The notes beneath the pieces were generated by a model that was not told where the DNA came from, ran no database searches, and saw only the letters and a program-made list of their open reading frames with translations. The position numbers and the translations under genes are program-made. 64,000 nt of DNA from an uncultured Chloroflexota bacterium (GTDB lineage Bacteria > Chloroflexota > Anaerolineae > UBA4142 > SHND01), in NCBI GenBank assembly GCA_937870825.1, contig CALMZO010000329.1, positions 1-64,000 of the forward strand, read 5' to 3'. How positions within the stretch are numbered: position 1 is the first letter of the stretch; every line of letters begins with the position of its first letter. This document shows positions 1 through 64,000 of this stretch, one piece after another.

Positions 1-660
1 GAATACGAACACGCGTTTTGGCGCGATGGCTTTTCGCGCGTCGCGGGTTTGGACGAAGCGGGACGCGGCGCGCTCGCAGGTCCCGTCGTCGCGGCGGCGG
101 TTATTTTACCGCGCATCAAAAATACGCAACAGTGGACGCGACACGAATTGTTTCAAACAATTGCGCGCGCCAACGATTCCAAACAATTGAACGAACGCGC
201 GCGCGAAAATTTGTTTCAACCGATTTGCGAAATCGCCGTCGCGTATGCAATTGGCAGTGCGTCTCAAATAGAGATTGATGAGTTAAACATCTTGCGCGCG
301 TCGCATCTCGCCATGCGCCGCGCGCTCGAAAATTTATCCCCCCCCCCCAACGCGCTCTTGCTCGACGCGCTCGTCCTCGAACATGTCACCATCCCCCAAC
401 AAGGCATCATTCACGGCGACGCGCTCGCGCTTTCAATTTCTGCTGCGTCCATTCTCGCCAAAGTAACGCGTGACCGCATGATGCGCGAACTCGACGCACA
501 ATTTCCGCATTACCATTTCGCGCACAACAAAGGATATGGCACGCCCGAACATTTACGCGCGCTGCGCGAATTTGGCGCATCCCCCATTCATCGCAAAACC
601 TACGCGCCCGTTTTTCAATTGACGTTTGACCCTTCCTTTCAACCAGCGCAAGCAATTTGA
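1..660 (+). CDS. rnhB: Ribonuclease HII, 5' end outside window
   Basis: Type 2 ribonuclease H, a cytoplasmic enzyme that cuts RNA in RNA/DNA hybrids and starts removal of misincorporated ribonucleotides. The frame is open from base 1 and reads [12 protein letters not shown], so the gene starts before the window; the TTG at 49 used by the ORF track is internal. Family motifs are clear: DEAGRG near the start, an acidic residue in LLLDAL, the helix [12 protein letters not shown], and [10 protein letters not shown] in the C-terminal part, which fits the DEDD active site. An 11-base C run at 338-348 encodes Pro-Pro-Pro. The stop codon lies in the first unit of a heptamer array. yraN and miaA follow on the same strand. 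Identification is firm; only the true start is unseen. Confidence 0.95.
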
Positions 661-720
661 CGTTTGACGTTTTGACGTTTGACGTTTTGATGTTTTGACG
701 TTTGACATTCGTCCTTCGTC
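656..720. repeat. Heptamer array, TTTGACG family
   Basis: Seven or more imperfect copies of TTTGACG (some with an extra T) run from the rnhB stop codon, then change to TTCGTCC/TTCGTCT units. The same unit appears at 617-631 inside rnhB and at 27499-27526 inside the macroglobulin gene. The last TTTGACA copy may double as a -35 box for yraN. Confidence 0.85.
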
Positions 721-732
721 TTGTGCTACAAT
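702..732 (+). promoter_or_regulatory. Candidate promoter for yraN (leaderless start)
   Basis: TTGACA (702-707) lies 19 bases before TACAAT (727-732), which has an upstream TG making an extended -10 (TGCTACAAT). The yraN ATG is at 740, seven bases after the -10, so transcription should begin at or next to the start codon. The spacer is longer than the usual 17, so the extended -10 is the stronger part of the argument. Confidence 0.55.
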
Positions 733-739
733 CTCGCGC

Positions 740-1120
740 ATGACGACGAACACGCGCGCTCGCAAAAATTTCGGCGATTCGGCGGAACGCATCGCCGCGC
801 TGCATCTCGAACAAAACGGCTATCGCATCCTCGCGCGCAATGTGCGGACGCGGTACGGCGAAATTGACCTCATCGCGCAAGACGCCGCCGGCATCGCGTT
901 CGTCGAAGTCAAAGCGCGCCGCACACGCGCGCACGGCGCGCCCGAAGAAGCCCTCACCCCGCGCAAACAATTGAAACTCGTCCAACTCGCCGACGCGTTC
1001 ATCGCCGAACACGAAATGTTTCAAGATAGCGCGTGGCGCATTGATGTTGTCGCGATTGAATTGGACAAAACAGGAAAATTGATTCGGGTGGAAATTATCA
1101 AGAACGCGGTGCAGATGTGA
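740..1120 (+). CDS. yraN: YraN/UPF0102 family nuclease-like protein
   Basis: Small cytoplasmic protein of about 126 residues from the UPF0102 family, which has a restriction-endonuclease-like fold and is commonly found next to rnhB. The family core is visible: AERIAALHLEQNGYRILARNVRTRYGEIDLIA, then VEVKARR, giving the E-x-D...E-x-K arrangement of the fold. I chose the ATG at 740 and not the ORF-track start at 695 because homology begins at MTTNTRARKNFG and an extended -10 sits just upstream. Its stop overlaps the GTG start of miaA, so the two are translationally coupled. The biological role in bacteria is not settled. Confidence 0.85.
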   Translation: MTTNTRARKNFGDSAERIAALHLEQNGYRILARNVRTRYGEIDLIAQDAAGIAFVEVKARRTRAHGAPEEALTPRKQLKLVQLADAFIAEHEMFQDSAWRIDVVAIELDKTGKLIRVEIIKNAVQM

Positions 1121-2079
1121 GCGAGAATTTGAAATTGCGGATTGCGAATTGGGAATTTCAAAATTCGCAATCCGCAATCCGCAAATTATTTGTTATCGTC
1201 GGTCCCACCGCCGTCGGCAAAACAGACATTGCGTTGCAGCTCGCGCACGCGTTCGACGGGGAAATTGTTTCTGCCGATTCGCGCACGATGTATCGCGGGA
1301 TGGATATTGCGACGGCGAAACCAACGCGCGAGGAACAAGCGCGCGTGCCGCATCACTTGATTGATGTGGTGGAACCCGATGAAGAATTGACGCTGGCGGA
1401 ATATCAAACACGCGCGTATGCGGCGATTGACGAAATTTTTGCGCGCGGCAAAATTCCGTTTCTCGTCGGCGGAACGGGCTTGTACGTGCGCGCGGTGGTC
1501 GAGGGGTATACCATTCCGCGCGTGCCGCCGAACATGACACGGCGCGCCGAACTCGAACAAATTCCCGCGCCCGAACTGTACGCGCGTTTGCGAACGCTTG
1601 ACCCCGAAATCGCGCAAACGATGCTGCCCAATAACACGCGGCGCATCATTCGCGCGCTCGAAGTGATTGAAGCAACGGGCGAAAAAATGTCCGCGCTGCA
1701 AACGCGTCACCCCCCCCCGTATCCCATCACACAGCTTGGTTTGAGTTTGCCGCGTCCGCTTTTGTATGCGCGCGTGGATGCGCGGATTGACAAGATGCTC
1801 GAAAACGGATTGGTGGACGAAGTGCGCGGCTTGGTCGCGCGCGGGTATGCGTTCGATTTGCCGAGCATGACGAGTTTGGGCTATCGTGAAATCGGCGCGT
1901 ATGTGCGCGGCGAAATTTCATTGGAGCAAGCCGTCACATTGTTGAAAAGCAACACGCGCAAATTTATCCGCCATCAAGCGAATTGGTTTCGTCCCGGCGA
2001 TTCGCGAATTCATTGGTTTGATTTGTCGGTTTCAAGCTATGATGCCATTCAAAAGTTTGTGGCAAGCGAAATTCCCTGA
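1117..2079 (+). CDS. miaA: tRNA dimethylallyltransferase
   Basis: Transfers a dimethylallyl group to N6 of adenosine 37 in tRNAs that read codons starting with U. The P-loop GPTAVGKT, the DSRTMYRGMDIATAKPT region, the GGTGLY motif and the C-terminal TRKFIRHQANWFR are diagnostic. The start is a GTG overlapping the yraN stop (GTGA), so the preceding 24 residues before the first beta-strand are translated from a palindromic heptamer array and have no family counterpart. A 9-base C run at 1710-1718 encodes part of HPPPY. Length of 320 is normal apart from the N-terminal extension. An alternative later start cannot be excluded, but no good ATG is present before the P-loop. Confidence 0.95.
   Translation: MSENLKLRIANWEFQNSQSAIRKLFVIVGPTAVGKTDIALQLAHAFDGEIVSADSRTMYRGMDIATAKPTREEQARVPHHLIDVVEPDEELTLAEYQTRAYAAIDEIFARGKIPFLVGGTGLYVRAVVEGYTIPRVPPNMTRRAELEQIPAPELYARLRTLDPEIAQTMLPNNTRRIIRALEVIEATGEKMSALQTRHPPPYPITQLGLSLPRPLLYARVDARIDKMLENGLVDEVRGLVARGYAFDLPSMTSLGYREIGAYVRGEISLEQAVTLLKSNTRKFIRHQANWFRPGDSRIHWFDLSVSSYDAIQKFVASEIP
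1132..1187. repeat. Palindromic heptamer array in miaA 5' end
   Basis: Units related to GGATTGC/GCGAATT are followed by their reverse complements (GCAATCC GCAATCC), so the two halves can pair into a hairpin around position 1159. The array is inside the miaA reading frame and encodes its odd N-terminal extension (LRIANWEF and NSQSAIRK). Confidence 0.8.
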
Positions 2080-2091
2080 AACGCGAATAAT

Positions 2092-2153
2092 TAGAGTTCC
2101 CGCAGTTCCCTCATCTCCTTTATTTCCTTTCATTCCGCACCACAGGAACTCTA
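2092..2153. repeat. Inverted repeat between miaA and glycerate kinase
   Basis: Perfect 9-base arms TAGAGTTCC and GGAACTCTA flank a pyrimidine-rich stretch of degenerate TTCC units. It fills the 84-base gap between miaA and the glycerate kinase gene. No T-tract follows, so it is not a classic terminator; its role is unknown. Confidence 0.6.
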
Positions 2154-2163
2154 GGAAACAAGC

Positions 2164-3477
2164 ATGTCCGTCACTCTCAACACTCTCCGTTCCGACGCGC
2201 GCGCAATTTTTGATGCGGCATTGCGCGCGGCGGACCCGCGTCTTGCCGTCGAACGCGTCCTCGCGCGGCGCGGCGAACGTTTGTTGCTGAACGGGCTGCC
2301 GATTTTTGATTTCACGCGCGGCAAACTCACCGTGATTGGCGCGGGCAAAGCGGGTGCGCCGATGGCGCAAGCGGTCGAAGAAATTGTCGGACCGGTGGAT
2401 GACTATCTCGGCGCGGTGACGGTGAAATACGGTCACACCTCATCGACGCGCAGTATTTTATTGTACGAAGCGGGACACCCTCTCCCGGACAAAAATACGT
2501 TGCGCTTTACGCATTCGCTCGTTTCGCTGTTGGAAGAGCAAACAGAAAATGATTTGGTGTTGTGTTTGTTTTCAGGGGGCGGTTCGGCGTTGTTCGAATG
2601 GCTGGTAAACGGCGTAACGCTCGACGACTTGCGCATGTTCACGAATGCATTGCTGCGCTGCGGCGCGACGATTTATGAAATCAATGCGTTACGCAAACAT
2701 ATCTCGCGCGTCAAAGGCGGACAGATTGCGCGCCTCGCACAGCCCGCGCGTGTGGTGTCGCTGATTCTTTCCGATGTGTTGGGTTCACCGCTGGATGTAA
2801 TTGCTTCGGGACCCACCGCGCCCGATTCGTCCACGTTCGCGGACTGTATTGCGCTTGTCGAAAAATATCATTTGCGCGAGACGTTTCCGCGCTCGATTTT
2901 GGAACATTACGAACGCGGCGCACGCGGCGAAATTCCCGAAACTCCAAAAGCCAGTGACGCCTTGTTTGCGCGGGTGACGAATGTGATTATTGCGGACAAT
3001 AAAATCGCGTGTGACGCGGCGGCACAGGAGGCGCGCGCGCGCGGGTATGCCGTGAACGTTCTTTCGACGACAATGCAAGGCGAGGCGCGGGACATTGGAA
3101 GAGAATTGGCGAAAAAGGGTATCGAGGGAGAGAAGGGACATTGCTGGCTCGCAGGGGGTGAGCCGACGGTGACGCTGCGCGGCAACGGCAAAGGCGGACG
3201 CGCGCAAGAGTTGACCTTGGCGGCGGCAATTGAAATTGCGGGCGATGACGAAATTGTGGTGTTCAGCGCGGGGACGGATGGGACGGATGGTCCAACCGAC
3301 GCGACCGGCGCGCTTGCAGACAACACAACCGTTTCACGCGCCCGCGCGTTGGGAATGGACGCGCGCGCATTTTTGGAAGACAACGACGCGTATCATTTTT
3401 TCGCGGCGCTCGCTGATTTGATGATTACGGGTCCGACGAATACGAATGTGAATGATTTGATGATTTGTTTGAAATAA
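2164..3477 (+). CDS. Glycerate 2-kinase (DUF4147/MOFRL family)
   Basis: Phosphorylates D-glycerate at carbon 2, feeding glycolate/serine-derived glycerate into central metabolism. The 437-residue length and the motifs VIGAGKAG, GHPLPD, LFSGGGSALFEW, LSDVLGSPLDVIASGPTAPD, GEPTVTLRGNGKGGRAQE and SAGTDGTDGPTDATGA are the full set of the GckA/TtuD type, with the N-terminal DUF4147 domain followed by the MOFRL domain. It is unrelated in fold to the GarK/GlxK kinases. The ATG start follows the TTCC-rich inverted repeat. A strong intrinsic terminator follows at once, closing the rnhB-yraN-miaA-kinase run. Confident at family level. Confidence 0.92.
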   Translation: MSVTLNTLRSDARAIFDAALRAADPRLAVERVLARRGERLLLNGLPIFDFTRGKLTVIGAGKAGAPMAQAVEEIVGPVDDYLGAVTVKYGHTSSTRSILLYEAGHPLPDKNTLRFTHSLVSLLEEQTENDLVLCLFSGGGSALFEWLVNGVTLDDLRMFTNALLRCGATIYEINALRKHISRVKGGQIARLAQPARVVSLILSDVLGSPLDVIASGPTAPDSSTFADCIALVEKYHLRETFPRSILEHYERGARGEIPETPKASDALFARVTNVIIADNKIACDAAAQEARARGYAVNVLSTTMQGEARDIGRELAKKGIEGEKGHCWLAGGEPTVTLRGNGKGGRAQELTLAAAIEIAGDDEIVVFSAGTDGTDGPTDATGALADNTTVSRARALGMDARAFLEDNDAYHFFAALADLMITGPTNTNVNDLMICLK

Positions 3478-3514
3478 AAAATTCGCCGCGAGATTTTCGC
3501 GGCGAATTTTTTTT
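3476..3514 (+). terminator. Intrinsic terminator after glycerate kinase
   Basis: AATTCGCCGCGA / TCGCGGCGAATT stem with a 5-base loop, an A-tract on the left and eight Ts on the right, directly after the TAA. The A/T symmetry would allow it to work in both directions, facing the convergent hydrolase gene. Confidence 0.92.
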
Positions 3515-3686
3515 ACGTTGTTGTTCGCCCGACGGCAAGCCGGTCGCCGGCGCTTTACCGCCGAACGAACCGCCGGAGCGAATGCCAAACGCCTCCCGGC
3601 TCGCGTCCGTTTGCTCGTCGGAATGGTTGCGATGGGACCTGTCGCTCATTTCAAATTCTCCGTGCTGCGCGCGCCAATAGAATCCC

Positions 3687-4586
3687 CTATCGCGTTGCGT
3701 GAACCTCTTGCTGAATCATTTCGAGCAAACGCGGATACACCACGTCGGGTTTGACCAACGGGTCGGCGGGGTCCATCAAGTCATGCGGCAGTCCCAGCTC
3801 GCGCGGAAATTCGTACGTGAAAATTTGATTCGTGTTGTGCGCGCGCCACGCGGCAACAAACGCGCGACAAATTTTATTGCTCACGGCAAAATCATTCGCG
3901 TTTGTAATCATCCAAACCGCGCGCGCGGCGGGCGGCTGACGCTGCGCCTGTTCGAGTAATTGGTTGCTCAAAATAAAAACATGCGCGAGTGTATGCGTCG
4001 AGAAACGCGGGTACGTGTATTGAAAGCCCCCCTGCTCGCGCACACGCGGGTCCCACCACATAAACAGATTCGGCAGGCGCTTGAACAAATGCGCGGCGAC
4101 ATGAGTAAAACGGGGCGGAATGACACTTGTCCCGTAGGCGGGCGCAACAATCAACACCCGTTCGACATCCGCGCGCTGTTCTGCGACCCACGTTCCCAAC
4201 ACGGCGCCGAGCGAAAGCCCAATCACCGTGAGTGAATCGCCAAAACCGCGCGCAATGTCCGCCGCCTCATTCGTCCATTCGAGCAATGCGGCGGGCGTCA
4301 ATTCCGCGTGCGCGTGGTGCATGCGGTCAATGTGTCCGTGATGCGGCAAGCGCGGCGCAAACACATTAAATCCTTGCGCGAACAACAAATCGCCGAACTG
4401 CGCGAATTGCTGCACACTGTCGGTGTAGCCATGCAAATACAACACGGCGCGCGGCGTCGCGCGTCCGTGTGACCAAAGGCGCGAGCCCGAAAGTTCGTGG
4501 ATGGTTTCATCATCGCGGGCGCGCAATGCCTCAAAACGCGCGAGCGCCTGGGAAAAGGTTGTGGTGGGATTTGAAATCAATTTCAT
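3687..4586 (-). CDS. Alpha/beta hydrolase, esterase/lipase-like
   Basis: Cytoplasmic serine hydrolase of 299 residues resembling carboxylesterases and monoacylglycerol lipases. The oxyanion region LYLHGYTDS, the nucleophile elbow GLSLG and the C-terminal GLPHDLMDP histidine are in the right order for a Ser-Asp-His triad, with Asp likely in TNANDFAV. I use the ATG at 4586 (MKLISNPTTTF) rather than the ORF-track start at 4724, because it gives the TGATG coupling with the upstream gene and because residues before it are arginine-rich shadow sequence. It is the last gene of a coupled trio with the M20 peptidase and a DxD transferase. The substrate cannot be read from sequence. Confidence 0.8.
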   Translation of the reverse strand: MKLISNPTTTFSQALARFEALRARDDETIHELSGSRLWSHGRATPRAVLYLHGYTDSVQQFAQFGDLLFAQGFNVFAPRLPHHGHIDRMHHAHAELTPAALLEWTNEAADIARGFGDSLTVIGLSLGAVLGTWVAEQRADVERVLIVAPAYGTSVIPPRFTHVAAHLFKRLPNLFMWWDPRVREQGGFQYTYPRFSTHTLAHVFILSNQLLEQAQRQPPAARAVWMITNANDFAVSNKICRAFVAAWRAHNTNQIFTYEFPRELGLPHDLMDPADPLVKPDVVYPRLLEMIQQEVHATR

Positions 4587-5683
4587 CAGAGATGCGCGAG
4601 CGCGAGATTTTTGTAATGGCGCAGTCGCCGCGCGAACGCGCGCGTGTGACGTTCCGCGCGTTTCCAGCGCGAGTACGGTACGTCGTGACGGCGGCGCGGA
4701 ATGCCGACAAAGCCGCCAAGACACGTCCTAAATTCTGGCAACGGTGTTCGCCAAAACATCGAATCGTTATCGCGCGCTTGCTCAAACAACAACGGCAGCC
4801 CGCGTTCTTTTTCGCCGGGTACGTGCCACACAGAAACATTCAGGTCCGATGCTCGTACCGTGTTGGGAAATTCCTGCGTATAGATGCGGCGAAAAAATTG
4901 TTCATTCACGCGCGTTTTCAACAGACCGCGATTCAATACATACGCCAATGCCCATTCGTCATTGTCAAAAATGCTCCCGCCATTTGCCAAACGCGGCGCG
5001 CTGTGTCGCGCGTATTCGTTCAAGCAGTTCCACCAGCGTTCAAATTCCGCATTAAATACGCGCAGCGTTTCCGTCGTCCCGCCGATGCATTCCGCGCCAT
5101 AGAGGTCGGGAAATTTTTCGGGATACGTCGGGTCCAGACGCTGATACAGCTCCCCCAAATCTGCGCGGCTCAGATGATTCGGGTGACGTTCAAAAGGTTT
5201 GCGCGCGCCGTACGGATTGCACGTGAGCAGCGTTTTGGGTGGAACAATGGTTTCCCAATCCGCGTTGGAAAGAGTCCACACACAATCGCTGTCCATCAAC
5301 AAGAGTACATCGTGCGCGTCAAGTTGCGGGACCAGCGCGCGCAAAACGTCGTAACGATAAAATGTATTGAGAAACGAAGCGGATGCGCCCGCCGGTGGTT
5401 TGTAAATTTCAAACGGCGTGAAAAACGTTTCGACGTGCCACCGCGCCAAGAATTGCTGCGCGGAATTTTCGCCGATGGTAAAGTCCGCCCCATCGTTTGT
5501 GCCGACGACAATCCGCGCGTTGGGATAACAACGCCGCGCCGTCGCGCAAAACACCAAAACATTTTTCCAATATATGGCGCGGCGCACCTCTGCACTGCGT
5601 TTGCCGCCCAATTCCGGATAGAAACTTGCCGCATCGAGCGGGTTCGTATCAACACAAACAAAAGTTGCAATCGTTGGCTGCAT
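4586..5683 (-). CDS. Putative DxD glycosyltransferase-like protein
   Basis: A 365-residue soluble protein with the hallmarks of a GT-A nucleotide-sugar enzyme: an N-terminal beta-alpha region (IATFVCVDTNPLD), VVGTNDGADF, a hydrophobic strand ending in LLLMDSDCVW (DxD-type metal site at about residue 135) and a later NGGSIFDNDEWAL segment. I do not recognise the exact family. The ATG at 5683 lies one base after the M20 stop (TGATATG) and gives a conventional N-terminus; the longer ORF-track start overlaps the M20 gene. It overlaps the hydrolase start by one base. Both flanking genes are hydrolases, so this may be a small modification operon rather than part of the later glycan cluster. Confidence 0.6.
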   Translation of the reverse strand: MQPTIATFVCVDTNPLDAASFYPELGGKRSAEVRRAIYWKNVLVFCATARRCYPNARIVVGTNDGADFTIGENSAQQFLARWHVETFFTPFEIYKPPAGASASFLNTFYRYDVLRALVPQLDAHDVLLLMDSDCVWTLSNADWETIVPPKTLLTCNPYGARKPFERHPNHLSRADLGELYQRLDPTYPEKFPDLYGAECIGGTTETLRVFNAEFERWWNCLNEYARHSAPRLANGGSIFDNDEWALAYVLNRGLLKTRVNEQFFRRIYTQEFPNTVRASDLNVSVWHVPGEKERGLPLLFEQARDNDSMFWRTPLPEFRTCLGGFVGIPRRRHDVPYSRWKRAERHTRAFARRLRHYKNLALAHL

Positions 5684-5684
5684 A

Positions 5685-6851
5685 TCAAACCGGAACAAGC
5701 AGAGTGCGATGCGTACACAAGCGTTCAATCAACGCCGCGAGCAACTGCGTGCGTGGAAGAATACTGTCGCGTTCGATGTATTCATCGGGACTGTGGTCAA
5801 GTCCGCCAATCGCGCCCAGTCCATCGAGGACGGGCACTCCCGCTGCCGCGACATTGTTCGCGTCGGATGCGCCGCCCGTCGCCTGGTCTTGAATTTCAAA
5901 ACCCAACTCGCGCGCGCATTCTTTTGCCCATTCCGCCATCAGAGCAATCGCCGGAGTTTTCGCCATCGGCGGAAAATTGAACGCGCCCTCGATTTCGACG
6001 CGCGTGCGCGCGACATGCGTTTGCGCCGCAAGCTGCATCACCGCGTCGTGGGCGATGCGCGCGCCTTCAGGAGTTACCGCGCGCACGTCCACTTGCACCC
6101 ACGCTTCATCCGGCACAACATTGGTGCGCGTGCCGCCGCCGACGATGCCCGCGTTCACCGTCACGCCCGGCGCGATGCCGTTCAACCGGTGCAAAGCAAT
6201 GATTTGATGCGCGAGTTCTAAAATCGCATTCGCGCCTTTTTCGGGTTCCACGCCCGCGTGCGCGGAATGTCCGTGCACGCGCAGTGTGTACTCGCCCGTG
6301 CCTTTGCGCGCGCTGACGATGTTGCCGTTTGCGCGCGCGCCTTCGAGAACGAGCACCGTGTCCGCTTTTTTCACGATGGGCATGTAGAATTTTTTTCCGG
6401 TGGGCGAACCGATTTCTTCATCACAGCCAAAGAAAATCGCAAGTTCCGCAAAATTGTCGAAACCCGCGACTTGCAAGCCGCGCAGCGCATACATTGCCAT
6501 TAACACGCCGCTTTTCATATCCCCGACACCGGGACCGATGAGTTTATTGCCCTCCGCGCGCAGCGGACGCTCCGCCGCGACGCCGACAGGGTACACGGTG
6601 TCCAAATGCGTGAGCATCAAAAATTTGCCGTCACCCTTGCCGCGTAGGCGCGCGAGATGGCAATTGCCGAATTCGCGCACGGGAAAGTATTCCATGTCCC
6701 ATTCCCATTCCTGCCCGCGCGCGTTAATCCAATCGCCGACTAAATCCACACCCGCTTTGGTGAACGTGCCGCAGTCCACATTCACGAGCGTTTCAAGGTC
6801 TGCCAAAAGTTGGGGAAAAGAAGCTTCGAGAAACGGTTGAAGGTTGAGCAT
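5685..6851 (-). CDS. M20 family metallopeptidase, carboxypeptidase G2-like
   Basis: Zinc-dependent exopeptidase of 388 residues related to glutamate carboxypeptidase, releasing C-terminal glutamate-type residues or acting on similar N-acyl amino acids. Metal and catalytic motifs occur in order: LTHLDTVYP (His, Asp), GPGVGDMKSG (bridging Asp), CDEEIGS (catalytic and metal Glu), GGASDAN and a final GGLDHSPDEY (His). A dimerisation domain lies between, with HGHSAHAG. No secretion signal is visible. First gene of a three-gene operon; a consensus promoter ends about 12 bases before the ATG, so the mRNA leader is only a few bases. Confidence 0.88.
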   Translation of the reverse strand: MLNLQPFLEASFPQLLADLETLVNVDCGTFTKAGVDLVGDWINARGQEWEWDMEYFPVREFGNCHLARLRGKGDGKFLMLTHLDTVYPVGVAAERPLRAEGNKLIGPGVGDMKSGVLMAMYALRGLQVAGFDNFAELAIFFGCDEEIGSPTGKKFYMPIVKKADTVLVLEGARANGNIVSARKGTGEYTLRVHGHSAHAGVEPEKGANAILELAHQIIALHRLNGIAPGVTVNAGIVGGGTRTNVVPDEAWVQVDVRAVTPEGARIAHDAVMQLAAQTHVARTRVEIEGAFNFPPMAKTPAIALMAEWAKECARELGFEIQDQATGGASDANNVAAAGVPVLDGLGAIGGLDHSPDEYIERDSILPRTQLLAALIERLCTHRTLLVPV

Positions 6852-6863
6852 GGTGTGCGCGCG

Positions 6864-6892
6864 ATTTTACAAGCGCGCGGAATGAATGTCAA
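6864..6892 (-). promoter_or_regulatory. Consensus promoter for the M20 operon
   Basis: Read on the minus strand: TTGACA (6892-6887), a 17-base spacer, then TAAAAT (6869-6864). The expected start point near 6857 leaves only about six bases before the ATG, too short for a ribosome binding site. Confidence 0.75.
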
Positions 6893-6911
6893 TGTGATTT
6901 GTCACACCCAC

Positions 6912-7041
6912 CAGGGCAACTGCAAAGTCGCGTTAACTGTCATTTCGAGCGAATGCGAGAAATCTCACTACGCGCGGCAGCCGAGATTTCTCACTCCGTT
7001 CGAAATGACACCTCCTTGTCAAGGGACTTTGCAGTCGCCGT
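6912..7041. repeat. Dispersed palindrome family 1, copy A, with outer arms
   Basis: The core 6938-7010 begins TGTCATTTCGAGC and ends GTTCGAAATGACA, with an inner pair GAGAAATCTC / GAGATTTCTC. Outer arms GGCAACTGCAAAGTC and GACTTTGCAGTCGCC lengthen the inverted repeat to about 130 bases. Related copies sit at 32558-32631 and 37586-37680. It occupies most of the 318-base gap between the M20 gene and the hybrid kinase; the remainder holds the M20 promoter, a possible -10 TACAAT at 7078 and a short hairpin. Confidence 0.85.
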
Positions 7042-7090
7042 GTCACGCACACGACAGACAGGGCATTGCAAATTGTGTACAATTCGTAAA

Positions 7091-7113
7091 GCGCAATGCG
7101 ACGCGCATTGCGC
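7091..7113 (+). promoter_or_regulatory. Perfect hairpin in the kinase leader
   Basis: GCGCAATGCG and CGCATTGCGC form a perfect 10-base stem with a 3-base loop, just downstream of a TACAAT (7078-7083) and about 57 bases before the kinase ATG. It could be an operator for a dimeric repressor or an RNA hairpin. No T-tract follows. Confidence 0.45.
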
Positions 7114-7169
7114 GACGAGAAAGATTGTAGTACTGTTGGGCGCGCAGTGTTGCAAGTGAAAGCCCGCAT

Positions 7170-10100
7170 ATGCCAAACACAAAACCGAAAACAAATCCCA
7201 AACCGACGCGTTCCCGCAAAACGCCGCCCGCGCAAGTGAAACCGCGCGCGCGCAAACCAAGCGCCGCGCTTTCCCGCGACGCGCAAATTCAAAACGCGCT
7301 CTATCGCATCGCCGACGCCGCCAGCGCGGTGACGGACATGCAAGAATTTTATGCGACGCTGCATCGCATTGTGGGCGAATTGATGTACGCGAAAAATTTC
7401 TTTATCGCGCTGCACGACAAACAGAGCGACATTTTGAGTTTTCCGTACTTTGCCGACGAAACGGGTGACACCGCGCCGCAGCCGCAGCCGCTGGGAAATT
7501 TTCGCGGCGCGACGAACTATATATTTCGGGTGATGAAACCCGTGCGTGCCACGCGCGCGTTTGACGAGCAAATGATTGCACGCGGCGAATACGAATTGTC
7601 AGGAACGTCGTCGGAAGATGGCCTCGCCGTGCCATTCGTCATTGATGAGCACCTCAAAGGACTAATTGTCCTTCAGAGTTACACACCCGAAATCGGCTAC
7701 AGCGATGCGGATTTGGACGTACTCAATTTTGTCGCGCAACACATCGCGACAGCATTAGCACGCGCGCGCGCGATTGAAGAGACCAAGCAGCGCAACGCAG
7801 AGCTGCATGTTATCAACAGCATTCAACAGGGCCTCGCGTCCAAATTGGAATTCAAGGCGATTATTAATCTCGTCGGCGAATCCGTGCGCGACATCTTTGA
7901 CGCGCAGGTGACTTTTATTGCGCTGGTTGACCATTCCACCAACATGGTACACCTGCCCTATTACGTGGAGGACGGCAAGCGTTTTGAAGAAGAGCCGTTT
8001 CCCCTCGGCGAAGGACTGACGGCACATGTCATTCGCACGCGCACGCGCCTCATCATCAACGAAAATTTCTTGGAGCTCGCGGTCAAACTTGGAGCAAAAC
8101 CCTCGGGCAGTGGACGAATCTGCAAGTCGTGGACGGGAATTCCAATCTTTGCTGCCGAGCGGGTGATTGGGATGTTGAGTCTACAAAACTATGAACATGA
8201 AAACGCGTTTTCGGATTCCGCCGTCAACTTGATGACGACCATTGCGTCGTCGCTTGGCATCGCGCTGGAAAATGCGCGCTTGTTTGATGAAACACAACGG
8301 TTGTTGAAGGAAACAGAACAGCGCGCGGCGGAATTGGAAATCATCAACAGCGTGCAGCAGGGACTCGCATCGAAACTCGACATGCAGGGCATTTACGATT
8401 TGGTGGGCGACAAGATTCGCGAAATTTTCGATGCACAAGCAGTCGTTCTTGTGCGCCTCGACCACGAAAACGAACTGATCTATCGCCCCTACATCACCGA
8501 AAAGGACAAGCGCATCGAATTTCCGCCGGGTCCTTTCCACGGACTTGCGCGCCACTTGATTCAAGAGCGTCACACCATCCTTATCAATGAAAATTGGGCA
8601 ACCCGTCTACGAGAACTTGGAGGTATCACGTCAAACGAAAATGAGACCAAAGCATGTCTCTTGGTACCATTCCTCGTCGCCGGTCATGTTATGGGGTGGA
8701 TCGCTTTAGAAAATTTGGAGCACGAAAATGCATTTACCGAATCCGATGTGCGCTTGCTCGAAACTCTTGCCAACAGCATGAGTGTCGCGCTCGAAAACGC
8801 GCGCTTGTTTGATGAAACGCAGCGTCTCTTGAAAGAGAGCGAACAACGCGCGGCGGAACTGCAAATCATCAACGCAGTCCAACAAGGACTTGCCTCAAAA
8901 CTCGACATGCAGGGCATTTACGAATTGGTCGGCGAAAAAATTCGCGAGATTTTTGATGCCCAAGTGGTGGTCATTGGTTACCGCGATGAGGCGGCAAACC
9001 TCTCGCGCTTTCCGTATGCGATTGAACGGGGCGAACGGGTCTATTTCCCACCTATCACTTTGCCGCCCGGCAAGCTCGGTCTGCTCGGCGATTATTTTCA
9101 AAAGACGCGCCAGCCACTCGTCATCAATCAAGATTTTGTCGAACGCGCCGCCGAATTTCCTTTCCTCCAAAACGGTGAGGGCGAAAAACCCAAGTCACTG
9201 ATCTCGGTCCCCATCTTTAGTGGAAACAATTTTCGCGGCGCGATTTCCTTGCAGAATCTTGACCACGAAAACGGATTCAGCGCATCGGATGTGGGACTTT
9301 TGCAAACTCTCACAAACTCGATGAGTGTTGCCCTGGAAAACGCGCGTCTGTTTGAAGAAACGGAACGCCGCGCGCGCGAAACTGCCGCAACAAGTGAAAT
9401 TTTACGTATCATCAGTCAATCGCCCGGCGATGAAAAACCAGTTCTCGATGCGATTGCGGTGAGCGCGGCGCGTTTGTGTGATTCCAGTGACGCGCAAGTG
9501 TTTCGTGTGAACGGAAATGTTTTGGAGCAGGTGGCATCGTTTGGCGACGTTCCGAATTTGCCGCTGGGCGAAGGCATCCCCCTCAATCGCGGCTCGGTCA
9601 GCGGACGCGCGTTCCTTGACCGACGAACGCTTCACATTTCCGACATTCTCACATTACCCCCCGAAGAATTTCCGGAAGCCATCGCCTTGGCAAAACGTTT
9701 TGGTCATCGCACGACGCTTGTCGTCCCCATGATTCGCGAAGGGGCTGCGCTCGGCGTCATTCTGCTGCGCCGCATGCGCGTAGAGCCGTTCAACGAAACC
9801 CAAGTTCGGTTGCTCGAAACGTTTGCTGACCAAGCCGTTATCGCCATCGAAAACGCGCGTTTGTTCGACGAAATCCAGAGCGGCAAACAATACAACGAAG
9901 CGATTGTGCAGACGAGTCCCGTCGCCATCATCACCGTTGATTTGGATTTCAACGTCGTCTCGTGGAATCCCGGCGCGGAACAATTGTTTGGCTACACGGC
10001 GCAAGAAGCGATTGGGCGCAACATTTACGACCTGCATTCCAAACTCGACCAGCTGCGCTCGGAATCTACGCAGTACGGAGAGGAAATCAAATCCGGCAGA

Positions 10101-12209
10101 CGGATTCGCGCCATCACCCAACGCACGCGCAAAGATGGTTCGCTCGTAGATGTGGAAATGTCCGGCGTTCCGGTCATGGTCGAAGGCAAACAGCTCGGTA
10201 ACATTCTCATCTATCATGACATTACCGAACTCGCACGCGCGCGGCGCGAAGCGGAACTAGCCAATCAAGCCAAGTCCGCGTTCCTCGCGACGATGAGTCA
10301 CGAAATTCGTACACCGATGAACGCCATCATCGGCATGAGCGGATTGATGCTGGACACGCAACTCAATCCAGAACAGCGCGAGTACGCAGAAATTATTCGC
10401 AGCAGCGGCGACGCGCTCCTCACCATCATTAACGACATTCTCGACTTTTCCAAAATCGAAGCGGGCAAAATGGAAATCGAGAATCAGCCGCTCGATTTGC
10501 GTGAGACGGTCGAAGGCGCGCTCGACCTCGTTGCGACACGCGCGGCAGAACAAGGGCTCGACCTCGCGTATCAATTTGATGCGAATGTGCCGCAAACCAT
10601 TGTCGGCGATGCGACGCGTCTGCGTCAGATTCTCTTGAATCTATTGAGCAACGCGGTGAAATTTACGGAAAAGGGCGAAGTGGTCTTGAACGTAACGACG
10701 AACGACGAACGACGAACGACGAATCCAACTTTGTCTTTGGTCAATCGTCCTTCGTCGGTTGTCTTGCATTTCTCCCTCCGCGACACCGGCATCGGTATTG
10801 CGCCCGCGCAGCTCGCGCGCTTGTTCCAATCGTTCTCGCAAGCCGACGCGTCCACCGCGCGCAAGTACGGCGGCACGGGCTTGGGACTCGCGATTTCAAA
10901 ACGCCTCACGGAACTGATGGGCGGAACGATGTGGGCAGAGAGCGCGGGCAAAGGTCACGGTTCAACATTTCACTTTACGATTGAAACCAAAGCATTGGCG
11001 ACGCCGCGGCGTACCCGCCGCGAATTGGACAGCACACAGCCATTGCTTCAAGAAAAACGCGCGCTCATCGTGGACGACAACGCGACGAATCGCCGCATCC
11101 TCGTCACGTATTTGCGAAATTGGGGAATGCTCACGCGCGATACGGCATCCCCGCACGAAGCGCTGCAATGGATTCAACGCGGCGACCCGTTCGATGTAGC
11201 CATTCTCGATATGCACATGTCAGAGATGGACGGCGTAGAATTGGGACATGCGATTCGAAATCAACGCGACGCGCGCGCATTGCCCCTTGTGCTATTCAGT
11301 TCGCTTGGACAACGCGAGCAAGCCGATTTGTTTCACGCGCAGGTCAGCAAGCCCATCAAGCCGTCGCAGCTTTACGACACGCTGGTCAATTTGTTTGTGC
11401 AGGAAACGCTTACCATCTCTACGGGGGAATCCAAAATGGTGCTCGACCCCACCATGTCACAAAAACACCCGCTCCGCATTCTCCTCGCCGAAGACAATGC
11501 GGTGAATCAAAAACTCGCGCTGCGCTTGTTGCGGCAAATGGGCTATCGCGCGGATGTTGCCGCAAACGGCATTGAAGTTTTAGAGTCGCTTGAACGGGGC
11601 GCGCAGTTTGCGCCATATGACGCGATTTTGATGGATGTGCAAATGCCGGAAATGGACGGGCTCGAAGCATCGCGCCAAATCAACAAACGGTATGCGCAGA
11701 GTGAACGCCCGCGTATTATTGCCATGACCGCGAACGCGATGCAAGGCGACCGCGAAATGTGTCTCGCCGCGGGCATGGACGATTACTTGACAAAACCGAT
11801 TCGGGTTGAGGAACTCGTCGCCGCACTATTCAAAACCAAGCCCCATCGAGACCAAGGACAACGGACAACGGACGACGCGATTTTGGATTCTCACGTCTTT
11901 GCAAATTTAAAAGCGACGATGGGCGCGGATTTCATCGGCGAGCTCATTGACACCTTCCTTGAGGATTCGCCGCAACTCATCGCCGAAATGAAACGCGCGC
12001 ACGCGGCGAATGACATGGACTCGTTCCGCCGCGCGGCGCACAGTCTGAAATCCAACAGCAACAATTTCGGCGCGTTGCAATTGGCGGCACAAGCACAAGA
12101 ATTGGAGGGGATGGCGCGCGAAAGAAATTTGACCGGGGCGGAGGAAAAAATTGCAAGAATTGAAAAAGCGTATGAAAAGGTAAAGCGCGTCTTGGAGCAG
12201 AGGCAATGA
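7170..12209 (+). CDS. Hybrid histidine kinase: five GAF, PAS, HisKA, HATPase, two REC, HPt
   Basis: A 1679-residue cytoplasmic sensor kinase with no membrane segment. Five GAF domains (about 50-200, 210-375, 390-547, 563-727, 740-900) are followed by PAS (905-1023), HisKA with MSHEIRTPMN (phospho-His at residue 1044), HATPase with NLLSNAVKFT and GTGLGLAIS, two receivers (phospho-Asp at 1347 in LDMHMSEMDG and 1489 in MDVQMPEMDG) and a C-terminal HPt (RAAHSLKSN, His 1624). This is a self-contained four-step phosphorelay. Linkers between GAFs 2-4 are near copies (IINxVQQGLASKLDMQGIY), showing internal duplication. Two heptamer arrays are inserted in frame: NDERRTTNP plus about 15 residues in the ATPase domain, and RDQGQRTTDD before the HPt. 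It overlaps the cyclase gene by ATGA, the probable receiver of its HPt phosphate. Confidence 0.93.
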   Translation: MPNTKPKTNPKPTRSRKTPPAQVKPRARKPSAALSRDAQIQNALYRIADAASAVTDMQEFYATLHRIVGELMYAKNFFIALHDKQSDILSFPYFADETGDTAPQPQPLGNFRGATNYIFRVMKPVRATRAFDEQMIARGEYELSGTSSEDGLAVPFVIDEHLKGLIVLQSYTPEIGYSDADLDVLNFVAQHIATALARARAIEETKQRNAELHVINSIQQGLASKLEFKAIINLVGESVRDIFDAQVTFIALVDHSTNMVHLPYYVEDGKRFEEEPFPLGEGLTAHVIRTRTRLIINENFLELAVKLGAKPSGSGRICKSWTGIPIFAAERVIGMLSLQNYEHENAFSDSAVNLMTTIASSLGIALENARLFDETQRLLKETEQRAAELEIINSVQQGLASKLDMQGIYDLVGDKIREIFDAQAVVLVRLDHENELIYRPYITEKDKRIEFPPGPFHGLARHLIQERHTILINENWATRLRELGGITSNENETKACLLVPFLVAGHVMGWIALENLEHENAFTESDVRLLETLANSMSVALENARLFDETQRLLKESEQRAAELQIINAVQQGLASKLDMQGIYELVGEKIREIFDAQVVVIGYRDEAANLSRFPYAIERGERVYFPPITLPPGKLGLLGDYFQKTRQPLVINQDFVERAAEFPFLQNGEGEKPKSLISVPIFSGNNFRGAISLQNLDHENGFSASDVGLLQTLTNSMSVALENARLFEETERRARETAATSEILRIISQSPGDEKPVLDAIAVSAARLCDSSDAQVFRVNGNVLEQVASFGDVPNLPLGEGIPLNRGSVSGRAFLDRRTLHISDILTLPPEEFPEAIALAKRFGHRTTLVVPMIREGAALGVILLRRMRVEPFNETQVRLLETFADQAVIAIENARLFDEIQSGKQYNEAIVQTSPVAIITVDLDFNVVSWNPGAEQLFGYTAQEAIGRNIYDLHSKLDQLRSESTQYGEEIKSGRRIRAITQRTRKDGSLVDVEMSGVPVMVEGKQLGNILIYHDITELARARREAELANQAKSAFLATMSHEIRTPMNAIIGMSGLMLDTQLNPEQREYAEIIRSSGDALLTIINDILDFSKIEAGKMEIENQPLDLRETVEGALDLVATRAAEQGLDLAYQFDANVPQTIVGDATRLRQILLNLLSNAVKFTEKGEVVLNVTTNDERRTTNPTLSLVNRPSSVVLHFSLRDTGIGIAPAQLARLFQSFSQADASTARKYGGTGLGLAISKRLTELMGGTMWAESAGKGHGSTFHFTIETKALATPRRTRRELDSTQPLLQEKRALIVDDNATNRRILVTYLRNWGMLTRDTASPHEALQWIQRGDPFDVAILDMHMSEMDGVELGHAIRNQRDARALPLVLFSSLGQREQADLFHAQVSKPIKPSQLYDTLVNLFVQETLTISTGESKMVLDPTMSQKHPLRILLAEDNAVNQKLALRLLRQMGYRADVAANGIEVLESLERGAQFAPYDAILMDVQMPEMDGLEASRQINKRYAQSERPRIIAMTANAMQGDREMCLAAGMDDYLTKPIRVEELVAALFKTKPHRDQGQRTTDDAILDSHVFANLKATMGADFIGELIDTFLEDSPQLIAEMKRAHAANDMDSFRRAAHSLKSNSNNFGALQLAAQAQELEGMARERNLTGAEEKIARIEKAYEKVKRVLEQRQ
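10689..10763. repeat. Facing heptamer array inside the HATPase domain
   Basis: Four GACGAAC units are followed by units on the opposite strand (reverse complement reads GACAACC GACGAAG GACGATT GACCAAA GACAAAG). The in-frame insertion falls between two beta-strands of the ATPase domain, after GEVVLNV and before VVLHFSLRDTGIGI. Confidence 0.85.
11850..11877 (+). repeat. Heptamer array before the HPt domain
   Basis: Four units GACCAAG GACAACG GACAACG GACGACG, in frame, encode the linker RDQGQRTTDD between the second receiver and the HPt domain. Confidence 0.75.
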
Positions 12210-13228
12210 GTTTGGTTTTAATCGTTGACGACAATCGGATGAATCGGCTGCTGCTCTCACGCGGCGTGGAGCAGATGGGACATAAAGTCGCGTTCGCGGA
12301 GCATGGCAAGCAAGCGTTAGAGATGGTGCAGGGCGGCGCGTACGATTTGATTTTGCTCGATGTCGAAATGCCCGAACTCGACGGCTTTGGCGTGTTGGAA
12401 AAATTGCGCGGCGATATTCACCTGCGCGATATTCCCGTCATCATGACATCATCGCTCGACGAAATTGACAGCGTGGTGAAATGCATCGAACTCGGCGCGG
12501 AAGATTATTTGCACAAGCCGGTGAATCCGGTGTTGCTCAAAGCACGTTTGAATGCTTCACTCGGAAAAAAGAAATTGCGCGATGAGCAGCGCGAACTCAT
12601 TTCCAAGTTTGCGACGGAACAAGTCGCCGAAGATTTGTTGACGAGCGGCTTTTCACTCAGCGGCAAGTTCGTCGAAGCAACTGCCATGTTTTGCGACATT
12701 CGTTCGTTCACCACCATCACCGAAGCGCAATCGGCCGCCGAAACGATTGAACTCTTGAACAACTACTATACGTTGATGATGGATGCGATTGGCAGCGAAG
12801 GCGGCATCGTCAATCAAATGGTGGGCGACGGTTTAATGTCCATTTTCGGCGCGCCCGTCGAACGCGCCGACCATGCGCCGCGCGCAGTGCGCGCCGCTTT
12901 GCAGATGGTCGAGTTGATCGAGTTGTTTAACGCCGAACAGCTCGCCTTGCAGCGTCAACCCATTCGCATCGGCATCGGGATTGCCACAGGGCAAGTGATT
13001 GCGGGTTATACCGGAACAATGCGCCGCGCCACATACACCAGCGTCGGCGACGCGGTAAATCTCGCCGCGCGTTTGGAAGCGCAAACGAAAACGCTCGGCG
13101 AAAAAATTTTAATCAATGCCGAAACGCGAAATCGCCTGGACGATTCGATTGGGATAATTGACAAGGGCGAAATTGAAATCAAAGGCAAACTGCAGCCCGT
13201 GCGCGTGTTTGCCGTTCAAGTAAAATAA
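12206..13228 (+). CDS. Response regulator with class III adenylate/guanylate cyclase output
   Basis: A 340-residue protein with an N-terminal receiver (VDDN acidic pocket, phospho-Asp 52 in LLDVEMPELDG, Lys in HKPVNP) and a C-terminal class III nucleotide cyclase. The metal-binding aspartates are in FCDIRSF (about residue 163) and VGDGLMSIFG (about 207); GDAVNLAARLE supplies the conserved Asn and Arg. Substrate choice is uncertain from sequence, ATP being usual for this receiver-cyclase type. It starts with ATGA overlapping the hybrid kinase stop, so the pair is co-translated and the receiver is the likely target of the kinase HPt. A terminator follows. Confidence 0.9.
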   Translation: MSLVLIVDDNRMNRLLLSRGVEQMGHKVAFAEHGKQALEMVQGGAYDLILLDVEMPELDGFGVLEKLRGDIHLRDIPVIMTSSLDEIDSVVKCIELGAEDYLHKPVNPVLLKARLNASLGKKKLRDEQRELISKFATEQVAEDLLTSGFSLSGKFVEATAMFCDIRSFTTITEAQSAAETIELLNNYYTLMMDAIGSEGGIVNQMVGDGLMSIFGAPVERADHAPRAVRAALQMVELIELFNAEQLALQRQPIRIGIGIATGQVIAGYTGTMRRATYTSVGDAVNLAARLEAQTKTLGEKILINAETRNRLDDSIGIIDKGEIEIKGKLQPVRVFAVQVK

Positions 13229-13248
13229 AGTCTCACAGCAAGCCAAGG

Positions 13249-13286
13249 GCGCAGTCCGATTTCCGACTGCGCTCATTTTTTATTTT
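13249..13286 (+). terminator. Intrinsic terminator after the cyclase
   Basis: GCGCAGTC and GACTGCGC stem with an 8-base loop, followed by CATTTTTTATTTT. The end of its T-tract abuts the -35 box of the next promoter. Confidence 0.85.
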
Positions 13287-13313
13287 GACACGAACGGTAC
13301 CGCACGTTATACT
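13285..13313 (+). promoter_or_regulatory. Consensus promoter for the glycan cluster
   Basis: TTGACA (13285-13290), 17 bases, TATACT (13308-13313). It lies directly after the cyclase terminator and about 90 bases before the first glycan gene, so it probably drives the run of overlapping genes from 13405 to 19674. Confidence 0.8.
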
Positions 13314-13404
13314 CGCGGGCGTTTTTGGATTTTGTCTTGGCGATTTTGCCAACGCGCGGCGATGGAAATCTTGTTTTTTGTCTTGGCACTTGAAACCAAT
13401 TCCG

Positions 13405-15162
13405 ATGTCTCGTTCCGTTAGAACAACATGGACGTTTTTCACGGAGGACGCGCAAGGGCGCGTTCTTGTTTTTGGCGCGCTCGTCACACTCGCACTTGGG
13501 CTGTCCCTCCGCGATTTTTATTCGTACCAATTCGGGTTTCAACCCGATGCGTTGGATTACTGGCTGCTCGCGCATGGGCTGATAAATGGTCCCGCGTTTG
13601 GCTTGAACTTTGACCCCTTTGCGCCGGTACCGACCCATTACCCGTTCGGTTTTCCGATGCTGCTCATTCCCTTTGTCCTTGCCGCCCCCACCGATTTCGC
13701 ACTCCCCCAATGGTTGTCACTGGCAGCAACAGTGACCAGCGCGGGAATTCTGTACTGGGGCTGGCGTTCGCTGGTCCCAATGTACGGGAATGGCTGGCGT
13801 ATCGCCGTAACGGCAATGTTTCTGCTTGCGCCGACAACCATCTCACACACCCGCGTGGTGCTTTCGGAACCGGTCTTTACCACGATGGTTTTGCTGGCGT
13901 TGTGGTTCGCCGTGCGCCTCGCCCGGTCGCCGCGTTCACTGCGCTTGTGGTTCGGCTTGGCGGTCGCGTGTTTTTTCATGGTGTTTGTCCGAAGCATCGG
14001 CTGGGTGTTTTTTGCGAGCATTCTGTTGTATTTGGGATATTCGCTGCGCCGCCAGCTCGCGCGCGGCATTCTCGTTCTCGTTACCACTTTTGCGGTTCTC
14101 ATGGCGCCTGTGCTTGTCCTGACGCCGGTTCACATTGAAAATTTGATTCCGACGCAGTATGTGGAATGGCTGATAGAGTACGGACCCATCAATCCATTTC
14201 GAGTCCGCGCGAGAAACAGAGCGCAAACTGCCGCCGTGCTTTCTCAACCGACGCCGACGAGTGGCTCTCCTTCCCCAACGCCATCGCCTCAAGCCCCTCC
14301 GACCCCAAGTGTGAACATCGTCTTGGATGTTCAATTTATCGTCAAGCACATTCAGGAGGACTTGCGCCGCTTGTTGCTGCTGTCGGGGGGGGGTGAATTA
14401 GAGCAACGGATTGTGACGCGGTTGGATTTGCCCGGGTTGCTCATTCTGCCCGGCGCGGCTGCCCTGCTGCTCGTCTTGTGGGGGAATGTCATTTGGGCGC
14501 GCGACACGCGGCGCGTGGAAAAAATTCCCCTCTCGCTGTTTCAATTTTCAACCTTTGCGTATCTCGGCATCGCCTTGGTCTGGCGCGGCGGCGGCGAGCG
14601 TCTGTTTTATCCCGTTCAACCGCAATTGTATCTTGCCATGTTCTTGGGCATCGGCGCGCTTGTCGGTGTTTTGCTGCGCGCGTTGGCACGGTTGCGTGTT
14701 GTCAGTTTAGAAACGCTTGCCGTGCGCGCACAACAGCTTGTTGCGCTCATCGTGGTTGCGTGGCTCGTTCTCGCCGTATATCGAGACCTCACCCTCCGTA
14801 CGAGCTATCAAGCGTGGGGTGATTTGCGCGAACGCACGGACTGGATTGCGAGCAACATACCCGCCGATGCCGTGCTCCTGTCCGATTGGGCATCTCTCGA
14901 TTATATGATGGCGGGACGCCGCGCCGTTGAATTTCCCCAGACTGCCGAGCAAATTGTCGAGACCACGAATCGGCTCGAGCAGAATCAAATCAATTACGTC
15001 ATTGCCGGCACGGATGAAACTCTGAGCGTAAGAGGCATTTCAACGCATTGGTGGCGCGTTCAAGCCTTTGTCCCGAATCTGAACAAGTTGCGCCGTGCGG
15101 GGAAACTCGTCCATATCTATTCGAGTCCGTTTCCGTTTCAAGTATTTCAGGTTGTCCCGTGA
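13405..15162 (+). CDS. Multi-pass GT-C type glycosyltransferase-like membrane protein
   Basis: A 585-residue inner-membrane protein with about ten hydrophobic spans and an early acidic FQPDALDYW motif in the first outer loop, the layout of lipid-linked-sugar (GT39/GT83-like) transferases. The ATG at 13405 is used because the ORF-track start at 13285 overlaps the promoter. A low-complexity loop near residues 275-295 (PTPTSGSPSPTPSPQ) separates two halves, and the C-terminal 120 residues after the last span form an outer domain with DWASLDYMMAGR, as in PMT-like enzymes. A 9-base G run (14385-14393) encodes part of SGGGE. Its stop overlaps the next start (TGATG). Acceptor and donor are unknown. 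Confidence 0.7.
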   Translation: MSRSVRTTWTFFTEDAQGRVLVFGALVTLALGLSLRDFYSYQFGFQPDALDYWLLAHGLINGPAFGLNFDPFAPVPTHYPFGFPMLLIPFVLAAPTDFALPQWLSLAATVTSAGILYWGWRSLVPMYGNGWRIAVTAMFLLAPTTISHTRVVLSEPVFTTMVLLALWFAVRLARSPRSLRLWFGLAVACFFMVFVRSIGWVFFASILLYLGYSLRRQLARGILVLVTTFAVLMAPVLVLTPVHIENLIPTQYVEWLIEYGPINPFRVRARNRAQTAAVLSQPTPTSGSPSPTPSPQAPPTPSVNIVLDVQFIVKHIQEDLRRLLLLSGGGELEQRIVTRLDLPGLLILPGAAALLLVLWGNVIWARDTRRVEKIPLSLFQFSTFAYLGIALVWRGGGERLFYPVQPQLYLAMFLGIGALVGVLLRALARLRVVSLETLAVRAQQLVALIVVAWLVLAVYRDLTLRTSYQAWGDLRERTDWIASNIPADAVLLSDWASLDYMMAGRRAVEFPQTAEQIVETTNRLEQNQINYVIAGTDETLSVRGISTHWWRVQAFVPNLNKLRRAGKLVHIYSSPFPFQVFQVVP

Positions 15163-16211
15163 TGCGCGCTTTTACTCCCTCTGCACAAGACTTTCCTGTT
15201 CCCTTGTTCGAGGCAGCCTTGCTCAACCCGGTCACAACCCTCTCTGTAATCATCCCCATTCATAACGCCGCGACAACGTTGCCCGCGTGTTTGCAAGCGG
15301 TCTTTGCTTCGACCCATTCCGCGCAAGTGATTGTGGTGGACGATGCTTCGAGCGATGACCCGGCGCGGCTTGCCGCGCAATATCCGTGCGAATGGCTTAC
15401 GCTGTCCAGAAATGTCGGCGCCGCGGCGGCGCGCAACGTCGGGGCGCGCGCTGCCACCGGCGATATTTTATTTTTTCTCGACGGCGATATCGTGGTGGAG
15501 GGCGATACCATCGCGCGCATTTTGCGCGCCTTTGCCGATGACCCCGCGCTCGCGGCGCTCTTTGGCAGTTATCAACAAGATACCGTTCCGAAAAATTTTT
15601 TCTCGCAATACAAAAATTTACTGCATCATTACACGCACCAAATTTCGGCTGTCGAAGCTGCCACCTTTTGCAGCGGCTATGGCGCGATTCGGCGCGAGAT
15701 TTTTTTTGCGCTCGGCGGTTTTGACGAATCGCAGCGCGCGCTCGAAGACATTGAATTTGGCTATCGCCTGCATCGCGCAGGATATCGCGTACGCCTGTTC
15801 AAAGATTTGCAGTTCACGCATCTCAAAGAATACTCGTTCGGCGGACTCGTGCGTTCCGATGTTTTGCAGCGCGCGATTCCATGGACGCGCTTGATGCTGC
15901 AAAAGCAAATTTTTCGGAATGATTTGAATACCAAATCCAATAATGTGGCGAGCGTCGTCGTCTCCTTTTTGATTTTGTTTGCGCCGCTGTGGCTTTGGTT
16001 TGTGCCGTACGGTGAAATTTTGCCGGCTGGATTGCTGCTCGCACTGCTGTGGTTAAATTGGGACTTTATCAAGTTCGTCACACGCGCACGCGGCATTTTG
16101 TTTGGCTTGCAGACTTGTGCGATGACGTGGTTCTTTTACATTTACAGCGGCATCGGCTTGCTCTTGGGACTGGGAATCCACTTGAAGCAAACTTTATTTT
16201 CGCGCGCATGA
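15162..16211 (+). CDS. GT2 family glycosyltransferase with C-terminal membrane segments
   Basis: Adds a sugar from a nucleotide donor during surface-polysaccharide synthesis. The GT-A domain shows LSVIIPIHNAATTLPACL, IVVDDASSDDPA, NVGAAAARNVG, the DxD-type FFLDGDIVV, and ALEDIEFGYRLHRAG near the catalytic base. Two or three hydrophobic segments at the C-terminus (VVVSFLILFAPLWLWFV, GLLLALLWLN and GIGLLLGLGI) anchor it to the inner face of the membrane. ATG at 15162 overlaps the previous stop; the ORF-track start at 15048 is inside the GT-C gene. Length is 349 residues. It overlaps the next gene by ATGA. Confidence 0.85.
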   Translation: MRAFTPSAQDFPVPLFEAALLNPVTTLSVIIPIHNAATTLPACLQAVFASTHSAQVIVVDDASSDDPARLAAQYPCEWLTLSRNVGAAAARNVGARAATGDILFFLDGDIVVEGDTIARILRAFADDPALAALFGSYQQDTVPKNFFSQYKNLLHHYTHQISAVEAATFCSGYGAIRREIFFALGGFDESQRALEDIEFGYRLHRAGYRVRLFKDLQFTHLKEYSFGGLVRSDVLQRAIPWTRLMLQKQIFRNDLNTKSNNVASVVVSFLILFAPLWLWFVPYGEILPAGLLLALLWLNWDFIKFVTRARGILFGLQTCAMTWFFYIYSGIGLLLGLGIHLKQTLFSRA

Positions 16212-17413
16212 ATGTGTTGTGCATTACGTACGGCTTGCCGTACCCGCCGCACAGCGGCGCGCGGGCGCGCGATTTTTTCTTGCTCCGCGAAATCGCCAAG
16301 CAGCATCGCGTCACCTGCGCCTGCCTGCTCGAACAGCCCGACGAAGCGCGATGGATTGCCGCGCTCGAAACGTTTGGCATTCGCGCCATCGGCATCCCGC
16401 CCGCAGACACGACGATTTTCCAAAAAGCGCGCGCGTTCGCACAACATCGCGCGGTGCGCCGCCCGTTGGCAACATTTGATTTTTGGAACACGCGGTTGTA
16501 CGAATGTTTCCGGGAATTGACGACGGGAGAATCGTACGACATTGTTCAAATCGAACACTCTTTCCTCGTCCCGTATCTCGACGCGCTGCCAAAATCGTTT
16601 CGCGGCAAAACGATTTTGGATTTGCACAACATTGGCGCGCGGCAATATGCGCGGCTCGCCGCCTTACCGTTGTCCTTGTCCGCGCGCGCGCAGTTTTGGC
16701 TCAAGGCGCGCCTGATGCAAAATTGGGAAGCGCAACACGCAGCGCGGTTTGACCGCGTGTTGACCGTTTCGGAAAAGGAAGCCGCGTGGCTGCGCGCAGA
16801 AAATCCGGCGCTGCGCGTGTCCGTTGTGGAAAACGGCGTAGATACCCGCGCGATTCCGTTTTTGGCACAATCTGAAAATCGCGCCAAGCTTTTGTTTGTC
16901 GGCACATTGGGATATGCGCCGAACGCGGATGGACTGCAGTGGTTCGGCGCGGAAATTCTGCCGCAAATTCAGCGCACAATACCGGAGGTGTCGTTGCAAA
17001 TCGTCGGACGCGCGACCAACGCACGGGTGCGCGCGTTTTCTGATTTGCCCAACGTGTCGCTCGCCGCGAACGTTTCCGGTTTGGAATCGTTTTATCGAGA
17101 CGCAGAGGTCGTCGTTGTGCCGCTGCGCGCGGGCGGCGGCACGCGTTTGAAAATTTTGGAAGCAATGGCGTACGGACGCGCGATAGTCTCGACACATCTC
17201 GGCGCAGAGGGTTTGGATGTGCGTGATGGCGAGGACCTCCTTTTGGCAGACACGCCGCGCGCATTTGCGGCGCGCGTCATTGAATTGTTGCAGAATCGCG
17301 CCGAACGGGAGCGCATCGCCTACAACGCGCGTCAACTGGCGGAAACGCGCTGGGCGTGGTCGCATCTCGGCACAAAACTATTGAGCATCTATGACGAACT
17401 CGCCGCTGTTTAG
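16208..17413 (+). CDS. GT4 family glycosyltransferase
   Basis: A 401-residue GT-B transferase with two Rossmann-like halves. The N-terminal part has the usual glycine-rich opening (PYPPHSGARARDFFLL), the centre has the interdomain VVENGVDTRAIPF, and the C-terminal donor-binding half has LLFVGTLGYAPNADGLQWF, VVPLRAGGGTRLKILEAMAYG and ISTHLGAEGL-type sequence with the conserved Glu. The PLRAGGGTRLK motif is typical of transferases grouped with PelF/WcaL relatives. The ATG at 16208 overlaps the previous stop as ATGA; the ORF-track start is inside the previous gene. Likely cytoplasmic, acting on a lipid-linked glycan. Confidence 0.85.
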   Translation: MNVLCITYGLPYPPHSGARARDFFLLREIAKQHRVTCACLLEQPDEARWIAALETFGIRAIGIPPADTTIFQKARAFAQHRAVRRPLATFDFWNTRLYECFRELTTGESYDIVQIEHSFLVPYLDALPKSFRGKTILDLHNIGARQYARLAALPLSLSARAQFWLKARLMQNWEAQHAARFDRVLTVSEKEAAWLRAENPALRVSVVENGVDTRAIPFLAQSENRAKLLFVGTLGYAPNADGLQWFGAEILPQIQRTIPEVSLQIVGRATNARVRAFSDLPNVSLAANVSGLESFYRDAEVVVVPLRAGGGTRLKILEAMAYGRAIVSTHLGAEGLDVRDGEDLLLADTPRAFAARVIELLQNRAERERIAYNARQLAETRWAWSHLGTKLLSIYDELAAV

Positions 17414-18071
17414 TATTCTCATTCCCACCCTCGGCGAACGCCGCGCGCAATTTTTGCGGATATACGAGACCCTGCGCGCGCAAATCGAAACCGCGCAGAT
17501 GGAAAACGATGTCGAAATTTTAGCGTTGTGCGACAATCGCGAACAATCGCTCGGCGCGAAACGCAATCTGTTGCTGCAACGCGCGCGCGGTGAATTTGTG
17601 GCGTTCGTGGACGACGACGATGCGGTGGCGGAAGATTATGTGATGTTGATTTGTGAGGCGTTGGCGCGGCATCCCGAGATTGATTGTTTGGGCTTCACGG
17701 GCTTGGTCTATTTTCGCGGCGCGCATCCGCATCGCTTTGTGCATTCGTTGCGGTATGACCATTATTTTTCAAAGGGGGGGGTGTACTATCGCCCACCGTA
17801 CATTTTGAATCCGATTCGCCGCGCACTCGCGCGACAGATCACGTTTGCCAATATCAGTTTTAACGAAGACCAGGATTGGGCGATGCGTTTGACGCGCGCA
17901 AAGCTTATGCGGACTGAATTTATGCTTCAAGACATTTTGTATCATTACTACAGCCGCCGCCGTTACGCGGTGCAATGGGCAATTGATGTGACAGAACCTT
18001 GGCGCCATCCGCTTGGTCTGCAATTGGTCAATCGTCTGCGCGTGGTGCGGTGGCTTCAAAGAAACCGGTGA
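17391..18071 (+). CDS. Small GT2 family glycosyltransferase
   Basis: A 226-residue single-domain GT-A enzyme: FSILIPTLGERR, LALCDNREQSLGAKRNLLLQRARGEFVAFVDDDDAV with the metal-binding Asp cluster, and NEDQDWAMRL near the catalytic base. There is no membrane anchor. It overlaps the previous gene by 23 bases and the exporter permease by a GTGA junction, so it belongs to the same transcription unit. An 8-base G run (17774-17781) encodes part of SKGGV. Family placement is confident, linkage and sugar are not known. Confidence 0.8.
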   Translation: MTNSPLFSILIPTLGERRAQFLRIYETLRAQIETAQMENDVEILALCDNREQSLGAKRNLLLQRARGEFVAFVDDDDAVAEDYVMLICEALARHPEIDCLGFTGLVYFRGAHPHRFVHSLRYDHYFSKGGVYYRPPYILNPIRRALARQITFANISFNEDQDWAMRLTRAKLMRTEFMLQDILYHYYSRRRYAVQWAIDVTEPWRHPLGLQLVNRLRVVRWLQRNR

Positions 18072-18898
18072 ACGAACGGGTCATTCAGCGCGTGCGCCCC
18101 GCGAAAACGTGGAATGGGTTCGCGTGGCGCGAAATGTGGGAACGCCGCGAATTGGTCGAGGCGTTGATACGCCGCGAGATTCAGCTGCGCTATCGTCAAA
18201 CCTTCGCGGGCGTTTTGTGGGTCCTGGGGCAGCCGCTGATTACGACGATTGTTTTGAGCATCCTCCTCACGCGGCTCGCGGGGCAAACGCAAGGCAATGT
18301 GCCGTATCCCTTGTTCGTGTACGTGGCGTTGGTGGCGTGGGCGTATGTGAGTCACGCGCTCACCAAAGCGACGACGTGTTTTATCGAACACGCGGTCTTG
18401 ATTCAGCGCGTGTATCTGCCGCGTTTGCTCATTCCTTTTTCCGTCATCGTTGCCGCGCTGACCGATTTTGCGGTGGCGCTGCTTCTTTTGCCGATTCTGA
18501 TGTTCATCTATCAAATCGCGCCGTCCATCACCCTGCTCGCTTTTCCGTTGGTCGTCGTATTGATGGTTATCACGGTGTTTGGGATGGGCTTGTGGCTCGC
18601 CACCTTTAACGCGGAATATCGTGACATTTCGTTTGCCTTGCCGTTTCTCTTGCAGCTCGGACTTTTTGTGACGCCGATGTTTTATTCGAGTGAAATTATT
18701 CCGCTGCCGTGGCGTTGGCTCTATGCGTTGAATCCGATGGTCGGGGTTGTGGAAGGAATGCGCTGGACGTTGTTGAATCCCATGTATCCCGCGCCGACGG
18801 CATTGTTTTTGATTTCGACGTGTTCTGCCATCGCAATTCTGGTGAGTGGGCTTTATTTGTTTCAACGGCGCGAGCCGATTTTGGCGGATGTCATATGA
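18068..18898 (+). CDS. ABC polysaccharide exporter, permease subunit (Wzm/TagG type)
   Basis: Inner-membrane subunit of an ABC-2 type exporter for lipid-linked polysaccharide or teichoic-acid-like polymer. The N-terminal amphipathic region LVEALIRREIQLRYRQTFAGVLWVLGQPL is the family hallmark, followed by six membrane spans and the re-entrant region LFVTPMFYSSEIIP and LNPMVGVVEGMRW. I chose the GTG at 18068, which forms GTGA with the preceding stop; a GTG at 18050 is also possible. About 276 residues. It is followed by its ATPase with an ATGA overlap. Confidence 0.88.
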   Translation: MNERVIQRVRPAKTWNGFAWREMWERRELVEALIRREIQLRYRQTFAGVLWVLGQPLITTIVLSILLTRLAGQTQGNVPYPLFVYVALVAWAYVSHALTKATTCFIEHAVLIQRVYLPRLLIPFSVIVAALTDFAVALLLLPILMFIYQIAPSITLLAFPLVVVLMVITVFGMGLWLATFNAEYRDISFALPFLLQLGLFVTPMFYSSEIIPLPWRWLYALNPMVGVVEGMRWTLLNPMYPAPTALFLISTCSAIAILVSGLYLFQRREPILADVI

Positions 18899-19674
18899 AC
18901 GCCGCTGCGATTTCCGCCCGTCATTTGTACAAACAATTTACGCCGCGCGCGATGTATTCGCGCGGCTTGCGCTTTGCCATTGACCGCGCCGCCCGCGCAC
19001 CGTTGCAGCGGACGACGAGCGTCAACGGACATCGCAGGCGTGAAGATACGCGGTGGGCGCTGTACGATGTTTCGTTTGAAATCGCATGCGGCGAGTGCGT
19101 GGCGCTCATCGGACACAACGGCGCGGGCAAGTCGGTGCTGCTGCGAACATTGGCGCGTGTTTCGTACCCCACGCGCGGCGAAGCCGATTTGTACGGCAGC
19201 GTCGGCGCGGTTCTGGACGTGGGCGTCGGCTTCAATCGCGAACTCACGGGACGCGAAAATATCTTTTTGCAGGGCGCGATTTTGGGAATCAAAAAGCAAG
19301 AGCTCGCGAAACGTTTGGATGCGATTGTGGCGCTGTCGGGGATGCAAGATTTTTTGCAAGAGCCGCTGAAAACGTATTCGAACGGCATGCAAGTGCGTCT
19401 GGCATTTGCGATTGCGGCGCAGTTGGAGCCCGAAATTTTATTGATGGATGAAGTGCTGGCGGTTGCGGATGAGGAATTTATTCGCGTCTGCGTGCAAAAA
19501 TTGCGCGACTTGAAAAACGAAGGGCGTACGATTCTGCTCGCGTCGCACGATATTACGCTGTTATCGCAAGTGTGCACACGCGCGTTGTGGCTGGAACGCG
19601 GGCGCGTGGTCGGCGACGGCGGGATGGATGAGATTATGGCGCAATACCACGCGCACGCGAGCGCGTCGCTCTAG
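18895..19674 (+). CDS. ABC polysaccharide exporter, ATPase subunit (Wzt/TagH type)
   Basis: Energises export of the glycan made by this cluster. Walker A GHNGAGKSVLL, signature YSNGMQVRLAFAIA, Walker B EILLMDEVLAVAD and the switch His in LLASHD are complete, and the GVGFNRELTGRENIFLQGAILG segment is specific to polysaccharide exporters. At 259 residues it lacks the C-terminal carbohydrate-binding domain of long Wzt proteins, so chain-length recognition is not built in. About 30 extra residues (MYSRGLRFAIDRAARAPLQRTTSVNG) sit between the first strand and the core, as in other exporters of this group. Its stop overlaps the stop of the convergent GT10 gene in the palindrome CTAG. Confidence 0.92.
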   Translation: MNAAAISARHLYKQFTPRAMYSRGLRFAIDRAARAPLQRTTSVNGHRRREDTRWALYDVSFEIACGECVALIGHNGAGKSVLLRTLARVSYPTRGEADLYGSVGAVLDVGVGFNRELTGRENIFLQGAILGIKKQELAKRLDAIVALSGMQDFLQEPLKTYSNGMQVRLAFAIAAQLEPEILLMDEVLAVADEEFIRVCVQKLRDLKNEGRTILLASHDITLLSQVCTRALWLERGRVVGDGGMDEIMAQYHAHASASL

Positions 19675-20555
19675 CGCGCGGACAAACGCGCGGCGACCGC
19701 GCGACACAACCGTACTTGCGGATGCTCACCGTAACGCTCCGTCAATTCGCGGAACGCGGGGCGAAAGGGTTTTTGTTTCCACGCAAAATACTCGTTGTAG
19801 GCGTCCGCGTCGCGCGCGAGAAATTGCACGTACGCGGCGAGCGCGCGCGGCGATTCAAAATCGTTGACGTTGAGATAACACTTGTCGCCCGGCGCAAACG
19901 TTTCCACGTTCGGCGCGCCGAGATAAATCGGCACGGAACCTCGAAGCAGCGGGTCAAAAAACTTTTCTGTAACATAATCGCGCGCAATTGCATTTTCAAA
20001 CGCGAGTGTGAATTTGTACCGCGCGATGGTGTCCAATTTGGTGGCGCGCCACCGGTCCTTGGCTAGGCGCGCATTGTTCAAAAATTTTCCATACGAATCC
20101 ATTTCCACATGCCGCATGAGTTCGCGCATGTATTCGCGGCGTCCACTTGAATTGATGCGGCTCGAAACAAAGGCAACCACGGGCGCACGCGCCGTTTTCG
20201 GCTGCGGCGGCTCCCTCAAGGCGCGTACGATGTCTTGAACCTGACCATCGAAATACAACGCGGGCACATCCGCGTCCAATTGATATGTCATGGTCAAATC
20301 GAACGCGCGCATAAAATTTTCATCTTTTAAACGCGGATAATTTTCTTGGCACTCCATGGACCACGCCACCCAAATTTGCCCCGGCATTTTTTTGGGCAAG
20401 AAAAAACGCGGCTGCCATTTCCACTGCGGCAGGTGAAAGACAACGGCGTTGGCTTTGTGATACTGGCGGCGGTCGGCAGTAATTTCATAACCCGGCGGCA
20501 ACGCAACCATTTCGAGGGGCGCATTCCACAACGTGTCGTAAAAGAGAATTAACAT
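19671..20555 (-). CDS. GT10 alpha-1,3-fucosyltransferase-like protein
   Basis: A 294-residue soluble transferase. The C-terminal half carries the GT10 donor-binding signature: YKFTLAFENAIARDYVTEKFFDPLLRGSVPIYLGAPNVETFAPG, very close to bacterial alpha-1,3/1,4-fucosyltransferases. The N-terminal acceptor half has the WVAWSMECQENYPRL segment typical of the family. It therefore probably transfers fucose (or another sugar) from GDP-sugar onto the cluster's glycan. Its start codon overlaps the divergent FkbM start in the sequence CATG, leaving no intergenic DNA, and its stop overlaps the ABC ATPase stop. Confidence 0.85.
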   Translation of the reverse strand: MLILFYDTLWNAPLEMVALPPGYEITADRRQYHKANAVVFHLPQWKWQPRFFLPKKMPGQIWVAWSMECQENYPRLKDENFMRAFDLTMTYQLDADVPALYFDGQVQDIVRALREPPQPKTARAPVVAFVSSRINSSGRREYMRELMRHVEMDSYGKFLNNARLAKDRWRATKLDTIARYKFTLAFENAIARDYVTEKFFDPLLRGSVPIYLGAPNVETFAPGDKCYLNVNDFESPRALAAYVQFLARDADAYNEYFAWKQKPFRPAFRELTERYGEHPQVRLCRAVAARLSAR

Positions 20556-21525
20556 GACTCATCCGCGCAAATTGATTTCATGCCTTGAACCGCTCTGCAC
20601 ACGCTTCTCTTTGGCGCGCTGGATAGAGTGGCAAGCGCGCTATTTGACGGAATACGGCGCGCGGCGCCTGGCATGGTTTTTTATGCAACCGTTTGCCGAC
20701 CAAGTGACCTTTCGCCGACATGAACTATTTTGGACGATTTCCTTGCGCGATATTTCCGTGGCGAGCGAGTTGTGGTTCTTTCCGCAAAGAGAAGAATACA
20801 CGCTCGAACGGGTTGTCGAGTGGGCAGCCGCACACGGGCGCTTTGAACGCGGGCAAACGATTCTGGAATTGGGCGCAAACTTTGGCAGCACCACACTGCG
20901 ACTCACACAATTGACCGCTTGTCACATCCTTGCCGTTGAACCGGTGCCGCGCACCCTCGCGCTGTTGAAACAGAACGTCGCGCAAAATCAATTGACGACG
21001 CGCGTCACGATGGTCGAGCGCGCGGTGAGCGAAACGGACGGGCAACTCGAAATGCTCGTGCCGCTCAACGCGTACGGCGGTGCAGAAATTTTTGTCGGCG
21101 GTGTGACGCGCCCTGAAGCAATTTTTCAAGGCGCGTGTGAAACGGTAACCGTCCAGACTGTGCGTGTAGATACGCTGCTGCGCGAACTCGACGTGGACCC
21201 GACGACGATTGCGTTTGTGTGGTGCGACGCGCAAGGTTCGGAGGGCGCGGTGATTGCAACGGGTGAGATGTTGTGGCGCGCGGGCGTGCCGCTGTGGGCA
21301 GAAATCGCGCCGCTGCTCTTGACCCGTCAGCGCGCGCTGGAACGTTTGCTCGACGACGTAACGCGATATTTCGAGACGTATATTCCGCGTCCGCAGTTGG
21401 ACGCGCAAGGCATCGGCGCGTTACCGCGTTCCATCAACAGCTTTTCTGAATTTGTCGCGCAGCTGCAAGGCGAGGCGCAAATGGATGTGCTGCTCATTCC
21501 GCCAAGTTCAAACGCGTCGTCGTAA
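20554..21525 (+). CDS. FkbM family methyltransferase
   Basis: SAM-dependent methyltransferase, probably O-methylating a sugar of the surface glycan. Motif I is ILELGANFGSTTLRLTQL, followed by LAVEPVPRTLALLKQNVAQNQL, the FkbM-type VRVDTLLRELD and VWCDAQGSEGAVIATGE (the family's D-x-Q-G-x-E step). The N-terminal 90 residues are a helical extension with no clear domain. At 323 residues it is long for a single FkbM domain. The ATG overlaps the ATG of the divergent GT10 gene, and the last 18 bases overlap the convergent GT4 gene. Confidence 0.85.
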   Translation: MTHPRKLISCLEPLCTRFSLARWIEWQARYLTEYGARRLAWFFMQPFADQVTFRRHELFWTISLRDISVASELWFFPQREEYTLERVVEWAAAHGRFERGQTILELGANFGSTTLRLTQLTACHILAVEPVPRTLALLKQNVAQNQLTTRVTMVERAVSETDGQLEMLVPLNAYGGAEIFVGGVTRPEAIFQGACETVTVQTVRVDTLLRELDVDPTTIAFVWCDAQGSEGAVIATGEMLWRAGVPLWAEIAPLLLTRQRALERLLDDVTRYFETYIPRPQLDAQGIGALPRSINSFSEFVAQLQGEAQMDVLLIPPSSNASS

Positions 21526-22695
21526 CTCGGCTGCCACAATTTCGCGCAGCTGTCCCATGAATCGTTCTGCGGAAAACTGCGCGGCGCACGCGCCAAGCTG
21601 CGCGCGCAATGCCGCTTGCGTGTGTTCATTTTCCAACACGCGCGATATTTTTTCTACCGCGTCTTGTGGCGACGCATACAGCAAACGCGGTTCCGCCCCT
21701 ACAATTTCGACCTGTCCTCCATCGTTAGGCACAAAGACAATCGCTCCGCCGCGCGTCATTTCCGCAACGGCGAGACCAAAATGTTCGTCCTCCATCCCAT
21801 GAATGCCGTACCGGTGCGTCGTAATCAACTGCGTCAATTCCTCGCGCGCAATGTTTTCATGAAACGAAACCCAATCGGCATTCGCGTGAATGAGCGCGCG
21901 GATTTCATGGTAATACTCGGCATAGTTCGCGTTCTCATTCATCCCGCCGATAACGTGCAAGTGAATGTTGTGACCGCGCTCGCGCACCGCGCCCAAAATC
22001 TCGATGATGCGTTCGTATTTCTTTTCGGGTGAGATGCGTCCGATACACACAAAGCCGTTTTCGCGTTCCTGCCATGGAACTGTCGCGGGCTGCACGCATA
22101 CAGGCGGATACAGTGTGCGCGTGGGCATCTCATAGCTCGCTTGATACACTTGACCCGTCCAATCGGAATTGACCAGCGTCAGATTTTGGCGCATTTTTTC
22201 AAACTGAAATCCTGATAACAAGCGCCACGGACGATAATGGACTTGTACAAGATACTTGGCGCGTTCAGCCAGCGATGCGGACGCGAAAAATTTTTTGTCG
22301 CGATAGAACTTGTTCAACCAAGGAAAATGGATGTACTGAATGGCGCGGGTACCGACATCACATTCATCATTAAAAAAAATCGTCAAATCCGCGCCACGCG
22401 CCATCCGGCGCCCGGCGCGCAAGAGAAACGCCAACGGCAAAAAACTGTGCATATCAGGGTCAAGCGCGGCGAGACGGCGCATCCAGTCAGGAAAATGCGC
22501 GCTCCGAAATTGGGATGGATGCAGCTGCGTTCCATAATAGCGATTGATTTCGTCCCAGTGCGACGGTTTCCAGGTCAGGAACGTAACGTCATAATCGCTC
22601 TTGAGCGCCTCCAATGCCCACGCCGCGACGGACTGCCCCCCGCCCGGCGGATTGATATTGACTTGCAAAAAAAGAATGCGTGGTCTGCGAGTCAT
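21508..22695 (-). CDS. GT4 glycosyltransferase, paralogue 1
   Basis: A 395-residue GT-B enzyme. The N-terminal half opens with ILFLQVNINPPGGGQSVAAWALEAL; the C-terminal half has GFVCIGRISPEKKYERIIEIL, HLHVIGG, EHFGLAVAEMTRGGAIVFVPNDGGQVEIVG, with the conserved Glu and the glycine-rich donor loop. The HENIAREELTQL and NSDWTG features are Alg11-like. It is clearly a paralogue of the gene at 24461-25624: blocks such as RENGFVCIGR, FVPNDGGQVEIVG and LYPPV are shared. The two paralogues flank the GT32-FkbM fusion gene, to which this one is joined by an ATGA overlap. Confidence 0.87.
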   Translation of the reverse strand: MTRRPRILFLQVNINPPGGGQSVAAWALEALKSDYDVTFLTWKPSHWDEINRYYGTQLHPSQFRSAHFPDWMRRLAALDPDMHSFLPLAFLLRAGRRMARGADLTIFFNDECDVGTRAIQYIHFPWLNKFYRDKKFFASASLAERAKYLVQVHYRPWRLLSGFQFEKMRQNLTLVNSDWTGQVYQASYEMPTRTLYPPVCVQPATVPWQERENGFVCIGRISPEKKYERIIEILGAVRERGHNIHLHVIGGMNENANYAEYYHEIRALIHANADWVSFHENIAREELTQLITTHRYGIHGMEDEHFGLAVAEMTRGGAIVFVPNDGGQVEIVGAEPRLLYASPQDAVEKISRVLENEHTQAALRAQLGACAAQFSAERFMGQLREIVAAELRRRV

Positions 22696-24464
22696 GTGGA
22701 ATGCTTTTGGCGTGTCGCGGTAAAGACGCCCAGATGGTTTGCCGTGCGTCGCATCTGCACAGAAAAGCCCAGGCGCTGCAAATGGGCGACGAGATACTCG
22801 GCGCGATAGTCGGAATACTGTTCCAGCTGCGCGCGGGGGTCCAGCTGCGCGTACAGCGGTGCTTCCACTTCATGATATTCTCCCGCAATATAATCCACCC
22901 GCGCCAACAAGCGGCTCGTCAACAAAATCGGATATTCACTGGCTTCGCAATCGAGTTTCAAAAAACGCACGCGCGCAAATTGTTCGAGGATTTCATCCAG
23001 CCCGATGACTGCGACAGTCTGCGGCTCCGGCGCGCTGGCATCAAAGAGCTGTTCACCAAACTCGCTGACGATACCGCGCAATAACACATTTCCCCCTCCC
23101 GTGTTCTCGCCGTTATAACCCGAATGTACCAACGTGTACGGTTCGGCGATATCGCTGCGAAACACCGCGAGGTGAAACAGATGCACGCCTTGCAAAGTAC
23201 CGACATGCTGAGCCAATCGTTGAAAATTTTCCACTTCGGGTTCAAACGCATAAATTCTCCGCGAGCCGCGCAGATAACACATAAAACTGAATGTCCCAAT
23301 GTGCGCGCCCACATCCAGAATCACATCGTCAGGCGCAAAATTCATCTGCTCAACCCCGTACTCGTCCCACAACGCGATGCTGTCCACGACCGCCTGTCGT
23401 TCAAACCGATTGCGCGAGCGAAATCGCGTCCGCGCGTACGGATGTCGCCACTGGCGCTGCGCGTAATCGAAATGTTCCGCCGCGCGCGGCATCACATTTT
23501 CTTTAATCACCGAAAACGCCGCGAGTTTCGTCAGAATATACGCGCGCATTCCCAACTCGCGCGCCGCGCCTCCAACTTTTTCGAGCGCCTTTGCCGTTTC
23601 CCGCTTCAAGGTTGACGCTTGACGCAGCACGAACGAACGCGTCTCGCGCGGCGGCAAAAATTTTCGCGCGACGACGTTGTAGGTTGTGTCCACCTGGCGC
23701 ACAAATGCTTCGGTCATTTTGCCCGCGTGAAAGGTTGAAAAATCGCGGCGATACCGGTTCCACCACAAATGCGCCCACAAGTGAAAACTCACGACGCCTT
23801 CGTTGTCGGTATCCAAGCCTTCGAGCAGCGTGTGAATCCCTTGGCGCGTCCACATGTGTTTGTAAAAGATGCGCGGCGGTTCGAGATGCACAAGGGCAGG
23901 ATATTGCGAGGCGAGCCGGCTCGGCAGCAGCGTCGAATGATTGCTCCAGGTGCCGTTGAACGCGGCACGATGTTGTTCGAGCCACAATTTGCCAAAACGC
24001 GAATTGCGTTCCGACATCATGAACGCGTTGCACACCGACGGACGCAGCTGTTTGGTGATGGGGTCGGGAATATCGTCCTCGCGCCCCAAGACGAACGGCA
24101 TGTTATACAACGCGCGCGGAATCGGATTCACAAACAACGTGTCCATGTCCGCGTACACGCCGCCGTGCGAGACCAATTTTTCCAAACGGACAAAATCCGC
24201 CGCGTGCGCGTACTTGTACCGCGCGACATGCCAATCGCGATAGCGATAGCGGTCAATGAACGCGACGCGCGGAATTTTCACCAACACCAATTTCTCTTTG
24301 ATGAAATCCCAATACCGTCCATATGGTTCGTAATGATAATAAAAATAAATCGCGTCGGGGCGATTCACCTCCAGACACGATTGCAAGCACAAATAATGGA
24401 CGAGATGAAACGGCGCGCTCTGGCGTTTGAGGCCAAAGACAAAATGGAAACGATTGGGAATCAT
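22692..24464 (-). CDS. Fusion of GT32-like glycosyltransferase and FkbM methyltransferase
   Basis: One 590-residue protein with two enzymes. Residues 1 to about 290 resemble the OCH1/GT32 sugar transferases: FHFVFGLK, ADFVRLEKLVSHGGVYADMDTLFV (DxD at about 107) and a long region ending at FHLWAHLWWN. Residues about 360-590 are an FkbM methyltransferase: VILDVGAHIGTFSFMCYL motif I, YAFEPEVENFQRLAQHV, VIGLDEILEQFARVRFLKLDCEASEYPIL. A helical linker (TLKRETAKALEKVGGAARELG) joins them. The likely job is to add a sugar and methylate it or a neighbour, perhaps capping the chain. It is coupled by ATGA overlaps on both sides to two GT4 paralogues. Confidence 0.83.
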   Translation of the reverse strand: MIPNRFHFVFGLKRQSAPFHLVHYLCLQSCLEVNRPDAIYFYYHYEPYGRYWDFIKEKLVLVKIPRVAFIDRYRYRDWHVARYKYAHAADFVRLEKLVSHGGVYADMDTLFVNPIPRALYNMPFVLGREDDIPDPITKQLRPSVCNAFMMSERNSRFGKLWLEQHRAAFNGTWSNHSTLLPSRLASQYPALVHLEPPRIFYKHMWTRQGIHTLLEGLDTDNEGVVSFHLWAHLWWNRYRRDFSTFHAGKMTEAFVRQVDTTYNVVARKFLPPRETRSFVLRQASTLKRETAKALEKVGGAARELGMRAYILTKLAAFSVIKENVMPRAAEHFDYAQRQWRHPYARTRFRSRNRFERQAVVDSIALWDEYGVEQMNFAPDDVILDVGAHIGTFSFMCYLRGSRRIYAFEPEVENFQRLAQHVGTLQGVHLFHLAVFRSDIAEPYTLVHSGYNGENTGGGNVLLRGIVSEFGEQLFDASAPEPQTVAVIGLDEILEQFARVRFLKLDCEASEYPILLTSRLLARVDYIAGEYHEVEAPLYAQLDPRAQLEQYSDYRAEYLVAHLQRLGFSVQMRRTANHLGVFTATRQKHST

Positions 24465-25624
24465 GAACCTTTTTCAACCTGCCCGCGCAGTTCGCGCACA
24501 AAGCGTTCGGGTGAAAACAATTCTGCGCGCGCGGCTAACGCGTTCCGCAAATCATCTTGCGCGCGCGCATCCTCCATCACCCGCACAATTTTTTCCACCG
24601 CGTCCGCGTGCGAATCGTAACGCAAGTGCGGCTCGTTCCCGACAATTTCCACTTGCCCGCCGTCATTCGGCACAAACACGATGCAGCCGCCGCGCACCAT
24701 TTCCGCGGGCGCAATCCCGAAATGTTCTTGGCGATACGCGTGAATGCCGTAACGCTGCTGCGCGACGAGTTGTTCTAACTCGTGACGCGCGATGTTTTCA
24801 TGCAATGTCACCCACGCGTTATGTTCTTGGACGAGCGCGTGAACGCGTTGATAGTACGCCGAGTCCATGCGCGCATCGCGCAGCGCGCCGATGATATGCA
24901 AATGCAGCGCGTGTCCGCGCGCGCGCGCGTCGGCAAGAATCGCAATGATGTCTTGATATTTTTTTTCCGCCGAGAGCCGCCCGATACAAACGAATCCATT
25001 TTCGCGTTCCGTCCACGCGACGCGCGGCGCACTCCACGACACGGGCGGATACAACGTCTGCGTCGGCGCGCCGTACGATTCTGTAAAACAGTGTCCTGTC
25101 CAATCCGAATTGACGAACGTGATATTCTGTTTCATGCGTTCCCACGAGAATCCCGAAATGATGCGCCAAGGGCGATTGCGGTACAAAAAACCAAGCAGGG
25201 GTGAACGCCGCCTCAATTCTTTTTCGCGGCGTTCCATGCGTGACCGGTACGGATAGTGAACGTACTGGAGACACGGCGCGCCCAAATCAATTTCATTCCA
25301 CAGCGCGAGCGTCCTGTCGTACCGCTTGCGAATCCATTTTCCATAACGCATCATCATCGCAGTGGGCTGCGCGCGCCACGGGTCAAGGTCGAGCGGAAAC
25401 AGTCCGCGCAATGGCGCAGGTGGAAAAAAATTTTTGATTCTGCGCGCGTCGAGGGTCGTGCCATAAAAGCGATTGATTTCGTCGAACCGCGCGGGCGTCC
25501 ACGAAAAAATATCGAGCGCAAAATCATCTTGCAGCGCCTGCGCCGCCCACGCCGCCACACATCCCGCGCCGCTTGGCGGATTCATATTTGGATGCACGAG
25601 TAAAACGCGGGGTTTGGATGTCAT
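24461..25624 (-). CDS. GT4 glycosyltransferase, paralogue 2
   Basis: A 387-residue GT-B enzyme, duplicate of the gene at 21508-22695. It shares ILLVHPNMNPPSG-type opening (here VLLVHPNMNPPSGAGCVAAWAAQAL), NSDWTGHCF, RENGFVCIGRLSAEKKYQDI, HENIARHELEQLVAQQRYGIHAYRQEHFGIAPAEM and FVPNDGGQVEIVG. The ATG at 25624 (MTSKPRV) is preferred to the upstream start at 25684, whose extra 20 residues (ENSGECKNQSQRRKNHKNG) have no counterpart in the paralogue. First gene of the minus-strand trio; TATAAT on the minus strand at 25704-25699 could drive it. Confidence 0.85.
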   Translation of the reverse strand: MTSKPRVLLVHPNMNPPSGAGCVAAWAAQALQDDFALDIFSWTPARFDEINRFYGTTLDARRIKNFFPPAPLRGLFPLDLDPWRAQPTAMMMRYGKWIRKRYDRTLALWNEIDLGAPCLQYVHYPYRSRMERREKELRRRSPLLGFLYRNRPWRIISGFSWERMKQNITFVNSDWTGHCFTESYGAPTQTLYPPVSWSAPRVAWTERENGFVCIGRLSAEKKYQDIIAILADARARGHALHLHIIGALRDARMDSAYYQRVHALVQEHNAWVTLHENIARHELEQLVAQQRYGIHAYRQEHFGIAPAEMVRGGCIVFVPNDGGQVEIVGNEPHLRYDSHADAVEKIVRVMEDARAQDDLRNALAARAELFSPERFVRELRGQVEKGS

Positions 25625-25698
25625 GCCGTTCTTGTGGTTTTTTCGTCGTTGACTCTGGTTCTTGCATTCACCGGAGTTTTCCAAACTATGGAACGCCC

Positions 25699-25706
25699 AT
25701 TATACT
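25699..25706. promoter_or_regulatory. Overlapping divergent -10 elements
   Basis: The sequence ATTATACT gives TATACT on the plus strand (25701-25706), 10 bases before the sulfotransferase ATG, and TATAAT on the minus strand (25704-25699), about 75 bases before the GT4 start. No strong -35 box is visible in either direction. Confidence 0.4.
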
Positions 25707-25716
25707 CATTTTGAAA

Positions 25717-26484
25717 ATGCGCTCGCTCTTTATCGTTTCGCTTCCGCGTTCCATGTCCTCGATTGCGTTTCAGCTCGCGCGCGCAGCGCTGCCGCTTGCA
25801 AGCCCCGCATGGGTGAGCGACGGCGAAGTGTTGAACGTCGAGCGGTACGCGCACTATGGCAGTTTGGAAACCGAACGCAGCACGCGTTTTTTGTTACGCG
25901 AACGCGACGCAGGGCGTTTTACGCACTTGCACAATTTTCTAGACGATGTGACCAAGCCCGGAGGATTCATCTACAAAGATGTGCTGCAACCATTTGTCCT
26001 CGCGGAATGGCAAGGGCTCGCGCGGTTCAATGTGCTGCGAATCGAACGTGACGTCGCGGATGTTGCCTACGCGATGCTTCGCCAGAATTGGACGTTTCCG
26101 CGTTACGCCGCGCGTGAGGCGAAATGGACACAGCCGCTTTCGTTTTGCCAAACTCTATTGTGCCGCGTCGCCAAACGTTCGCTGCCTTGGCAATTTTTTT
26201 GGACGAATCGCGCGCTCGAAGATGCGGTCATCGAGGGCTTGCTACGCGCCGAACGCGCGCTCGCGTCCATACCCGCGAGAGTGCTTGACTATGAACATCT
26301 TGTCCACGACGAAAATAGTTTGCATCAAGTATTCGCCGCGTTGTATCCCAACGTAAAAATTTCCGTGCCGGATTATCTCGACGAAAAATTTCTCGCGCGC
26401 CGCGAACGCATTTTGAAACGCCGCGCCACGCCGCGTTATCGCGCCCTCCAAAAACGCATCGAGGAAATTCGCGCGACGATGTAG
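25717..26484 (+). CDS. Sulfotransferase-like protein
   Basis: A 255-residue protein opening with the nucleotide (PAPS) loop typical of sulfotransferases: LFIVSLPRSMSSIAFQLARAAL, i.e. a PRSxSS loop. Later FIYKDVLQPFVLAEW and FNVLRIERDVADVAYAMLRQ match the 3'-phosphate binding region (RxxxDxxxS-like), and VLDYEHLVHDENSLHQVFAAL matches the C-terminal part of the domain. It probably sulfates a sugar of the glycan made by its neighbours. The ATG at 25717 begins the domain directly; the ORF-track start at 25573 runs back through the divergent gene. A -10 element lies 10 bases before the ATG. Confidence 0.7.
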   Translation: MRSLFIVSLPRSMSSIAFQLARAALPLASPAWVSDGEVLNVERYAHYGSLETERSTRFLLRERDAGRFTHLHNFLDDVTKPGGFIYKDVLQPFVLAEWQGLARFNVLRIERDVADVAYAMLRQNWTFPRYAAREAKWTQPLSFCQTLLCRVAKRSLPWQFFWTNRALEDAVIEGLLRAERALASIPARVLDYEHLVHDENSLHQVFAALYPNVKISVPDYLDEKFLARRERILKRRATPRYRALQKRIEEIRATM

Positions 26485-26485
26485 C

Positions 26486-26542
26486 AAAAAAAGAGACCCG
26501 TTTTCTCCAAGTGCAACGAAGAAAACGGGTCTCTTTTTTTTT
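26486..26542. terminator. Bidirectional intrinsic terminator
   Basis: A 14-base perfect stem GAGACCCGTTTTCT / AGAAAACGGGTCTC with a 13-base loop, seven As on the left and nine Ts on the right. It separates the convergent sulfotransferase-like and macroglobulin genes and can serve both. Confidence 0.95.
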
Positions 26543-26544
26543 CA

Positions 26545-29500
26545 TCACTCTACCACAAACTGAATCGGCTTACTCTCGCCTTGCAGATTCGGATTATAGT
26601 AATCGTACATGGATGTACGCGGTGTCTGCACGCGCAGTGGAAATTTCGCCTGCAACGCATAATCGAACGAAATGCGTTCGCCCGCGCGCACATTTTCCAA
26701 ATACAAAATGATTTGGCGTCCCGTCAATTCATACCGCGACAATTTTCCCTGTTTCACCGCCGCGTCCAATTCGTCGGTCAACACATTGAACCCCGGCGGC
26801 ACGCCCAAGTCCACGACTGCCATGCGCGCTTCGCCCTCGTTCAAACGAATCGTCGCCCTCGCGCGCACCTTGTCGTTCACTTTTAATTCCGTGCGGTCAT
26901 AATCCACCTCAACTTGCATCGCCTCCGCGCGATTTTCCTCCACCCCTTTCCAGTCCACATAGTACGAGGTCGAAATTTGGTACGCGAACGCGCCGGTGCC
27001 ATTCACGCGGAATTTTATTTCCCGCGCGCCCGCACCGATGTCGTCGAACGTCAAAACCTGTACTGCCGAATCACCTTTTTCAAAACGCAATTCGCGTTCC
27101 GCGCTGTCGTCGAACGAAACCGTCACCGTTCCTTCTGCCGCGCCCGTGCCGCCTTCCAGCGCGGAGGCGACGAGTGCGCGCAGTGCGAGGATGGTTGCTT
27201 GCGTTGTGCCCCATGTGCCGCGCGGGTCTTTGTGTTGAATCAAGTACGTCAACGCGGCTTGCGCGGAATCGAGCTGCGCGCGTCCTTTAAGCAGCGCGTG
27301 CGCGGCGAGCGCGGTGGTTTCCAAATCGCCGAATTCACCATACGCGCCGCTAAAGGTTCCGCCGCGACTGGTCCAATATACTCCGTCGTCTCTCGTTTCT
27401 CGCATCTCGTTCAAACGGTCCAACACGTCACGCGTACTTGCATCGTTCACATCGTACGCCACCAACGCATTCGCAATCAACGCCAACACATACGCATCTT
27501 TTACGTTTGACGTTTGACCTTTCAAATACCCTATCGCGCGCCGCGTTCCATTCTCATCTTTTCCTCCACTCTCCGCCAACGCCCACGCGACAATCGCCGT
27601 CAACGCGGTGGGGTCACGCGGCGAATCGTGCGGATGGTCCCAGCCCACTTCGCCTTGCCATGTCCCATCGCGACTCTGCGTTTGCAATAACCACTGCCGC
27701 GTGCGCTGCAAAACCTCCGCGTCAATCGGATACACACGCGCCATGTCGTTAAATTCCAAAAGCCCTTTCGCGCTCAACATTGCCGACGCGGGCGGTTTCC
27801 CGAAAATCGAAAAGCCGCCGCCGTCATTTTCAAACGTGAGCAAACGTTGATAACCGAGCCCGATGTAAGTCTCCGCTTTCAATTGCACTTGCGGCGACAA
27901 CTGCGCGGTTTCTTTAAGGTACGTCAACGCGAGAACGTTCGGGTATGTTGTCGAACTCGTTTGTTCAAAGCAGCCGTTTGGCATTTTGAAAATCGCGTCG
28001 AGCCCCTCGACGAGTTGGCTCATCACACCGGGATACACTTTGACCTCGACGCGCGCCGTGCCGGGAATCGCGCCGTTCGGAATATTTGCGGTTTGCGTCG
28101 CGTCTGCGCGCAGCCAATTGCTCTGTGTCTCGACAAACTCTTTGCCGTCGGGATACACGCGCACATCTTTTTGAATCGCGTCGCTCATGGATTCTCCAAT
28201 GGCTGTGACCTTTAACTGCTGCGCGCCAAACGCGCGCGCGGTGATACGGAAATACACCACATCAATTTCATTCGCCTCGACGGTGATGGATTTCGTCGCG
28301 TCGTCGTCCAAATCGAACCATCCTGCGTTTTCGATTTCGAGTTCGACGCGCTGCGCGTGCGGCAAATAATTGTACACCGCGACAGGAATCGCGATTTCAT
28401 CATTTTGCGTGAGCGCAATCGGCAAATCCAAATCAATGAAAAAGTCCTGGAACACGCGAATCCCCGCTTGCGCCGTTCCCAATTCGCCGTTTTGCGAATT
28501 TGCCAACGCGGCGAGCCGCCACGTCGTTATTGAATCCGCGAGCGGCAATTCTATTTCCGCGCGCCCATTTTCGTCCGTGATGAGCTGCGGATTCACGTAC
28601 AACGTTTCGGGAAAGTACGAACGCGTGCGCGGCGCGGCTGCCGCGTTTTGCGATTGCGCTTCATTTGCCGACGCGGGCGCGGCAGTTGGCTGCGCGGGCG
28701 CCGCTGTCGGCTGCGGTGCCGCCGTCGGCGCAGCTATCATTGGAAATGGCACCGTGGTGGGCGCAGCAGAAGGCGCACAGCCCAACAACGAAAGCGGCGA
28801 AATATACGCAAGCGTGTTGCCCATCGTTCGCACAAACGGCGTCGCTTGCGGCAGCCACGCGAGCAGCATCACGAGCGGCACGAGCAGAATGCCGACACCG
28901 AACGCGCTCAAGCCCGCGCGTTTTTCATTCGACAACACGAGTCCAACGCCAAACAAAACCCACGCGGCAATGCCCGCGAGAAACAGAATCGCGATCCACG
29001 CGAACGCGCGCAATTCATTGACGTTCAAGCGCGTCGTGAACGCGAACACGCCCAACAAAACAATGTACGCGGTGAGCAGCATTAACGCGAGCTGCGTCAA
29101 CGTATCGCCGCGCTCAAGCGCATAGACCCACAACAGCACGTAACACGTCACCCATCCCATCACGAGCGCGATGAGCGCAAGTTGCAAAATCAACGTACTC
29201 GCAAACACGTACGCGAGGACGCCAATCACCAACGCGACGAACGGCGCGGCGATGCACACGCCGAGCAGAACGACAGCCCCGCGCGCCAACGCGTCGCCCA
29301 AAATTTTCCGCGCGTTCAGTGCGCCGAAAATCAGACCGCCGAACGCGAGCGGCACGAGGGTGAGAATAATGCCGAGCGCGTCATTGAAATCGGCAAAGCG
29401 TTCGGATTGCGCGCGCGCAAATTCCGCGCGTTTCTGTTCGAGCGGAATTGTATGCAAGGGAAGGTTGAATGTCGGAAGGTTCGCCCACGCCGCTTGCGCG

Positions 29501-31389
29501 GATTGATTCTTTGCGGCAACGTATTCCGTTTGCGTGTTGGTGTCGCCGAGTAATTGAAAGTCGTTATGCAGTTCGTAGCGCGGTTGCAGCAAATCGTTTT
29601 GCAAAAGGAAATACAATTTCGCAAAACCCGCGTCCTGTTCCGCCAACGCGAAAACGGATTCGTCAACGGCGGTGATACCGAGCGCGCTTGGCACTCCTAC
29701 GCCGTTCTTGTTTTTCACGTCAAACGTCAAGCGGGAAACGTCGCCGGGGCGATACACCTCGCGGTCTGCCTTGATGTCAATCGCGAGTTCGTCGGCGGGG
29801 TCAATGACGAGGGTACGAGTGTCGCGCGTAATGTTCGCGTCCGTTCCGATGTGATACGCGTGCAGTTGAATTGTGCCGATGAGTTCGGGCGTTACATCAA
29901 TTTCCAATTGCGCGCGCCCGTTCGTCGTCGTCACCGCGCGCGTGGAAAGCGTTTGCTCTTGGCGCGTAATGTCGAGATACACCGTTCCCGTACTCGCGCG
30001 CGAAAATATATCAAAACGCATCGTGTCGCCGACGCGGTACACCGCGCGTTCGGGACGAAGCAAAATTTGACTCTTGTTTTCCGCGCGCAGTTCGACACGT
30101 TTTTCCGCGCGGTTGCCTCCGGCATCTTGCGCGCGAATTTCCATCGTGTTCGCATTGCGCGGCGTGAATCGAATTTCGCCGATGCCGTACTTGCCCGTTT
30201 TTGTCGTGTACTCTTTGCCTGCGATGCGCGCAGTAACGTCCGTTTCCACCGGCGCGCCGTCCGGCGTGGACGTGAGAACGTACAAGATATTTTCCACATC
30301 GGGAACGAGTTCGCCGCTTTCGGCAACGGCGTCAATAATAATCGGCGAACGCGCAATTGGAACGACGCGCGCGGCTTGTTCGAGATGTTCCGCCTGGTCC
30401 GTCACGTCGAGTTCGAGCGAAACATCCGCGCGGTCTTGGTCCAGTCCGCGTCCCGCAAAATAATTCGGCAGGTCGAATGCAAATTCGTACACGCCTGCGT
30501 CATTCGTGCGTCCGTCAAGATTGACGAATTCGTTGCGCGCAACGTCGTACGTCGCGGCAGCGAGATTGACGCGCGCATCATTCACGGGCTTGCCGAAAAA
30601 GTAATCGGCGCGCACGGTGCCGCGCACGCGTTCGCCGGGGAGGTAAAACTTTTTGTCCGTTTCAATCGCGAGTTTGAACTTGGGCAGCACGTACGGTTTC
30701 ACCGTCACCGTTTTTTCGGATTTCACGTCGTCGTTCAACGTCGCGATAATTTTGTATTGTCCCGAATTGACGCGGTCGGCGAGCGTGAAATCGGCGGACG
30801 CGATGCCATAGTCCGAAGTCTCGAAACTTTTTTGAAAAACTCGAGTCCCTTTCGGGTCTTCGACGACGAATTCGAGTTTTTGTTTTTGCGCGGGCTTGCG
30901 ATTGAACGCCGAGAGCGCGAGCGCGCGCAGGCGCATCGTTTGTCCGGGCTGATACAACGGCTTGTCGCTCGTCGCCAGCACTTTGTATGTGCGCTTGACC
31001 GTCACATTTTGTTCAATCTTGTCGCTGCCGTAATTGGAACGAGTTTCAATCGTGAGCGTCTGTTTTTCAGGGGCGTCCGGCGGAATGTCGAGCAGAATGG
31101 ATGCCGTGCCTTGCGCGTTCGTTTTGCCGACGGCGGTTGAATCTTTGCCCTCGCCCGCGAGCCGAATTTTGATTTCCGCGTTCGGCACCGGTGCGTTCGT
31201 TTCAAAATTTTGAACGACGATACGAATCGCGCCCTGCGAGTCGGCTTCAAATTGATTCGGCGCAATGACGAGGGTGCGCTGTTGGTCGGCGCGAATTTCG
31301 CGCGTGCCGTTCCAATATGCCGCGCCGATGACGACGACGACGAGAACGAGAATCGCGGCAATGGCGCCGAGACGAAATAGTTTTGACAT
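26545..31389 (-). CDS. Alpha-2-macroglobulin family protein with internal multi-pass membrane segment
   Basis: A 1614-residue envelope protein. Residues 8-28 form a signal anchor. About residues 35-660 are macroglobulin (MG) domains (YKVLATSDKPLYQPGQTMRLRALAL is typical). Residues about 665-870 contain around seven hydrophobic spans, then a Pro/Ala linker (PTAAPQPTAAPAQPTAAP). The A2M domain begins near 905 (YFPETLYVNPQLITDENGRAEIELP) and the thioester motif GCFEQTSSTTYPN is at about 1137, followed by the alpha-helical thioester domain and the receptor-binding-like C-terminus. Macroglobulins trap attacking proteases through the thioester after cleavage of a bait region. Here the membrane segment and linker occupy the position of the bait. 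A three-unit heptamer repeat encodes KGQTSNVKD. AAAGGAG precedes the ATG. Confidence 0.9.
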   Translation of the reverse strand: MSKLFRLGAIAAILVLVVVVIGAAYWNGTREIRADQQRTLVIAPNQFEADSQGAIRIVVQNFETNAPVPNAEIKIRLAGEGKDSTAVGKTNAQGTASILLDIPPDAPEKQTLTIETRSNYGSDKIEQNVTVKRTYKVLATSDKPLYQPGQTMRLRALALSAFNRKPAQKQKLEFVVEDPKGTRVFQKSFETSDYGIASADFTLADRVNSGQYKIIATLNDDVKSEKTVTVKPYVLPKFKLAIETDKKFYLPGERVRGTVRADYFFGKPVNDARVNLAAATYDVARNEFVNLDGRTNDAGVYEFAFDLPNYFAGRGLDQDRADVSLELDVTDQAEHLEQAARVVPIARSPIIIDAVAESGELVPDVENILYVLTSTPDGAPVETDVTARIAGKEYTTKTGKYGIGEIRFTPRNANTMEIRAQDAGGNRAEKRVELRAENKSQILLRPERAVYRVGDTMRFDIFSRASTGTVYLDITRQEQTLSTRAVTTTNGRAQLEIDVTPELIGTIQLHAYHIGTDANITRDTRTLVIDPADELAIDIKADREVYRPGDVSRLTFDVKNKNGVGVPSALGITAVDESVFALAEQDAGFAKLYFLLQNDLLQPRYELHNDFQLLGDTNTQTEYVAAKNQSAQAAWANLPTFNLPLHTIPLEQKRAEFARAQSERFADFNDALGIILTLVPLAFGGLIFGALNARKILGDALARGAVVLLGVCIAAPFVALVIGVLAYVFASTLILQLALIALVMGWVTCYVLLWVYALERGDTLTQLALMLLTAYIVLLGVFAFTTRLNVNELRAFAWIAILFLAGIAAWVLFGVGLVLSNEKRAGLSAFGVGILLVPLVMLLAWLPQATPFVRTMGNTLAYISPLSLLGCAPSAAPTTVPFPMIAAPTAAPQPTAAPAQPTAAPASANEAQSQNAAAAPRTRSYFPETLYVNPQLITDENGRAEIELPLADSITTWRLAALANSQNGELGTAQAGIRVFQDFFIDLDLPIALTQNDEIAIPVAVYNYLPHAQRVELEIENAGWFDLDDDATKSITVEANEIDVVYFRITARAFGAQQLKVTAIGESMSDAIQKDVRVYPDGKEFVETQSNWLRADATQTANIPNGAIPGTARVEVKVYPGVMSQLVEGLDAIFKMPNGCFEQTSSTTYPNVLALTYLKETAQLSPQVQLKAETYIGLGYQRLLTFENDGGGFSIFGKPPASAMLSAKGLLEFNDMARVYPIDAEVLQRTRQWLLQTQSRDGTWQGEVGWDHPHDSPRDPTALTAIVAWALAESGGKDENGTRRAIGYLKGQTSNVKDAYVLALIANALVAYDVNDASTRDVLDRLNEMRETRDDGVYWTSRGGTFSGAYGEFGDLETTALAAHALLKGRAQLDSAQAALTYLIQHKDPRGTWGTTQATILALRALVASALEGGTGAAEGTVTVSFDDSAERELRFEKGDSAVQVLTFDDIGAGAREIKFRVNGTGAFAYQISTSYYVDWKGVEENRAEAMQVEVDYDRTELKVNDKVRARATIRLNEGEARMAVVDLGVPPGFNVLTDELDAAVKQGKLSRYELTGRQIILYLENVRAGERISFDYALQAKFPLRVQTPRTSMYDYYNPNLQGESKPIQFVVE
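27499..27526 (-). repeat. Heptamer repeat inside the macroglobulin gene
   Basis: TTTTACG TTTGACG TTTGACC TTTCAAA, in frame on the opposite strand, encodes LKGQTSNVKD in the thioester domain. The unit is the same as in the 656-720 array near rnhB. Confidence 0.8.
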
Positions 31390-31402
31390 GGGACTCCTTT
31401 CA

Positions 31403-31435
31403 GGATGGGTAAGGTGACGGGTGACGGGTAAACGG
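31403..31435. repeat. Short heptamer array upstream of the macroglobulin
   Basis: GGTGACG GGTGACG GGTAAAC preceded by a degenerate GATGGGTAA unit, in the 59-base gap between the two coupled minus-strand genes. Confidence 0.65.
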
Positions 31436-31448
31436 TCTCCCGACTAGC

Positions 31449-32309
31449 TCACTCGGAAATGTATTTCGGATAAAAACCGTTTTGTGTTTGCACGGATTGC
31501 GCGAGTTTGTTTTGAAATGCGCGCATCGTTTCCGCGTCTTGCGCGATGCGTGCGTCGTGTGTGAGCTGCGCGACGCGGCGCGATTCGTATTCGAGCTGCG
31601 CGGCAAGATTCCACGCGTCGAGATATTTTTTGTTTTGCGACATGCGTTCGATTTCTTGCGCGCCTTGCACGGCGCGTTGATGCGTGACGTGGTGCATGAC
31701 TTGAATGTCCACCAACGGGTCGGGATTCGCGTTGGCGAGAAAATCGGCGGTGACGCTTTGTGCGAAAATTTCCGCGCGTTGGGTAACGGAATCGGTATAT
31801 CGCAATTCGACATGTGCCAGTGTGCGTGTGCCATTCGCGGTCGGCGCAGCGTCCAATTGCACCAATACAACGCGCGCGTCGCTGTTCCACAATTCGGGCA
31901 ACTGAAGCGAAACGGGCTTTGACGGTAACACGTCGGCGTATCCCAAAATTTGTACGACGCGAATGTCTTGGGCGGGAATCAGCGTGAGCATCACATTCGA
32001 CGCGATGTTTTGGCGGCGTTGGGCATCCTGCGCGCGCAAAGCGATTTGCAGCCACACCTCTCCGCCGCGCGCGGGAATTTGCGGATTGCCCAAACGCGTT
32101 TCCATTCCCACGCGGGAAGCAATGGGCGCAAGCAGGTTGTAGGGTGAGTCCTTTGGATATTCAAGCGCGGACAGGGGCTGCACACGAACCACCTCGGGCG
32201 CGGTAATTTCTGCGCCGGCAAACGAGGTTGTGACCGCGCTTGGCAGCAGGGTATTCAGTCCAAAGACGAGGACGAACAGAAACGCGAGCAAGATGAGCAG
32301 ACGGTTCAT
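31449..32309 (-). CDS. Membrane-anchored protein resembling the C-terminus of VWA-domain proteins
   Basis: A 286-residue protein with an N-terminal signal anchor (LLILLAFLFVLVFGL) and an extracytoplasmic remainder. The part from LNPxx-like ARVVLVQLDAAPTANGTRTLAHVELRYTDSVTQRAEIFAQSVTADF to PDPLVDIQVMHHVTHQRAVQGAQEIERMSQNKKYLDAWNLAAQLEYE looks like the beta-sandwich plus helical tail that follows a von Willebrand A domain in bacterial surface proteins, but no VWA domain is present. That assignment is my inference from pattern, not a match. The ATG at 32309 has AGGAGG upstream; the longer ORF is shadow. It precedes the macroglobulin gene by 59 bases, so the two probably act together in the envelope. 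Confidence 0.6.
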   Translation of the reverse strand: MNRLLILLAFLFVLVFGLNTLLPSAVTTSFAGAEITAPEVVRVQPLSALEYPKDSPYNLLAPIASRVGMETRLGNPQIPARGGEVWLQIALRAQDAQRRQNIASNVMLTLIPAQDIRVVQILGYADVLPSKPVSLQLPELWNSDARVVLVQLDAAPTANGTRTLAHVELRYTDSVTQRAEIFAQSVTADFLANANPDPLVDIQVMHHVTHQRAVQGAQEIERMSQNKKYLDAWNLAAQLEYESRRVAQLTHDARIAQDAETMRAFQNKLAQSVQTQNGFYPKYISE

Positions 32310-32637
32310 CACATTCCTCCTGGCAACGCAACCGTAAATTACAGAGTTGCGACTGAACAAGACCACACCTGTTTGCGGTAGCGTTGGTGGCAACTTTTTG
32401 TGTTTTCGATTACACTTTCGCCGTAAGATACGCCGCGCGGCGTTGCATCTCAAGACGCACTCGCGTCGCATCGCGTAACATCGGCGTACCACTTTGGGAA
32501 CTAGATGTGTACCATTGAGTGTTACAGCGGGTTTGTGGCTATTTTTTCGAGGAACATTTGCCATTTCGAGCAGAGCGAGAAAGCTCAATGCCGCAACAGA
32601 GATTCGTCACTCTGTTCGGAATGACAGGCAAAAAGTG
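32310..32637. other. 328-base intergenic region with palindrome family 1 copy
   Basis: Divergent gap between the membrane-anchored protein and the HTH regulator. It holds the AGGAGG site of the minus-strand gene, an A/T-rich stretch around 32395-32415, and the dispersed palindrome at 32558-32631. I see no gene and no convincing consensus promoter in the rest. Confidence 0.6.
32558..32631. repeat. Dispersed palindrome family 1, copy C
   Basis: Begins TTGCCATTTCGAGCAGAGCGAG and ends CTCTGTTCGGAATGACAGGCAA; same ends and spacing as the copies at 6938 and 37598, with more mismatches inside. It ends seven bases before the HTH regulator ATG, so it forms that gene's leader and supplies its surroundings instead of a ribosome binding site. 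Confidence 0.75.
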
Positions 32638-34170
32638 ATGAAATCCTTTGGCGCGCTTTTAACCGAATACATGACGCGTACGGGCATTAGCGACAGCGAA
32701 ATGGCGCGGCATTTGGGCGTCAGTCGGCAGACGATTTTTCGCTGGAAGGAGGGAATGACCGCGCGCCCGCGCGTGCGTGAGGATGTTTTGAAATGCGCGG
32801 ACCGTTTGCGGTTGACCGCAGAGGAACGCGATGCGCTTTTGCTCGCGGCGGGGTTTGCGCCGGAAACGCGACAGGCGACACAGGACGAAAGACGAACGAC
32901 GAACGAAACGGAAACAACAGAACCGCAAACGCTTGTGCCAGTCATTGAACCCAACGCGATTGCCGCTGCGCCGACGCGTTCACTGCTGCGCCGCGCGCGT
33001 TGGCTCGCGTTCGCAATACCCGTGCTGGTGTTGTTTGGATTTTTTGGCGGCGCGTTTTTGATTTTTCCGCGCGAGACCCAAAATCTCATCGCGTTTGTAA
33101 ATCCGCCGACGCCGACGGCGACGGTGACACCACCGCCGCCTACCCCGGTTCCCCCGTCCGAACAAGTTGTGGTGATTGCGGCATTGAACAGTCGCGGCGG
33201 CACCGCGCCGCCGTACAACGTGACAGCGCGTTTGCGTTTTGCATTCGAGCAGGAAATTCAAAAACAAAATTTTCTGGCGGTGCGAATTTTGGATATTGCC
33301 GACCAGGTGCGGGACCCGGTGATGGCGGAACGTTTGCGCGCCCGTTCGGGCGGACAGGTCATGTTGTGGGGCAATTATTCGGGAGACAATGCGCGCGTGG
33401 AAATCGGGTACAGCACACACGTACCGTTTCGCGCAAGCGGCGCGTCGGTTTTTCCCATGCTGCCCGTAGACCAATCGGCGACGCTGAATTTGAGCAAACC
33501 GAACGAGGTACGGGCGCTCGCGCTGTTGACGCTAATGCCATTGCATTTGGAGCGCGGGGATACGATACGCGCAGTGGAAGCGTTCAACACCGCGCAGAGT
33601 TTGACGCCGTACTCGAACGAAATGCGCGCGGCGTTGGAATTTTATCGCGGCTACTTGCTGCAAACCACCGGTTTGGAGCAGAACGCAGAACCGCGCGAAT
33701 TCGACGAGGCGATTCGCGCGTACAATCGAAATTTGAGCACGACATCGCTTTACGAAGCGTACTTGAATCGCGGCTTGGTGTATCTCGCGCAAAATGAAGA
33801 TGCGGCAGCAAAAACGGATTTTCAACGCGCGCAAGGAATTGAGCCGCAGCGTCCCGAAGCATGGCGCGCGGCGTGTTGGGCATTCGCGTTGGAACAACAG
33901 CCGCAAGCCGCGCTGTCGTTATGCGATGCGGCGGCGACGCGCGATGCGTCCGCGTGGTCGCTGGACACGCGCGCGATTGTGTATGCGGAATTGGGACGGT
34001 ATGCGGATGCGGCAAACGAGTTTCAAAATTTTCTGCACTGGCTCGACACGCAGCCCGCGCGCACGCGCGAATTGTTTGCGCCGACGCGACGCGCGTGGAT
34101 TGAAACCTTGCGCGGCGGAAAAAATCCGTTTGACACGGAATTGTTGAATCAGTTACGCGGTGCGCCATAG
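32638..34170 (+). CDS. HTH-TM-TPR protein, probable membrane-bound regulator
   Basis: A 510-residue protein in three parts. Residues 1-75 are a Cro/C1-type helix-turn-helix (MARHLGVSRQTIFRWKEGMTARPR). A disordered linker includes a heptamer repeat (QDERRTTNETE). Residues about 118-144 form one membrane span (WLAFAIPVLVLFGFFGGAFLIF), a PTPTATVTPPPPTPVPP spacer follows, and the outer part (about 180-510) has an alpha/beta region (VVVIAALNSRGG to GQVMLWGNYSG) then TPR-like helices (AYLNRGLVYLAQNEDAAAKTDFQRAQGI). It may sense something outside and act on DNA inside. The ATG at 32638 begins at the HTH; the ORF-track start runs through the upstream repeat. Confidence 0.72.
   Translation: MKSFGALLTEYMTRTGISDSEMARHLGVSRQTIFRWKEGMTARPRVREDVLKCADRLRLTAEERDALLLAAGFAPETRQATQDERRTTNETETTEPQTLVPVIEPNAIAAAPTRSLLRRARWLAFAIPVLVLFGFFGGAFLIFPRETQNLIAFVNPPTPTATVTPPPPTPVPPSEQVVVIAALNSRGGTAPPYNVTARLRFAFEQEIQKQNFLAVRILDIADQVRDPVMAERLRARSGGQVMLWGNYSGDNARVEIGYSTHVPFRASGASVFPMLPVDQSATLNLSKPNEVRALALLTLMPLHLERGDTIRAVEAFNTAQSLTPYSNEMRAALEFYRGYLLQTTGLEQNAEPREFDEAIRAYNRNLSTTSLYEAYLNRGLVYLAQNEDAAAKTDFQRAQGIEPQRPEAWRAACWAFALEQQPQAALSLCDAAATRDASAWSLDTRAIVYAELGRYADAANEFQNFLHWLDTQPARTRELFAPTRRAWIETLRGGKNPFDTELLNQLRGAP
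32884..32911 (+). repeat. Heptamer repeat inside the HTH-TM-TPR gene
   Basis: GACGAAA GACGAAC GACGAAC GAAACGG, in frame, encodes DERRTTNETE in the linker. The same unit and the same peptide DERRTTN occur inside the hybrid kinase. Confidence 0.8.
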
Positions 34171-34199
34171 GGCAAGACGCGAATTGACATGACCGAACG

Positions 34200-34336
34200 A
34201 ATCGCCAAGGTCTTGGAGACCTTTGCGGTTTAGAGCAATTTCCTATTTGGTTTGGGGTTTTCCCCTTTTGCGTCTTTGCGCCTTTGCGTGAGATTTAGTT
34301 TTCTCTCCCACTAAACAAATCGGAATCTGCTCTAGG
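34200..34336. repeat. Repeat-rich gap between convergent genes
   Basis: Holds CGCCAAGGTCT TGG AGACCTTTGCGG, a near palindrome; an 8-base repeat TTTGCGTC TTTGCGCC TTTGCGTG; and outer arms TAGAGCA (34233) and TGCTCTA (34329). No classic T-tract terminator is visible between the HTH and MutS-like genes. Confidence 0.5.
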
Positions 34337-36179
34337 TGATTGGCAATCCTTCCAGCTCCATAATCCTCAACGCGTTCGTCGTGGGCGAGGGTCCTGCGCG
34401 TAACGTGTAATCAAACACCAAACGCCCCTCGCTCACATCATCGCGAAAATGAAAATTGCGCGCGAGCGGATTTTTTTCGGGAATGTGCGCGAGTTCCAAA
34501 TCGTGCGTGGCGATGAGCCCCGCGCCGTTTGCGCCGAGTAAAGTGTAAATGTACGCGCGGCTGCCGATGAGTCGTTCGCGATTGTTCGTGCCGCGAAAAA
34601 TTTCATCAATGAGATAGAACAGCGGTAATTCCTCCGGTGCCCCGAGTTCCCTCAAAAGTTCTTTCAAGCATTTCACTTCCGCATAAAAGTACGAAAAGCC
34701 GTCGGCAATGGAATCGGTGATGCGAATGCAGGTACGCAAACGAAACGGCTGCGCGACAAAGTTCGCCGCGATGACCGGCGCGCCCGCGTAGGCGAGACAA
34801 AAGTTGATGCCGATGGTTTTGAGGAATGTGCTTTTCCCCGACATGTTGGAACCCGTGAGAATTTCCACTTGGCCCAAATTTTGAATTTCAAAATCGTTCG
34901 TGATGCGCGCGCGCGCGGGAATTAACGGATGCCCCAATTTTTCCGCGCGCAAAATCGGCGACGCGGGCGCTGAGAATTCGCGCGCGCGAATTTCGGGAAA
35001 CGCGGCGGCGGGATGCAGCGCGGCGAAATTGCCGAGCGCGATGAGCGCGTCGAGTTCATGCACCACGCGCACCCATTCGGGCAAGGTTTGCGCGACGCGC
35101 GCGCGCTGACGGTCGGCGAGAAACGCAAACAAAAAATCCCACGGCAAAATTAGATTGAGGAACACGGCGAACAACGGGTTGCTTCGCAAACCGACGGCGG
35201 CAGTAATCCACTGCACCACGCGCAATTGTTCGGAGGGCGCGGGGGTTTTGTTTTGAAACAGCGAGACGAGTTCCGCGAGATGCGGCGCATCGTGATATGA
35301 CGCGCGTTCGAGGTACTGCGCGAGCGCGCGAAATTTTTCGAGTTCGGTGTTGAGGCGCACGACGGCATTCAAAACTGCTTCCCTATGGTCTTTGTTCCAA
35401 AAATAAAATGCCACGTACGCCAGGAATGAAAAAATATAGTACGCGGGAACATTCCAAACTTGCGCGAGGGCAAACAAGACAAGATTTATGAAAACGAGAA
35501 TCGCCGCAATCGGCAGCGTCCAACGCAAACGCGCGGACGGGAATTCCGTTCTCAACCAATCGAGCAAATTGTCGCCTTCGAGTTCGCGTTGCAGCACGCG
35601 GCGATAGGTGAGCCAAAAGCGTTCGCGAAAACGCGCGCGCGTTTTCAATTCGCGCACGATGTTTTGGCGCGCGTGCAGCGCGTTCACGTCCGGACGCGAC
35701 TGCGTGAGCCATTCCGCAAGCAATTGTGTGCCGTGACGCGAAACGGTGGTGTCGAGGAGTTGATGGAGCGAATTGTAACCGGTGAGGTCAAGGTCACGCG
35801 CGAGGGATTTGCGCTCTGCGAGCAATTCAATCGGACGCGGCGCGGGAATGTTTTCCCAATCGAGGAGGAGGCGCGCGCGTTGGTCTTGTTTTTGCGCGCG
35901 TAAACGCGTCAGTGTTTCAATCCAATTATCCTGGCGGCGATGGACAAGCACGAGAAGCGAGAAAACGAGAAACGAGAGCGCGACAATGAACCACGCGAGT
36001 GTGCCATTGAAAAAAATCGCGGTCAGAATCGCAGCAACGATGCCGATTAAAACAATCGTGAGGCGTAACAGCGCGATTTGATTGCTGCGCTGTTCCAACG
36101 GAAGCAAACGTTTCGCCAGACGTTCAATTTGAAAATCAAGAGTTCTTGCACTTGATACCTGATACTTGATACTTGACAC
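34332..36179 (-). CDS. Membrane-associated MutS-family ATPase
   Basis: A 615-residue protein whose C-terminal third is a MutS-type ABC ATPase: Walker A TGSNMSGKSTFLKT, Walker B LPLFYLIDEIFRGTNNRER and the His in IATHDLELA. The middle has the MutS core helices (YNSLHQLLDTTVSRHGTQLLAEWLTQSRPD). Unlike mismatch-repair MutS, it has no mismatch-recognition domain and carries hydrophobic pairs at about residues 40-80 and 220-265, so it should be membrane bound. Such MutS-like membrane ATPases are known but their function is unclear. The start is uncertain: the GTG at 36179 lies in a heptamer array that encodes the first residues (SSIKYQVSS). Confidence 0.8.
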   Translation of the reverse strand: MSSIKYQVSSARTLDFQIERLAKRLLPLEQRSNQIALLRLTIVLIGIVAAILTAIFFNGTLAWFIVALSFLVFSLLVLVHRRQDNWIETLTRLRAQKQDQRARLLLDWENIPAPRPIELLAERKSLARDLDLTGYNSLHQLLDTTVSRHGTQLLAEWLTQSRPDVNALHARQNIVRELKTRARFRERFWLTYRRVLQRELEGDNLLDWLRTEFPSARLRWTLPIAAILVFINLVLFALAQVWNVPAYYIFSFLAYVAFYFWNKDHREAVLNAVVRLNTELEKFRALAQYLERASYHDAPHLAELVSLFQNKTPAPSEQLRVVQWITAAVGLRSNPLFAVFLNLILPWDFLFAFLADRQRARVAQTLPEWVRVVHELDALIALGNFAALHPAAAFPEIRAREFSAPASPILRAEKLGHPLIPARARITNDFEIQNLGQVEILTGSNMSGKSTFLKTIGINFCLAYAGAPVIAANFVAQPFRLRTCIRITDSIADGFSYFYAEVKCLKELLRELGAPEELPLFYLIDEIFRGTNNRERLIGSRAYIYTLLGANGAGLIATHDLELAHIPEKNPLARNFHFRDDVSEGRLVFDYTLRAGPSPTTNALRIMELEGLPIT

Positions 36180-36180
36180 C
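36151..36180. repeat. Heptamer array at the MutS-like gene start
   Basis: CTTGATA CCTGATA CTTGATA CTTGACA, directly beside the stop codon of the FAD oxidoreductase gene and covering the presumed start of the MutS-like gene. Confidence 0.8.
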
Positions 36181-37455
36181 TCATTGCACCCAATCGAGAA
36201 AACGATAATACGGCGCGGCGAATGGCAGGAACCATGGATTGCCCCAATAGAACGGCATCGTGGGAAATTTCATGCCTTCAAAGGGATTGTGCCATTCTTG
36301 ACCCGCGATGCGATTGGCGAGTTGTTGTCCGAGATACGTAGCGAGCGCGACGCCGTGACCTGCGTAACCCATCGCGTAATACACACCGTCCATTTGTCCC
36401 GCGTGCGGATAAATGTCAAAGGTGAAACCGAGCGTGCCGCCCCACGCATACGCGGTGGGATATTTCTCCACTTGCGGAAAAATTTCCAACATGCCCTTGC
36501 GTAAAATGTCCGCGCTCCCGCGCACGGTGTCGGGCGTCGCGGGAAAAAACGCGGCGCGTCCGCCAAACACAATGCGGTCATCGGGCGAGCGACGAAAATA
36601 GTACAAAAGATTTTTCGTGTCGAAAATCATGCGATTGTTCGGAATGAGTTGCTGCGCGAGTTTTGCGTCGAGCGGTTCGGTGGCAATGATGTAACTGCCG
36701 ATTTGGATGATACGTTTTTGAAATTGCGGCATCGCGCGGTCGGTGTATCCGTTCGTCGCCGCAATCACCTCTTTGGCTTGGATATTGCCGCGCGGCGTTT
36801 TCACAATAAAGCCGTTGGCGTTTTTTTCGACGCGTGTGGCGGGCGTCGCGTCGTGCAAATCCGCGCCTGCGCGTTGTGCGGCGCGCGCGAGCCCGCGCAC
36901 GTATTTCGCCGGATGCAGTCCCGCGCTGCGTTCGTCCACGAGACCGCCGTGATAAAAATTGGTGTCGAGTTCGGCGCGCAAATTTTGTTTTTCGACAATG
37001 CGCGTGGGGTAATCAAATTCGCGTTCGAGGAGTTCGTGCGTTTTTTTCAAATGGTCAAGATGCGCGGGTTTGTACGCCGCGTCAAAGTGTCCGCGCCGCG
37101 CAAAATCGCAGTCAATGTTTTCTTCTCGCACAAGCGTCGCGACGGTTTCCAACGCGGCGAGTGACGCGTTCCACAACTCGCGCGCGCGCGTAATTCCAAG
37201 CGTGCGCGTGATTTCGCCGATGCCGTGTTTGTGTCCCGTCAGCGCCATGCCGCCGTTGCGCGAACTCGCGCCCCAGCCGATGCTTTCTTTGTCCAACACG
37301 GTAACGAGTGCGCCGAGTTTTGCCAACCGCAGCGCGGCAGACAGTCCCGTATACCCGCCGCCGACGATGACGACATCGGCGCGTTCGGGCAATTCGCGAT
37401 TTGCAAACGAAGGCAGGTCAGGGGCTGTGGCAGACCAGAGGGATTGGAGTTGCAT
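36181..37455 (-). CDS. FAD-dependent oxidoreductase, DAO/gamma-glutamylputrescine oxidase-like
   Basis: A 424-residue amine or amino-acid oxidase. The FAD dinucleotide-binding motif VVIVGGGYTGLSAALRLAKLGALVTVLDKESIGWGASSRNGGM is immediately followed by the family's RNGG segment, and the C-terminal FAD contact FDIYPHAGQMDGVYYAMGYAGHGVALATYLGQQLA is intact. It most resembles PuuB-type oxidases that deaminate gamma-glutamyl or polyamine substrates. TATAAT on the minus strand at 37512-37507 is a candidate -10, about 50 bases upstream. The stop nearly touches the MutS-like gene. Confidence 0.85.
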   Translation of the reverse strand: MQLQSLWSATAPDLPSFANRELPERADVVIVGGGYTGLSAALRLAKLGALVTVLDKESIGWGASSRNGGMALTGHKHGIGEITRTLGITRARELWNASLAALETVATLVREENIDCDFARRGHFDAAYKPAHLDHLKKTHELLEREFDYPTRIVEKQNLRAELDTNFYHGGLVDERSAGLHPAKYVRGLARAAQRAGADLHDATPATRVEKNANGFIVKTPRGNIQAKEVIAATNGYTDRAMPQFQKRIIQIGSYIIATEPLDAKLAQQLIPNNRMIFDTKNLLYYFRRSPDDRIVFGGRAAFFPATPDTVRGSADILRKGMLEIFPQVEKYPTAYAWGGTLGFTFDIYPHAGQMDGVYYAMGYAGHGVALATYLGQQLANRIAGQEWHNPFEGMKFPTMPFYWGNPWFLPFAAPYYRFLDWVQ

Positions 37456-37538
37456 AGTTTTGTGATGGAGCGATAGAGAGAGTTAGAGTGACAGAGAGAT
37501 GAGGTGATTATACTCGCGCTTGTTTATTTTCGCGCGCG

Positions 37539-37576
37539 AAAAAAAATCCAAGCCGCATTCGACTTGGATTTTTTTT
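37539..37576. terminator. Intrinsic terminator downstream of TerC
   Basis: AATCCAAG and CTTGGATT stem with eight As on one side and eight Ts on the other, so it can work in both directions. For the minus-strand TerC gene it lies about 120 bases downstream, beyond the palindrome copy. Confidence 0.85.
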
Positions 37577-37585
37577 GTAACTCAC

Positions 37586-37680
37586 GTTACGCAGCACTGT
37601 CATTTCGAGCCGCCTTTGCGAGAAATCTCAGTGGCGCGAAAACCGAGATTTCTCGCTGCTCTCGAAATGACATGCGTAAC
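37586..37680. repeat. Dispersed palindrome family 1, copy B
   Basis: Core 37598-37672 starts TGTCATTTCGAGCC and ends CTCGAAATGACA, with inner arms GAGAAATCTC / GAGATTTCTC, and outer arms GTTACGCA / TGCGTAAC. The inner arms match copy A exactly; the outer arms differ between copies. Confidence 0.85.
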
Positions 37681-37694
37681 ATCAGTTTGTAAAT

Positions 37695-38483
37695 TTATTT
37701 CGCGGCTTTTGCGGCTTTCGCGGGTTTCGCAGTCGCTTTGGGCGGTTCGGGCACCACTTCTTCGCGCAGTTTCACAGGTTTCTCGCCTCTGCCGCGCAAA
37801 CGCAGGTTCAACATTTCTACAAAGACCGAAAAGCCCATCGCAAAATAGATGTATCCTTTCGGGATATGCACTTCCAATGCTTCGACGACGAGCGTGAAAC
37901 CGATGAGCAAGAGAAAACTCAGCGCGAGCATTTTAATCGTCGGATGTTCGTCCACAAATTTGGCAATGGGACTCGCCGCAAAAATCATTACCGCTGCGGC
38001 GGCGATGACCGCAATCACCATGATCGGAATTTCGTTCACCATGCCGACGGCGGTAATCACCGAGTCGAGCGAAAACACAATATCGAGCAGCATGATTTGA
38101 ATAATGACGGCCGTGAACGACGCGGCAACGCGTTTCGAGGTGTGTCCTTCTTCACCTTCCAACTTTTGGTGAATTTCCTGAACGCTTTTGTAAATCAAAA
38201 ACACGCCGCCGACGAGCAACACAATGTCGCGTCCCGACAATTCAAAGCCCGCGAGAGCCACAATCGGCGCAGTCAAGCCGACAATGAAGGAAAGCGACAA
38301 CAAGAGCAAAATGCGCGTAATCACCGCGAGCGCGATGCCGATGGTGCGCGCGCGAGATTGTTGTTCCTTTGGCAGTTTGCCCGCAAGAATCGAAATAAAA
38401 ATCACATTGTCCACGCCGAGAACCAATTCCAGCGCAACCAATGTGACGAGCGCGACGAGCAGTTCGGGATTTAACCAGTCCAT
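37695..38483 (-). CDS. TerC family integral membrane protein
   Basis: A 262-residue inner-membrane protein of the TerC/Alx family, implicated in metal (manganese or tellurite-related) homeostasis. The family core is evident: LELVLGVDNVIFISILAGKLP near the start with the acidic membrane Asp, and MLLDIVFSLDSVITAVGM in the second half, across about seven spans. The last 25 residues are an Ala/Lys-rich tail (KATAKPAKAAKAAK). GAGGAG precedes the ATG, with TATAAT at 38518-38513 and TTGCGA 16 bases further up, a reasonable promoter. Divergent from dnaE. Confidence 0.88.
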   Translation of the reverse strand: MDWLNPELLVALVTLVALELVLGVDNVIFISILAGKLPKEQQSRARTIGIALAVITRILLLLSLSFIVGLTAPIVALAGFELSGRDIVLLVGGVFLIYKSVQEIHQKLEGEEGHTSKRVAASFTAVIIQIMLLDIVFSLDSVITAVGMVNEIPIMVIAVIAAAAVMIFAASPIAKFVDEHPTIKMLALSFLLLIGFTLVVEALEVHIPKGYIYFAMGFSVFVEMLNLRLRGRGEKPVKLREEVVPEPPKATAKPAKAAKAAK

Positions 38484-38896
38484 GGTAAAAACTCCTCAAT
38501 GAGAATGTTCGGAATTATAAGCGAGAGACGCGATTTCGCAAGAGGCGCATTCGAGTTGACGGAGCATCTGGAGAAATTACGCCGCACAAGTCGAAACGTA
38601 ACATACGTTTTCCACATTTTTCCACACGTTATAAATAATTATCCACAATGCGCGCAGCGGAATCGCCCGTATTTCGCGGCAAAAAGCGCGCCGCGATTCA
38701 CGTTATCCACAGCCGCGCAAAACCTGGTCAGCGTGTTGATAAAAACTTTAAGGAGCTCTCGCGCGCGTACCATGCTATAATCCGCGTAGAACGTTTATTC
38801 GTCGGTTGCACGCGCCTACAAGTATTTTCACCTCCCCTGCCACGCCTCGCTGTTGGTGGGGGATGTTTTTCACTCGTCGCTCAGTCCTCATCGCTC
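38484..38896. other. 413-base TerC-dnaE intergenic region with DnaA-box-like sites
   Basis: Contains TTTTCCACA at 38608 and 38618 and exact TTATCCACA at 38639 and 38703, all on the plus strand, around an A/T-rich CGTTATAAATAATTATC stretch. The TerC promoter is at the left end; an extended -10 TGCTATAAT at 38773-38781 points towards dnaE, leaving a leader of about 110 bases. An ORF runs in frame through this gap into dnaE but lacks family homology. Confidence 0.7.
38608..38711 (+). promoter_or_regulatory. Cluster of four DnaA-box-like 9-mers
   Basis: Two perfect TTATCCACA (38639-38647, 38703-38711) and two TTTTCCACA (38608-38616, 38618-38626), all in the same orientation. TTATCCACA is the consensus DnaA box of many bacteria. 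Either DnaA controls dnaE/terC, or this is an origin-like element. Confidence 0.6.
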
Positions 38897-41800
38897 ATGA
38901 CTGATTTTGTCCACCTCCACGTTCATTCCGAATACTCGCTCCTCGACGGTTTGTCGCGTACCAAAGGACTCGCCGCGCGCGCCAAACAATTGAACATGCC
39001 CGCCGTCGCCGTCACCGACCATGGGACCATGTTCGCGGCAATTGAATTTTACGACGCGTGCAAGGAGCAAGGCGTCAAACCGATTATCGGCGTCGAAGCG
39101 TATCTCGCCCCGCGCACAATGGCAGACCGCGACGGCAAATTGGACCGTTCGCCGTACCATCTTGTCTTGCTCGCCGAAAACGAAAGCGGTTACAAAAATC
39201 TTTTGAAAATTTCTTCGACCGCCCAGCTGCAAGGTTTTTATCAAAAGCCGCGCGTGGACAAACGCTATCTTGAAAACGTTTCAGAAGGCATTATCGCGAC
39301 GACGGGTTGTCTCGCCGCCGAAATTCCCCAACTGCTCGTACACGGCAAAACAAAACAGGCGCGCGACTTGGTGGACTGGTATCGCCAAATTTTTCAAGAC
39401 CGCTTTTACGTCGAACTTCAAGAACACGGCATTCCTGAACTGACGCGCGTCAACAGGGATTTGATTGCGCTCGCGCGCGAATTCAAGCTCAAGCTGATTG
39501 CGACGAACGATGTCCATTACGTCGCGAAAGAGGACTGGTTCGCCCAAGATGTTTTGTTGTGCGTGCAAACGGGCGCGACGGTCAATCAGAGCGACCGCAT
39601 GAAAATGGACGGGCGCGATTATTGGTTCAAGTCGCAGGATGAAATGCTCGAGGTGTGGGGCGAATTGCCCGAAGCTCTCACCAACACGCTCGAAATCGCC
39701 GAACGCTGCAACGTTGATTTGTCGTTCAAAGGATATCACCTCCCCAATTTTACCGTCCCCGAAGGATTCACGCCTGCAAGCTACCTGCGCGCAATTTGCG
39801 AACAAGGTTTTCGCCAACGCTATCCCGACGCGTCGCCCGCATACATTGAACGCTTAAATTACGAACTCGGCGTGATTCACAAGATGGGGTTCGAGACGTA
39901 CTTTTTAATCGTGTGGGATTTGTGTCGTCACGCGCGCGAAAATGGCATTTGGGCGAATGCGCGCGGTTCTGCCGCCGGTTCGATGGTGGCGTATTGTCTC
40001 GGCATCACGCATCTCGACCCGCTCGAACACAATCTCATCTTTGAACGTTTCCTCAATCCTGACCGCATCTCGATGCCCGACATTGATTTGGATTTTCCCG
40101 ACGATGCGCGGCAGGACATGATTAACTATACGGTCAACAAGTACGGCAAAGAAAACGTCGCGCAAATTATTACGTTCGGCAAAATGTTGGCAAAGGCGGC
40201 GATTCGTGATGTCGGACGCGCGATGGATTATCCGTTGAGCGAAACGGACCGCGTCGCCAAATTGATTCCGATTGGTCCGGGGCAAACGATTGACGGCTCG
40301 CTTGAAAATGTGCGCGAGTTTCGCGAACTGTACGAAGGTTCCGATTACATTCGCAAACTGATTGACAACGCGAAATTGTTGGAAGGCGTCACGCGCAACG
40401 CGTCCACGCACGCGGCGGGCGTCGTCGTCACCGACAAGCCCGTCATTGAATACACGCCGCTGCATCGTCCCACGCGCGGCGATGAATCCGGCACGCCCGT
40501 GACGCAATATCCGATGGGCGACCTCGAACACATCGGACTTTTGAAAATTGATTTTCTCGGACTCGCGCATCTGACGATTGTGCGCGAAGCGTGCAAACTC
40601 ATCAACGAACGTCACGGCACAAATTACGATTTGAACTCGATTCCCGTCGAAGATGCGAAAGCGTTCGAGTTGATGGCGCGCGGGGATGTGATTGGTCTGT
40701 TCCAATTGGAGGGGGGGGGGATGAAACGCGTGGTGACGCAGATGCGCCCCACGAAATTTGACCATATCGTCGCGACGATTGCGCTCTATCGTCCGGGTCC
40801 GATGGACTATATTCCCGATTACATTGCGCGTCTGCACGGGCAGCAAAAAATCGAATATCGCCATCCCGCGCTCGAACCGATATTGGGTGAAACGTTCGGG
40901 ATTATGATCTATCAAGAACAGATCATGCGGATTGCGCGCGATTTGTGCGGATTCTCCGGCGGCGAAACCGACACCCTGCGAAAAGCCGTCGGCAAGAAAA
41001 ATAAAGAAGCCATCTTGAAACAGCGCGAAAAATTTATTTCGGGCGCGGGCAAGACGGGTATCATCACCAAAGAAATTGCAAGCGGCATTTTTGACGACAT
41101 TGAATTTTTCGCGCGGTACGGGTTCAATAAATCGCATGCTGCCGTGTACGGCGTTCTCACTTGTCAAACCGCATACCTCAAAGCGCATTACACCATCGAG
41201 TACATGACCGCACTGCTTTGCACGGACATTGGCAACACGGAAAAAATCGCCATGTTCATCGCCGAAGCGCGGCATTTGGGAATTCAAATTTTGCCGCCCG
41301 ATGTGCGCTACAGCGGCATGAAATTTACGATAGACGATGGCGCACACGCGATTCGCGCCGGGCTGCTCGCCATCAAAAATGTCGGCGAAGGTCCGGTGCA
41401 GGCGATTCTCGATGGACGGGACGAAAAGCCGTTTGATTCGCTCGACGATTTTTGCACGCGCGTAGATTTGAAACAAGTGAACCGCCGCGTGTTGGAATCG
41501 TTGATGAAAGCAGGCGCGTTCGACGCGTTCGGACATCGCGCGCAGCTGCTCGAAGCGATTGACCAAATGCTTTCCGTGAGCGCGTCGCATCACAGCGCGA
41601 GCGCGGCGGGACAATTGAGCATGTTCGGCGGCATGTTGGCGGCGGACACGTTCGGCGAATTGCCCAAGGTCAAAGAGATTGACAACAAAACGCAGCTCGA
41701 ATGGGAAAAAGAGTTGATGGGCGTGTACTTTACGCCGCATCCATTGTTGAAACTCGCGGACGCCGCGAAAAAACATGTCGGCGCGTTCACGGGCGAAATT

Positions 41801-43006
41801 ACGAGCGAAAGCGACGGACACCAAGTCACCATCGGCGGCATTATCAAAAGCGTGCGCCAAATCACTACCAAAAAAGGCGACGCGATGGCGTTCCTCCAAG
41901 TCGAAGACCCGCAAGGTTCGATTGAAGTTGTCGCGTTTCCGCGTGTGTTCAACGACTGCCGCGATGTGATTCACGAAGACGCGCTGGTGCTTGTGCGCGG
42001 CAAAGTCCAGGTGCGCGAAGAAAAAATCGCGCTGCTCGCGGACTTGATTTGGAATTTTCCGATTGACGACGCGTCATCACGCATCCTGTTTGGGACAGGC
42101 GGGGCGCGTGATGACGCGTCAACTCCCAAACCCGAAGCCGTCGCGCACGCCGACCGACCCATTCCCGGAATTTTTTCCAACACGCCGGTCATTGTTCCCA
42201 AACCCCCGCCGAGCGTGAATGAAATCGTCGAACGCGTCATGGACGATTGGCTGCCGCCGCCGGGAGAGTGGGATGAGGAACAGACGACAGACGACAGACC
42301 ACAGACGAGAGACGAGAAACGACAAGCACATGTCATTGATGAAATTCCGCAAGCTACGGGAGTGATTGAACAAGTTGCGGCTGCTGAAAATTCAAATGTC
42401 ACTGTTGCCGAAACGCAGACGGAAACTCTCGACGCTGACGATGAATGGTTCAAACCGAATGACGACGCATTTGCGGAACCGGAACCAATTGCTTCGAATA
42501 TTGAAACGCTTACCCTAAAACAAGAAACAGTTAGCGTGCCTGTCGAACCACCAATGAACGAAATTCCAACACCCGCGCAAAACAGTGCGCCTCCCCCAAC
42601 CAATCCCGTTCCCGAAATCAAACTCGGCGGCGGCGTCGCCATTCCGAGCAAGAATGCCGGCAACGGCGCGACGCGCCCGCAGCATTCCGCGCCTGCCCCA
42701 CGCGGCAATGTGGGAAACGTCGCGCGCGAAAATTCTCCCGTCTATGTTCCGCGCGGCAATGGCAACACGCGCCGCGTGCGCGTACGCATGTATCGCACGA
42801 ACGACGACGCGCTCGACACGAAACGAATGCGCGAAGTGGTGAAACTATTACGCAGCGCGGAAGGACGTGACCGCTTTGCGCTCATTGTCCCGTCGCAAAA
42901 AAGTTGGATCGAACTCGACTTTCCAAATTTCTATACCAACATTGACCAAGTGATGCCCGTCCTGATGGATAGAGTAAGTGATTGGGGCGAAGTAGAGTTG
43001 GGTTGA
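38897..43006 (+). CDS. dnaE: DNA polymerase III alpha subunit
   Basis: Replicative polymerase of 1369 residues. The PHP domain opens the protein (VHLHVHSEYSLLDG, VTDHGTMFAAIEFYDAC), the catalytic aspartates are in MPDIDLDFPDDAR (about 394), then FQLEGGGMKRVV, LYRPGPMDYIPDYI, tandem HhH and an OB fold (VTIGGIIKSVRQITTKKGDAMAFLQVEDPQGSIEVV, about 975-1055). A disordered, acidic linker of about 240 residues and a C-terminal 80-residue domain follow. The linker contains a 15-base-arm palindrome and a seven-unit heptamer array. A 10-base G run (40711-40720) encodes Gly-Gly-Gly in the active polymerase domain. The ATG at 38897 begins the PHP domain; the ORF-track start is 83 residues upstream in non-homologous sequence. 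A terminator follows the TGA. Confidence 0.96.
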   Translation: MTDFVHLHVHSEYSLLDGLSRTKGLAARAKQLNMPAVAVTDHGTMFAAIEFYDACKEQGVKPIIGVEAYLAPRTMADRDGKLDRSPYHLVLLAENESGYKNLLKISSTAQLQGFYQKPRVDKRYLENVSEGIIATTGCLAAEIPQLLVHGKTKQARDLVDWYRQIFQDRFYVELQEHGIPELTRVNRDLIALAREFKLKLIATNDVHYVAKEDWFAQDVLLCVQTGATVNQSDRMKMDGRDYWFKSQDEMLEVWGELPEALTNTLEIAERCNVDLSFKGYHLPNFTVPEGFTPASYLRAICEQGFRQRYPDASPAYIERLNYELGVIHKMGFETYFLIVWDLCRHARENGIWANARGSAAGSMVAYCLGITHLDPLEHNLIFERFLNPDRISMPDIDLDFPDDARQDMINYTVNKYGKENVAQIITFGKMLAKAAIRDVGRAMDYPLSETDRVAKLIPIGPGQTIDGSLENVREFRELYEGSDYIRKLIDNAKLLEGVTRNASTHAAGVVVTDKPVIEYTPLHRPTRGDESGTPVTQYPMGDLEHIGLLKIDFLGLAHLTIVREACKLINERHGTNYDLNSIPVEDAKAFELMARGDVIGLFQLEGGGMKRVVTQMRPTKFDHIVATIALYRPGPMDYIPDYIARLHGQQKIEYRHPALEPILGETFGIMIYQEQIMRIARDLCGFSGGETDTLRKAVGKKNKEAILKQREKFISGAGKTGIITKEIASGIFDDIEFFARYGFNKSHAAVYGVLTCQTAYLKAHYTIEYMTALLCTDIGNTEKIAMFIAEARHLGIQILPPDVRYSGMKFTIDDGAHAIRAGLLAIKNVGEGPVQAILDGRDEKPFDSLDDFCTRVDLKQVNRRVLESLMKAGAFDAFGHRAQLLEAIDQMLSVSASHHSASAAGQLSMFGGMLAADTFGELPKVKEIDNKTQLEWEKELMGVYFTPHPLLKLADAAKKHVGAFTGEITSESDGHQVTIGGIIKSVRQITTKKGDAMAFLQVEDPQGSIEVVAFPRVFNDCRDVIHEDALVLVRGKVQVREEKIALLADLIWNFPIDDASSRILFGTGGARDDASTPKPEAVAHADRPIPGIFSNTPVIVPKPPPSVNEIVERVMDDWLPPPGEWDEEQTTDDRPQTRDEKRQAHVIDEIPQATGVIEQVAAAENSNVTVAETQTETLDADDEWFKPNDDAFAEPEPIASNIETLTLKQETVSVPVEPPMNEIPTPAQNSAPPPTNPVPEIKLGGGVAIPSKNAGNGATRPQHSAPAPRGNVGNVARENSPVYVPRGNGNTRRVRVRMYRTNDDALDTKRMREVVKLLRSAEGRDRFALIVPSQKSWIELDFPNFYTNIDQVMPVLMDRVSDWGEVELG
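42068..42120. repeat. Dispersed palindrome family 2, copy in dnaE
   Basis: Perfect 15-base arms GACGCGTCATCACGC and GCGTGATGACGCGTC with a 23-base centre, in frame, encoding roughly DASSRILFGTGGARDDAS just after the OB fold. A related palindrome lies at 55870-55925. Confidence 0.85.
42280..42328 (+). repeat. Heptamer array in the dnaE linker
   Basis: ACAGACG ACAGACG ACAGACC ACAGACG AGAGACG AGAAACG ACAAGCA, seven units in frame, encoding QTTDDRPQTRDEKRQ. Confidence 0.85.
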
Positions 43007-43042
43007 AAAAAAATCCGATGCGTGCCGCATCGGATTTTTTTT
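43006..43042 (+). terminator. Intrinsic terminator after dnaE
   Basis: ATCCGATGC and GCATCGGAT stem with a 5-base loop, eight As before and eight Ts after, starting at the dnaE stop codon. Confidence 0.95.
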
Positions 43043-43051
43043 CAACGTTGA

Positions 43052-43057
43052 TATAAT
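43052..43057 (+). promoter_or_regulatory. -10 element for a leaderless gene
   Basis: TATAAT ends seven bases before the ATG at 43065, so transcription should start at about the A of the start codon. No -35 box is recognisable; the terminator's T-tract occupies that place. Confidence 0.55.
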
Positions 43058-43064
43058 CAAGCAC

Positions 43065-44090
43065 ATGTTGCGTTCGCGCTTGATTATTTTGCTGCTTGCG
43101 CTTGGCTTCATCATTGCCGCCGCGTTTGCCCTCGCCATTTTTTTCATCCCCACACCCCACGTCGTTCAAGTCGAACCCGCGAACGACGCAACCGAAATTC
43201 TACTCACGTCACCAATAACAATTACGTTCTCAACCGCAATGCAGCGCGTTGAAACACAGAACGCGATTTCGTTCACGCCGCGCGTCGCGGGAGAATTTTT
43301 CTGGCGGGATGACCAAACCGTCGTGTTTGGACCCATCGCAAAACTTCCCGTTTCGACAACGCTCACCATCAACATTTCGCAAAATGCGCGTTCGTGGCTG
43401 ATGCGTCCGTTGCCAGAGGAAACCGTTTCGCGTTTCACAACCTTGTCGTATTTGGCTGTGGTGAGCAGCACGCCGCAGCGCGACGCGCAGTTTGTGCACA
43501 CGCCTGACCGCATCGTTGTAGAATTCAATCGCGCGCCCGATGGAAATCTTTTGGCGGACAGCATCATGCTCGAACCGCCGTTGGAAAAAATCGCGCTCGC
43601 TCTGCAAGGAAATGTTTTTACACTCTATGGCGCGTTCGAGCCGCGCACCCGCTATCGCTTTATTCTGCCGGGCACTGTCTTGGACAAACAATACAGCATC
43701 GAATTGGGACAAGACTACGAGTGGAATTTTTACACCACCGCGCAGTATCCGAATTTTTCGATTTTGAATCGCGGACGCGTTCTAAAATTTTCCCCGAACG
43801 CGCCGATTGAAATTCCAACGCAATTTACAAATGTCTCGCGTTTGGATGTCGCGTTGTATGAAATTTCACAACAGGCGTTTGATGAAAATGCCAATGCGCC
43901 ATTTGAAGAATGGTACGTGTTTCAACCGTCCACCGCGCCGCGTGTCACACAAAGCATCGTTACAAACGCGCAGCCCGACAAGTACGTCCAACAAAAAATC
44001 GTTCTTGACTCTCTTGCACGCGGAACCTATTTTTTGAAAATTAACACGCCCGAAGACGTGAGCGACGCACAACTGGTATTGGTAGAATAA
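43065..44090 (+). CDS. Secreted Ig-like (SbsA/macroglobulin N-terminal-like) protein
   Basis: A 341-residue protein with an N-terminal membrane anchor (LIILLLALGFIIAAAFALAIFFI) and an outer part made of Ig-like domains. VVQVEPANDATEILLTSPITITFSTAM is a typical bacterial Ig-like/SbsA opening, repeated later as VVSSTPQRDAQFVHTPDRIVVEFNRA. The last 90 residues (NVSRLDVALYEISQQAF to GTYFLKINTPEDVSDAQLVLVE) look like the first MG domain of bacterial macroglobulins, with no A2M or thioester domain. It may be a truncated relative or a partner of the large macroglobulin 12 kb away. Start supported by a -10 seven bases upstream. Confidence 0.65.
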   Translation: MLRSRLIILLLALGFIIAAAFALAIFFIPTPHVVQVEPANDATEILLTSPITITFSTAMQRVETQNAISFTPRVAGEFFWRDDQTVVFGPIAKLPVSTTLTINISQNARSWLMRPLPEETVSRFTTLSYLAVVSSTPQRDAQFVHTPDRIVVEFNRAPDGNLLADSIMLEPPLEKIALALQGNVFTLYGAFEPRTRYRFILPGTVLDKQYSIELGQDYEWNFYTTAQYPNFSILNRGRVLKFSPNAPIEIPTQFTNVSRLDVALYEISQQAFDENANAPFEEWYVFQPSTAPRVTQSIVTNAQPDKYVQQKIVLDSLARGTYFLKINTPEDVSDAQLVLVE

Positions 44091-44091
44091 C

Positions 44092-44136
44092 TTGCCGAGT
44101 TTCAAAATTTTCTCTGAAAATTTTGAAACTCGGCAA
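44092..44136. repeat. Perfect 21-base inverted repeat
   Basis: TTGCCGAGTTTCAAAATTTTC and its exact complement separated by TCT, directly after the Ig-like gene stop. The stem is longer than most terminators and has no T-tract, so termination is possible but not assured. Confidence 0.85.
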
Positions 44137-44225
44137 TCCCTCCTTCACAATTCCTCCATAATTCCTATAACCCCTTTTCACAGAGTGCGCGTATAACAGA
44201 TATAGTTCCCGAAAAGGAGTCGCCC

Positions 44226-45443
44226 ATGAAAATACTCACCCTGCTGTTTATCTCCCTCTCGCTGCTCACGCTGGTCGCGTGCGGACGCGAGGAAAAATTA
44301 TCCGAGCCGGAAATTCAAGCCACCGTACAAGCCGCGCTCATTGCCACTTCTATCGCGCAAGCCAATTCCGCAAACCAGGTGAATAACGCGGTGAACGCGA
44401 CGTTGACCGCTGTCGCGCCGACGCCAACGCCGAATACGCTTGTCGTCACCGCAACGTCGAACCCGCAGCCCACCATCATTTACATTCAAACGACGCCATT
44501 GCCGCCAACCGCGACACCCGCGAACGTTGTGGTGATGACCGAACAAGAACTCGCCGCGCTGATTGACCAAGCCGTTGCCGAAGCATACGCGGCGGCAGAA
44601 ACCGCGTACACGACGACGACCACTTCCACCGCCGACGACACCGTAACGACGCAAGAATCGCAAAGCATGACGTACACCGTGCAGCTCTCGGAGCAGCAAG
44701 TCGAAGAAGCGCTCGCGCTGATTGACCAATACTATGCCTACTATAGCGAGGTCTCGCAAGAAACGTTGGCAACGCTTCAGACGATTGAACAGGACTTGAA
44801 CGAAATCGCGGCAAACACTACTGCGATGGCGCAATCGCTCGAAGAAATCAATCAAACTCTAGAGCAGGGACTCGAACTCGCGCAAGAAACGATTACCCAG
44901 CTCGAAAGCGCGGCGCAAAACGCGCAGCAGCAAGCGAACGAAGCGAAAACCAAAACGCAAGCGTGGTACGATGCGACGCAAGCGCAAATCGAAACGCGCG
45001 CCCAAAACGCGTTGAACGTGCAGCCGAACGCGGTTGCCAACACACCGCAAGAAGCCGTCGCCCAAGTTCGTGGTTATGTCGAAACCGCGCAGCGCACATT
45101 AAACAAAGGAAAACTTTCCACACAAGACATTCAAACTCTCGCGCAGCAAGGCGCGAACACGAAAGCGAGTTTGCAAAAATTCGGCGGCGCCAACGCGCAG
45201 CAATTTTCCGGCAGCGTGGACAAAATGACGGTCCTCGTCGCCAAAGGCGAATTGCCGCAAGCGAAACAAGAATATGGAAATTTGGAATCAAGTTCGCGCA
45301 CGCTCGAATTTAATGCCAAAGCAAACGACAACGTGCGTCCCGGTGGAAACAACAATCAACCCGGAGGCAACAACCCAAAACCCGGCGGGAACAATCCGCA
45401 GCCCGGCGGCGGGAACAATCCAAAACCGAAACCGCGTCCATAA
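44226..45443 (+). CDS. Lipoprotein with coiled-coil and PGGNN tail
   Basis: A 405-residue exported lipoprotein: signal peptide with lipobox LVAC (Cys 19), then Thr/Ala-rich spacers (PTPTPNTLVVTATSNP), a long helical, Gln/Glu/Ala-rich coiled coil (about 155-340; LATLQTIEQDLNEIAANTTAMAQSLEEINQTL) and a C-terminal PGGNN repeat (QPGGNNPKPGGNNPQPGGG) that is likely disordered or surface exposed. I recognise no enzyme domain; a structural or sensor role is possible. AAAAGGAG gives a good ribosome binding site before the ATG. It ends at a bidirectional terminator. Confidence 0.75.
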   Translation: MKILTLLFISLSLLTLVACGREEKLSEPEIQATVQAALIATSIAQANSANQVNNAVNATLTAVAPTPTPNTLVVTATSNPQPTIIYIQTTPLPPTATPANVVVMTEQELAALIDQAVAEAYAAAETAYTTTTTSTADDTVTTQESQSMTYTVQLSEQQVEEALALIDQYYAYYSEVSQETLATLQTIEQDLNEIAANTTAMAQSLEEINQTLEQGLELAQETITQLESAAQNAQQQANEAKTKTQAWYDATQAQIETRAQNALNVQPNAVANTPQEAVAQVRGYVETAQRTLNKGKLSTQDIQTLAQQGANTKASLQKFGGANAQQFSGSVDKMTVLVAKGELPQAKQEYGNLESSSRTLEFNAKANDNVRPGGNNNQPGGNNPKPGGNNPQPGGGNNPKPKPRP

Positions 45444-45480
45444 AAAAACGGAGCATCCTGTCAAGGAGCTCCGTTTTTTT
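45442..45480. terminator. Bidirectional intrinsic terminator
   Basis: AAAAAAACGGAGC and GCTCCGTTTTTTT stem with a 13-base loop between two convergent genes; it lies inside the last codons of the minus-strand methyltransferase gene. Confidence 0.9.
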
Positions 45481-46126
45481 CTTTTTGTCCCACCACAAAC
45501 GTATTCATCGCGCCGTAATGTTTTCCCAACATCATTCGCAAAAACCAGCGCCGCGGCAATGTGCGGCGCGGCAGGAACGGCGGGTCATCGTGTCCCGACG
45601 CAAGAATTTCAAAACCCGCGCGCAAAAACATATTTTCCAGCAGCGGACGCGGGTACGGACGAACGTGCGTTGGGTCAAGCCAAAACGTTTCGCTGATGAC
45701 ATCAAGCGAAACGGGATTCGGCGTAATCACAATGAAACGTCCTTGCGGCACAAGCACACGCGCGCACTGTTCCAACAAAACGCGCGCATGGAACGGCGTG
45801 AGATGTTCAATCACATGCGCGCAATACACCGCGCTGTAACTCGCCGCATTCTGCGCGGTCAAAAATTGCAGCGCATCCTCTTGGACCACATCCAAATTTT
45901 TGCCGCGCGCAATTTCAATTGCCTCTTGCGCGAGTTCCACGCCGCGTCCAATACGCCCGCGTTCGCGCACCAATTCCAGAAAAACACCCGAGCCACAGCC
46001 CAAATCCAAAATCGGAAATGCAGTTGGCGCTGCGATTGCCCAATCAACAAAGCGCGAATGGTACACGCGCAGTTGCGCCGCGCCGCCGTAAAATTCGTTC
46101 AGTCCGCTCGATTTCATCTCAATCAC
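45461..46126 (-). CDS. Class I SAM-dependent methyltransferase
   Basis: A 221-residue methyltransferase of the Methyltransf_11/23 type. Motif I is ILDLGCGSGVFLELV, then GVELAQEAIEIA (acidic residue for the SAM ribose), ALQFL, YSAVYCAHVIEHLTPFHARVLLEQCARVLVPQGRFIVITPNP. The VLEHL-like step and the C-terminal region suggest a small-molecule or lipid-linked sugar substrate. It overlaps MurJ by 8 bases and is the last gene of the long minus-strand run, so a role in envelope precursor or glycan chemistry is reasonable but unproven. Confidence 0.8.
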   Translation of the reverse strand: MIEMKSSGLNEFYGGAAQLRVYHSRFVDWAIAAPTAFPILDLGCGSGVFLELVRERGRIGRGVELAQEAIEIARGKNLDVVQEDALQFLTAQNAASYSAVYCAHVIEHLTPFHARVLLEQCARVLVPQGRFIVITPNPVSLDVISETFWLDPTHVRPYPRPLLENMFLRAGFEILASGHDDPPFLPRRTLPRRWFLRMMLGKHYGAMNTFVVGQKEKNGAP

Positions 46127-47699
46127 TCGCCCGCGCGAAAAAGAATTTGCGCGGAAAATTTTTCACCATCTCGCGCCCCATTTTTAAATAATGACGCGCC
46201 TCTGCACTGCCCCACCACGCGGCGAGGACGAGGTACACCAACGCGGTGATTGCCAGCGAAATGCCCAATGCAACAAACAACGCGACGTTCTGAAAATTTT
46301 GTGCGAGCTGCGCGCTGAAAAACAAACCAAGCGCGAGCGCCACACCCGCCGCGCCCGCCGCGCCGAGCGAACGCTGAAAAATCGCGCGCCAGCCCTTTCG
46401 CTCAAACGCAAAGCGCGCAAACAACACACAACCAAACACTTGCGAAACGACGAACGCCATCGGCAGACCGCGCAATCCAAACACGCGCGCACTCACAAAC
46501 GCGGCAACGATGTACACTGCCGTATTCAGCACTCCCAAACCCAGCGCCAAATTCATTTTGCGCTGCGCGTGCAGCCCGCGCGTGAGAACGAGCAAAACGC
46601 CTGCCGGGGCGACGCCGAGCATAAAAAGTTGCGCGAGCGCAGCCGTCGTTTGCGTGTCTTGTACAGAAAACGCGCCGCGCTCAAAAATCAATCGCACAAC
46701 CGATTCCGCATTGAAAAAAAACCAGAGCGTCAACGGCAGCGTCAAGAAAACACTCGCGCGCACGCCTTGCGCCAACGCGTCATTCCACGATTCCTGTGCG
46801 CGCTGTGAGTCCGCGTGCGCTTGAATCAAATGCGGATACAGCACGAGCGCGAGCGAACTCGACATGACAACGCCGGGAATTTGAAACAATTTTCCCGCAT
46901 ACGCGAGGAGTGAAAGTTCACCTGTTGGAAATGTGGAACTCACCACGCGTTCGACAATCGGCACACTCTGCGCAAGTGCGACGAACGCGACGAGCGGAAG
47001 AAACAAACGGAATGTTTCGCGCACCTCCGCGTTATTCCACGCGAACGCGAACGCGGGACGCCAACCTTGCCGATACAAACCGAACGCCTGCGCAAGCAAT
47101 TGAATCAACGCGCCGACAGTCAAACCCAACACCGCGCTTGCAATTCCGATATGTTGACCAAGCGCGAGAATTGCGAGAAATGCCGCGCCGTTGACAAGAA
47201 CCGCTGCCAGCGCGGGCAAACGAAACGAGCCGAGCGCGTTCGCAAAGGCGCCGAGCAGCGCGGACATGCCCAACAAAAACAACAGCGGCGCGCCGAGTTG
47301 CGTCAAAGAAATTGCCAACGCGCGTGTTTCCTCATCCCATCCCGGCGCAAGCCACAGCACAAGCCAGCGCGCGGCAAAAAAAATCAGCGCGACGCACAGC
47401 GCCAATATCACCCCCCCCCACGAGAGGAGCGTATTTGCCAACGTCCACGCCTGCGCGCGATGGTCCAAACGCGAACGAAACACAGGCAACAGCGCGGGCG
47501 CGAGCGCGCCGGACATGAGTACCGTCGCGAGCATCGTCGGAATAATTGTCGCCACGAAAAACGCGTCGGTCAATACGTTCGCGCCAAACACAGCCGCCAA
47601 ACTCGCATCACGCGCATAACCCAGCAGCATTCCAAACGCGGACAACACCGCGACGCCCGTCAACGCGCGCAGTGGCTCAAAACGCGGCGCAGCATTCAT
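46119..47699 (-). CDS. murJ: Lipid II flippase MurJ/MviN family
   Basis: A 526-residue multi-pass membrane protein of the MOP superfamily with about 14 spans. The MviN N-terminus is clear (GMLLGYARDASLAAVFGANVLTDAFFVATIIPTML, APALLPVF) and the centre has the family's AYAGKLFQIPGVVMSSSLALVLYPHLIQ segment. It probably flips a lipid-linked precursor, lipid II or the product of the nearby glycan genes. A 9-base C run on the plus strand (47411-47419) encodes part of SWGGV. Its ATG follows directly on the TAG of the upstream gene. Confidence 0.9.
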   Translation of the reverse strand: MNAAPRFEPLRALTGVAVLSAFGMLLGYARDASLAAVFGANVLTDAFFVATIIPTMLATVLMSGALAPALLPVFRSRLDHRAQAWTLANTLLSWGGVILALCVALIFFAARWLVLWLAPGWDEETRALAISLTQLGAPLLFLLGMSALLGAFANALGSFRLPALAAVLVNGAAFLAILALGQHIGIASAVLGLTVGALIQLLAQAFGLYRQGWRPAFAFAWNNAEVRETFRLFLPLVAFVALAQSVPIVERVVSSTFPTGELSLLAYAGKLFQIPGVVMSSSLALVLYPHLIQAHADSQRAQESWNDALAQGVRASVFLTLPLTLWFFFNAESVVRLIFERGAFSVQDTQTTAALAQLFMLGVAPAGVLLVLTRGLHAQRKMNLALGLGVLNTAVYIVAAFVSARVFGLRGLPMAFVVSQVFGCVLFARFAFERKGWRAIFQRSLGAAGAAGVALALGLFFSAQLAQNFQNVALFVALGISLAITALVYLVLAAWWGSAEARHYLKMGREMVKNFPRKFFFARASD

Positions 47700-48734
47700 C
47701 TAGCGCGGCTCCACCTTGAGCACGTTCGACGAAACCCAAAAAATTCGATTGTTCACGCGGACTTGGTACAAGACAGAGGATTCGACTTGGGCGCGTTGAA
47801 TGGCCTCGCCGCCGCCCGCGCCGGAAATTTCCGCGCACAGTCCCAAAATCAACGGACGCGGCGACTGCGCTTCACACGCGAAAATTGTATCGCTCACAAA
47901 TTCGACGCGTGCTCCGGCAACGTTCGTATCGTATTGCGGAAGCGGCGCGGGCGTTCCGACAACATTGTCGTTCAGAGTCCAAAAATGGAGTGTGCCGCCG
48001 CTCGACAAAAGATGTGTAAAAGCGCCCTCTTGCGCGAGAATTTGAAATGCGGAATTCGTGTCGGGCGCGGTGTAGAGCCACAGTTGGTCTGTCGGCATCG
48101 GCGCGTCTTGATTCAACGCAAACACTTGCGCGAAGGGTTTGAGATACACCGTTCCTGCGGGAGGCGGCGTCGGCGTATCTTGTACCGTCAACACACCGCC
48201 TTGGTGCACAATGACCAACGGTTGCCCCGTGCGGTCTACGCGCGTTTGCAACGTGTACGAACAACCCGGCGCGAATTCAACTTGCCCCGTCACCACCAAA
48301 TTGTTTGTCGCATTCGGCACAAGCGGCACTTTTAATTCCACCGGACGCGCCGTCGAAAAATCTCCCTGCTGCGAAACCGTTCCCGCTTCGCTCGTAATCG
48401 TAATCGCGCGCCCGCGTCCCAACGTGACAGAAATTTTTTGTGACAACAAATTCGTCGGCGATACGACAGGATTCACCCACAACGGTTCAGGCGTCGCGGG
48501 AATCGGACAGCCGCTTGTGGGCAAAGGCAATGGCGCAAGCGTTGGAATGTCAGTTGGTCGGAGAGTCGGAATTTCAGTTGGGAAAAGGGTTGGCGACGCG
48601 AGCGCGATTTGTGTTGGCGTGCGCGTGGGAATTGGCGCAGTCAACGCGCCGAAAAACGAAATCAGCAGCGGTAACGCGATGATGAGGACGACGAGCAAAG
48701 CGAGCGCGGCAATACGCGCGAATCGTTCGGGCAT
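47700..48734 (-). CDS. Membrane-anchored extracytoplasmic protein of unknown function
   Basis: A 344-residue protein with an N-terminal membrane span (FARIAALALLVVLIIALPLLISFFGAL), a Pro/Thr-rich stalk (PTRTPTQIALASPTLFPTEIPTLRPTDIPTL) and a beta-rich outer part ending in YQVRVNNRIFWVSSNVLKVEPR, which looks like an SH3-type module. I do not recognise the central domain. The ORF-track start at 48842 is translated heptamer repeat; MPERFARIA at 48734 is the natural start. It lies between VirB4-like and MurJ genes. Confidence 0.6.
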   Translation of the reverse strand: MPERFARIAALALLVVLIIALPLLISFFGALTAPIPTRTPTQIALASPTLFPTEIPTLRPTDIPTLAPLPLPTSGCPIPATPEPLWVNPVVSPTNLLSQKISVTLGRGRAITITSEAGTVSQQGDFSTARPVELKVPLVPNATNNLVVTGQVEFAPGCSYTLQTRVDRTGQPLVIVHQGGVLTVQDTPTPPPAGTVYLKPFAQVFALNQDAPMPTDQLWLYTAPDTNSAFQILAQEGAFTHLLSSGGTLHFWTLNDNVVGTPAPLPQYDTNVAGARVEFVSDTIFACEAQSPRPLILGLCAEISGAGGGEAIQRAQVESSVLYQVRVNNRIFWVSSNVLKVEPR

Positions 48735-48741
48735 TTTGAAT

Positions 48742-48838
48742 AAAGGATGAGGGATAAAGGATGAAGGATAAAAGTAATCAGTAATCAGTAATCGGTAATC
48801 AGTAGACTGATTACTGATTACTGACCTCTGATTACTGT
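48742..48838. repeat. Intergenic double heptamer array
   Basis: Four AAAGGAT-type units (48742-48769) and four GTAATCA-type units (48774-48801) are followed by the reverse complement TGATTACTGATTACTG...TGATTACTG up to 48838. The repeat fills the entire gap between two genes and can fold into a long hairpin. Confidence 0.9.
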
Positions 48839-51352
48839 TCACTTGAACGCCAACTGCGGTGTCACATCCGCCGTTTCTTCGACATCGAGACGCTGAATGA
48901 TTTCTTTTTCTTCGGGCGTGACCAAAACTTTTAACGTGGTATAAAAACCATCGGGTAACACGAGAACGCAGTACCCGCGCGGGCGACGGCGCGCGCCGAT
49001 AATCAAATCAATCAGCGCGGGCTCGTACCCTTTTTCCACGAGCATCTCGCGGTCTTCGGGTCCTACCTGAAAATACGCGACAGTGCGAAATTTTTGCAGC
49101 GCGATTCCCAAATTGCTGCCCAACAAATCGCGTAACGTTTGTGTCGCGGCGGCAATGACGAGTTTGCGTTCCGCCCAGTCTTTGAACGCTTCCGCGACGT
49201 ACGTCGCCACTTGCTGCGCGTTGTCCGAAAGTTCGCGGTCTTTGGGCATGAGACGATGCACTTCGTCAATCACCAACGCGGCGGGAGAATTGCGCGACGG
49301 TAACCACTCTTCATAAAAAATTTTCATGAACGCGAGCAAGCATGGGTCATCCGCGAGCGCGTACGGACGCGTCCCCTTCACCGGTTGATACAACACTGCG
49401 CGTTCGGAAAAAAGTGCCGCGCGCGTTTTTTCCTCAAACCATTTCAAATCGTCTGTCGGATGCAGCGTCACACCGCCAATCGCTTCGAGCGCCGCTTTCA
49501 TGCGCGTCGAATATTTAAGGTTGATGGCGACGACTTTATAATTCAAAATTTGCAAGCGCAATAAAAACCAAACAATCAGCGTGGACGATTTTCCGCCGCC
49601 CTGGTCGCTCACCAACAACACGGGTCCGGTGTCCGAACGAAAATCCGCGTAACGCAAACCCTCTTTCCCTGCCGTCACACTGCGCCCCAACAAAATTCTG
49701 CCGCGCGCATCGGCGAGATGAATATCGCTCCCTTCTTCGCGCGCCAGCGTCGTCAACACTTGCGTCGTCAATAAACGCTGCGCGGGCGGACGCGGCGGCA
49801 TCGTCAACCAATTCATCGCGCGCACCATTACGTTTGACCCTTCACGGTGTTCAGGGCGGGCTGTCTGCCGTTTCACGTTCAACACTGGCAGCCATGCTTC
49901 CATCGAATTGTCCAATGCGCGGTCTGTCAGCGGTGTGAGATTCAACGCGGTGAGGTACGATGCCGCAAAGTTTTGATTCGTCTGCGACTCGCGTTCGTCC
50001 CTTCCCCACGTCACCAAATATGTTTCCGTATCGAAAAGATATTCGAGCGAACGCTTGTCTTCCAATTTTTCCAAAATTTCCCGTAGTTCCCTTGCTTGCC
50101 TAAATCTTCCCAATCCGGGAACTCGCGCCGCCAACAATTCACCGCGAATTTGCGTCGCACTCGTATCACGCGGCAGTGGCGTAATCGTCACGCTCAACAT
50201 TCCATCCGCCGCGCTCAACGCGCGCATCAACGCGTCGCGCGCATCATTGAACGGCGTATTGACGCGCAACACTTGCAGCACATTTTTTTGTTCGCGCGCT
50301 TGCGAAACGAGCTGCGCGCCAAGTTGCAATTGTTCGGGAATGTAACCGCGATACGCCACACGCGGCAGTGTGCCTGCATCCAGCAGCGTCGCCTGTTGAA
50401 TTTGGGCGAGAAAACTTTCGCCGCCAAAAATCATTCGCAGCAGCGATTCCGCCGCGAACGCGCCCAGCGGTGACAAGCCCATGTCCAACGCGCCGAGCCA
50501 ATCGCGCACGCGGTCTTGCACATGCGTCGGATACACAATGCCCGTGATGACGACACGCGCGCGTTTTGCGCCGCTCGCCGCGAGTTCTTGCAGCGCGTCG
50601 AGATACTCTTGCGGCACGCGGCTCGCGCCGTCGCTGTCGGTCAAATCGAGTTGTCCGAGATGGTAATCGGTGAGCCAAAATAATTTTATCGGGACCGCGC
50701 CTTCTTCGTGCTGCGCGAGATACGCGAGGAATTTTGTCAGCGTGTCGGCGACGTCGGCGGCAGCGAGCGCGGGTTTGTAGCCCGTGCGTCCGAGCGTGAG
50801 CAGCGCGACGTGAACATGTGTCCCATCGCGCGAAACGATTTCGCCGTCGCTCTCGATTTTTTGAATGGGCAGTCGTCCCGCGACGGTTTCCAAATTCAAC
50901 TTGCCGCCGTTCGTTTCATGCTGCGCGATGAGCCAAAACAAAATTGCGCTCACCACAAATAACAGCGCGCCCAACATCCCTGCGCGCACATCGGCGAGTC
51001 CGAGCAAAACAATCGCGACGAGCGATGCGGCGATAATGGCGAGCAGATACATTTTCGCTTCGGGCTTTTGCGACGGCAAGGTCAGCGGTTTGAACAACCA
51101 CTCGTACAACGAACGCAAACCGCCGACCACAACACGCCACCGTTTGTAAAACGCGAAAAGCAAAACATAAAACGTGACGGGTCCGAGAATTTGAATCCCC
51201 GCGAAATCTCGCAGCGCCGTCCAAGCGAGCATCAACCCGCCGAGCGTCAGCGCGAGCAATTCCAACCACGTCAACCCAATCGTGGTTGTGTAATTGAGAA
51301 ATGCCCACAGGCGCGTGAGAAATATCGCGCGGGGGGAAGAATACGTTCGCAT
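48839..51352 (-). CDS. VirB4/TraC-like ATPase with N-terminal membrane spans
   Basis: An 837-residue protein. Residues about 20-75 and 100-145 contain hydrophobic pairs, as in proteins that join a PrgI-like membrane part to VirB4. The middle is an alpha/beta region (about 180-470). The C-terminal ATPase has a degenerate Walker A VSDQGGGKSST (about 583), Walker B AALVIDEVHRLM (about 694) and AAATQTLRDLLGS, the order seen in VirB4/TraC ATPases of type IV secretion and conjugation. VirB4 powers substrate transfer or pilus assembly. No VirD4, VirB8, B9 or B10 is nearby, but a VirB6-like and a two-TM gene lie upstream on the same strand. A HerA/FtsK-like pump is an alternative. Confidence 0.72.
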   Translation of the reverse strand: MRTYSSPRAIFLTRLWAFLNYTTTIGLTWLELLALTLGGLMLAWTALRDFAGIQILGPVTFYVLLFAFYKRWRVVVGGLRSLYEWLFKPLTLPSQKPEAKMYLLAIIAASLVAIVLLGLADVRAGMLGALLFVVSAILFWLIAQHETNGGKLNLETVAGRLPIQKIESDGEIVSRDGTHVHVALLTLGRTGYKPALAAADVADTLTKFLAYLAQHEEGAVPIKLFWLTDYHLGQLDLTDSDGASRVPQEYLDALQELAASGAKRARVVITGIVYPTHVQDRVRDWLGALDMGLSPLGAFAAESLLRMIFGGESFLAQIQQATLLDAGTLPRVAYRGYIPEQLQLGAQLVSQAREQKNVLQVLRVNTPFNDARDALMRALSAADGMLSVTITPLPRDTSATQIRGELLAARVPGLGRFRQARELREILEKLEDKRSLEYLFDTETYLVTWGRDERESQTNQNFAASYLTALNLTPLTDRALDNSMEAWLPVLNVKRQTARPEHREGSNVMVRAMNWLTMPPRPPAQRLLTTQVLTTLAREEGSDIHLADARGRILLGRSVTAGKEGLRYADFRSDTGPVLLVSDQGGGKSSTLIVWFLLRLQILNYKVVAINLKYSTRMKAALEAIGGVTLHPTDDLKWFEEKTRAALFSERAVLYQPVKGTRPYALADDPCLLAFMKIFYEEWLPSRNSPAALVIDEVHRLMPKDRELSDNAQQVATYVAEAFKDWAERKLVIAAATQTLRDLLGSNLGIALQKFRTVAYFQVGPEDREMLVEKGYEPALIDLIIGARRRPRGYCVLVLPDGFYTTLKVLVTPEEKEIIQRLDVEETADVTPQLAFK

Positions 51353-51357
51353 AAATT

Positions 51358-51672
51358 TTAACGACTGAGCCGCACAAAATCGCCGCGCTGAATACCCTTC
51401 AACGCCTCAAGAATTTTCGGTACAAGCGGACTCAACGATTCATATTTATTGTTGACGGCAACGAGCAGAATGAACGCAATATCAAAACGCTTCAGATCCT
51501 GTTGATACTCTAAATTTTGGTCAACGATGACAAACACATCGAATCGCTCACTGGCAAGCCGCAGCAGTTCGCCGTTCTTTTTACCGCGCCATCCGATTTC
51601 GGTAACAGTTGCCACATCGTGTCCGCGTAAATCCCGTTTCAAGCGGCGCGGCACGGATTCATCTAAAAGAAT
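51358..51672 (-). CDS. DUF5615 PIN-like protein, probable toxin, non-ATG start
   Basis: A PIN-like protein of about 104 residues (DVFVIVDQNLEYQQDLKRFDIAF is the second acidic strand). DUF5615 proteins normally begin M-x-x-LLDE, and here the frame reads ILLDESVPRRLKRDLRGHDV before the ORF-track GTG at 51654. That GTG start would remove the conserved catalytic Asp of LLDE. The codons between the upstream stop and this motif are ACG AGG CGA ATT CTT, with no ATG, GTG or TTG, so ATT at 51672 is my best guess. Coupled behind DUF433, the usual antitoxin partner. Confidence 0.65.
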   Translation of the reverse strand: MLLDESVPRRLKRDLRGHDVATVTEIGWRGKKNGELLRLASERFDVFVIVDQNLEYQQDLKRFDIAFILLVAVNNKYESLSPLVPKILEALKGIQRGDFVRLSR

Positions 51673-51681
51673 TCGCCTCGT

Positions 51682-51900
51682 TCAAGCCAAAGCAAGTTCT
51701 TTCGCGTACTCTAATACTGCCTGCGCCTGTTCACGCGTCACAGAGGGAAAATCATCCAAGAATACATCCAATGGATCGCCTCCTTCCAGATAATCAAACA
51801 ACGTTTGCACGGGAACACGCGTGCCACGAAAGACCGGCGTGCCGCTCATAATTTCAGGGTCACGCACAATCAACTCACTGGAAAGAATCTGTGGTTCCAT
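51682..51900 (-). CDS. DUF433 domain antitoxin-like protein
   Basis: A 72-residue winged-helix-like protein with the complete DUF433 motif: VRDPEIMSGTPVFRGTRVPVQTLFDYLEGGDPLDVFLDDFPSVTREQAQAVLEYAKE. DUF433 genes sit directly before DUF5615 genes in many genomes as VapBC-like toxin-antitoxin pairs; the DUF433 protein is the presumed antitoxin and autoregulator. AAGGGGA precedes the ATG. The stop codon lies 9 bases before the toxin's probable ATT start. Confidence 0.9.
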   Translation of the reverse strand: MEPQILSSELIVRDPEIMSGTPVFRGTRVPVQTLFDYLEGGDPLDVFLDDFPSVTREQAQAVLEYAKELALA

Positions 51901-51914
51901 TTTGTCCCCTTTGC

Positions 51915-52382
51915 TTACAACTCACTCAACCTAACTTTCCGATGCAAATTCCGCGTTATCACATTCCGCGAAATCGGCGACTGCAAAATCAATTCGCAGC
52001 CGCGCGCATAAGTATCCCACACGCGTTTGTTTTGATTCAAGGCGGCGAGTTCGTCCCACACTTTCACCGTCAAAAATCCGAGCGGCACATATTTGAATGT
52101 CGCGCGAATCGGCAAATAGCCCATGCCGCGCATTTTCAAATCGCGTTCCACAATCAAGTACACACAGCGCGGCTTTGTGCCGACTGCCGCCAGCCACATG
52201 TTGCCGATGGTCAAACTCGCATAGCTGTCATGGATGCCGAACCACGCGTCGTTGGGATACAATTTCGATGGCGCGCGAAACGCCTTTTCAAAAAATAAAA
52301 CGAGTTCGTTTGCAAATTCGTTCGCGCCGCGTTTTGCCAGCCACGCGCGCGTTTCGATTTGCCACTTCTTGTTGTGTTTCAC
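51915..52382 (-). CDS. Conserved hypothetical protein, 155 residues
   Basis: A small soluble protein that I do not recognise. The N-terminus is basic and helical (KWQIETRAWLAKRGANEFANELVLFFEKAF), followed by LYPNDAWFGIHDSYASLTIGNMWLAAV and LPIRATFKYVPLGFLTVKVWDELAAL, giving an alpha/beta pattern. No metal or nucleotide motif stands out. It overlaps the GNAT gene by four bases (ATGA) and precedes the toxin-antitoxin pair by 14 bases, so it belongs to the cargo block between the VirB4-like and VirB6-like genes. Confidence 0.55.
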   Translation of the reverse strand: MKHNKKWQIETRAWLAKRGANEFANELVLFFEKAFRAPSKLYPNDAWFGIHDSYASLTIGNMWLAAVGTKPRCVYLIVERDLKMRGMGYLPIRATFKYVPLGFLTVKVWDELAALNQNKRVWDTYARGCELILQSPISRNVITRNLHRKVRLSEL

Positions 52383-52828
52383 GCGAGCTGCTTTGCCATG
52401 AACACGCGCCGGAAACCATTTTCTTGGCGGCGTTCGGTTTCCACGTAACCCAAGTGCTTGTAAATTTCAATGTTCTCTACCATTTTTTCATGCGTGTAAA
52501 GACGAATTTCGTTCCGCCCCTGCGCGCGCGTAAATTCTTCTACAAATTGCATCAAACGTTTGCCGATGCCCTTGCCTTGCGCGTTCGGCGCGACGGCGAT
52601 ATTTTCCAACAAGACATGCGCGTCCTCGCAGTACAGCACCACGAGTCCACACACCGCCGCATCGTGCTCCAACACATGCACCGTTTCGCGCGCAATCAAT
52701 TCGGCGTAATCTGCCAACATCGGCATCGGCTTTCTGCCAATGCGCGCAATGTATTTTTCGTACGCGGCGTTGACGATTTGAACCACCGCGTCGTAATCAC
52801 GCGCTGTTGCGAGACGAATGGTTGCCAT
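52379..52828 (-). CDS. GNAT family N-acetyltransferase
   Basis: A 149-residue acetyl-CoA-dependent acyltransferase. The acetyl-CoA loop LLENIAVAPNAQGKGIGKRLMQFVEEFTRAQG is canonical (V-A-x-x-x-Q-G-x-G-I-G), preceded by VCGLVVLYCED and followed by NIEIYKHLGYVETERRQENG. The ATG at 52828 (MATIRLATARDYDAV) is preferred; the ORF-track start extends into the upstream gene. Two bases separate it from the preceding stop. Substrate unknown. Confidence 0.87.
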   Translation of the reverse strand: MATIRLATARDYDAVVQIVNAAYEKYIARIGRKPMPMLADYAELIARETVHVLEHDAAVCGLVVLYCEDAHVLLENIAVAPNAQGKGIGKRLMQFVEEFTRAQGRNEIRLYTHEKMVENIEIYKHLGYVETERRQENGFRRVFMAKQLA

Positions 52829-52830
52829 TA

Positions 52831-53745
52831 TTAAACCCACGAGGCGATGCTCTGCTCCAACTCTTGCGGGGTATAAAAGTGTTGCGCATACTGGGTGCTG
52901 TGCCATTCGGTTACCCAATCGCGTGGCAGGCAAAGTGCCTTCAAAAAATCGCCGTGGATATTGCCAGTTCGTTTTGTCTCACCTACGTTGCGATTGACCA
53001 AACGAAACTCTGGAATTCCAAGAAAATCGTACATGGCTTGGGTTGCGACTTGATTCAGGTCTTCCAGCCGCACAAGCAACAAGCTCAGGTTTTGATGGTG
53101 ATAAATCTGATAGCCGCGCGTTTTATCGAAGGGTACGGCATACACATCGAGTCCAAACGGTTCTTGGAGTTGACGCTGAAACCAACCACGCGGCGTATGG
53201 TCACCGAAACGATGAACAAAATAGTCTGTAACTTCGGAGATGCCAAGTTCACCGCGTTCATATCGTTCTACCGGATTCGGAAAATGATTTTCGATATTTT
53301 CAAAAAATGCCGAAATCAAGCGCGGCACAGGCAGGCGCGTCAAACTGATGAAATTCCATTTTTTGTTCGGGTGCCGTGCCATTTCGGCGCGGACCTCCTT
53401 GGCCACTTTAATCAGTTGCAGCGCTTGTGCTGCTTGTGCTGGCGTGCGACGCTGCGACACCTCTGCCATGTAGTCCAATTCATTCAAATAATGCAAATGA
53501 TACAGCGGCACACCCAATTCCAAACGCTTGAGGGAATAATAGACCGAAGTCGAACCGACTTTGCCCATTTGATACACGACGATGGGGTTGCGAATGCCGA
53601 ATTTTTTCGGCGCGCGTCCAAGCGTACGCGCAACATGCACGCCCCCGCCGTTCCAATACATCCACCGCGCTGCCCAGTCGAAAACGCCTTGCACGCCCTC
53701 TTGCGTGAGGCGTTCATTCAATTTTTGCAGACGAAAACTTTTCAT
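52831..53745 (-). CDS. NKWYS-type sulfotransferase-like protein, paralogue 2
   Basis: A 304-residue protein of the putative capsular polysaccharide synthesis (NKWYS) group, related to sulfotransferases. The nucleotide-loop segment PIVVYQMGKVGSTSVYYSLKRL and the later HPNKKWNFISLTRLPVPRLISAFFENIE are the family signatures, with a C-terminal YAQHFYTPQELEQSIASWV. It is a tandem duplicate of the next gene upstream: GYQIYHHQNLSLLLVRLEDLN here against GYAMYENERARLLLIRLENLN there. Probably cytoplasmic and acting on a surface glycan. Confidence 0.78.
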   Translation of the reverse strand: MKSFRLQKLNERLTQEGVQGVFDWAARWMYWNGGGVHVARTLGRAPKKFGIRNPIVVYQMGKVGSTSVYYSLKRLELGVPLYHLHYLNELDYMAEVSQRRTPAQAAQALQLIKVAKEVRAEMARHPNKKWNFISLTRLPVPRLISAFFENIENHFPNPVERYERGELGISEVTDYFVHRFGDHTPRGWFQRQLQEPFGLDVYAVPFDKTRGYQIYHHQNLSLLLVRLEDLNQVATQAMYDFLGIPEFRLVNRNVGETKRTGNIHGDFLKALCLPRDWVTEWHSTQYAQHFYTPQELEQSIASWV

Positions 53746-53760
53746 CGCTTTATCACGATT

Positions 53761-54690
53761 CTACACCCACCGCGCCACACTCGCCGCCAATTCGCTCTCG
53801 TTGTAAAAATGGCGCGCATAGCGCGTGGCGTCTGTAGCGTTAATATATTCGCGCGGCAAACGCAGCTGCGCGAGAAACTCGCGGTACAGGGCGCCGTACG
53901 GTTTTTCACTGCCGATATTTTTTTGTGACAATTGAAAATGCGGCAGTCCCAAAAACGCGCGCATCGCGTCACCAACACACGCATTCAGATTTTCCAGGCG
54001 AATCAGCAACAAACGCGCGCGTTCGTTCTCGTACATCGCGTAACCTTGCGCGTGCGGAAACGGCGTGGCAAAAACATCAATGCCAAACACATCGCGCACC
54101 TGGTCGTCGAACCAATGAATCATGGACGTATCTTGAAAGCGCGCCCAAAACGTTTCATTCAATTCTGCAACGCCGATTTCATTGTTTTTCCAACGTTCCC
54201 AAAAGTTTGGCACATACGCGTCCACGTTTTCAAAAAAATCCGACAGCGCGCGGGGAATCGGCGCGCGCACCAAACTCACGAGCGCCCATTTTTGCCACCG
54301 CGCGCTGTCCACAAGGTTTCGCAGCGCGCGTCCTTCGCGGAGCGCGGCAAGATTGCCTGTCGGGTCTATGCGCGTCCGCCGCACGCCTTCTTCGTACACC
54401 TCAAAGCGATTCAAAACGTGCGCGTGATACACCGGCACATCCAAATCCAAATCGCGCAGCGCATCATACACCGACGACGAACCGACTTTGCCCATCTGGT
54501 AGACAATGATGGGCGTGTCAATGTTAAATTTTTTGCGCGACCGGCGATATTTCAATTCCGCGCGCACGCGCGGCATCGCAGGCACGCGATACAGCTTCCC
54601 TTTCCAGTACAGCCAGTTCGCAGCCCACCCGGGCAGCCCGCGAATGCCTTGTTCGTTCACGCGTCGTTGGATTTTTTGCAAGGCCATCAT
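53761..54690 (-). CDS. NKWYS-type sulfotransferase-like protein, paralogue 1
   Basis: A 309-residue paralogue of the preceding entry. It opens with QGIRGLPGWAANWLYWKGK, parallel to QGVQGVFDWAARWMYWNG in paralogue 2, and keeps the PIIVYQMGKVGSSSVYDALRDL loop and the KWALVSLVRAPIPRALSDFFENVD segment. The ends ATRYARHFYNESELAASVARWV align with paralogue 2. The two genes are 15 bases apart, so the duplication was tandem. It overlaps the VirB6-like gene by four bases, which ties the pair to that transcript. Confidence 0.78.
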   Translation of the reverse strand: MMALQKIQRRVNEQGIRGLPGWAANWLYWKGKLYRVPAMPRVRAELKYRRSRKKFNIDTPIIVYQMGKVGSSSVYDALRDLDLDVPVYHAHVLNRFEVYEEGVRRTRIDPTGNLAALREGRALRNLVDSARWQKWALVSLVRAPIPRALSDFFENVDAYVPNFWERWKNNEIGVAELNETFWARFQDTSMIHWFDDQVRDVFGIDVFATPFPHAQGYAMYENERARLLLIRLENLNACVGDAMRAFLGLPHFQLSQKNIGSEKPYGALYREFLAQLRLPREYINATDATRYARHFYNESELAASVARWV

Positions 54691-55811
54691 TCGTTCAACA
54701 TTCGCTTGCGCGCCTCATCAATTTCGCGCGCGCGTGATGCTTCTGCCGACGACGGCAAATTCGCCGCCGCGTAATCGCCCGCGCTGTCCGGCACCATGTC
54801 CGTCCACGCGCGTCCCACCGCATCGCGCATCATCGCAAACGGAATGCTGAAAAATTTCCAGGAAAGTACGGTGAGCAACAATCCGGCGGGCAGCACGAGC
54901 CATGTGTAGCCCGCCACATCTTGCGCGGCAGCCAACGCCAGGACGAGCAGCAGCAACGCCCCTTGCGTCACCAACGCGAACCACGATTCAAAAAATCCGG
55001 AAAGGACGCGTCCTGCCGCACGCGGGCGCGTCCCTTCGATGAGTACGGAAAACGGAATCACCAACACGCTCAACAAGCGCAACAAAATCAATGCAATGCC
55101 GCGATACACAATTTGCAACAAAACGACGAGAAACAAAATAATGGAAACAAACAACGACAAAATGGAAAGCAAGCCGCCGTTGTTTTGCAAATTCGACAAC
55201 ACACGCATCACCTGGTCGAGCAGCGTTGCGCGCGCGAAAAAATTCGCGTCTGCCGTTCCGCTCAACGCAATCGCAAGCGCGCGTCCCAAATCGCTCATGC
55301 CGCGCATAATCACCGCAAACGCGGCGAGAAAAATCATGACGCCAATCACCAAGCCAATGTACAACAACGGATTCGGAATCGGACGTTCGCGGTACACACT
55401 GTACGCGAGCGTCACCACGTACGCGAGCGCGTACAGCGGCGTCAACGTGAGCAGCGTGCTTGCCACGCTTGCCGCGAATTGATTGATGCCGAGATTCGGG
55501 TCCGCGAAATCCAAAAAGAAAATGCCCGCGCCCGGTTGATTCAAAAAATCCGTCGCGCCCTGTTTTGATTGTTCAAAAATTTGGTCAACGTTCGGGGTTA
55601 CCTTGCCTTGCGCCAAATCGCTGACCATTCGCACAATCGCGTACACTTTGTCCAATTCGCTGACGCCGGGAATTTGCAAACCACTGCCTCCTTCTCCTCG
55701 TGGGAGAGGGACAGGCGGTGAGGTTGGAATCGGCGTCGGGTCTTGCGCGTGCGCGACCAGCTCACTGCCCATCGCCAACAGCAACGCGCAGCATATCGCC
55801 GCATACACCAT
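54687..55811 (-). CDS. VirB6/TrbL-like multi-pass membrane protein
   Basis: A 374-residue membrane protein with a cleavable-looking signal (MVYAAICCALLLAMGSELVAHAQD), a short outer segment and about six spans in the C-terminal two thirds (LLTLTPLYALAYVVTLAYSV, LLYIGLVIGVMIFLAAFAVIM, LLSILSLFVSIILFLVVLLQIV, GALLLLVLALAAAQ). The layout, with a large first outer part and LLRLLSVLVIPFSVLIEGT between spans, fits VirB6/TrbL channel components. The segment TSPPVPLPRGEGGSG right after the signal is encoded by a copy of palindrome family 3. The ATG at 55811 is chosen as the signal-peptide start. It probably works with the VirB4-like ATPase. Confidence 0.65.
   Translation of the reverse strand: MVYAAICCALLLAMGSELVAHAQDPTPIPTSPPVPLPRGEGGSGLQIPGVSELDKVYAIVRMVSDLAQGKVTPNVDQIFEQSKQGATDFLNQPGAGIFFLDFADPNLGINQFAASVASTLLTLTPLYALAYVVTLAYSVYRERPIPNPLLYIGLVIGVMIFLAAFAVIMRGMSDLGRALAIALSGTADANFFARATLLDQVMRVLSNLQNNGGLLSILSLFVSIILFLVVLLQIVYRGIALILLRLLSVLVIPFSVLIEGTRPRAAGRVLSGFFESWFALVTQGALLLLVLALAAAQDVAGYTWLVLPAGLLLTVLSWKFFSIPFAMMRDAVGRAWTDMVPDSAGDYAAANLPSSAEASRAREIDEARKRMLNE
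55680..55722. repeat. Dispersed palindrome family 3, copy in the VirB6-like gene
   Basis: The minus strand reads CCTCACCGCCTGTCCCTCTCCCACGAGGAGAAGGAGG, a CTCTCCCAC/GTGGGAGAG-type hairpin translated as PPVPLPRGEGG. A relative with CCTCACCCCCAACCCCTCTTT begins at 59611. Confidence 0.7.
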
Positions 55812-55869
55812 CCAATTTCCGGTACTCTTCACACTCAGAGCAAGATGAGCGAGGATGACACATTCATCC

Positions 55870-55925
55870 TGACGCATCATCACGCACAATGCCACTCGAC
55901 GCGCGGCATGCGTGATGACGTGTCA
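55870..55925. repeat. Dispersed palindrome family 2, intergenic copy
   Basis: TGACGCATCATCACGCA and TGCGTGATGACGTGTCA, 17-base arms with two mismatches, matching the palindrome inside dnaE. It lies between the VirB6-like gene and the small two-TM gene. Confidence 0.8.
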
Positions 55926-55929
55926 CAGC

Positions 55930-55951
55930 CCTCATCCCTCATCCCTTATCT
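55930..55951. repeat. Heptamer array at the two-TM gene end
   Basis: CCTCATC CCTCATC CCTTATC, the reverse complement of the GGATGAG/GGATAAA family at 48742. It includes the stop codon of the minus-strand two-TM gene. Confidence 0.75.
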
Positions 55952-56263
55952 TCCCAACAGCCAATCAAAAAATCCCTGTGCCGCGCCCGGCGCGCTCGAT
56001 TCCGCCGCCGCGCGTCCTGCGAGCAAAAATTGAAACAGAAACCCGCTCAACAGCGCGACGCCGACGCAAATCACCAAAATTCGCACCGTATTTTTCACCT
56101 GCTGCCGTCCTTCCACGCTGTCCGTGAACGTGTCGCCCTGCACAAAAAAAATCCAGGCAAGGCGAAACAAAAAGTAAAACGCGAGCAGCGTGAAAATCAC
56201 AAAGACCCACGATAACGGCGAACTGAAATTCCCCGACAACAATTGTTGAATCAACTCTGGCAT
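55946..56263 (-). CDS. Small two-TM membrane protein
   Basis: A 105-residue protein with two clear spans (WVFVIFTLLAFYFLFRLAWIFFV and VRILVICVGVALLSGFLFQFLLAG) joined by a polar loop (QGDTFTDSVEGRQQVKNT). Size and two-span layout are like VirB2/VirB3-class components of type IV systems, but no family motif proves this. It is the first gene of the minus-strand run, with AAAGGAG and AGAGG before the ATG and a minus-strand TATAAT at 56325-56320. Confidence 0.55.
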   Translation of the reverse strand: MPELIQQLLSGNFSSPLSWVFVIFTLLAFYFLFRLAWIFFVQGDTFTDSVEGRQQVKNTVRILVICVGVALLSGFLFQFLLAGRAAAESSAPGAAQGFFDWLLGR

Positions 56264-56319
56264 CCTCTTGCTCCTTTTGCAAACTACACAAAAGCTGTGG
56301 CACGTCGCGCCACGGCGAT

Positions 56320-56367
56320 ATTATATACTATCGTATTTCAAAGCGATTTTTTCACCCGTGCTATAAT
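56320..56367. promoter_or_regulatory. Divergent -10 elements
   Basis: A minus-strand TATAAT at 56325-56320 faces the two-TM gene; a plus-strand extended -10 TGCTATAAT (-10 at 56362-56367) lies seven bases before the GTG start of the GT2 gene. No clear -35 boxes. Confidence 0.5.
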
Positions 56368-56374
56368 TCCCCGC

Positions 56375-57259
56375 GTGCTTGCGACGCAATCGGAACGGCT
56401 CACCATTCTCATCCCCGCGTTTAATGAAGCCGACACGCTCGGCGAGGTCATTTCCCAACTGTGCGCCCTCTATCCCCAATCCGAAATTCTGGCGGTGGAC
56501 GACGGTTCGACGGATGCGACCGCGACAATTGCCGAAACGCGCGGCGCGCGCGTGATACGACATCCTTACAATAAAGGTAACGGGGCATCCATCAAAACGG
56601 GACTGCGAAACGCGACGCGCGAACTCGTTCTCATCTTTGACGCGGATGGACAGCACGACGCGCGCGATATTGCGAAACTTGCGGAATGTGTTGGCGAGTA
56701 CGATTTGGTCGTCGGCGCGCGCGATGAAAATTCACAGACCGATTTTGGACGCCGCATGTATCATCACGTCTTGAATGCGCTCGCGTCGTATCTGTCCGGG
56801 ATGCGCGTGCCCGATGCCACATCCGGTTTTCGTGTCGCGCGGCGCGCCGATTTGCTCCAATTCATTCACCTCTTGCCCAACGGTTTTTCCACGCCCGTGA
56901 CGACATCGCTCGCGTTTATCAAAGCGGGCTATTCGGTAAAATTTTTGCCGACGACGATGTTGAAACGACAGGGGGGGGTGAGCAAAATCAAACCGGTGCG
57001 CGACGGCACGCGTTTTGTCATCATCGCCTTTCGCATGAGTACGATGTTCGCGCCGATGAAGTTGTTTTTGCCTGTAAGCGCGGCGTTGTTCGTCACCGCG
57101 TTGTTGTACACCATCGTTGACATTTTATTTTTCTCGCATCGGCTCTATATCACCAATTCCGCCGTCCTGCTTTTCACCATGACGATTTTGATTTTTCTCA
57201 TCGGGCTGGTCGCCGAACAAATCGCCGCGCTGCGGTTTGAACGCGTGGAGAAGGAGTAA
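56375..57259 (+). CDS. GT2 polyprenol-phosphate-sugar transferase-like protein
   Basis: A 294-residue GT-A transferase with two C-terminal membrane spans, like dolichyl-phosphate mannose synthases and ArnC/GtrB relatives that load sugars on undecaprenyl phosphate. Motifs: LTILIPAFNEADTLGEVI, ILAVDDGSTDAT, HPYNKGNGASIKTGLRNAT, LVLIFDADGQHDARDI (DxD) and DATSGFRVARRADLL. The GTG at 56375 starts the domain and has an extended -10 seven bases upstream, so the mRNA is probably leaderless; the ORF-track start at 56243 gives a non-homologous extension. An 8-base G run (56971-56978) encodes part of RQGGVS. The lipid-linked sugar would serve GT-C enzymes such as the one at 13405. Confidence 0.87.
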   Translation: MLATQSERLTILIPAFNEADTLGEVISQLCALYPQSEILAVDDGSTDATATIAETRGARVIRHPYNKGNGASIKTGLRNATRELVLIFDADGQHDARDIAKLAECVGEYDLVVGARDENSQTDFGRRMYHHVLNALASYLSGMRVPDATSGFRVARRADLLQFIHLLPNGFSTPVTTSLAFIKAGYSVKFLPTTMLKRQGGVSKIKPVRDGTRFVIIAFRMSTMFAPMKLFLPVSAALFVTALLYTIVDILFFSHRLYITNSAVLLFTMTILIFLIGLVAEQIAALRFERVEKE

Positions 57260-57317
57260 GTAGCAGGTATTAGGTAGCATGGAACACTTTACCACTTGCT
57301 ACCTTATACCTGCTACC
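57258..57317. repeat. Facing heptamer array between GT2 and UPF0104 genes
   Basis: GTAGCAG GTATTAG GTAGCAT, a short centre, then ACTTGCT ACCTTAT ACCTGCT ACC, whose reverse complement is the same family. It fills the gap between the two genes. Confidence 0.88.
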
Positions 57318-57323
57318 CGCATC

Positions 57324-58289
57324 ATGCAATTCCTCAAACGTTATCAAACTCCCCTCCGCCTTCTCACGGCCCTCGCGCTCATCGCGCTTGTACTCTTTTT
57401 GAAGATTGATTTGCGCGAGACGTTTTCCATCCTCGCCAATGCGAATGTCCTGCTCGTCGCGCTGTCGGTGTTGGGGTTCATTCCGTTCTTGCTCGTAAAA
57501 GCATGGCGCTGGCAAGTGATATTGCGTGACCTCGGTGTCGCAATTCCGTTTGGGCAAGCGGTTCGTCTTTATGCGCTCGGACTCGGCGCGGGCATGTTGA
57601 CGCCGGGGCAAGTGGGCGACGCGGTAAAAATCGCATATTTTCGTGAACGCGGTTTTGGACAATCCATCATCTCGATTTTGTTGGACCGCCTGTGGGATGT
57701 TTTGATACTTGTCTTGCTCGCGGGCAGCGGCGCGTTGTTTTTTGTTCAATTGTTTGAAGGCGAATGGATTGCGATTGCGTTGTTGTTCGCGGGGACGGTT
57801 GTGGTATTCGCCGTCGTCAACCATCCGCGCGCGCAGCACTGGCTCTTTCACCAATTGCGCCGCGTGCGAAAAAAAGATGACGCGCTCGCGGCGTATGAAC
57901 CGCAACCGCTTACCCTCACGCAAATTGTGGTACAATTTTTGTTGAGCATTCTCGCGACGGCGCTTGTGTACGCGCGTTTGTATTTGCTCACCAGCGCGTT
58001 GGGAATTTTCCTCGCGCCCGTTCCATTCGTCGCGGCAATGTCGCTTGCCACTATCGCCGCGTTGTTACCCATTTCGCTCATGGGCGGAATCGGCACACGC
58101 GACGCGGCACTGTTGCTCATTGCGCCCATTATCAACATCACCGGCGCACAGGCGCTCGCCATTTCAACGCTCATTCTTTTCATTCAACTCGTGAACGGCA
58201 TCGTCGGATTCGCCGTTTGGCTCTTGGAAGGCAAGACACCGGAACCCAGAACAAAGAACACAGACGTAAGCCGCCCCTCGACTCTGTAA
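57324..58289 (+). CDS. UPF0104/AglD-like integral membrane protein, possible flippase
   Basis: A 321-residue protein with about eight spans from the lysylphosphatidylglycerol-synthase transmembrane/UPF0104 group. The conserved core is present: FLLVKAWRWQVILRDLGV, LGLGAGMLTPGQVGDAVKIAYFRERG and LPISLMGGIGTRDAAL. Relatives flip lipid-linked sugars or lipids across the membrane, which suits its place between a polyprenol-sugar GT2 and a GT4. The ATG at 57324 follows the heptamer array; the last 15 residues (PEPRTKNTDVSRPSTL) are encoded in the next array and look like repeat-derived tail. Confidence 0.83.
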   Translation: MQFLKRYQTPLRLLTALALIALVLFLKIDLRETFSILANANVLLVALSVLGFIPFLLVKAWRWQVILRDLGVAIPFGQAVRLYALGLGAGMLTPGQVGDAVKIAYFRERGFGQSIISILLDRLWDVLILVLLAGSGALFFVQLFEGEWIAIALLFAGTVVVFAVVNHPRAQHWLFHQLRRVRKKDDALAAYEPQPLTLTQIVVQFLLSILATALVYARLYLLTSALGIFLAPVPFVAAMSLATIAALLPISLMGGIGTRDAALLLIAPIINITGAQALAISTLILFIQLVNGIVGFAVWLLEGKTPEPRTKNTDVSRPSTL

Positions 58290-58352
58290 TCTGTGTTCTG
58301 TAATCTGTGTTCTGACATCCGTGTTCTGTCATCTGTACTCTGTAATCTGAAA
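58239..58352. repeat. Longest heptamer array, ten TCTGTNN units
   Basis: Ten contiguous 7-base units, TCTGTAA TCTGTGT TCTG..., run from 58283 to 58352, the last A being the A of the GT4 ATG. On the other side, CCGGAAC CCAGAAC AAAGAAC ACAGACG (58239-58266) are units of the complementary family, so the whole can fold back. It spans the end of the UPF0104 gene and the gap to the GT4 gene. Confidence 0.92.
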
Positions 58353-59590
58353 TGCGCGTCCTCATGCTCACCTCGTCGTACCCGAAATTTCGCGGCGACA
58401 CGACAGCCCCGTTCATCGAATCCATCGCGACTAACATTGCGCGTCAAAACGTTGCCGTACATGTTGTGCTGCCCGAACATCGCGAATTGAAACGCGGCGC
58501 GGTCGAAGACGGTGTGCATTTTGAACCGTACAAGTACGCGCTGAAAAAAGAATGGACGCTGTGGGGCTACGCGGAAGCGCTGCGCGGCGATGTGAAATTG
58601 AAACGCGGCGTGTACGCGCTCGCGCCGTTCGCCATCGCCTCATCGTTTCAAAAAATGATGCAAGTCACCGCGCGCGAAAAATTTGATGTCATGCACGCGC
58701 ATTGGGTTTTGCCGAACGCGCCCGCGGCGGCGCTCGTCGCGCGGATTCGCAAATTGCCGCTTGTGATTTCGATGCACGGCAGCGATGTATTCATGGCAGA
58801 AAAAAATCGCGCGTTCGGCGCGACCGCGCGTTGGTGTTTTGACCATGCCGCGTGGAGTACCGCGTGCAGTGATGATTTGATGCAGCGCGCAATTTCCATC
58901 GGCGCGGATGAAAACAAAACCGAACTGATTCCCTATGGCGCGGACGCGAAAGCATTTCACGTTCATCCTGAACACGCCGCGCGTGTGCGCGCGGAATTGC
59001 AGCTCGAAAAAAATGACGTCATGATTCTCGCCGTCGGACGCATGGTGTATAAAAAAGGTTTTGAATTTCTCGTGCGCGCAATGCCGCAAATTTTACAGCA
59101 CGCGCCGCACGCGCGTTTGGTGTTGGTCGGTTACGGCGATTTGCGCGACGAATTGCAAGCGCAGGCGCACGCGCTCGGCTTGAACGGACACGTCACCTTT
59201 GCCGGACGCGTGCCGCGCCAAGAAATTCCCGCGTATTTTAGCGCGGCGGATATTGTGAGTGTGCCGTCGGTGCGCGACGACGCGGGGAACGTGGACGGTC
59301 TGCCGAATGTGTTGTTGGAAGGGATGGCGGCAGGCAAAGCGATTGTTGCGAGCAACATCGCAGGTTTTCCTGATGTGATTGAAAATGAAGCGAGCGGAAT
59401 TTTGGTCGAGGAAAAAAATTCGGATGCGTTGGCGCGCGCGATTGTGCGTCTCGCGCGCGATGAAACATTGCGCGAACGCTTGGGCACGCGCGCGCGAATG
59501 CAAGTGCATGAAAATTTGAACTGGGAAAACGTGGCGCGGAAATTTATCAATGCGTATGCGCGCGTGATAGAAAAACAAAGAGCCAATTGA
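58352..59590 (+). CDS. GT4 family glycosyltransferase
   Basis: A 412-residue GT-B transferase, close in pattern to WbaZ/RfaB/AmsK-like enzymes. N-terminal LMLTSSYPKFRGDTTAPFIESIA and HAHWVLPNAPAAALVARIRKLPLVISMHGSDVF; C-terminal LAVGRMVYKKGFEFLVRAMPQI, LVGYGDLRDELQAQA, SVRDDAGNVDGLPNVLLEGMAAGKAIVASNIAGFPDVIENE. Catalytic Glu is in LLEGMA. The ATG directly abuts the heptamer array, with no ribosome binding site visible in the repeat. The gene ends before palindrome family 3. Confidence 0.9.
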   Translation: MRVLMLTSSYPKFRGDTTAPFIESIATNIARQNVAVHVVLPEHRELKRGAVEDGVHFEPYKYALKKEWTLWGYAEALRGDVKLKRGVYALAPFAIASSFQKMMQVTAREKFDVMHAHWVLPNAPAAALVARIRKLPLVISMHGSDVFMAEKNRAFGATARWCFDHAAWSTACSDDLMQRAISIGADENKTELIPYGADAKAFHVHPEHAARVRAELQLEKNDVMILAVGRMVYKKGFEFLVRAMPQILQHAPHARLVLVGYGDLRDELQAQAHALGLNGHVTFAGRVPRQEIPAYFSAADIVSVPSVRDDAGNVDGLPNVLLEGMAAGKAIVASNIAGFPDVIENEASGILVEEKNSDALARAIVRLARDETLRERLGTRARMQVHENLNWENVARKFINAYARVIEKQRAN

Positions 59591-59610
59591 TGCGCTGATT
59601 CGAAAATAGA

Positions 59611-59648
59611 CCTCACCCCCAACCCCTCTTTCACAAAGAGGGGGAGAT
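59611..59648. repeat. Dispersed palindrome family 3, intergenic copy
   Basis: CCTCACCCCCAACCCCTCTTT CAC AAAGAGGGGGAG; the inner arms CCCCTCTTT / AAAGAGGGG are perfect with a 3-base loop. It follows the GT4 gene and could also slow transcription, but it lacks a T-tract. Confidence 0.75.
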
Positions 59649-59706
59649 TCTCATCTTTGGTGGTGAACAGAGAGCATGTCAACTTGTAGCATGAACGGAG
59701 GTATAT

Positions 59707-60390
59707 ATGCCCCGCAGTAAACAGACCAAAGGCATTTGCGCTTTTTGCGGCGCGGAAATCGGCAAAGGCACAGTCGCAAAACATTTGGCGAGGTGTGAAA
59801 CACGTCGCGCCCTCCTTGCCCAAAGCGAAAACGAATCGCGCGCAGCGGAAACCCTTTATCATTTGCGCGTCCAAGCGATGGGCCAAAACGAGTTTTGGTT
59901 GGATGTGGAAGCGCGCGGAGAAAGCAAATTAAAAGACCTTGACCGTTATCTGCGCGGCATCTGGCTAGAGTGTTGTGGACACTTGAGCCGCTTCTCTATC
60001 GGCGGTTGGGGCGGAAATGAAATCCCCATGAGTCGCCAAGTCCAACAGATTTTTCGAGAAGGGACTGCGCTCGTACACATTTACGATTTCGGCACTTCTT
60101 CCGAAACAATGGTCAAATTTGTCGCAACACGCCGAGGGAAACCGACCAACACGCGTCCCCTCGCGCTGCTCGCGCGTAACGTAATGCCCGAAGCGAAATG
60201 TATCGAGTGTGACGCGGCGGCGCTGTGGTTGTGCAACGAATGTTTGATCGAGGACCAGGTGTGGGGCGTGTTGTGCCAAGCGCATGTTCAAACTCACCCG
60301 CACGACAATTACGGCAAGCCAGTCCGTCTGGTAAACTCACCCCGCCTCGGCTTGTGCGGCTATGATGGTCCTGCAGAACCGCCGTACTAG
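59707..60390 (+). CDS. Zinc-ribbon protein with pRiA4b ORF-3-like middle
   Basis: A 227-residue protein. The N-terminus has a zinc-finger pattern CAFCGAEIGKGTVAKHLARC. The middle (FWLDVEARGESKLKDLDRYLRGIWLECCGHLSRFSI) resembles the plasmid pRiA4b ORF-3/IS1096 passenger-like family. The C-terminus is Cys/His rich (CIECDAAALWLCNECLIEDQVWGVLCQAHVQTHPHD), likely a second metal site. The function of this family is not established. GGAGG seven bases before the ATG gives the clearest ribosome binding site in this part of the window, unlike its array-linked neighbours. Confidence 0.7.
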   Translation: MPRSKQTKGICAFCGAEIGKGTVAKHLARCETRRALLAQSENESRAAETLYHLRVQAMGQNEFWLDVEARGESKLKDLDRYLRGIWLECCGHLSRFSIGGWGGNEIPMSRQVQQIFREGTALVHIYDFGTSSETMVKFVATRRGKPTNTRPLALLARNVMPEAKCIECDAAALWLCNECLIEDQVWGVLCQAHVQTHPHDNYGKPVRLVNSPRLGLCGYDGPAEPPY

Positions 60391-60407
60391 AATCCATCCG
60401 CGCGCGT

Positions 60408-61439
60408 ATGAGTAAACTATCGCCTTCCTTCACCCCCCCCCACCTTACGCCTGAACAACAACTCGCGTATTTCGTTCAACGCGTGCGCGCGCAAATTCAT
60501 CCCGCGTCGTTGGAAAAAATTCAAACGCGCGTGCGGGAATTGAATCTCGATTTTTCGAACGACGAAATTTTGATTCTCGCCGCGCTCGACAATCCGCGCC
60601 GTGTGCAGTGGTTTCTCGACAACGAAATTTATTACAACAATGACCACGCGACGATTGAACAAGAAGAAACGTCCATGTCGCCGCGCAGGGTGTTGCGAAC
60701 GGGGATGGCGCACTGTTTTGAAGGCGCGCTCTTTGCGTTTGCGGTAAATTTTTTACACGGCTTTGAACCGCGCTGGATGTTGCTGGAAGGCAGCCGCGAT
60801 GTGGACCACAATCTCGTGCTGTATCAAGACAAACACGCGATGCGTTGGGGCTGCAACGCGCATTCGGGCTATCCGCATCTGAACGGGCGCGACGCGGAAT
60901 TTTTTACGCTGCGCGAATTGGCAGAATCGTACGCGCCGTACTATTACAGCGGGTACACGAACGACCCGCGCGATTTAACGCTCGTCGGTTTTTCCGAACC
61001 GGTGGATATTACAAAAAAATTTGGCGCGCTGTGGATGACACAACTCGAACCGACGTGGGATATTTATTATTTGCTCGTGGACGATTCGTGGATTTTTGAA
61101 CGCATGACGCCGCCGTACGGGGAACAGTACCGCGACGCGAGCGAAACGCACGGTTACATGTTGATTGATGCGTTAAAAAAGAACTGGATTGAGGTGAGAC
61201 CGCGTCCGTTCGTGAACGTCAATCATTTGCCGCCGCACGCGCAAACGATTTGGCACCAATTTTGGGAAGCGTTCGACCCGAAAGGTCATTTGCCGCGCGG
61301 ACGCGCCGCCGCACTTGAAGGCGAATTTTTCAAAATCACCGGCACGACACCGATTGATTTGAATTTCAACGCGGAAGAGTTGGGTTATTTTTTGGAAAAG
61401 GGGTATCGCGTCGAACAACTTTTCACGCGCTCGTCTTGA
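60408..61439 (+). CDS. Conserved hypothetical, possible transglutaminase-like cysteine enzyme
   Basis: A 343-residue soluble protein. RTGMAHCFEGALFAFAVNFLHGFEPRWMLLEGSRDVDHNLVLYQ gives a Cys at a helix start followed by an Asp-His pair, the order seen in transglutaminase-like and papain-fold domains. That is inference from pattern only; I recognise no named family. The second half (DIYYLLVDDSWIFERMTPPYGEQYRDASETHGYM to WHQFWEAFDPKGHLPRGRAAALEGEFF) is unassigned. A 9-base C run (60433-60441) encodes part of FTPPH near the N-terminus. It follows the zinc-ribbon gene by 17 bases. Confidence 0.6.
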   Translation: MSKLSPSFTPPHLTPEQQLAYFVQRVRAQIHPASLEKIQTRVRELNLDFSNDEILILAALDNPRRVQWFLDNEIYYNNDHATIEQEETSMSPRRVLRTGMAHCFEGALFAFAVNFLHGFEPRWMLLEGSRDVDHNLVLYQDKHAMRWGCNAHSGYPHLNGRDAEFFTLRELAESYAPYYYSGYTNDPRDLTLVGFSEPVDITKKFGALWMTQLEPTWDIYYLLVDDSWIFERMTPPYGEQYRDASETHGYMLIDALKKNWIEVRPRPFVNVNHLPPHAQTIWHQFWEAFDPKGHLPRGRAAALEGEFFKITGTTPIDLNFNAEELGYFLEKGYRVEQLFTRSS

Positions 61440-61501
61440 TTTCACCGCGCCATGATGTTTGTTCCAACGCTCTTGTCAATGCCGCGACAAAAAATACGTC
61501 C

Positions 61502-61843
61502 TCAATGTTTTTCGCTTCGCATGAGATGCAAGTCCACGAGATATTCCTGGTCTGCGTTCAAATTGCGAAATGCTACGCCCGCGCGATAGCCCTTGTCGCC
61601 GCGCGCCACCCACACCACGCGCGCGGGAATATCGCCATAGCCGCCGTTTGGTTTTACCAGCGTAAGCGCACATACTTCGCCGGGCAACAGACGTTCCTGC
61701 ACTTGGAGCAGCGCGCCGGTGCGGCTCAAGTTCAGAGTTTGCACCGCGACCTCGCTGCTGCTCCAACTTGTATCTTCGCGCGCAACGAAACCCGTGACGG
61801 CAACCAATTTGCGCTGTGAACTCCGATTTTCATTCCCCATCAC
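61502..61843 (-). CDS. PilZ domain protein, c-di-GMP receptor candidate
   Basis: A 113-residue single-domain protein. PilZ features are NLSRTGALLQVQERLLPGEVCALTLVKPNGGYGDIPARVVWVARGDKGYRAGVAF with a D/N-x-S-x-x-G-type loop and an N-terminal SSQRKLV near the usual RxxxR site, which is imperfect here (QRK only), so c-di-GMP binding is likely but not sure. AGGGGG precedes the ATG. It is isolated, with about 60 bases to its convergent neighbour and a long repeat-containing gap upstream. Confidence 0.82.
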   Translation of the reverse strand: MMGNENRSSQRKLVAVTGFVAREDTSWSSSEVAVQTLNLSRTGALLQVQERLLPGEVCALTLVKPNGGYGDIPARVVWVARGDKGYRAGVAFRNLNADQEYLVDLHLMRSEKH

Positions 61844-62283
61844 ACACCCCCTTGTGATTTTCCGTTCACCAACTCAATCTGGTGTGAATTCGAGAGCGAA
61901 TCTCCTTCAAGACGTTTGCTTGGTCGGTTGTGGGATTTGAGCCAACGCTATCAAGCCGCGCCACATACACCTACACAAGACGCAAAAAACGGCAACAGGT
62001 CAGCGACAGCGCGCAGCAATGCTTTTACCCGGACATCGCCCGCCAACAACCCGGCTTGTTAACTCGCCGTTTGGTTTCGTCCGCCGCGTAGAAATGGCAA
62101 TGGCTGTATCGCACCCAAACCAATGATAACACGCATTTCCAAAATTGGACACGGCAATTTTTTGCGTCACTTTTCTGGTAATTGGCACTTGGGCGAGACA
62201 ATGTGCGATAAGGATAGGGGCGTCCACAAGGGCGCGCCCCTACCATTCCTTCGTCTTTCGTCTTTTGTCGTCCGTCGGCTCCC
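61844..62283. other. 440-base gap with hairpin and heptamer array, no gene
   Basis: No reading frame here has family features. The right end contains TAGGGGCG / CGCCCCTA arms (62215-62242) and then CTTCGTC TTTCGTC TTTTGTC GTCCGTC (62249-62276), a four-unit heptamer array. In the left 350 bases I see only weak promoter-like strings and nothing I can support. Confidence 0.6.
62249..62276. repeat. Heptamer array near the CoxM-like gene end
   Basis: CTTCGTC TTTCGTC TTTTGTC GTCCGTC, complementary to the GACGAAC family found in the hybrid kinase and the HTH gene. It lies seven bases beyond the CoxM-like stop codon. Confidence 0.75.
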
Positions 62284-63153
62284 CTACCACCCGTGCGCGC
62301 GGTGATGCGCTTTGTTTAACGCGTCGCGCGTCAACGCTTGAACGAGATGTGCGCGATAGTCGGCGGAGGCGTAGATGTCGCCCATGGTCGTCAAGCCGTC
62401 CGACGCGACTTGTGCTGCCGCTTCGATATTGTCGTCGTGCATCGGTTTGCCTTTGAGCGCTTCTTCGGCAACGCGGGCGCGCTGCGCGTGGTCTGCCGCG
62501 CCCGTGACGCCGATGCGAACATCGGTCACGATGTCGTCGTCAATTTTCACCCACACGGCAACGCCCGCGACGGCATAGCGCGACGCGGGATGCGGAAATT
62601 TTGCATAGGCGACACCGCCGCCTTTTGTGTCGGTTTTCGGAACGTGCACGGCGGTGATGAGTTCGTTCGCGTTCAACGCCGTCGAAAACAGTCCCGTGAA
62701 AAGGTCGTCGGCGTTAATGCTGCGATTCCCGTTCGGACCTTGCGCGAGAATCACCGCGCCGAGCGCGAGCATTGCGGCGGGATAATCGGCGGCGGGGTCC
62801 GCGTGTGCGAGGGAACCGCCGATGGTTCCGCGATTTCGCACTTGGCGGTCGCCGATATGCGACGCGACTTCGGGGAGGAGTGAGCAATTGTTGCGCAGCA
62901 GCGCGGAATGTTCGACATCGTGATGGGTTGTGAGCGCGCCGAGCGAAATTTTATCGCCCAGGTCCTGAATGCCGCGCAGGTCGGAAATTTTGCCAATGTC
63001 AATCAACGCGGGCGGCGTGGCGAGACGCAGTTTCATCGCAGGCAAGAGCGAGTGTCCGCCTGCAATAATTTTCGCGTCCGCATTTTTTGCCATCAACGCG
63101 AGCGCTTCGCTCACCGACGCGGGCGCAAAGTATTCAAAAGGTGCGGGATACAT
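62284..63153 (-). CDS. FAD-binding subunit of a molybdenum hydroxylase (CoxM-like)
   Basis: A 289-residue medium subunit of the xanthine oxidase/CO dehydrogenase family, passing electrons from the iron-sulfur subunit to FAD. The FAD motifs IIAGGHSLLPAMKLRLA and RNRGTIGGSLAHADPAADYPAAMLALGA are characteristic. The ATG at 63153 forms TAATG with the large-subunit stop, confirming coupling; the ORF-track start lies inside that gene. The order large then medium subunit on this strand means the small 2Fe-2S subunit must lie before the large one, outside the window, since no such gene follows. Confidence 0.9.
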   Translation of the reverse strand: MYPAPFEYFAPASVSEALALMAKNADAKIIAGGHSLLPAMKLRLATPPALIDIGKISDLRGIQDLGDKISLGALTTHHDVEHSALLRNNCSLLPEVASHIGDRQVRNRGTIGGSLAHADPAADYPAAMLALGAVILAQGPNGNRSINADDLFTGLFSTALNANELITAVHVPKTDTKGGGVAYAKFPHPASRYAVAGVAVWVKIDDDIVTDVRIGVTGAADHAQRARVAEEALKGKPMHDDNIEAAAQVASDGLTTMGDIYASADYRAHLVQALTRDALNKAHHRAHGW

Positions 63154-64000
63154 TATGCCTGCCCTCCGTTTTTGGACTGCATGGCGCGCCACACTTTTTC
63201 GGGCGTGAGCGGCATATCAATGTGTTTTACGCCGAATGGTTTGAGCGCGTCCATCACTGCGTTCACCACGGCGGGCGTCGAGGCAATCGTTCCCGTTTCG
63301 CCCGCGCCTTTGACGCCGAGCGGATTCACGGGCGACGGCGTGACGGTGCGCGCGGTTTCGTACGACGGAAGCATCGCGGCAGTTGGCACCGCATAGTCCA
63401 TCAGCGAACCACTGACGAGCGTTCCATTTTCATCATAGACCGCGCCTTCGTACAATGCTTGCGCGACGCCTTGCGCGATGCCGCCGTGGACTTGCCCGTC
63501 CACAATCATCGGGTTGATGACATTGCCCACATCGTCAACCGCGATGTACCGCAAAATTTTCGTCTGCCCCGTTTTCGCATCCACCTCGACAATGCAGATG
63601 TGCGTGCCAAACGGATACGTACAATTCGGCGGGTCATAGTACGACGTTTCATCCAGGAACGGTTCCATGCCTTCGGGCAGCGAATACCCGACCGCCGCCT
63701 GCAGCGCGATTTCTTGAATCGTTTTCGCGGACGCGGGCGTCCCTTTCACCATCACCTTGCCGTCCTGATACACCAAGTCTTCGATGTTCGCTTCAAGCAT
63801 GTGCGCGGCGAGACGTTTCGCTTTTTCTTTGATGCGCTGTGCGGCGCGATACACCGCGACGCCGCCCACCGCGCCCGAACGCGAACCGTACGAACCATAA
63901 CCGAACGGCGTGCTGTTGGTATCGCTGTGCTGCACAATCACATCGTCAACGCCGATGCCCAATTCGTCCGCGATGATTTGTGCCATCGTCGTCTCGTGTC
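63153..64000 (-). CDS. Molybdenum-binding large subunit (CoxL/XdhA-like), C-terminal part
   Basis: C-terminal 280 or so residues of an aerobic CO dehydrogenase/xanthine dehydrogenase-type large subunit, cut by the window edge. The last in-frame codons read HETTMAQIIADELGI, so the ATG used by the ORF track is internal. Family features: VIVQHSDTNSTPFGYGSYGSRS, DVGNVINPMIVDGQVHGGIAQGVAQALYE, and GVKGAGETGTIASTPAVVNAV with the active-site Glu. The residues that separate true CO dehydrogenase from other hydroxylases are in the missing N-terminal part, so the substrate is open. Confidence 0.9.
   Translation of the reverse strand, partial: HETTMAQIIADELGIGVDDVIVQHSDTNSTPFGYGSYGSRSGAVGGVAVYRAAQRIKEKAKRLAAHMLEANIEDLVYQDGKVMVKGTPASAKTIQEIALQAAVGYSLPEGMEPFLDETSYYDPPNCTYPFGTHICIVEVDAKTGQTKILRYIAVDDVGNVINPMIVDGQVHGGIAQGVAQALYEGAVYDENGTLVSGSLMDYAVPTAAMLPSYETARTVTPSPVNPLGVKGAGETGTIASTPAVVNAVMDALKPFGVKHIDMPLTPEKVWRAMQSKNGGQA

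Follow-up and report, generated by a model that had tools for sequence, protein, structure and literature searches.

Why should ten copies of a seven-base unit stand at the junction of two genes, and does this junction follow a rule that holds elsewhere in the genome? The array lies in a 64,000-nucleotide stretch of DNA (the window, by which we mean the whole stretch analysed), and the nearest records to it are Chloroflexota/Anaerolineae metagenome assemblies. The preliminary description of this DNA had named ten TCTGTNN units as its best case, and a direct array of ten TCTGTNN-type units was indeed found at 58283-58353. The locus (57,260-59,700) is composed as follows.

57260..57316, + strand: TAGCAGG-type palindrome, between the stop codon at 57257-57259 and the start codon at 57324
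57324..58289, + strand: upstream gene, LPG_synthase_TM family (Pfam PF03706, E=3e-36; start from ortholog conservation)
58247..58266, + strand: 5' purine-rich arm CAGAACAAAGAACACAGACG, in the end of the upstream coding sequence, partly complementary to the array
58283..58353, + strand: TCTGTNN array, ten units (TRF period 7/14)
58352..59590, + strand: downstream gene, group 1 glycosyltransferase (Pfam PF00534, E=2e-41)

The array contains the stop codon TAA of the upstream gene (58287-58289), which is supplied by a TCTGTAA unit, and extends to the ATG of the next gene (58352-58354); the C-terminus of the upstream protein is read through the left arm into the array. When the segment was folded as RNA, the arm at 58247-58266 paired with the array from 58283 (z = -2.6). 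The focal locus is an intermediate kind of junction. The TAGCAGG-type palindrome in front of the upstream gene was a strong inverted repeat without a direct-repeat run (fold -33.2 kcal/mol, z = -8.4); a related but diverged form was present in the independently assembled sister species G005, and the palindrome was absent from two other members of the genus, G003 and G004. At the focal junction itself the host carried TCTGTNN units and G005 carried AAATCCT with GACGACA, and the segments folded for this ortholog comparison gave z values of -1.2 in the host and +1.4 in G005.

A phage origin of the focal element was rejected, as no match was detected among 50,697 phage records, and so was a known RNA family, as no Rfam match above the gathering score was detected in the window. 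A further dispersed element, CCTCACCCCCAACCCCTCTTT...AAAGAGGGGGAGA, which has matches throughout the genus, was seen at 59593-59700 of the window; in genome G001 some of its copies stand in tandem, about 39 bp apart (C32, C252).

A seven-base period across the genome

Periods were counted in 1.17 Mb of the window's own draft genome (the host, G000; 7.23 Mb in 446 contigs); about half of this sample was picked for carrying TCTGTNN arrays, and the rest was the window together with 0.49 Mb of contigs taken without selection. Set against periods 5-9, as the preliminary description had proposed, period 7 and its multiples dominated. Runs of score at least 13 numbered 113 at period 7, 62 at period 14, 25 at period 21 and 12 at period 28, compared with 0, 4, 11, 10, 1 and 0 at periods 5, 6, 8, 9, 10 and 11, and Markov controls contained no period-7 run of this score. 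The unselected 0.49 Mb plus the window gave the same picture, with 31 runs at period 7 and 0, 2, 5 and 5 at periods 5, 6, 8 and 9. In the window we detected 9 period-7 runs of score at least 11, where third-order Markov sequence predicted 0.3, and in the whole genome three successive TCTGTNN units occurred 51 times versus twice for the reversed pattern. Two contigs of the same draft genome, C16 and C32 (L036, L093), were about 87% identical across many kilobases, a similarity that points to a co-binned relative or to a duplication that has diverged (contamination was reported as 5.1%). That contigs of similar length were strain variants was rejected, their sequences being different.

Period-7 arrays had earlier been described across the stretch, and TRF confirmed them with matches at nearly every place listed. 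At 12 of the 14 places period 7 was clearly the best of periods 5-9; the step at 656 was a mixed 7/8, and the repeat at 57258 was inverted. Since arrays were also found at orthologous positions in the independently assembled sister species, they are not assembly artefacts. Besides those of the focal locus, the window contains the following arrays.

656..703, + strand: TTTGACG array, mixed 7/8 step (15-mer), gene junction (TRF)
1133..1184, + strand: GATTGCG / CGCAATC palindromic arrays, near gene start (TRF)
10694..10723, + strand: AACGACG array, in frame (TTNDERRTTN), in the HATPase_c domain (1146-1273, Pfam) of a hybrid histidine kinase, ORF 7170-12209
11856..11877, + strand: GGACAAC array, in frame, in the same hybrid histidine kinase ORF (TRF)
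27499..27522, no strand assigned: TTTGACG array, inside ORF 26545-31389(-) (TRF)
31413..31429, - strand: GGTGACG array, gene junction (TRF)
32884..32906, + strand: GACGAAC array, in frame, in a TPR/HTH protein ORF (TRF, Pfam)
36150..36181, - strand: TGATACC/TGATACT array, adjoining a gene junction (TRF)
42280..42324, + strand: ACAGACG array, read in frame as EQTTDDRPQTRDEKRQ, close to the C-terminal end of DNA polymerase III alpha (ORF 38648-43006); the G005 counterpart has diverged
48740..48837, - strand: palindrome of TCAGTAA/TTACTGA and a GGATGAG-type array, at the junction between two genes of the minus strand (TRF, fold)
55929..55950, - strand: CCCTCAT array, gene junction (TRF)
62250..62269, - strand: TTCGTCT array, near gene end (TRF)

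The earlier view that such a density is unusual outside the cyanobacteria proved too strong. Abundant heptamer arrays are known from Beggiatoaceae, some Bacteroidetes and Xanthomonas, and among our samples Roseiflexus was also rich, while several relatives of the same class had few. At the Roseiflexus loci L045-L049 the heptamer arrays were very dense and belonged to other families (GAGAACC, TTGAACG, CCCTAAC).

Placement at gene junctions

Although genes make up 83% of the DNA, 78 period-7 runs were intergenic and 35 genic. Arrays were present in 111 of 578 co-directional spacers (19%), 9 of 79 divergent spacers and none of 64 convergent ones. For spacers of 30-300 bp the counts were 95/448 co-directional versus 0/52 convergent (p = 1.7e-5), and in the unselected contigs alone 25/168 versus 0/19 (p = 0.08). 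One convergent array spacer each was met in small samples of G005 and G002, and one palindrome of the distant genome G118 also appears to be placed between convergent genes; the exclusion is a strong rule, not an absolute one. The convergent spacers of the host do contain strong hairpins (mean z -4.4), so that it is heptamers, not hairpins, that are excluded there. T-runs were found in 18% of array spacers versus 51% of convergent spacers. An intrinsic transcription terminator was rejected because few T-runs follow the hairpins and because arrays are absent from convergent junctions.

The array came within 20 nt of the start codon in 57 of 97 array spacers, individual start codons being approximate because genes and spacers were called by a simple hexamer-scored ORF finder. 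These start-proximal arrays were pyrimidine-rich in 42 of 49 cases, and a Shine-Dalgarno motif was found in 4 of the 57, against 116/351 (p = 1.6e-5). At the other end of the spacer, the gene's own stop codon recurred 7 and 14 nt later in 17 and 14 of the 97 array spacers, against 8 and 10 of 351. A multi-frame stop cassette was rejected, stop codons in the stop-proximal arms being only modestly enriched (0.065 versus 0.050 per nt).

A second dispersed palindrome class (GTCATTTCGAGCGGAGCGAGAAATC...GATTTCTCGCTCCGTTCGAAATGAC) also fills co-directional spacers (L071:1762-1850, L071:4788-4870, L072:11162-11260 and L070:16439-16523). At L071:1762 and L071:4788 its position corresponds to a heptamer array in the sister species.

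Hairpins of fixed polarity

In gene direction, a typical junction passes from the stop codon through a purine-rich heptamer arm and a loop to a pyrimidine-rich arm, the reverse complement of the first, and then to the start codon. In the 47 array spacers whose fold z was below -2, the stem had, in the median, 25 pairs and a 7-nt loop, started 0 nt past the stop codon and ended 11 nt short of the start codon. In 44 of these 47 hairpins (p = 2.5e-10), and in 61 of 108 non-heptamer hairpins, the purine-richer arm was the 5' one; when only strongly skewed cases were taken, the proportions were 31/31 and 19/36. Because each element is palindromic, it is purine-first on both DNA strands, and the polarity thus belongs to the element and does not depend on gene direction. 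Arms paired with their own partners at a mean of -24.4 kcal/mol, compared with -9.8 kcal/mol for the arms of other loci, and within five named families own pairs were also more stable than swapped pairs (for example -39.0 versus -32.6).

The structure was neither universal nor exclusive to the arrays. Just 55% of array spacers had a fold z below -2, which implies that single-armed or decayed arrays are common. Hairpins with z below -3 were nearly as frequent at array-free junctions (35%) as at array junctions (45%), so that hairpins are not peculiar to heptamers.

A limited set of unit families

Counted without regard to rotation and strand, the units of 116 loci fell into 63 of 1172 possible classes, AACGACG being the commonest. 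Between loci there were 670 coincident pairs of units, versus 51 ± 10 when units were permuted. The share of unit classes held in common with the host was 56% in G005 (8% expected from permuted units), 25% in G001 (3% expected) and 8% in Roseiflexus (9% expected). About a dozen families, each combining an invariant core with roughly two degenerate positions (TCTGTNN, ACTGANN, AAAAGNN and GACGRAN are examples), recur over the genome and the genus, and in 85 arrays the mismatches between neighbouring units clustered at fixed phases (chi-square 10.7 versus 5.2, p = 5e-13).

Presence was patchy even inside one genus, no heptamer arrays being detected in the samples of G003 and G004, and of 301 Chloroflexota genomes only a small number were rich in GACGAAN, among them a distant one that has its units in the same palindromic order. 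Y1_Tnp proteins were found in all six genus members. Mobilisation of the arrays as REP elements by a RAYT was not favoured, as the transposase also occurs in the array-poor G003 and G004, whose scarcity of arrays it leaves unexplained.

The longest TCTGT-family array that we met, about 19 ACAGANN units, was in G002 (L144:11929-12065). In the sister species a spacer before gene E (L041:7200-7420) consists of about ten copies of a unit of about 21 bases (GATTGTTGCGCGTCATTTC), that is, about three times seven.

Turnover at orthologous junctions

Junctions were matched to their orthologs in G005 and G002, with flanks mostly 70-90% identical. With families assigned by eye, G005 had the same family at 6 array junctions, another family at 8 and no array at 2, one of the last with a spacer of 8-10 bp. 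At L070:8372 the family was the same and G005 had exactly one extra 7-nt unit; at L106:16508 the 3' arm was identical in 33 of 33 positions, with flanks at 85-88%. Replacement was observed at L063:19640, which carried ACTGATT in the host, TAGCAGG in G005 and TAGCAAG in G002, and at L072:13278, with GACGAAC in the host versus GAGACTG in G005. Unrelated families occupying one site gave z values of about -4 to -7.5 in both host and G005 (-6.1 and -5.6 at L063:19640, -6.1 and -7.5 at L072:13278, and also L071:5615). Some array junctions, including the focal ortholog, had arrays without a stable hairpin.

Where no family was shared, another array was present in G005 at 8 of 10 array junctions versus 5 of 27 array-free junctions (p = 0.001), which marks the array junctions as hot spots or required slots. 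Given different families in the same gaps, the layout of a junction seems to be kept while its letters change. Some orthologous junctions in relatives were empty or 2-10 bp long, so that the module is dispensable there. None of 97 spacer elements had a non-self match of at least 95% over 50 bp in the 1.17 Mb sample; recent whole-element transposition was rejected, since neither near-identical copies nor target duplications were seen.

Arrays inside genes

Runs in the interior of coding sequences numbered 27 at period 7 and 0, 5, 3 and 8 at periods 5, 6, 8 and 9. As selection should prefer multiples of three in such places, these runs favour an intrinsic seven-base step, one that is not made by selection at gene junctions. 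The coding arrays draw on the spacer families, and open reading frames run through them (TNDERRTTND and later RPSSFVV, QTTDDRRQTTE, KSKIENQKSKIEN); the constant seven-base period and the recurring families that had been described are therefore supported inside coding sequence too. TNDERRTTND...RPSSFVV represents both arms of GACGAAC, a full palindrome within coding sequence, and a loop at L106:5810 is GACGAAC in the host and a TCTGT-type run in the G005 ortholog. Complementary partners of the coding arrays were not above control overall. When coding genes were examined for clean insertion, the orthologous site showed another family or divergence and was never empty.

Relation to known repeats

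Rickettsia palindromic elements are both intergenic and in-frame genic palindromes, and are copies of one long sequence; the host, in contrast, has no whole-element copies and only shared units. According to the summaries in PMC4679880 and PMC4692102, a survey of 2007 found heptamers to be the commonest class of long repeats in most genomes and proposed polymerase slippage, and the suggestion of seven-base slippage is attributed to Mrazek et al. 2007. The heptanucleotide STRR of cyanobacteria and the heptamer SSRs of Xanthomonas and Nostoc are mainly intergenic, degenerate and in some cases inverted (PMC4692102), and have seven-base units, a mainly intergenic location, conserved position and variable length in common with the host arrays. 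Unlike STRR, whose hosts are filamentous cyanobacteria, the arrays of this Chloroflexota genome comprise about a dozen families, form stop-to-start hairpins, lack convergent arrays, exchange families between orthologs and include in-frame coding copies.

The closest positional precedent is the TAACTGA repeat of Beggiatoaceae, Cyanobacteria and Bacteroidetes, which lies just upstream of start codons, with an occasional reverse set after the stop codon and 7-nt indels between strains (PMC4679880); the host arrays are likewise start-proximal, and TAACTGA is one of the units of the ACTGANN family, where it faces the start codon in the same direction. The TAACTGA system consists in essence of a single unit, with hardly any inverted repeats, whereas the host has paired arms and many unit classes. 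The closest structural and evolutionary precedent is the P6b stem of the Nostoc trnL intron, in which complementary degenerate heptamers (TDNGATT or NNTGAGT) vary in number, with a complete exchange of one class for the other at the same site (PMC4476775). It is a single intron stem, whereas the host modules occupy gene junctions genome-wide.

The closest functional system found is the ribosome termination structure (RTS) of E. coli, an mRNA hairpin directly after the stop codon at gene pairs more than 25 nt apart, which is not a terminator and limits re-initiation (PMC7518266); the host stem likewise starts a median of 0 nt past the stop. Membership is mixed, because RTSs have no repeat sequence and are commoner at opposite-strand pairs and depleted within operons (PMC7518266), whereas heptamer hairpins occurred at 0 of 64 convergent pairs. 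Among titles open without subscription, our literature search returned no description of intergenic heptamer hairpins of several families in Chloroflexota.

Discussion

The reading that we prefer, with a probability of roughly 0.45, is that the arrays are building blocks of intercistronic RNA hairpin modules with a post-transcriptional role, their heptamers coming from a seven-base copying process. The period, the junction bias, the polarity, the complementarity of the arms, the scarcity of T-runs and the turnover of families are observed. From these we infer a function in translation: in a co-directional mRNA the purine-rich arm at the stop codon would pair with the pyrimidine-rich arm about 11 nt before the next start, and the hairpin would most likely act after transcription, without ending it. 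It could keep a terminating ribosome from scanning on into the gene that follows, as a ribosome termination structure does, and may also protect the transcript. The repeats would arise through a copying process with an intrinsic seven-base step; complementarity would be kept by selection on pairing or by arm-to-arm copying, and modules of different heptamer families would replace each other within one junction. Several points count against this reading: array spacers without a stable fold, hairpins almost as frequent at array-free junctions, orthologous spacers that are empty or very short, the published depletion of RTSs within operons, and the arrays in coding sequence, which cannot serve a stop-start role.

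The main rival is tolerated insertion. The palindromes could be, like Rickettsia palindromic elements, a dispersal element or mutational by-product without host function, tolerated in operon-internal spacers without promoters or terminators, at gene ends and in protein surface loops, which we consider possible but doubtful. The 27 in-frame runs, some of them full palindromes, the family swap in the loop at L106:5810, the patchy presence in the genus, the abundance of GACGAAN in only a few genomes, one of them distant, and relatives with short or no spacers all agree with tolerated insertion. Convergent spacers should accept insertions equally, yet have none; no whole copies (0/97) or target duplications were seen, and some ortholog arrays are highly conserved, such as the 3' arm at L106:16508. 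Pure replication slippage with a preferred seven-base step, and no role for structure or family, accounts for the step inside coding regions and for orthologs of one family that differ by whole units (L070:8372, +1 in G005). It would, however, seed arbitrary units, and does not fit the 670 coincident pairs, the 56% of G005 unit classes common to the host or the variation at fixed phases. The preliminary description had proposed a shared slippage or copying mechanism with a 7-base step; the intrinsic step is favoured by the coding runs, but simple slippage alone is insufficient, because the arms are complementary with a fixed purine-first polarity and nearly confined to co-directional junctions, and because unit families are lineage-wide, vary at fixed phases and are replaced by others at orthologous sites. 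Pure slippage is thus already disfavoured, and we regard it as improbable.

It is, if anything, harder to credit that the pyrimidine-rich arm before the start is the functional part, as a translation start element independent of Shine-Dalgarno pairing and recognised by S1 or another RNA-binding protein, a reading that follows the proposal for TAACTGA in Beggiatoaceae. The scarcity of Shine-Dalgarno motifs and the pyrimidine richness of the start-proximal arrays speak for it, together with the TAACTGA unit in the ACTGANN family, but the low motif rate comes mostly from base composition (shuffled 3% versus 16%), and neither complementary arms at the stop codon nor in-frame arrays are predicted. 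Most speculative, and very improbable in our estimate, is a telomerase-like generator: a dedicated enzyme that carries a short internal template, such as a polymerase or a reverse transcriptase, would write purine-rich heptamers with a fixed core and two loose positions onto 3' ends, snap-back synthesis would turn them into purine-first palindromes, and these would be exchanged between junctions as hairpin modules.

Bacterial heptamer repeats have been noted for decades, and we know of no explanation of the number seven and of no established role. The anatomy described here, with arms of fixed polarity tied to stop and start codons and exchangeable between families, makes origin and function directly testable. 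The question of origin becomes what copies in steps of seven, and the question of function becomes whether hairpins of any sequence suffice. The findings link the STRRs of cyanobacteria, the TAACTGA repeats of Beggiatoa and the trnL stem of Nostoc.
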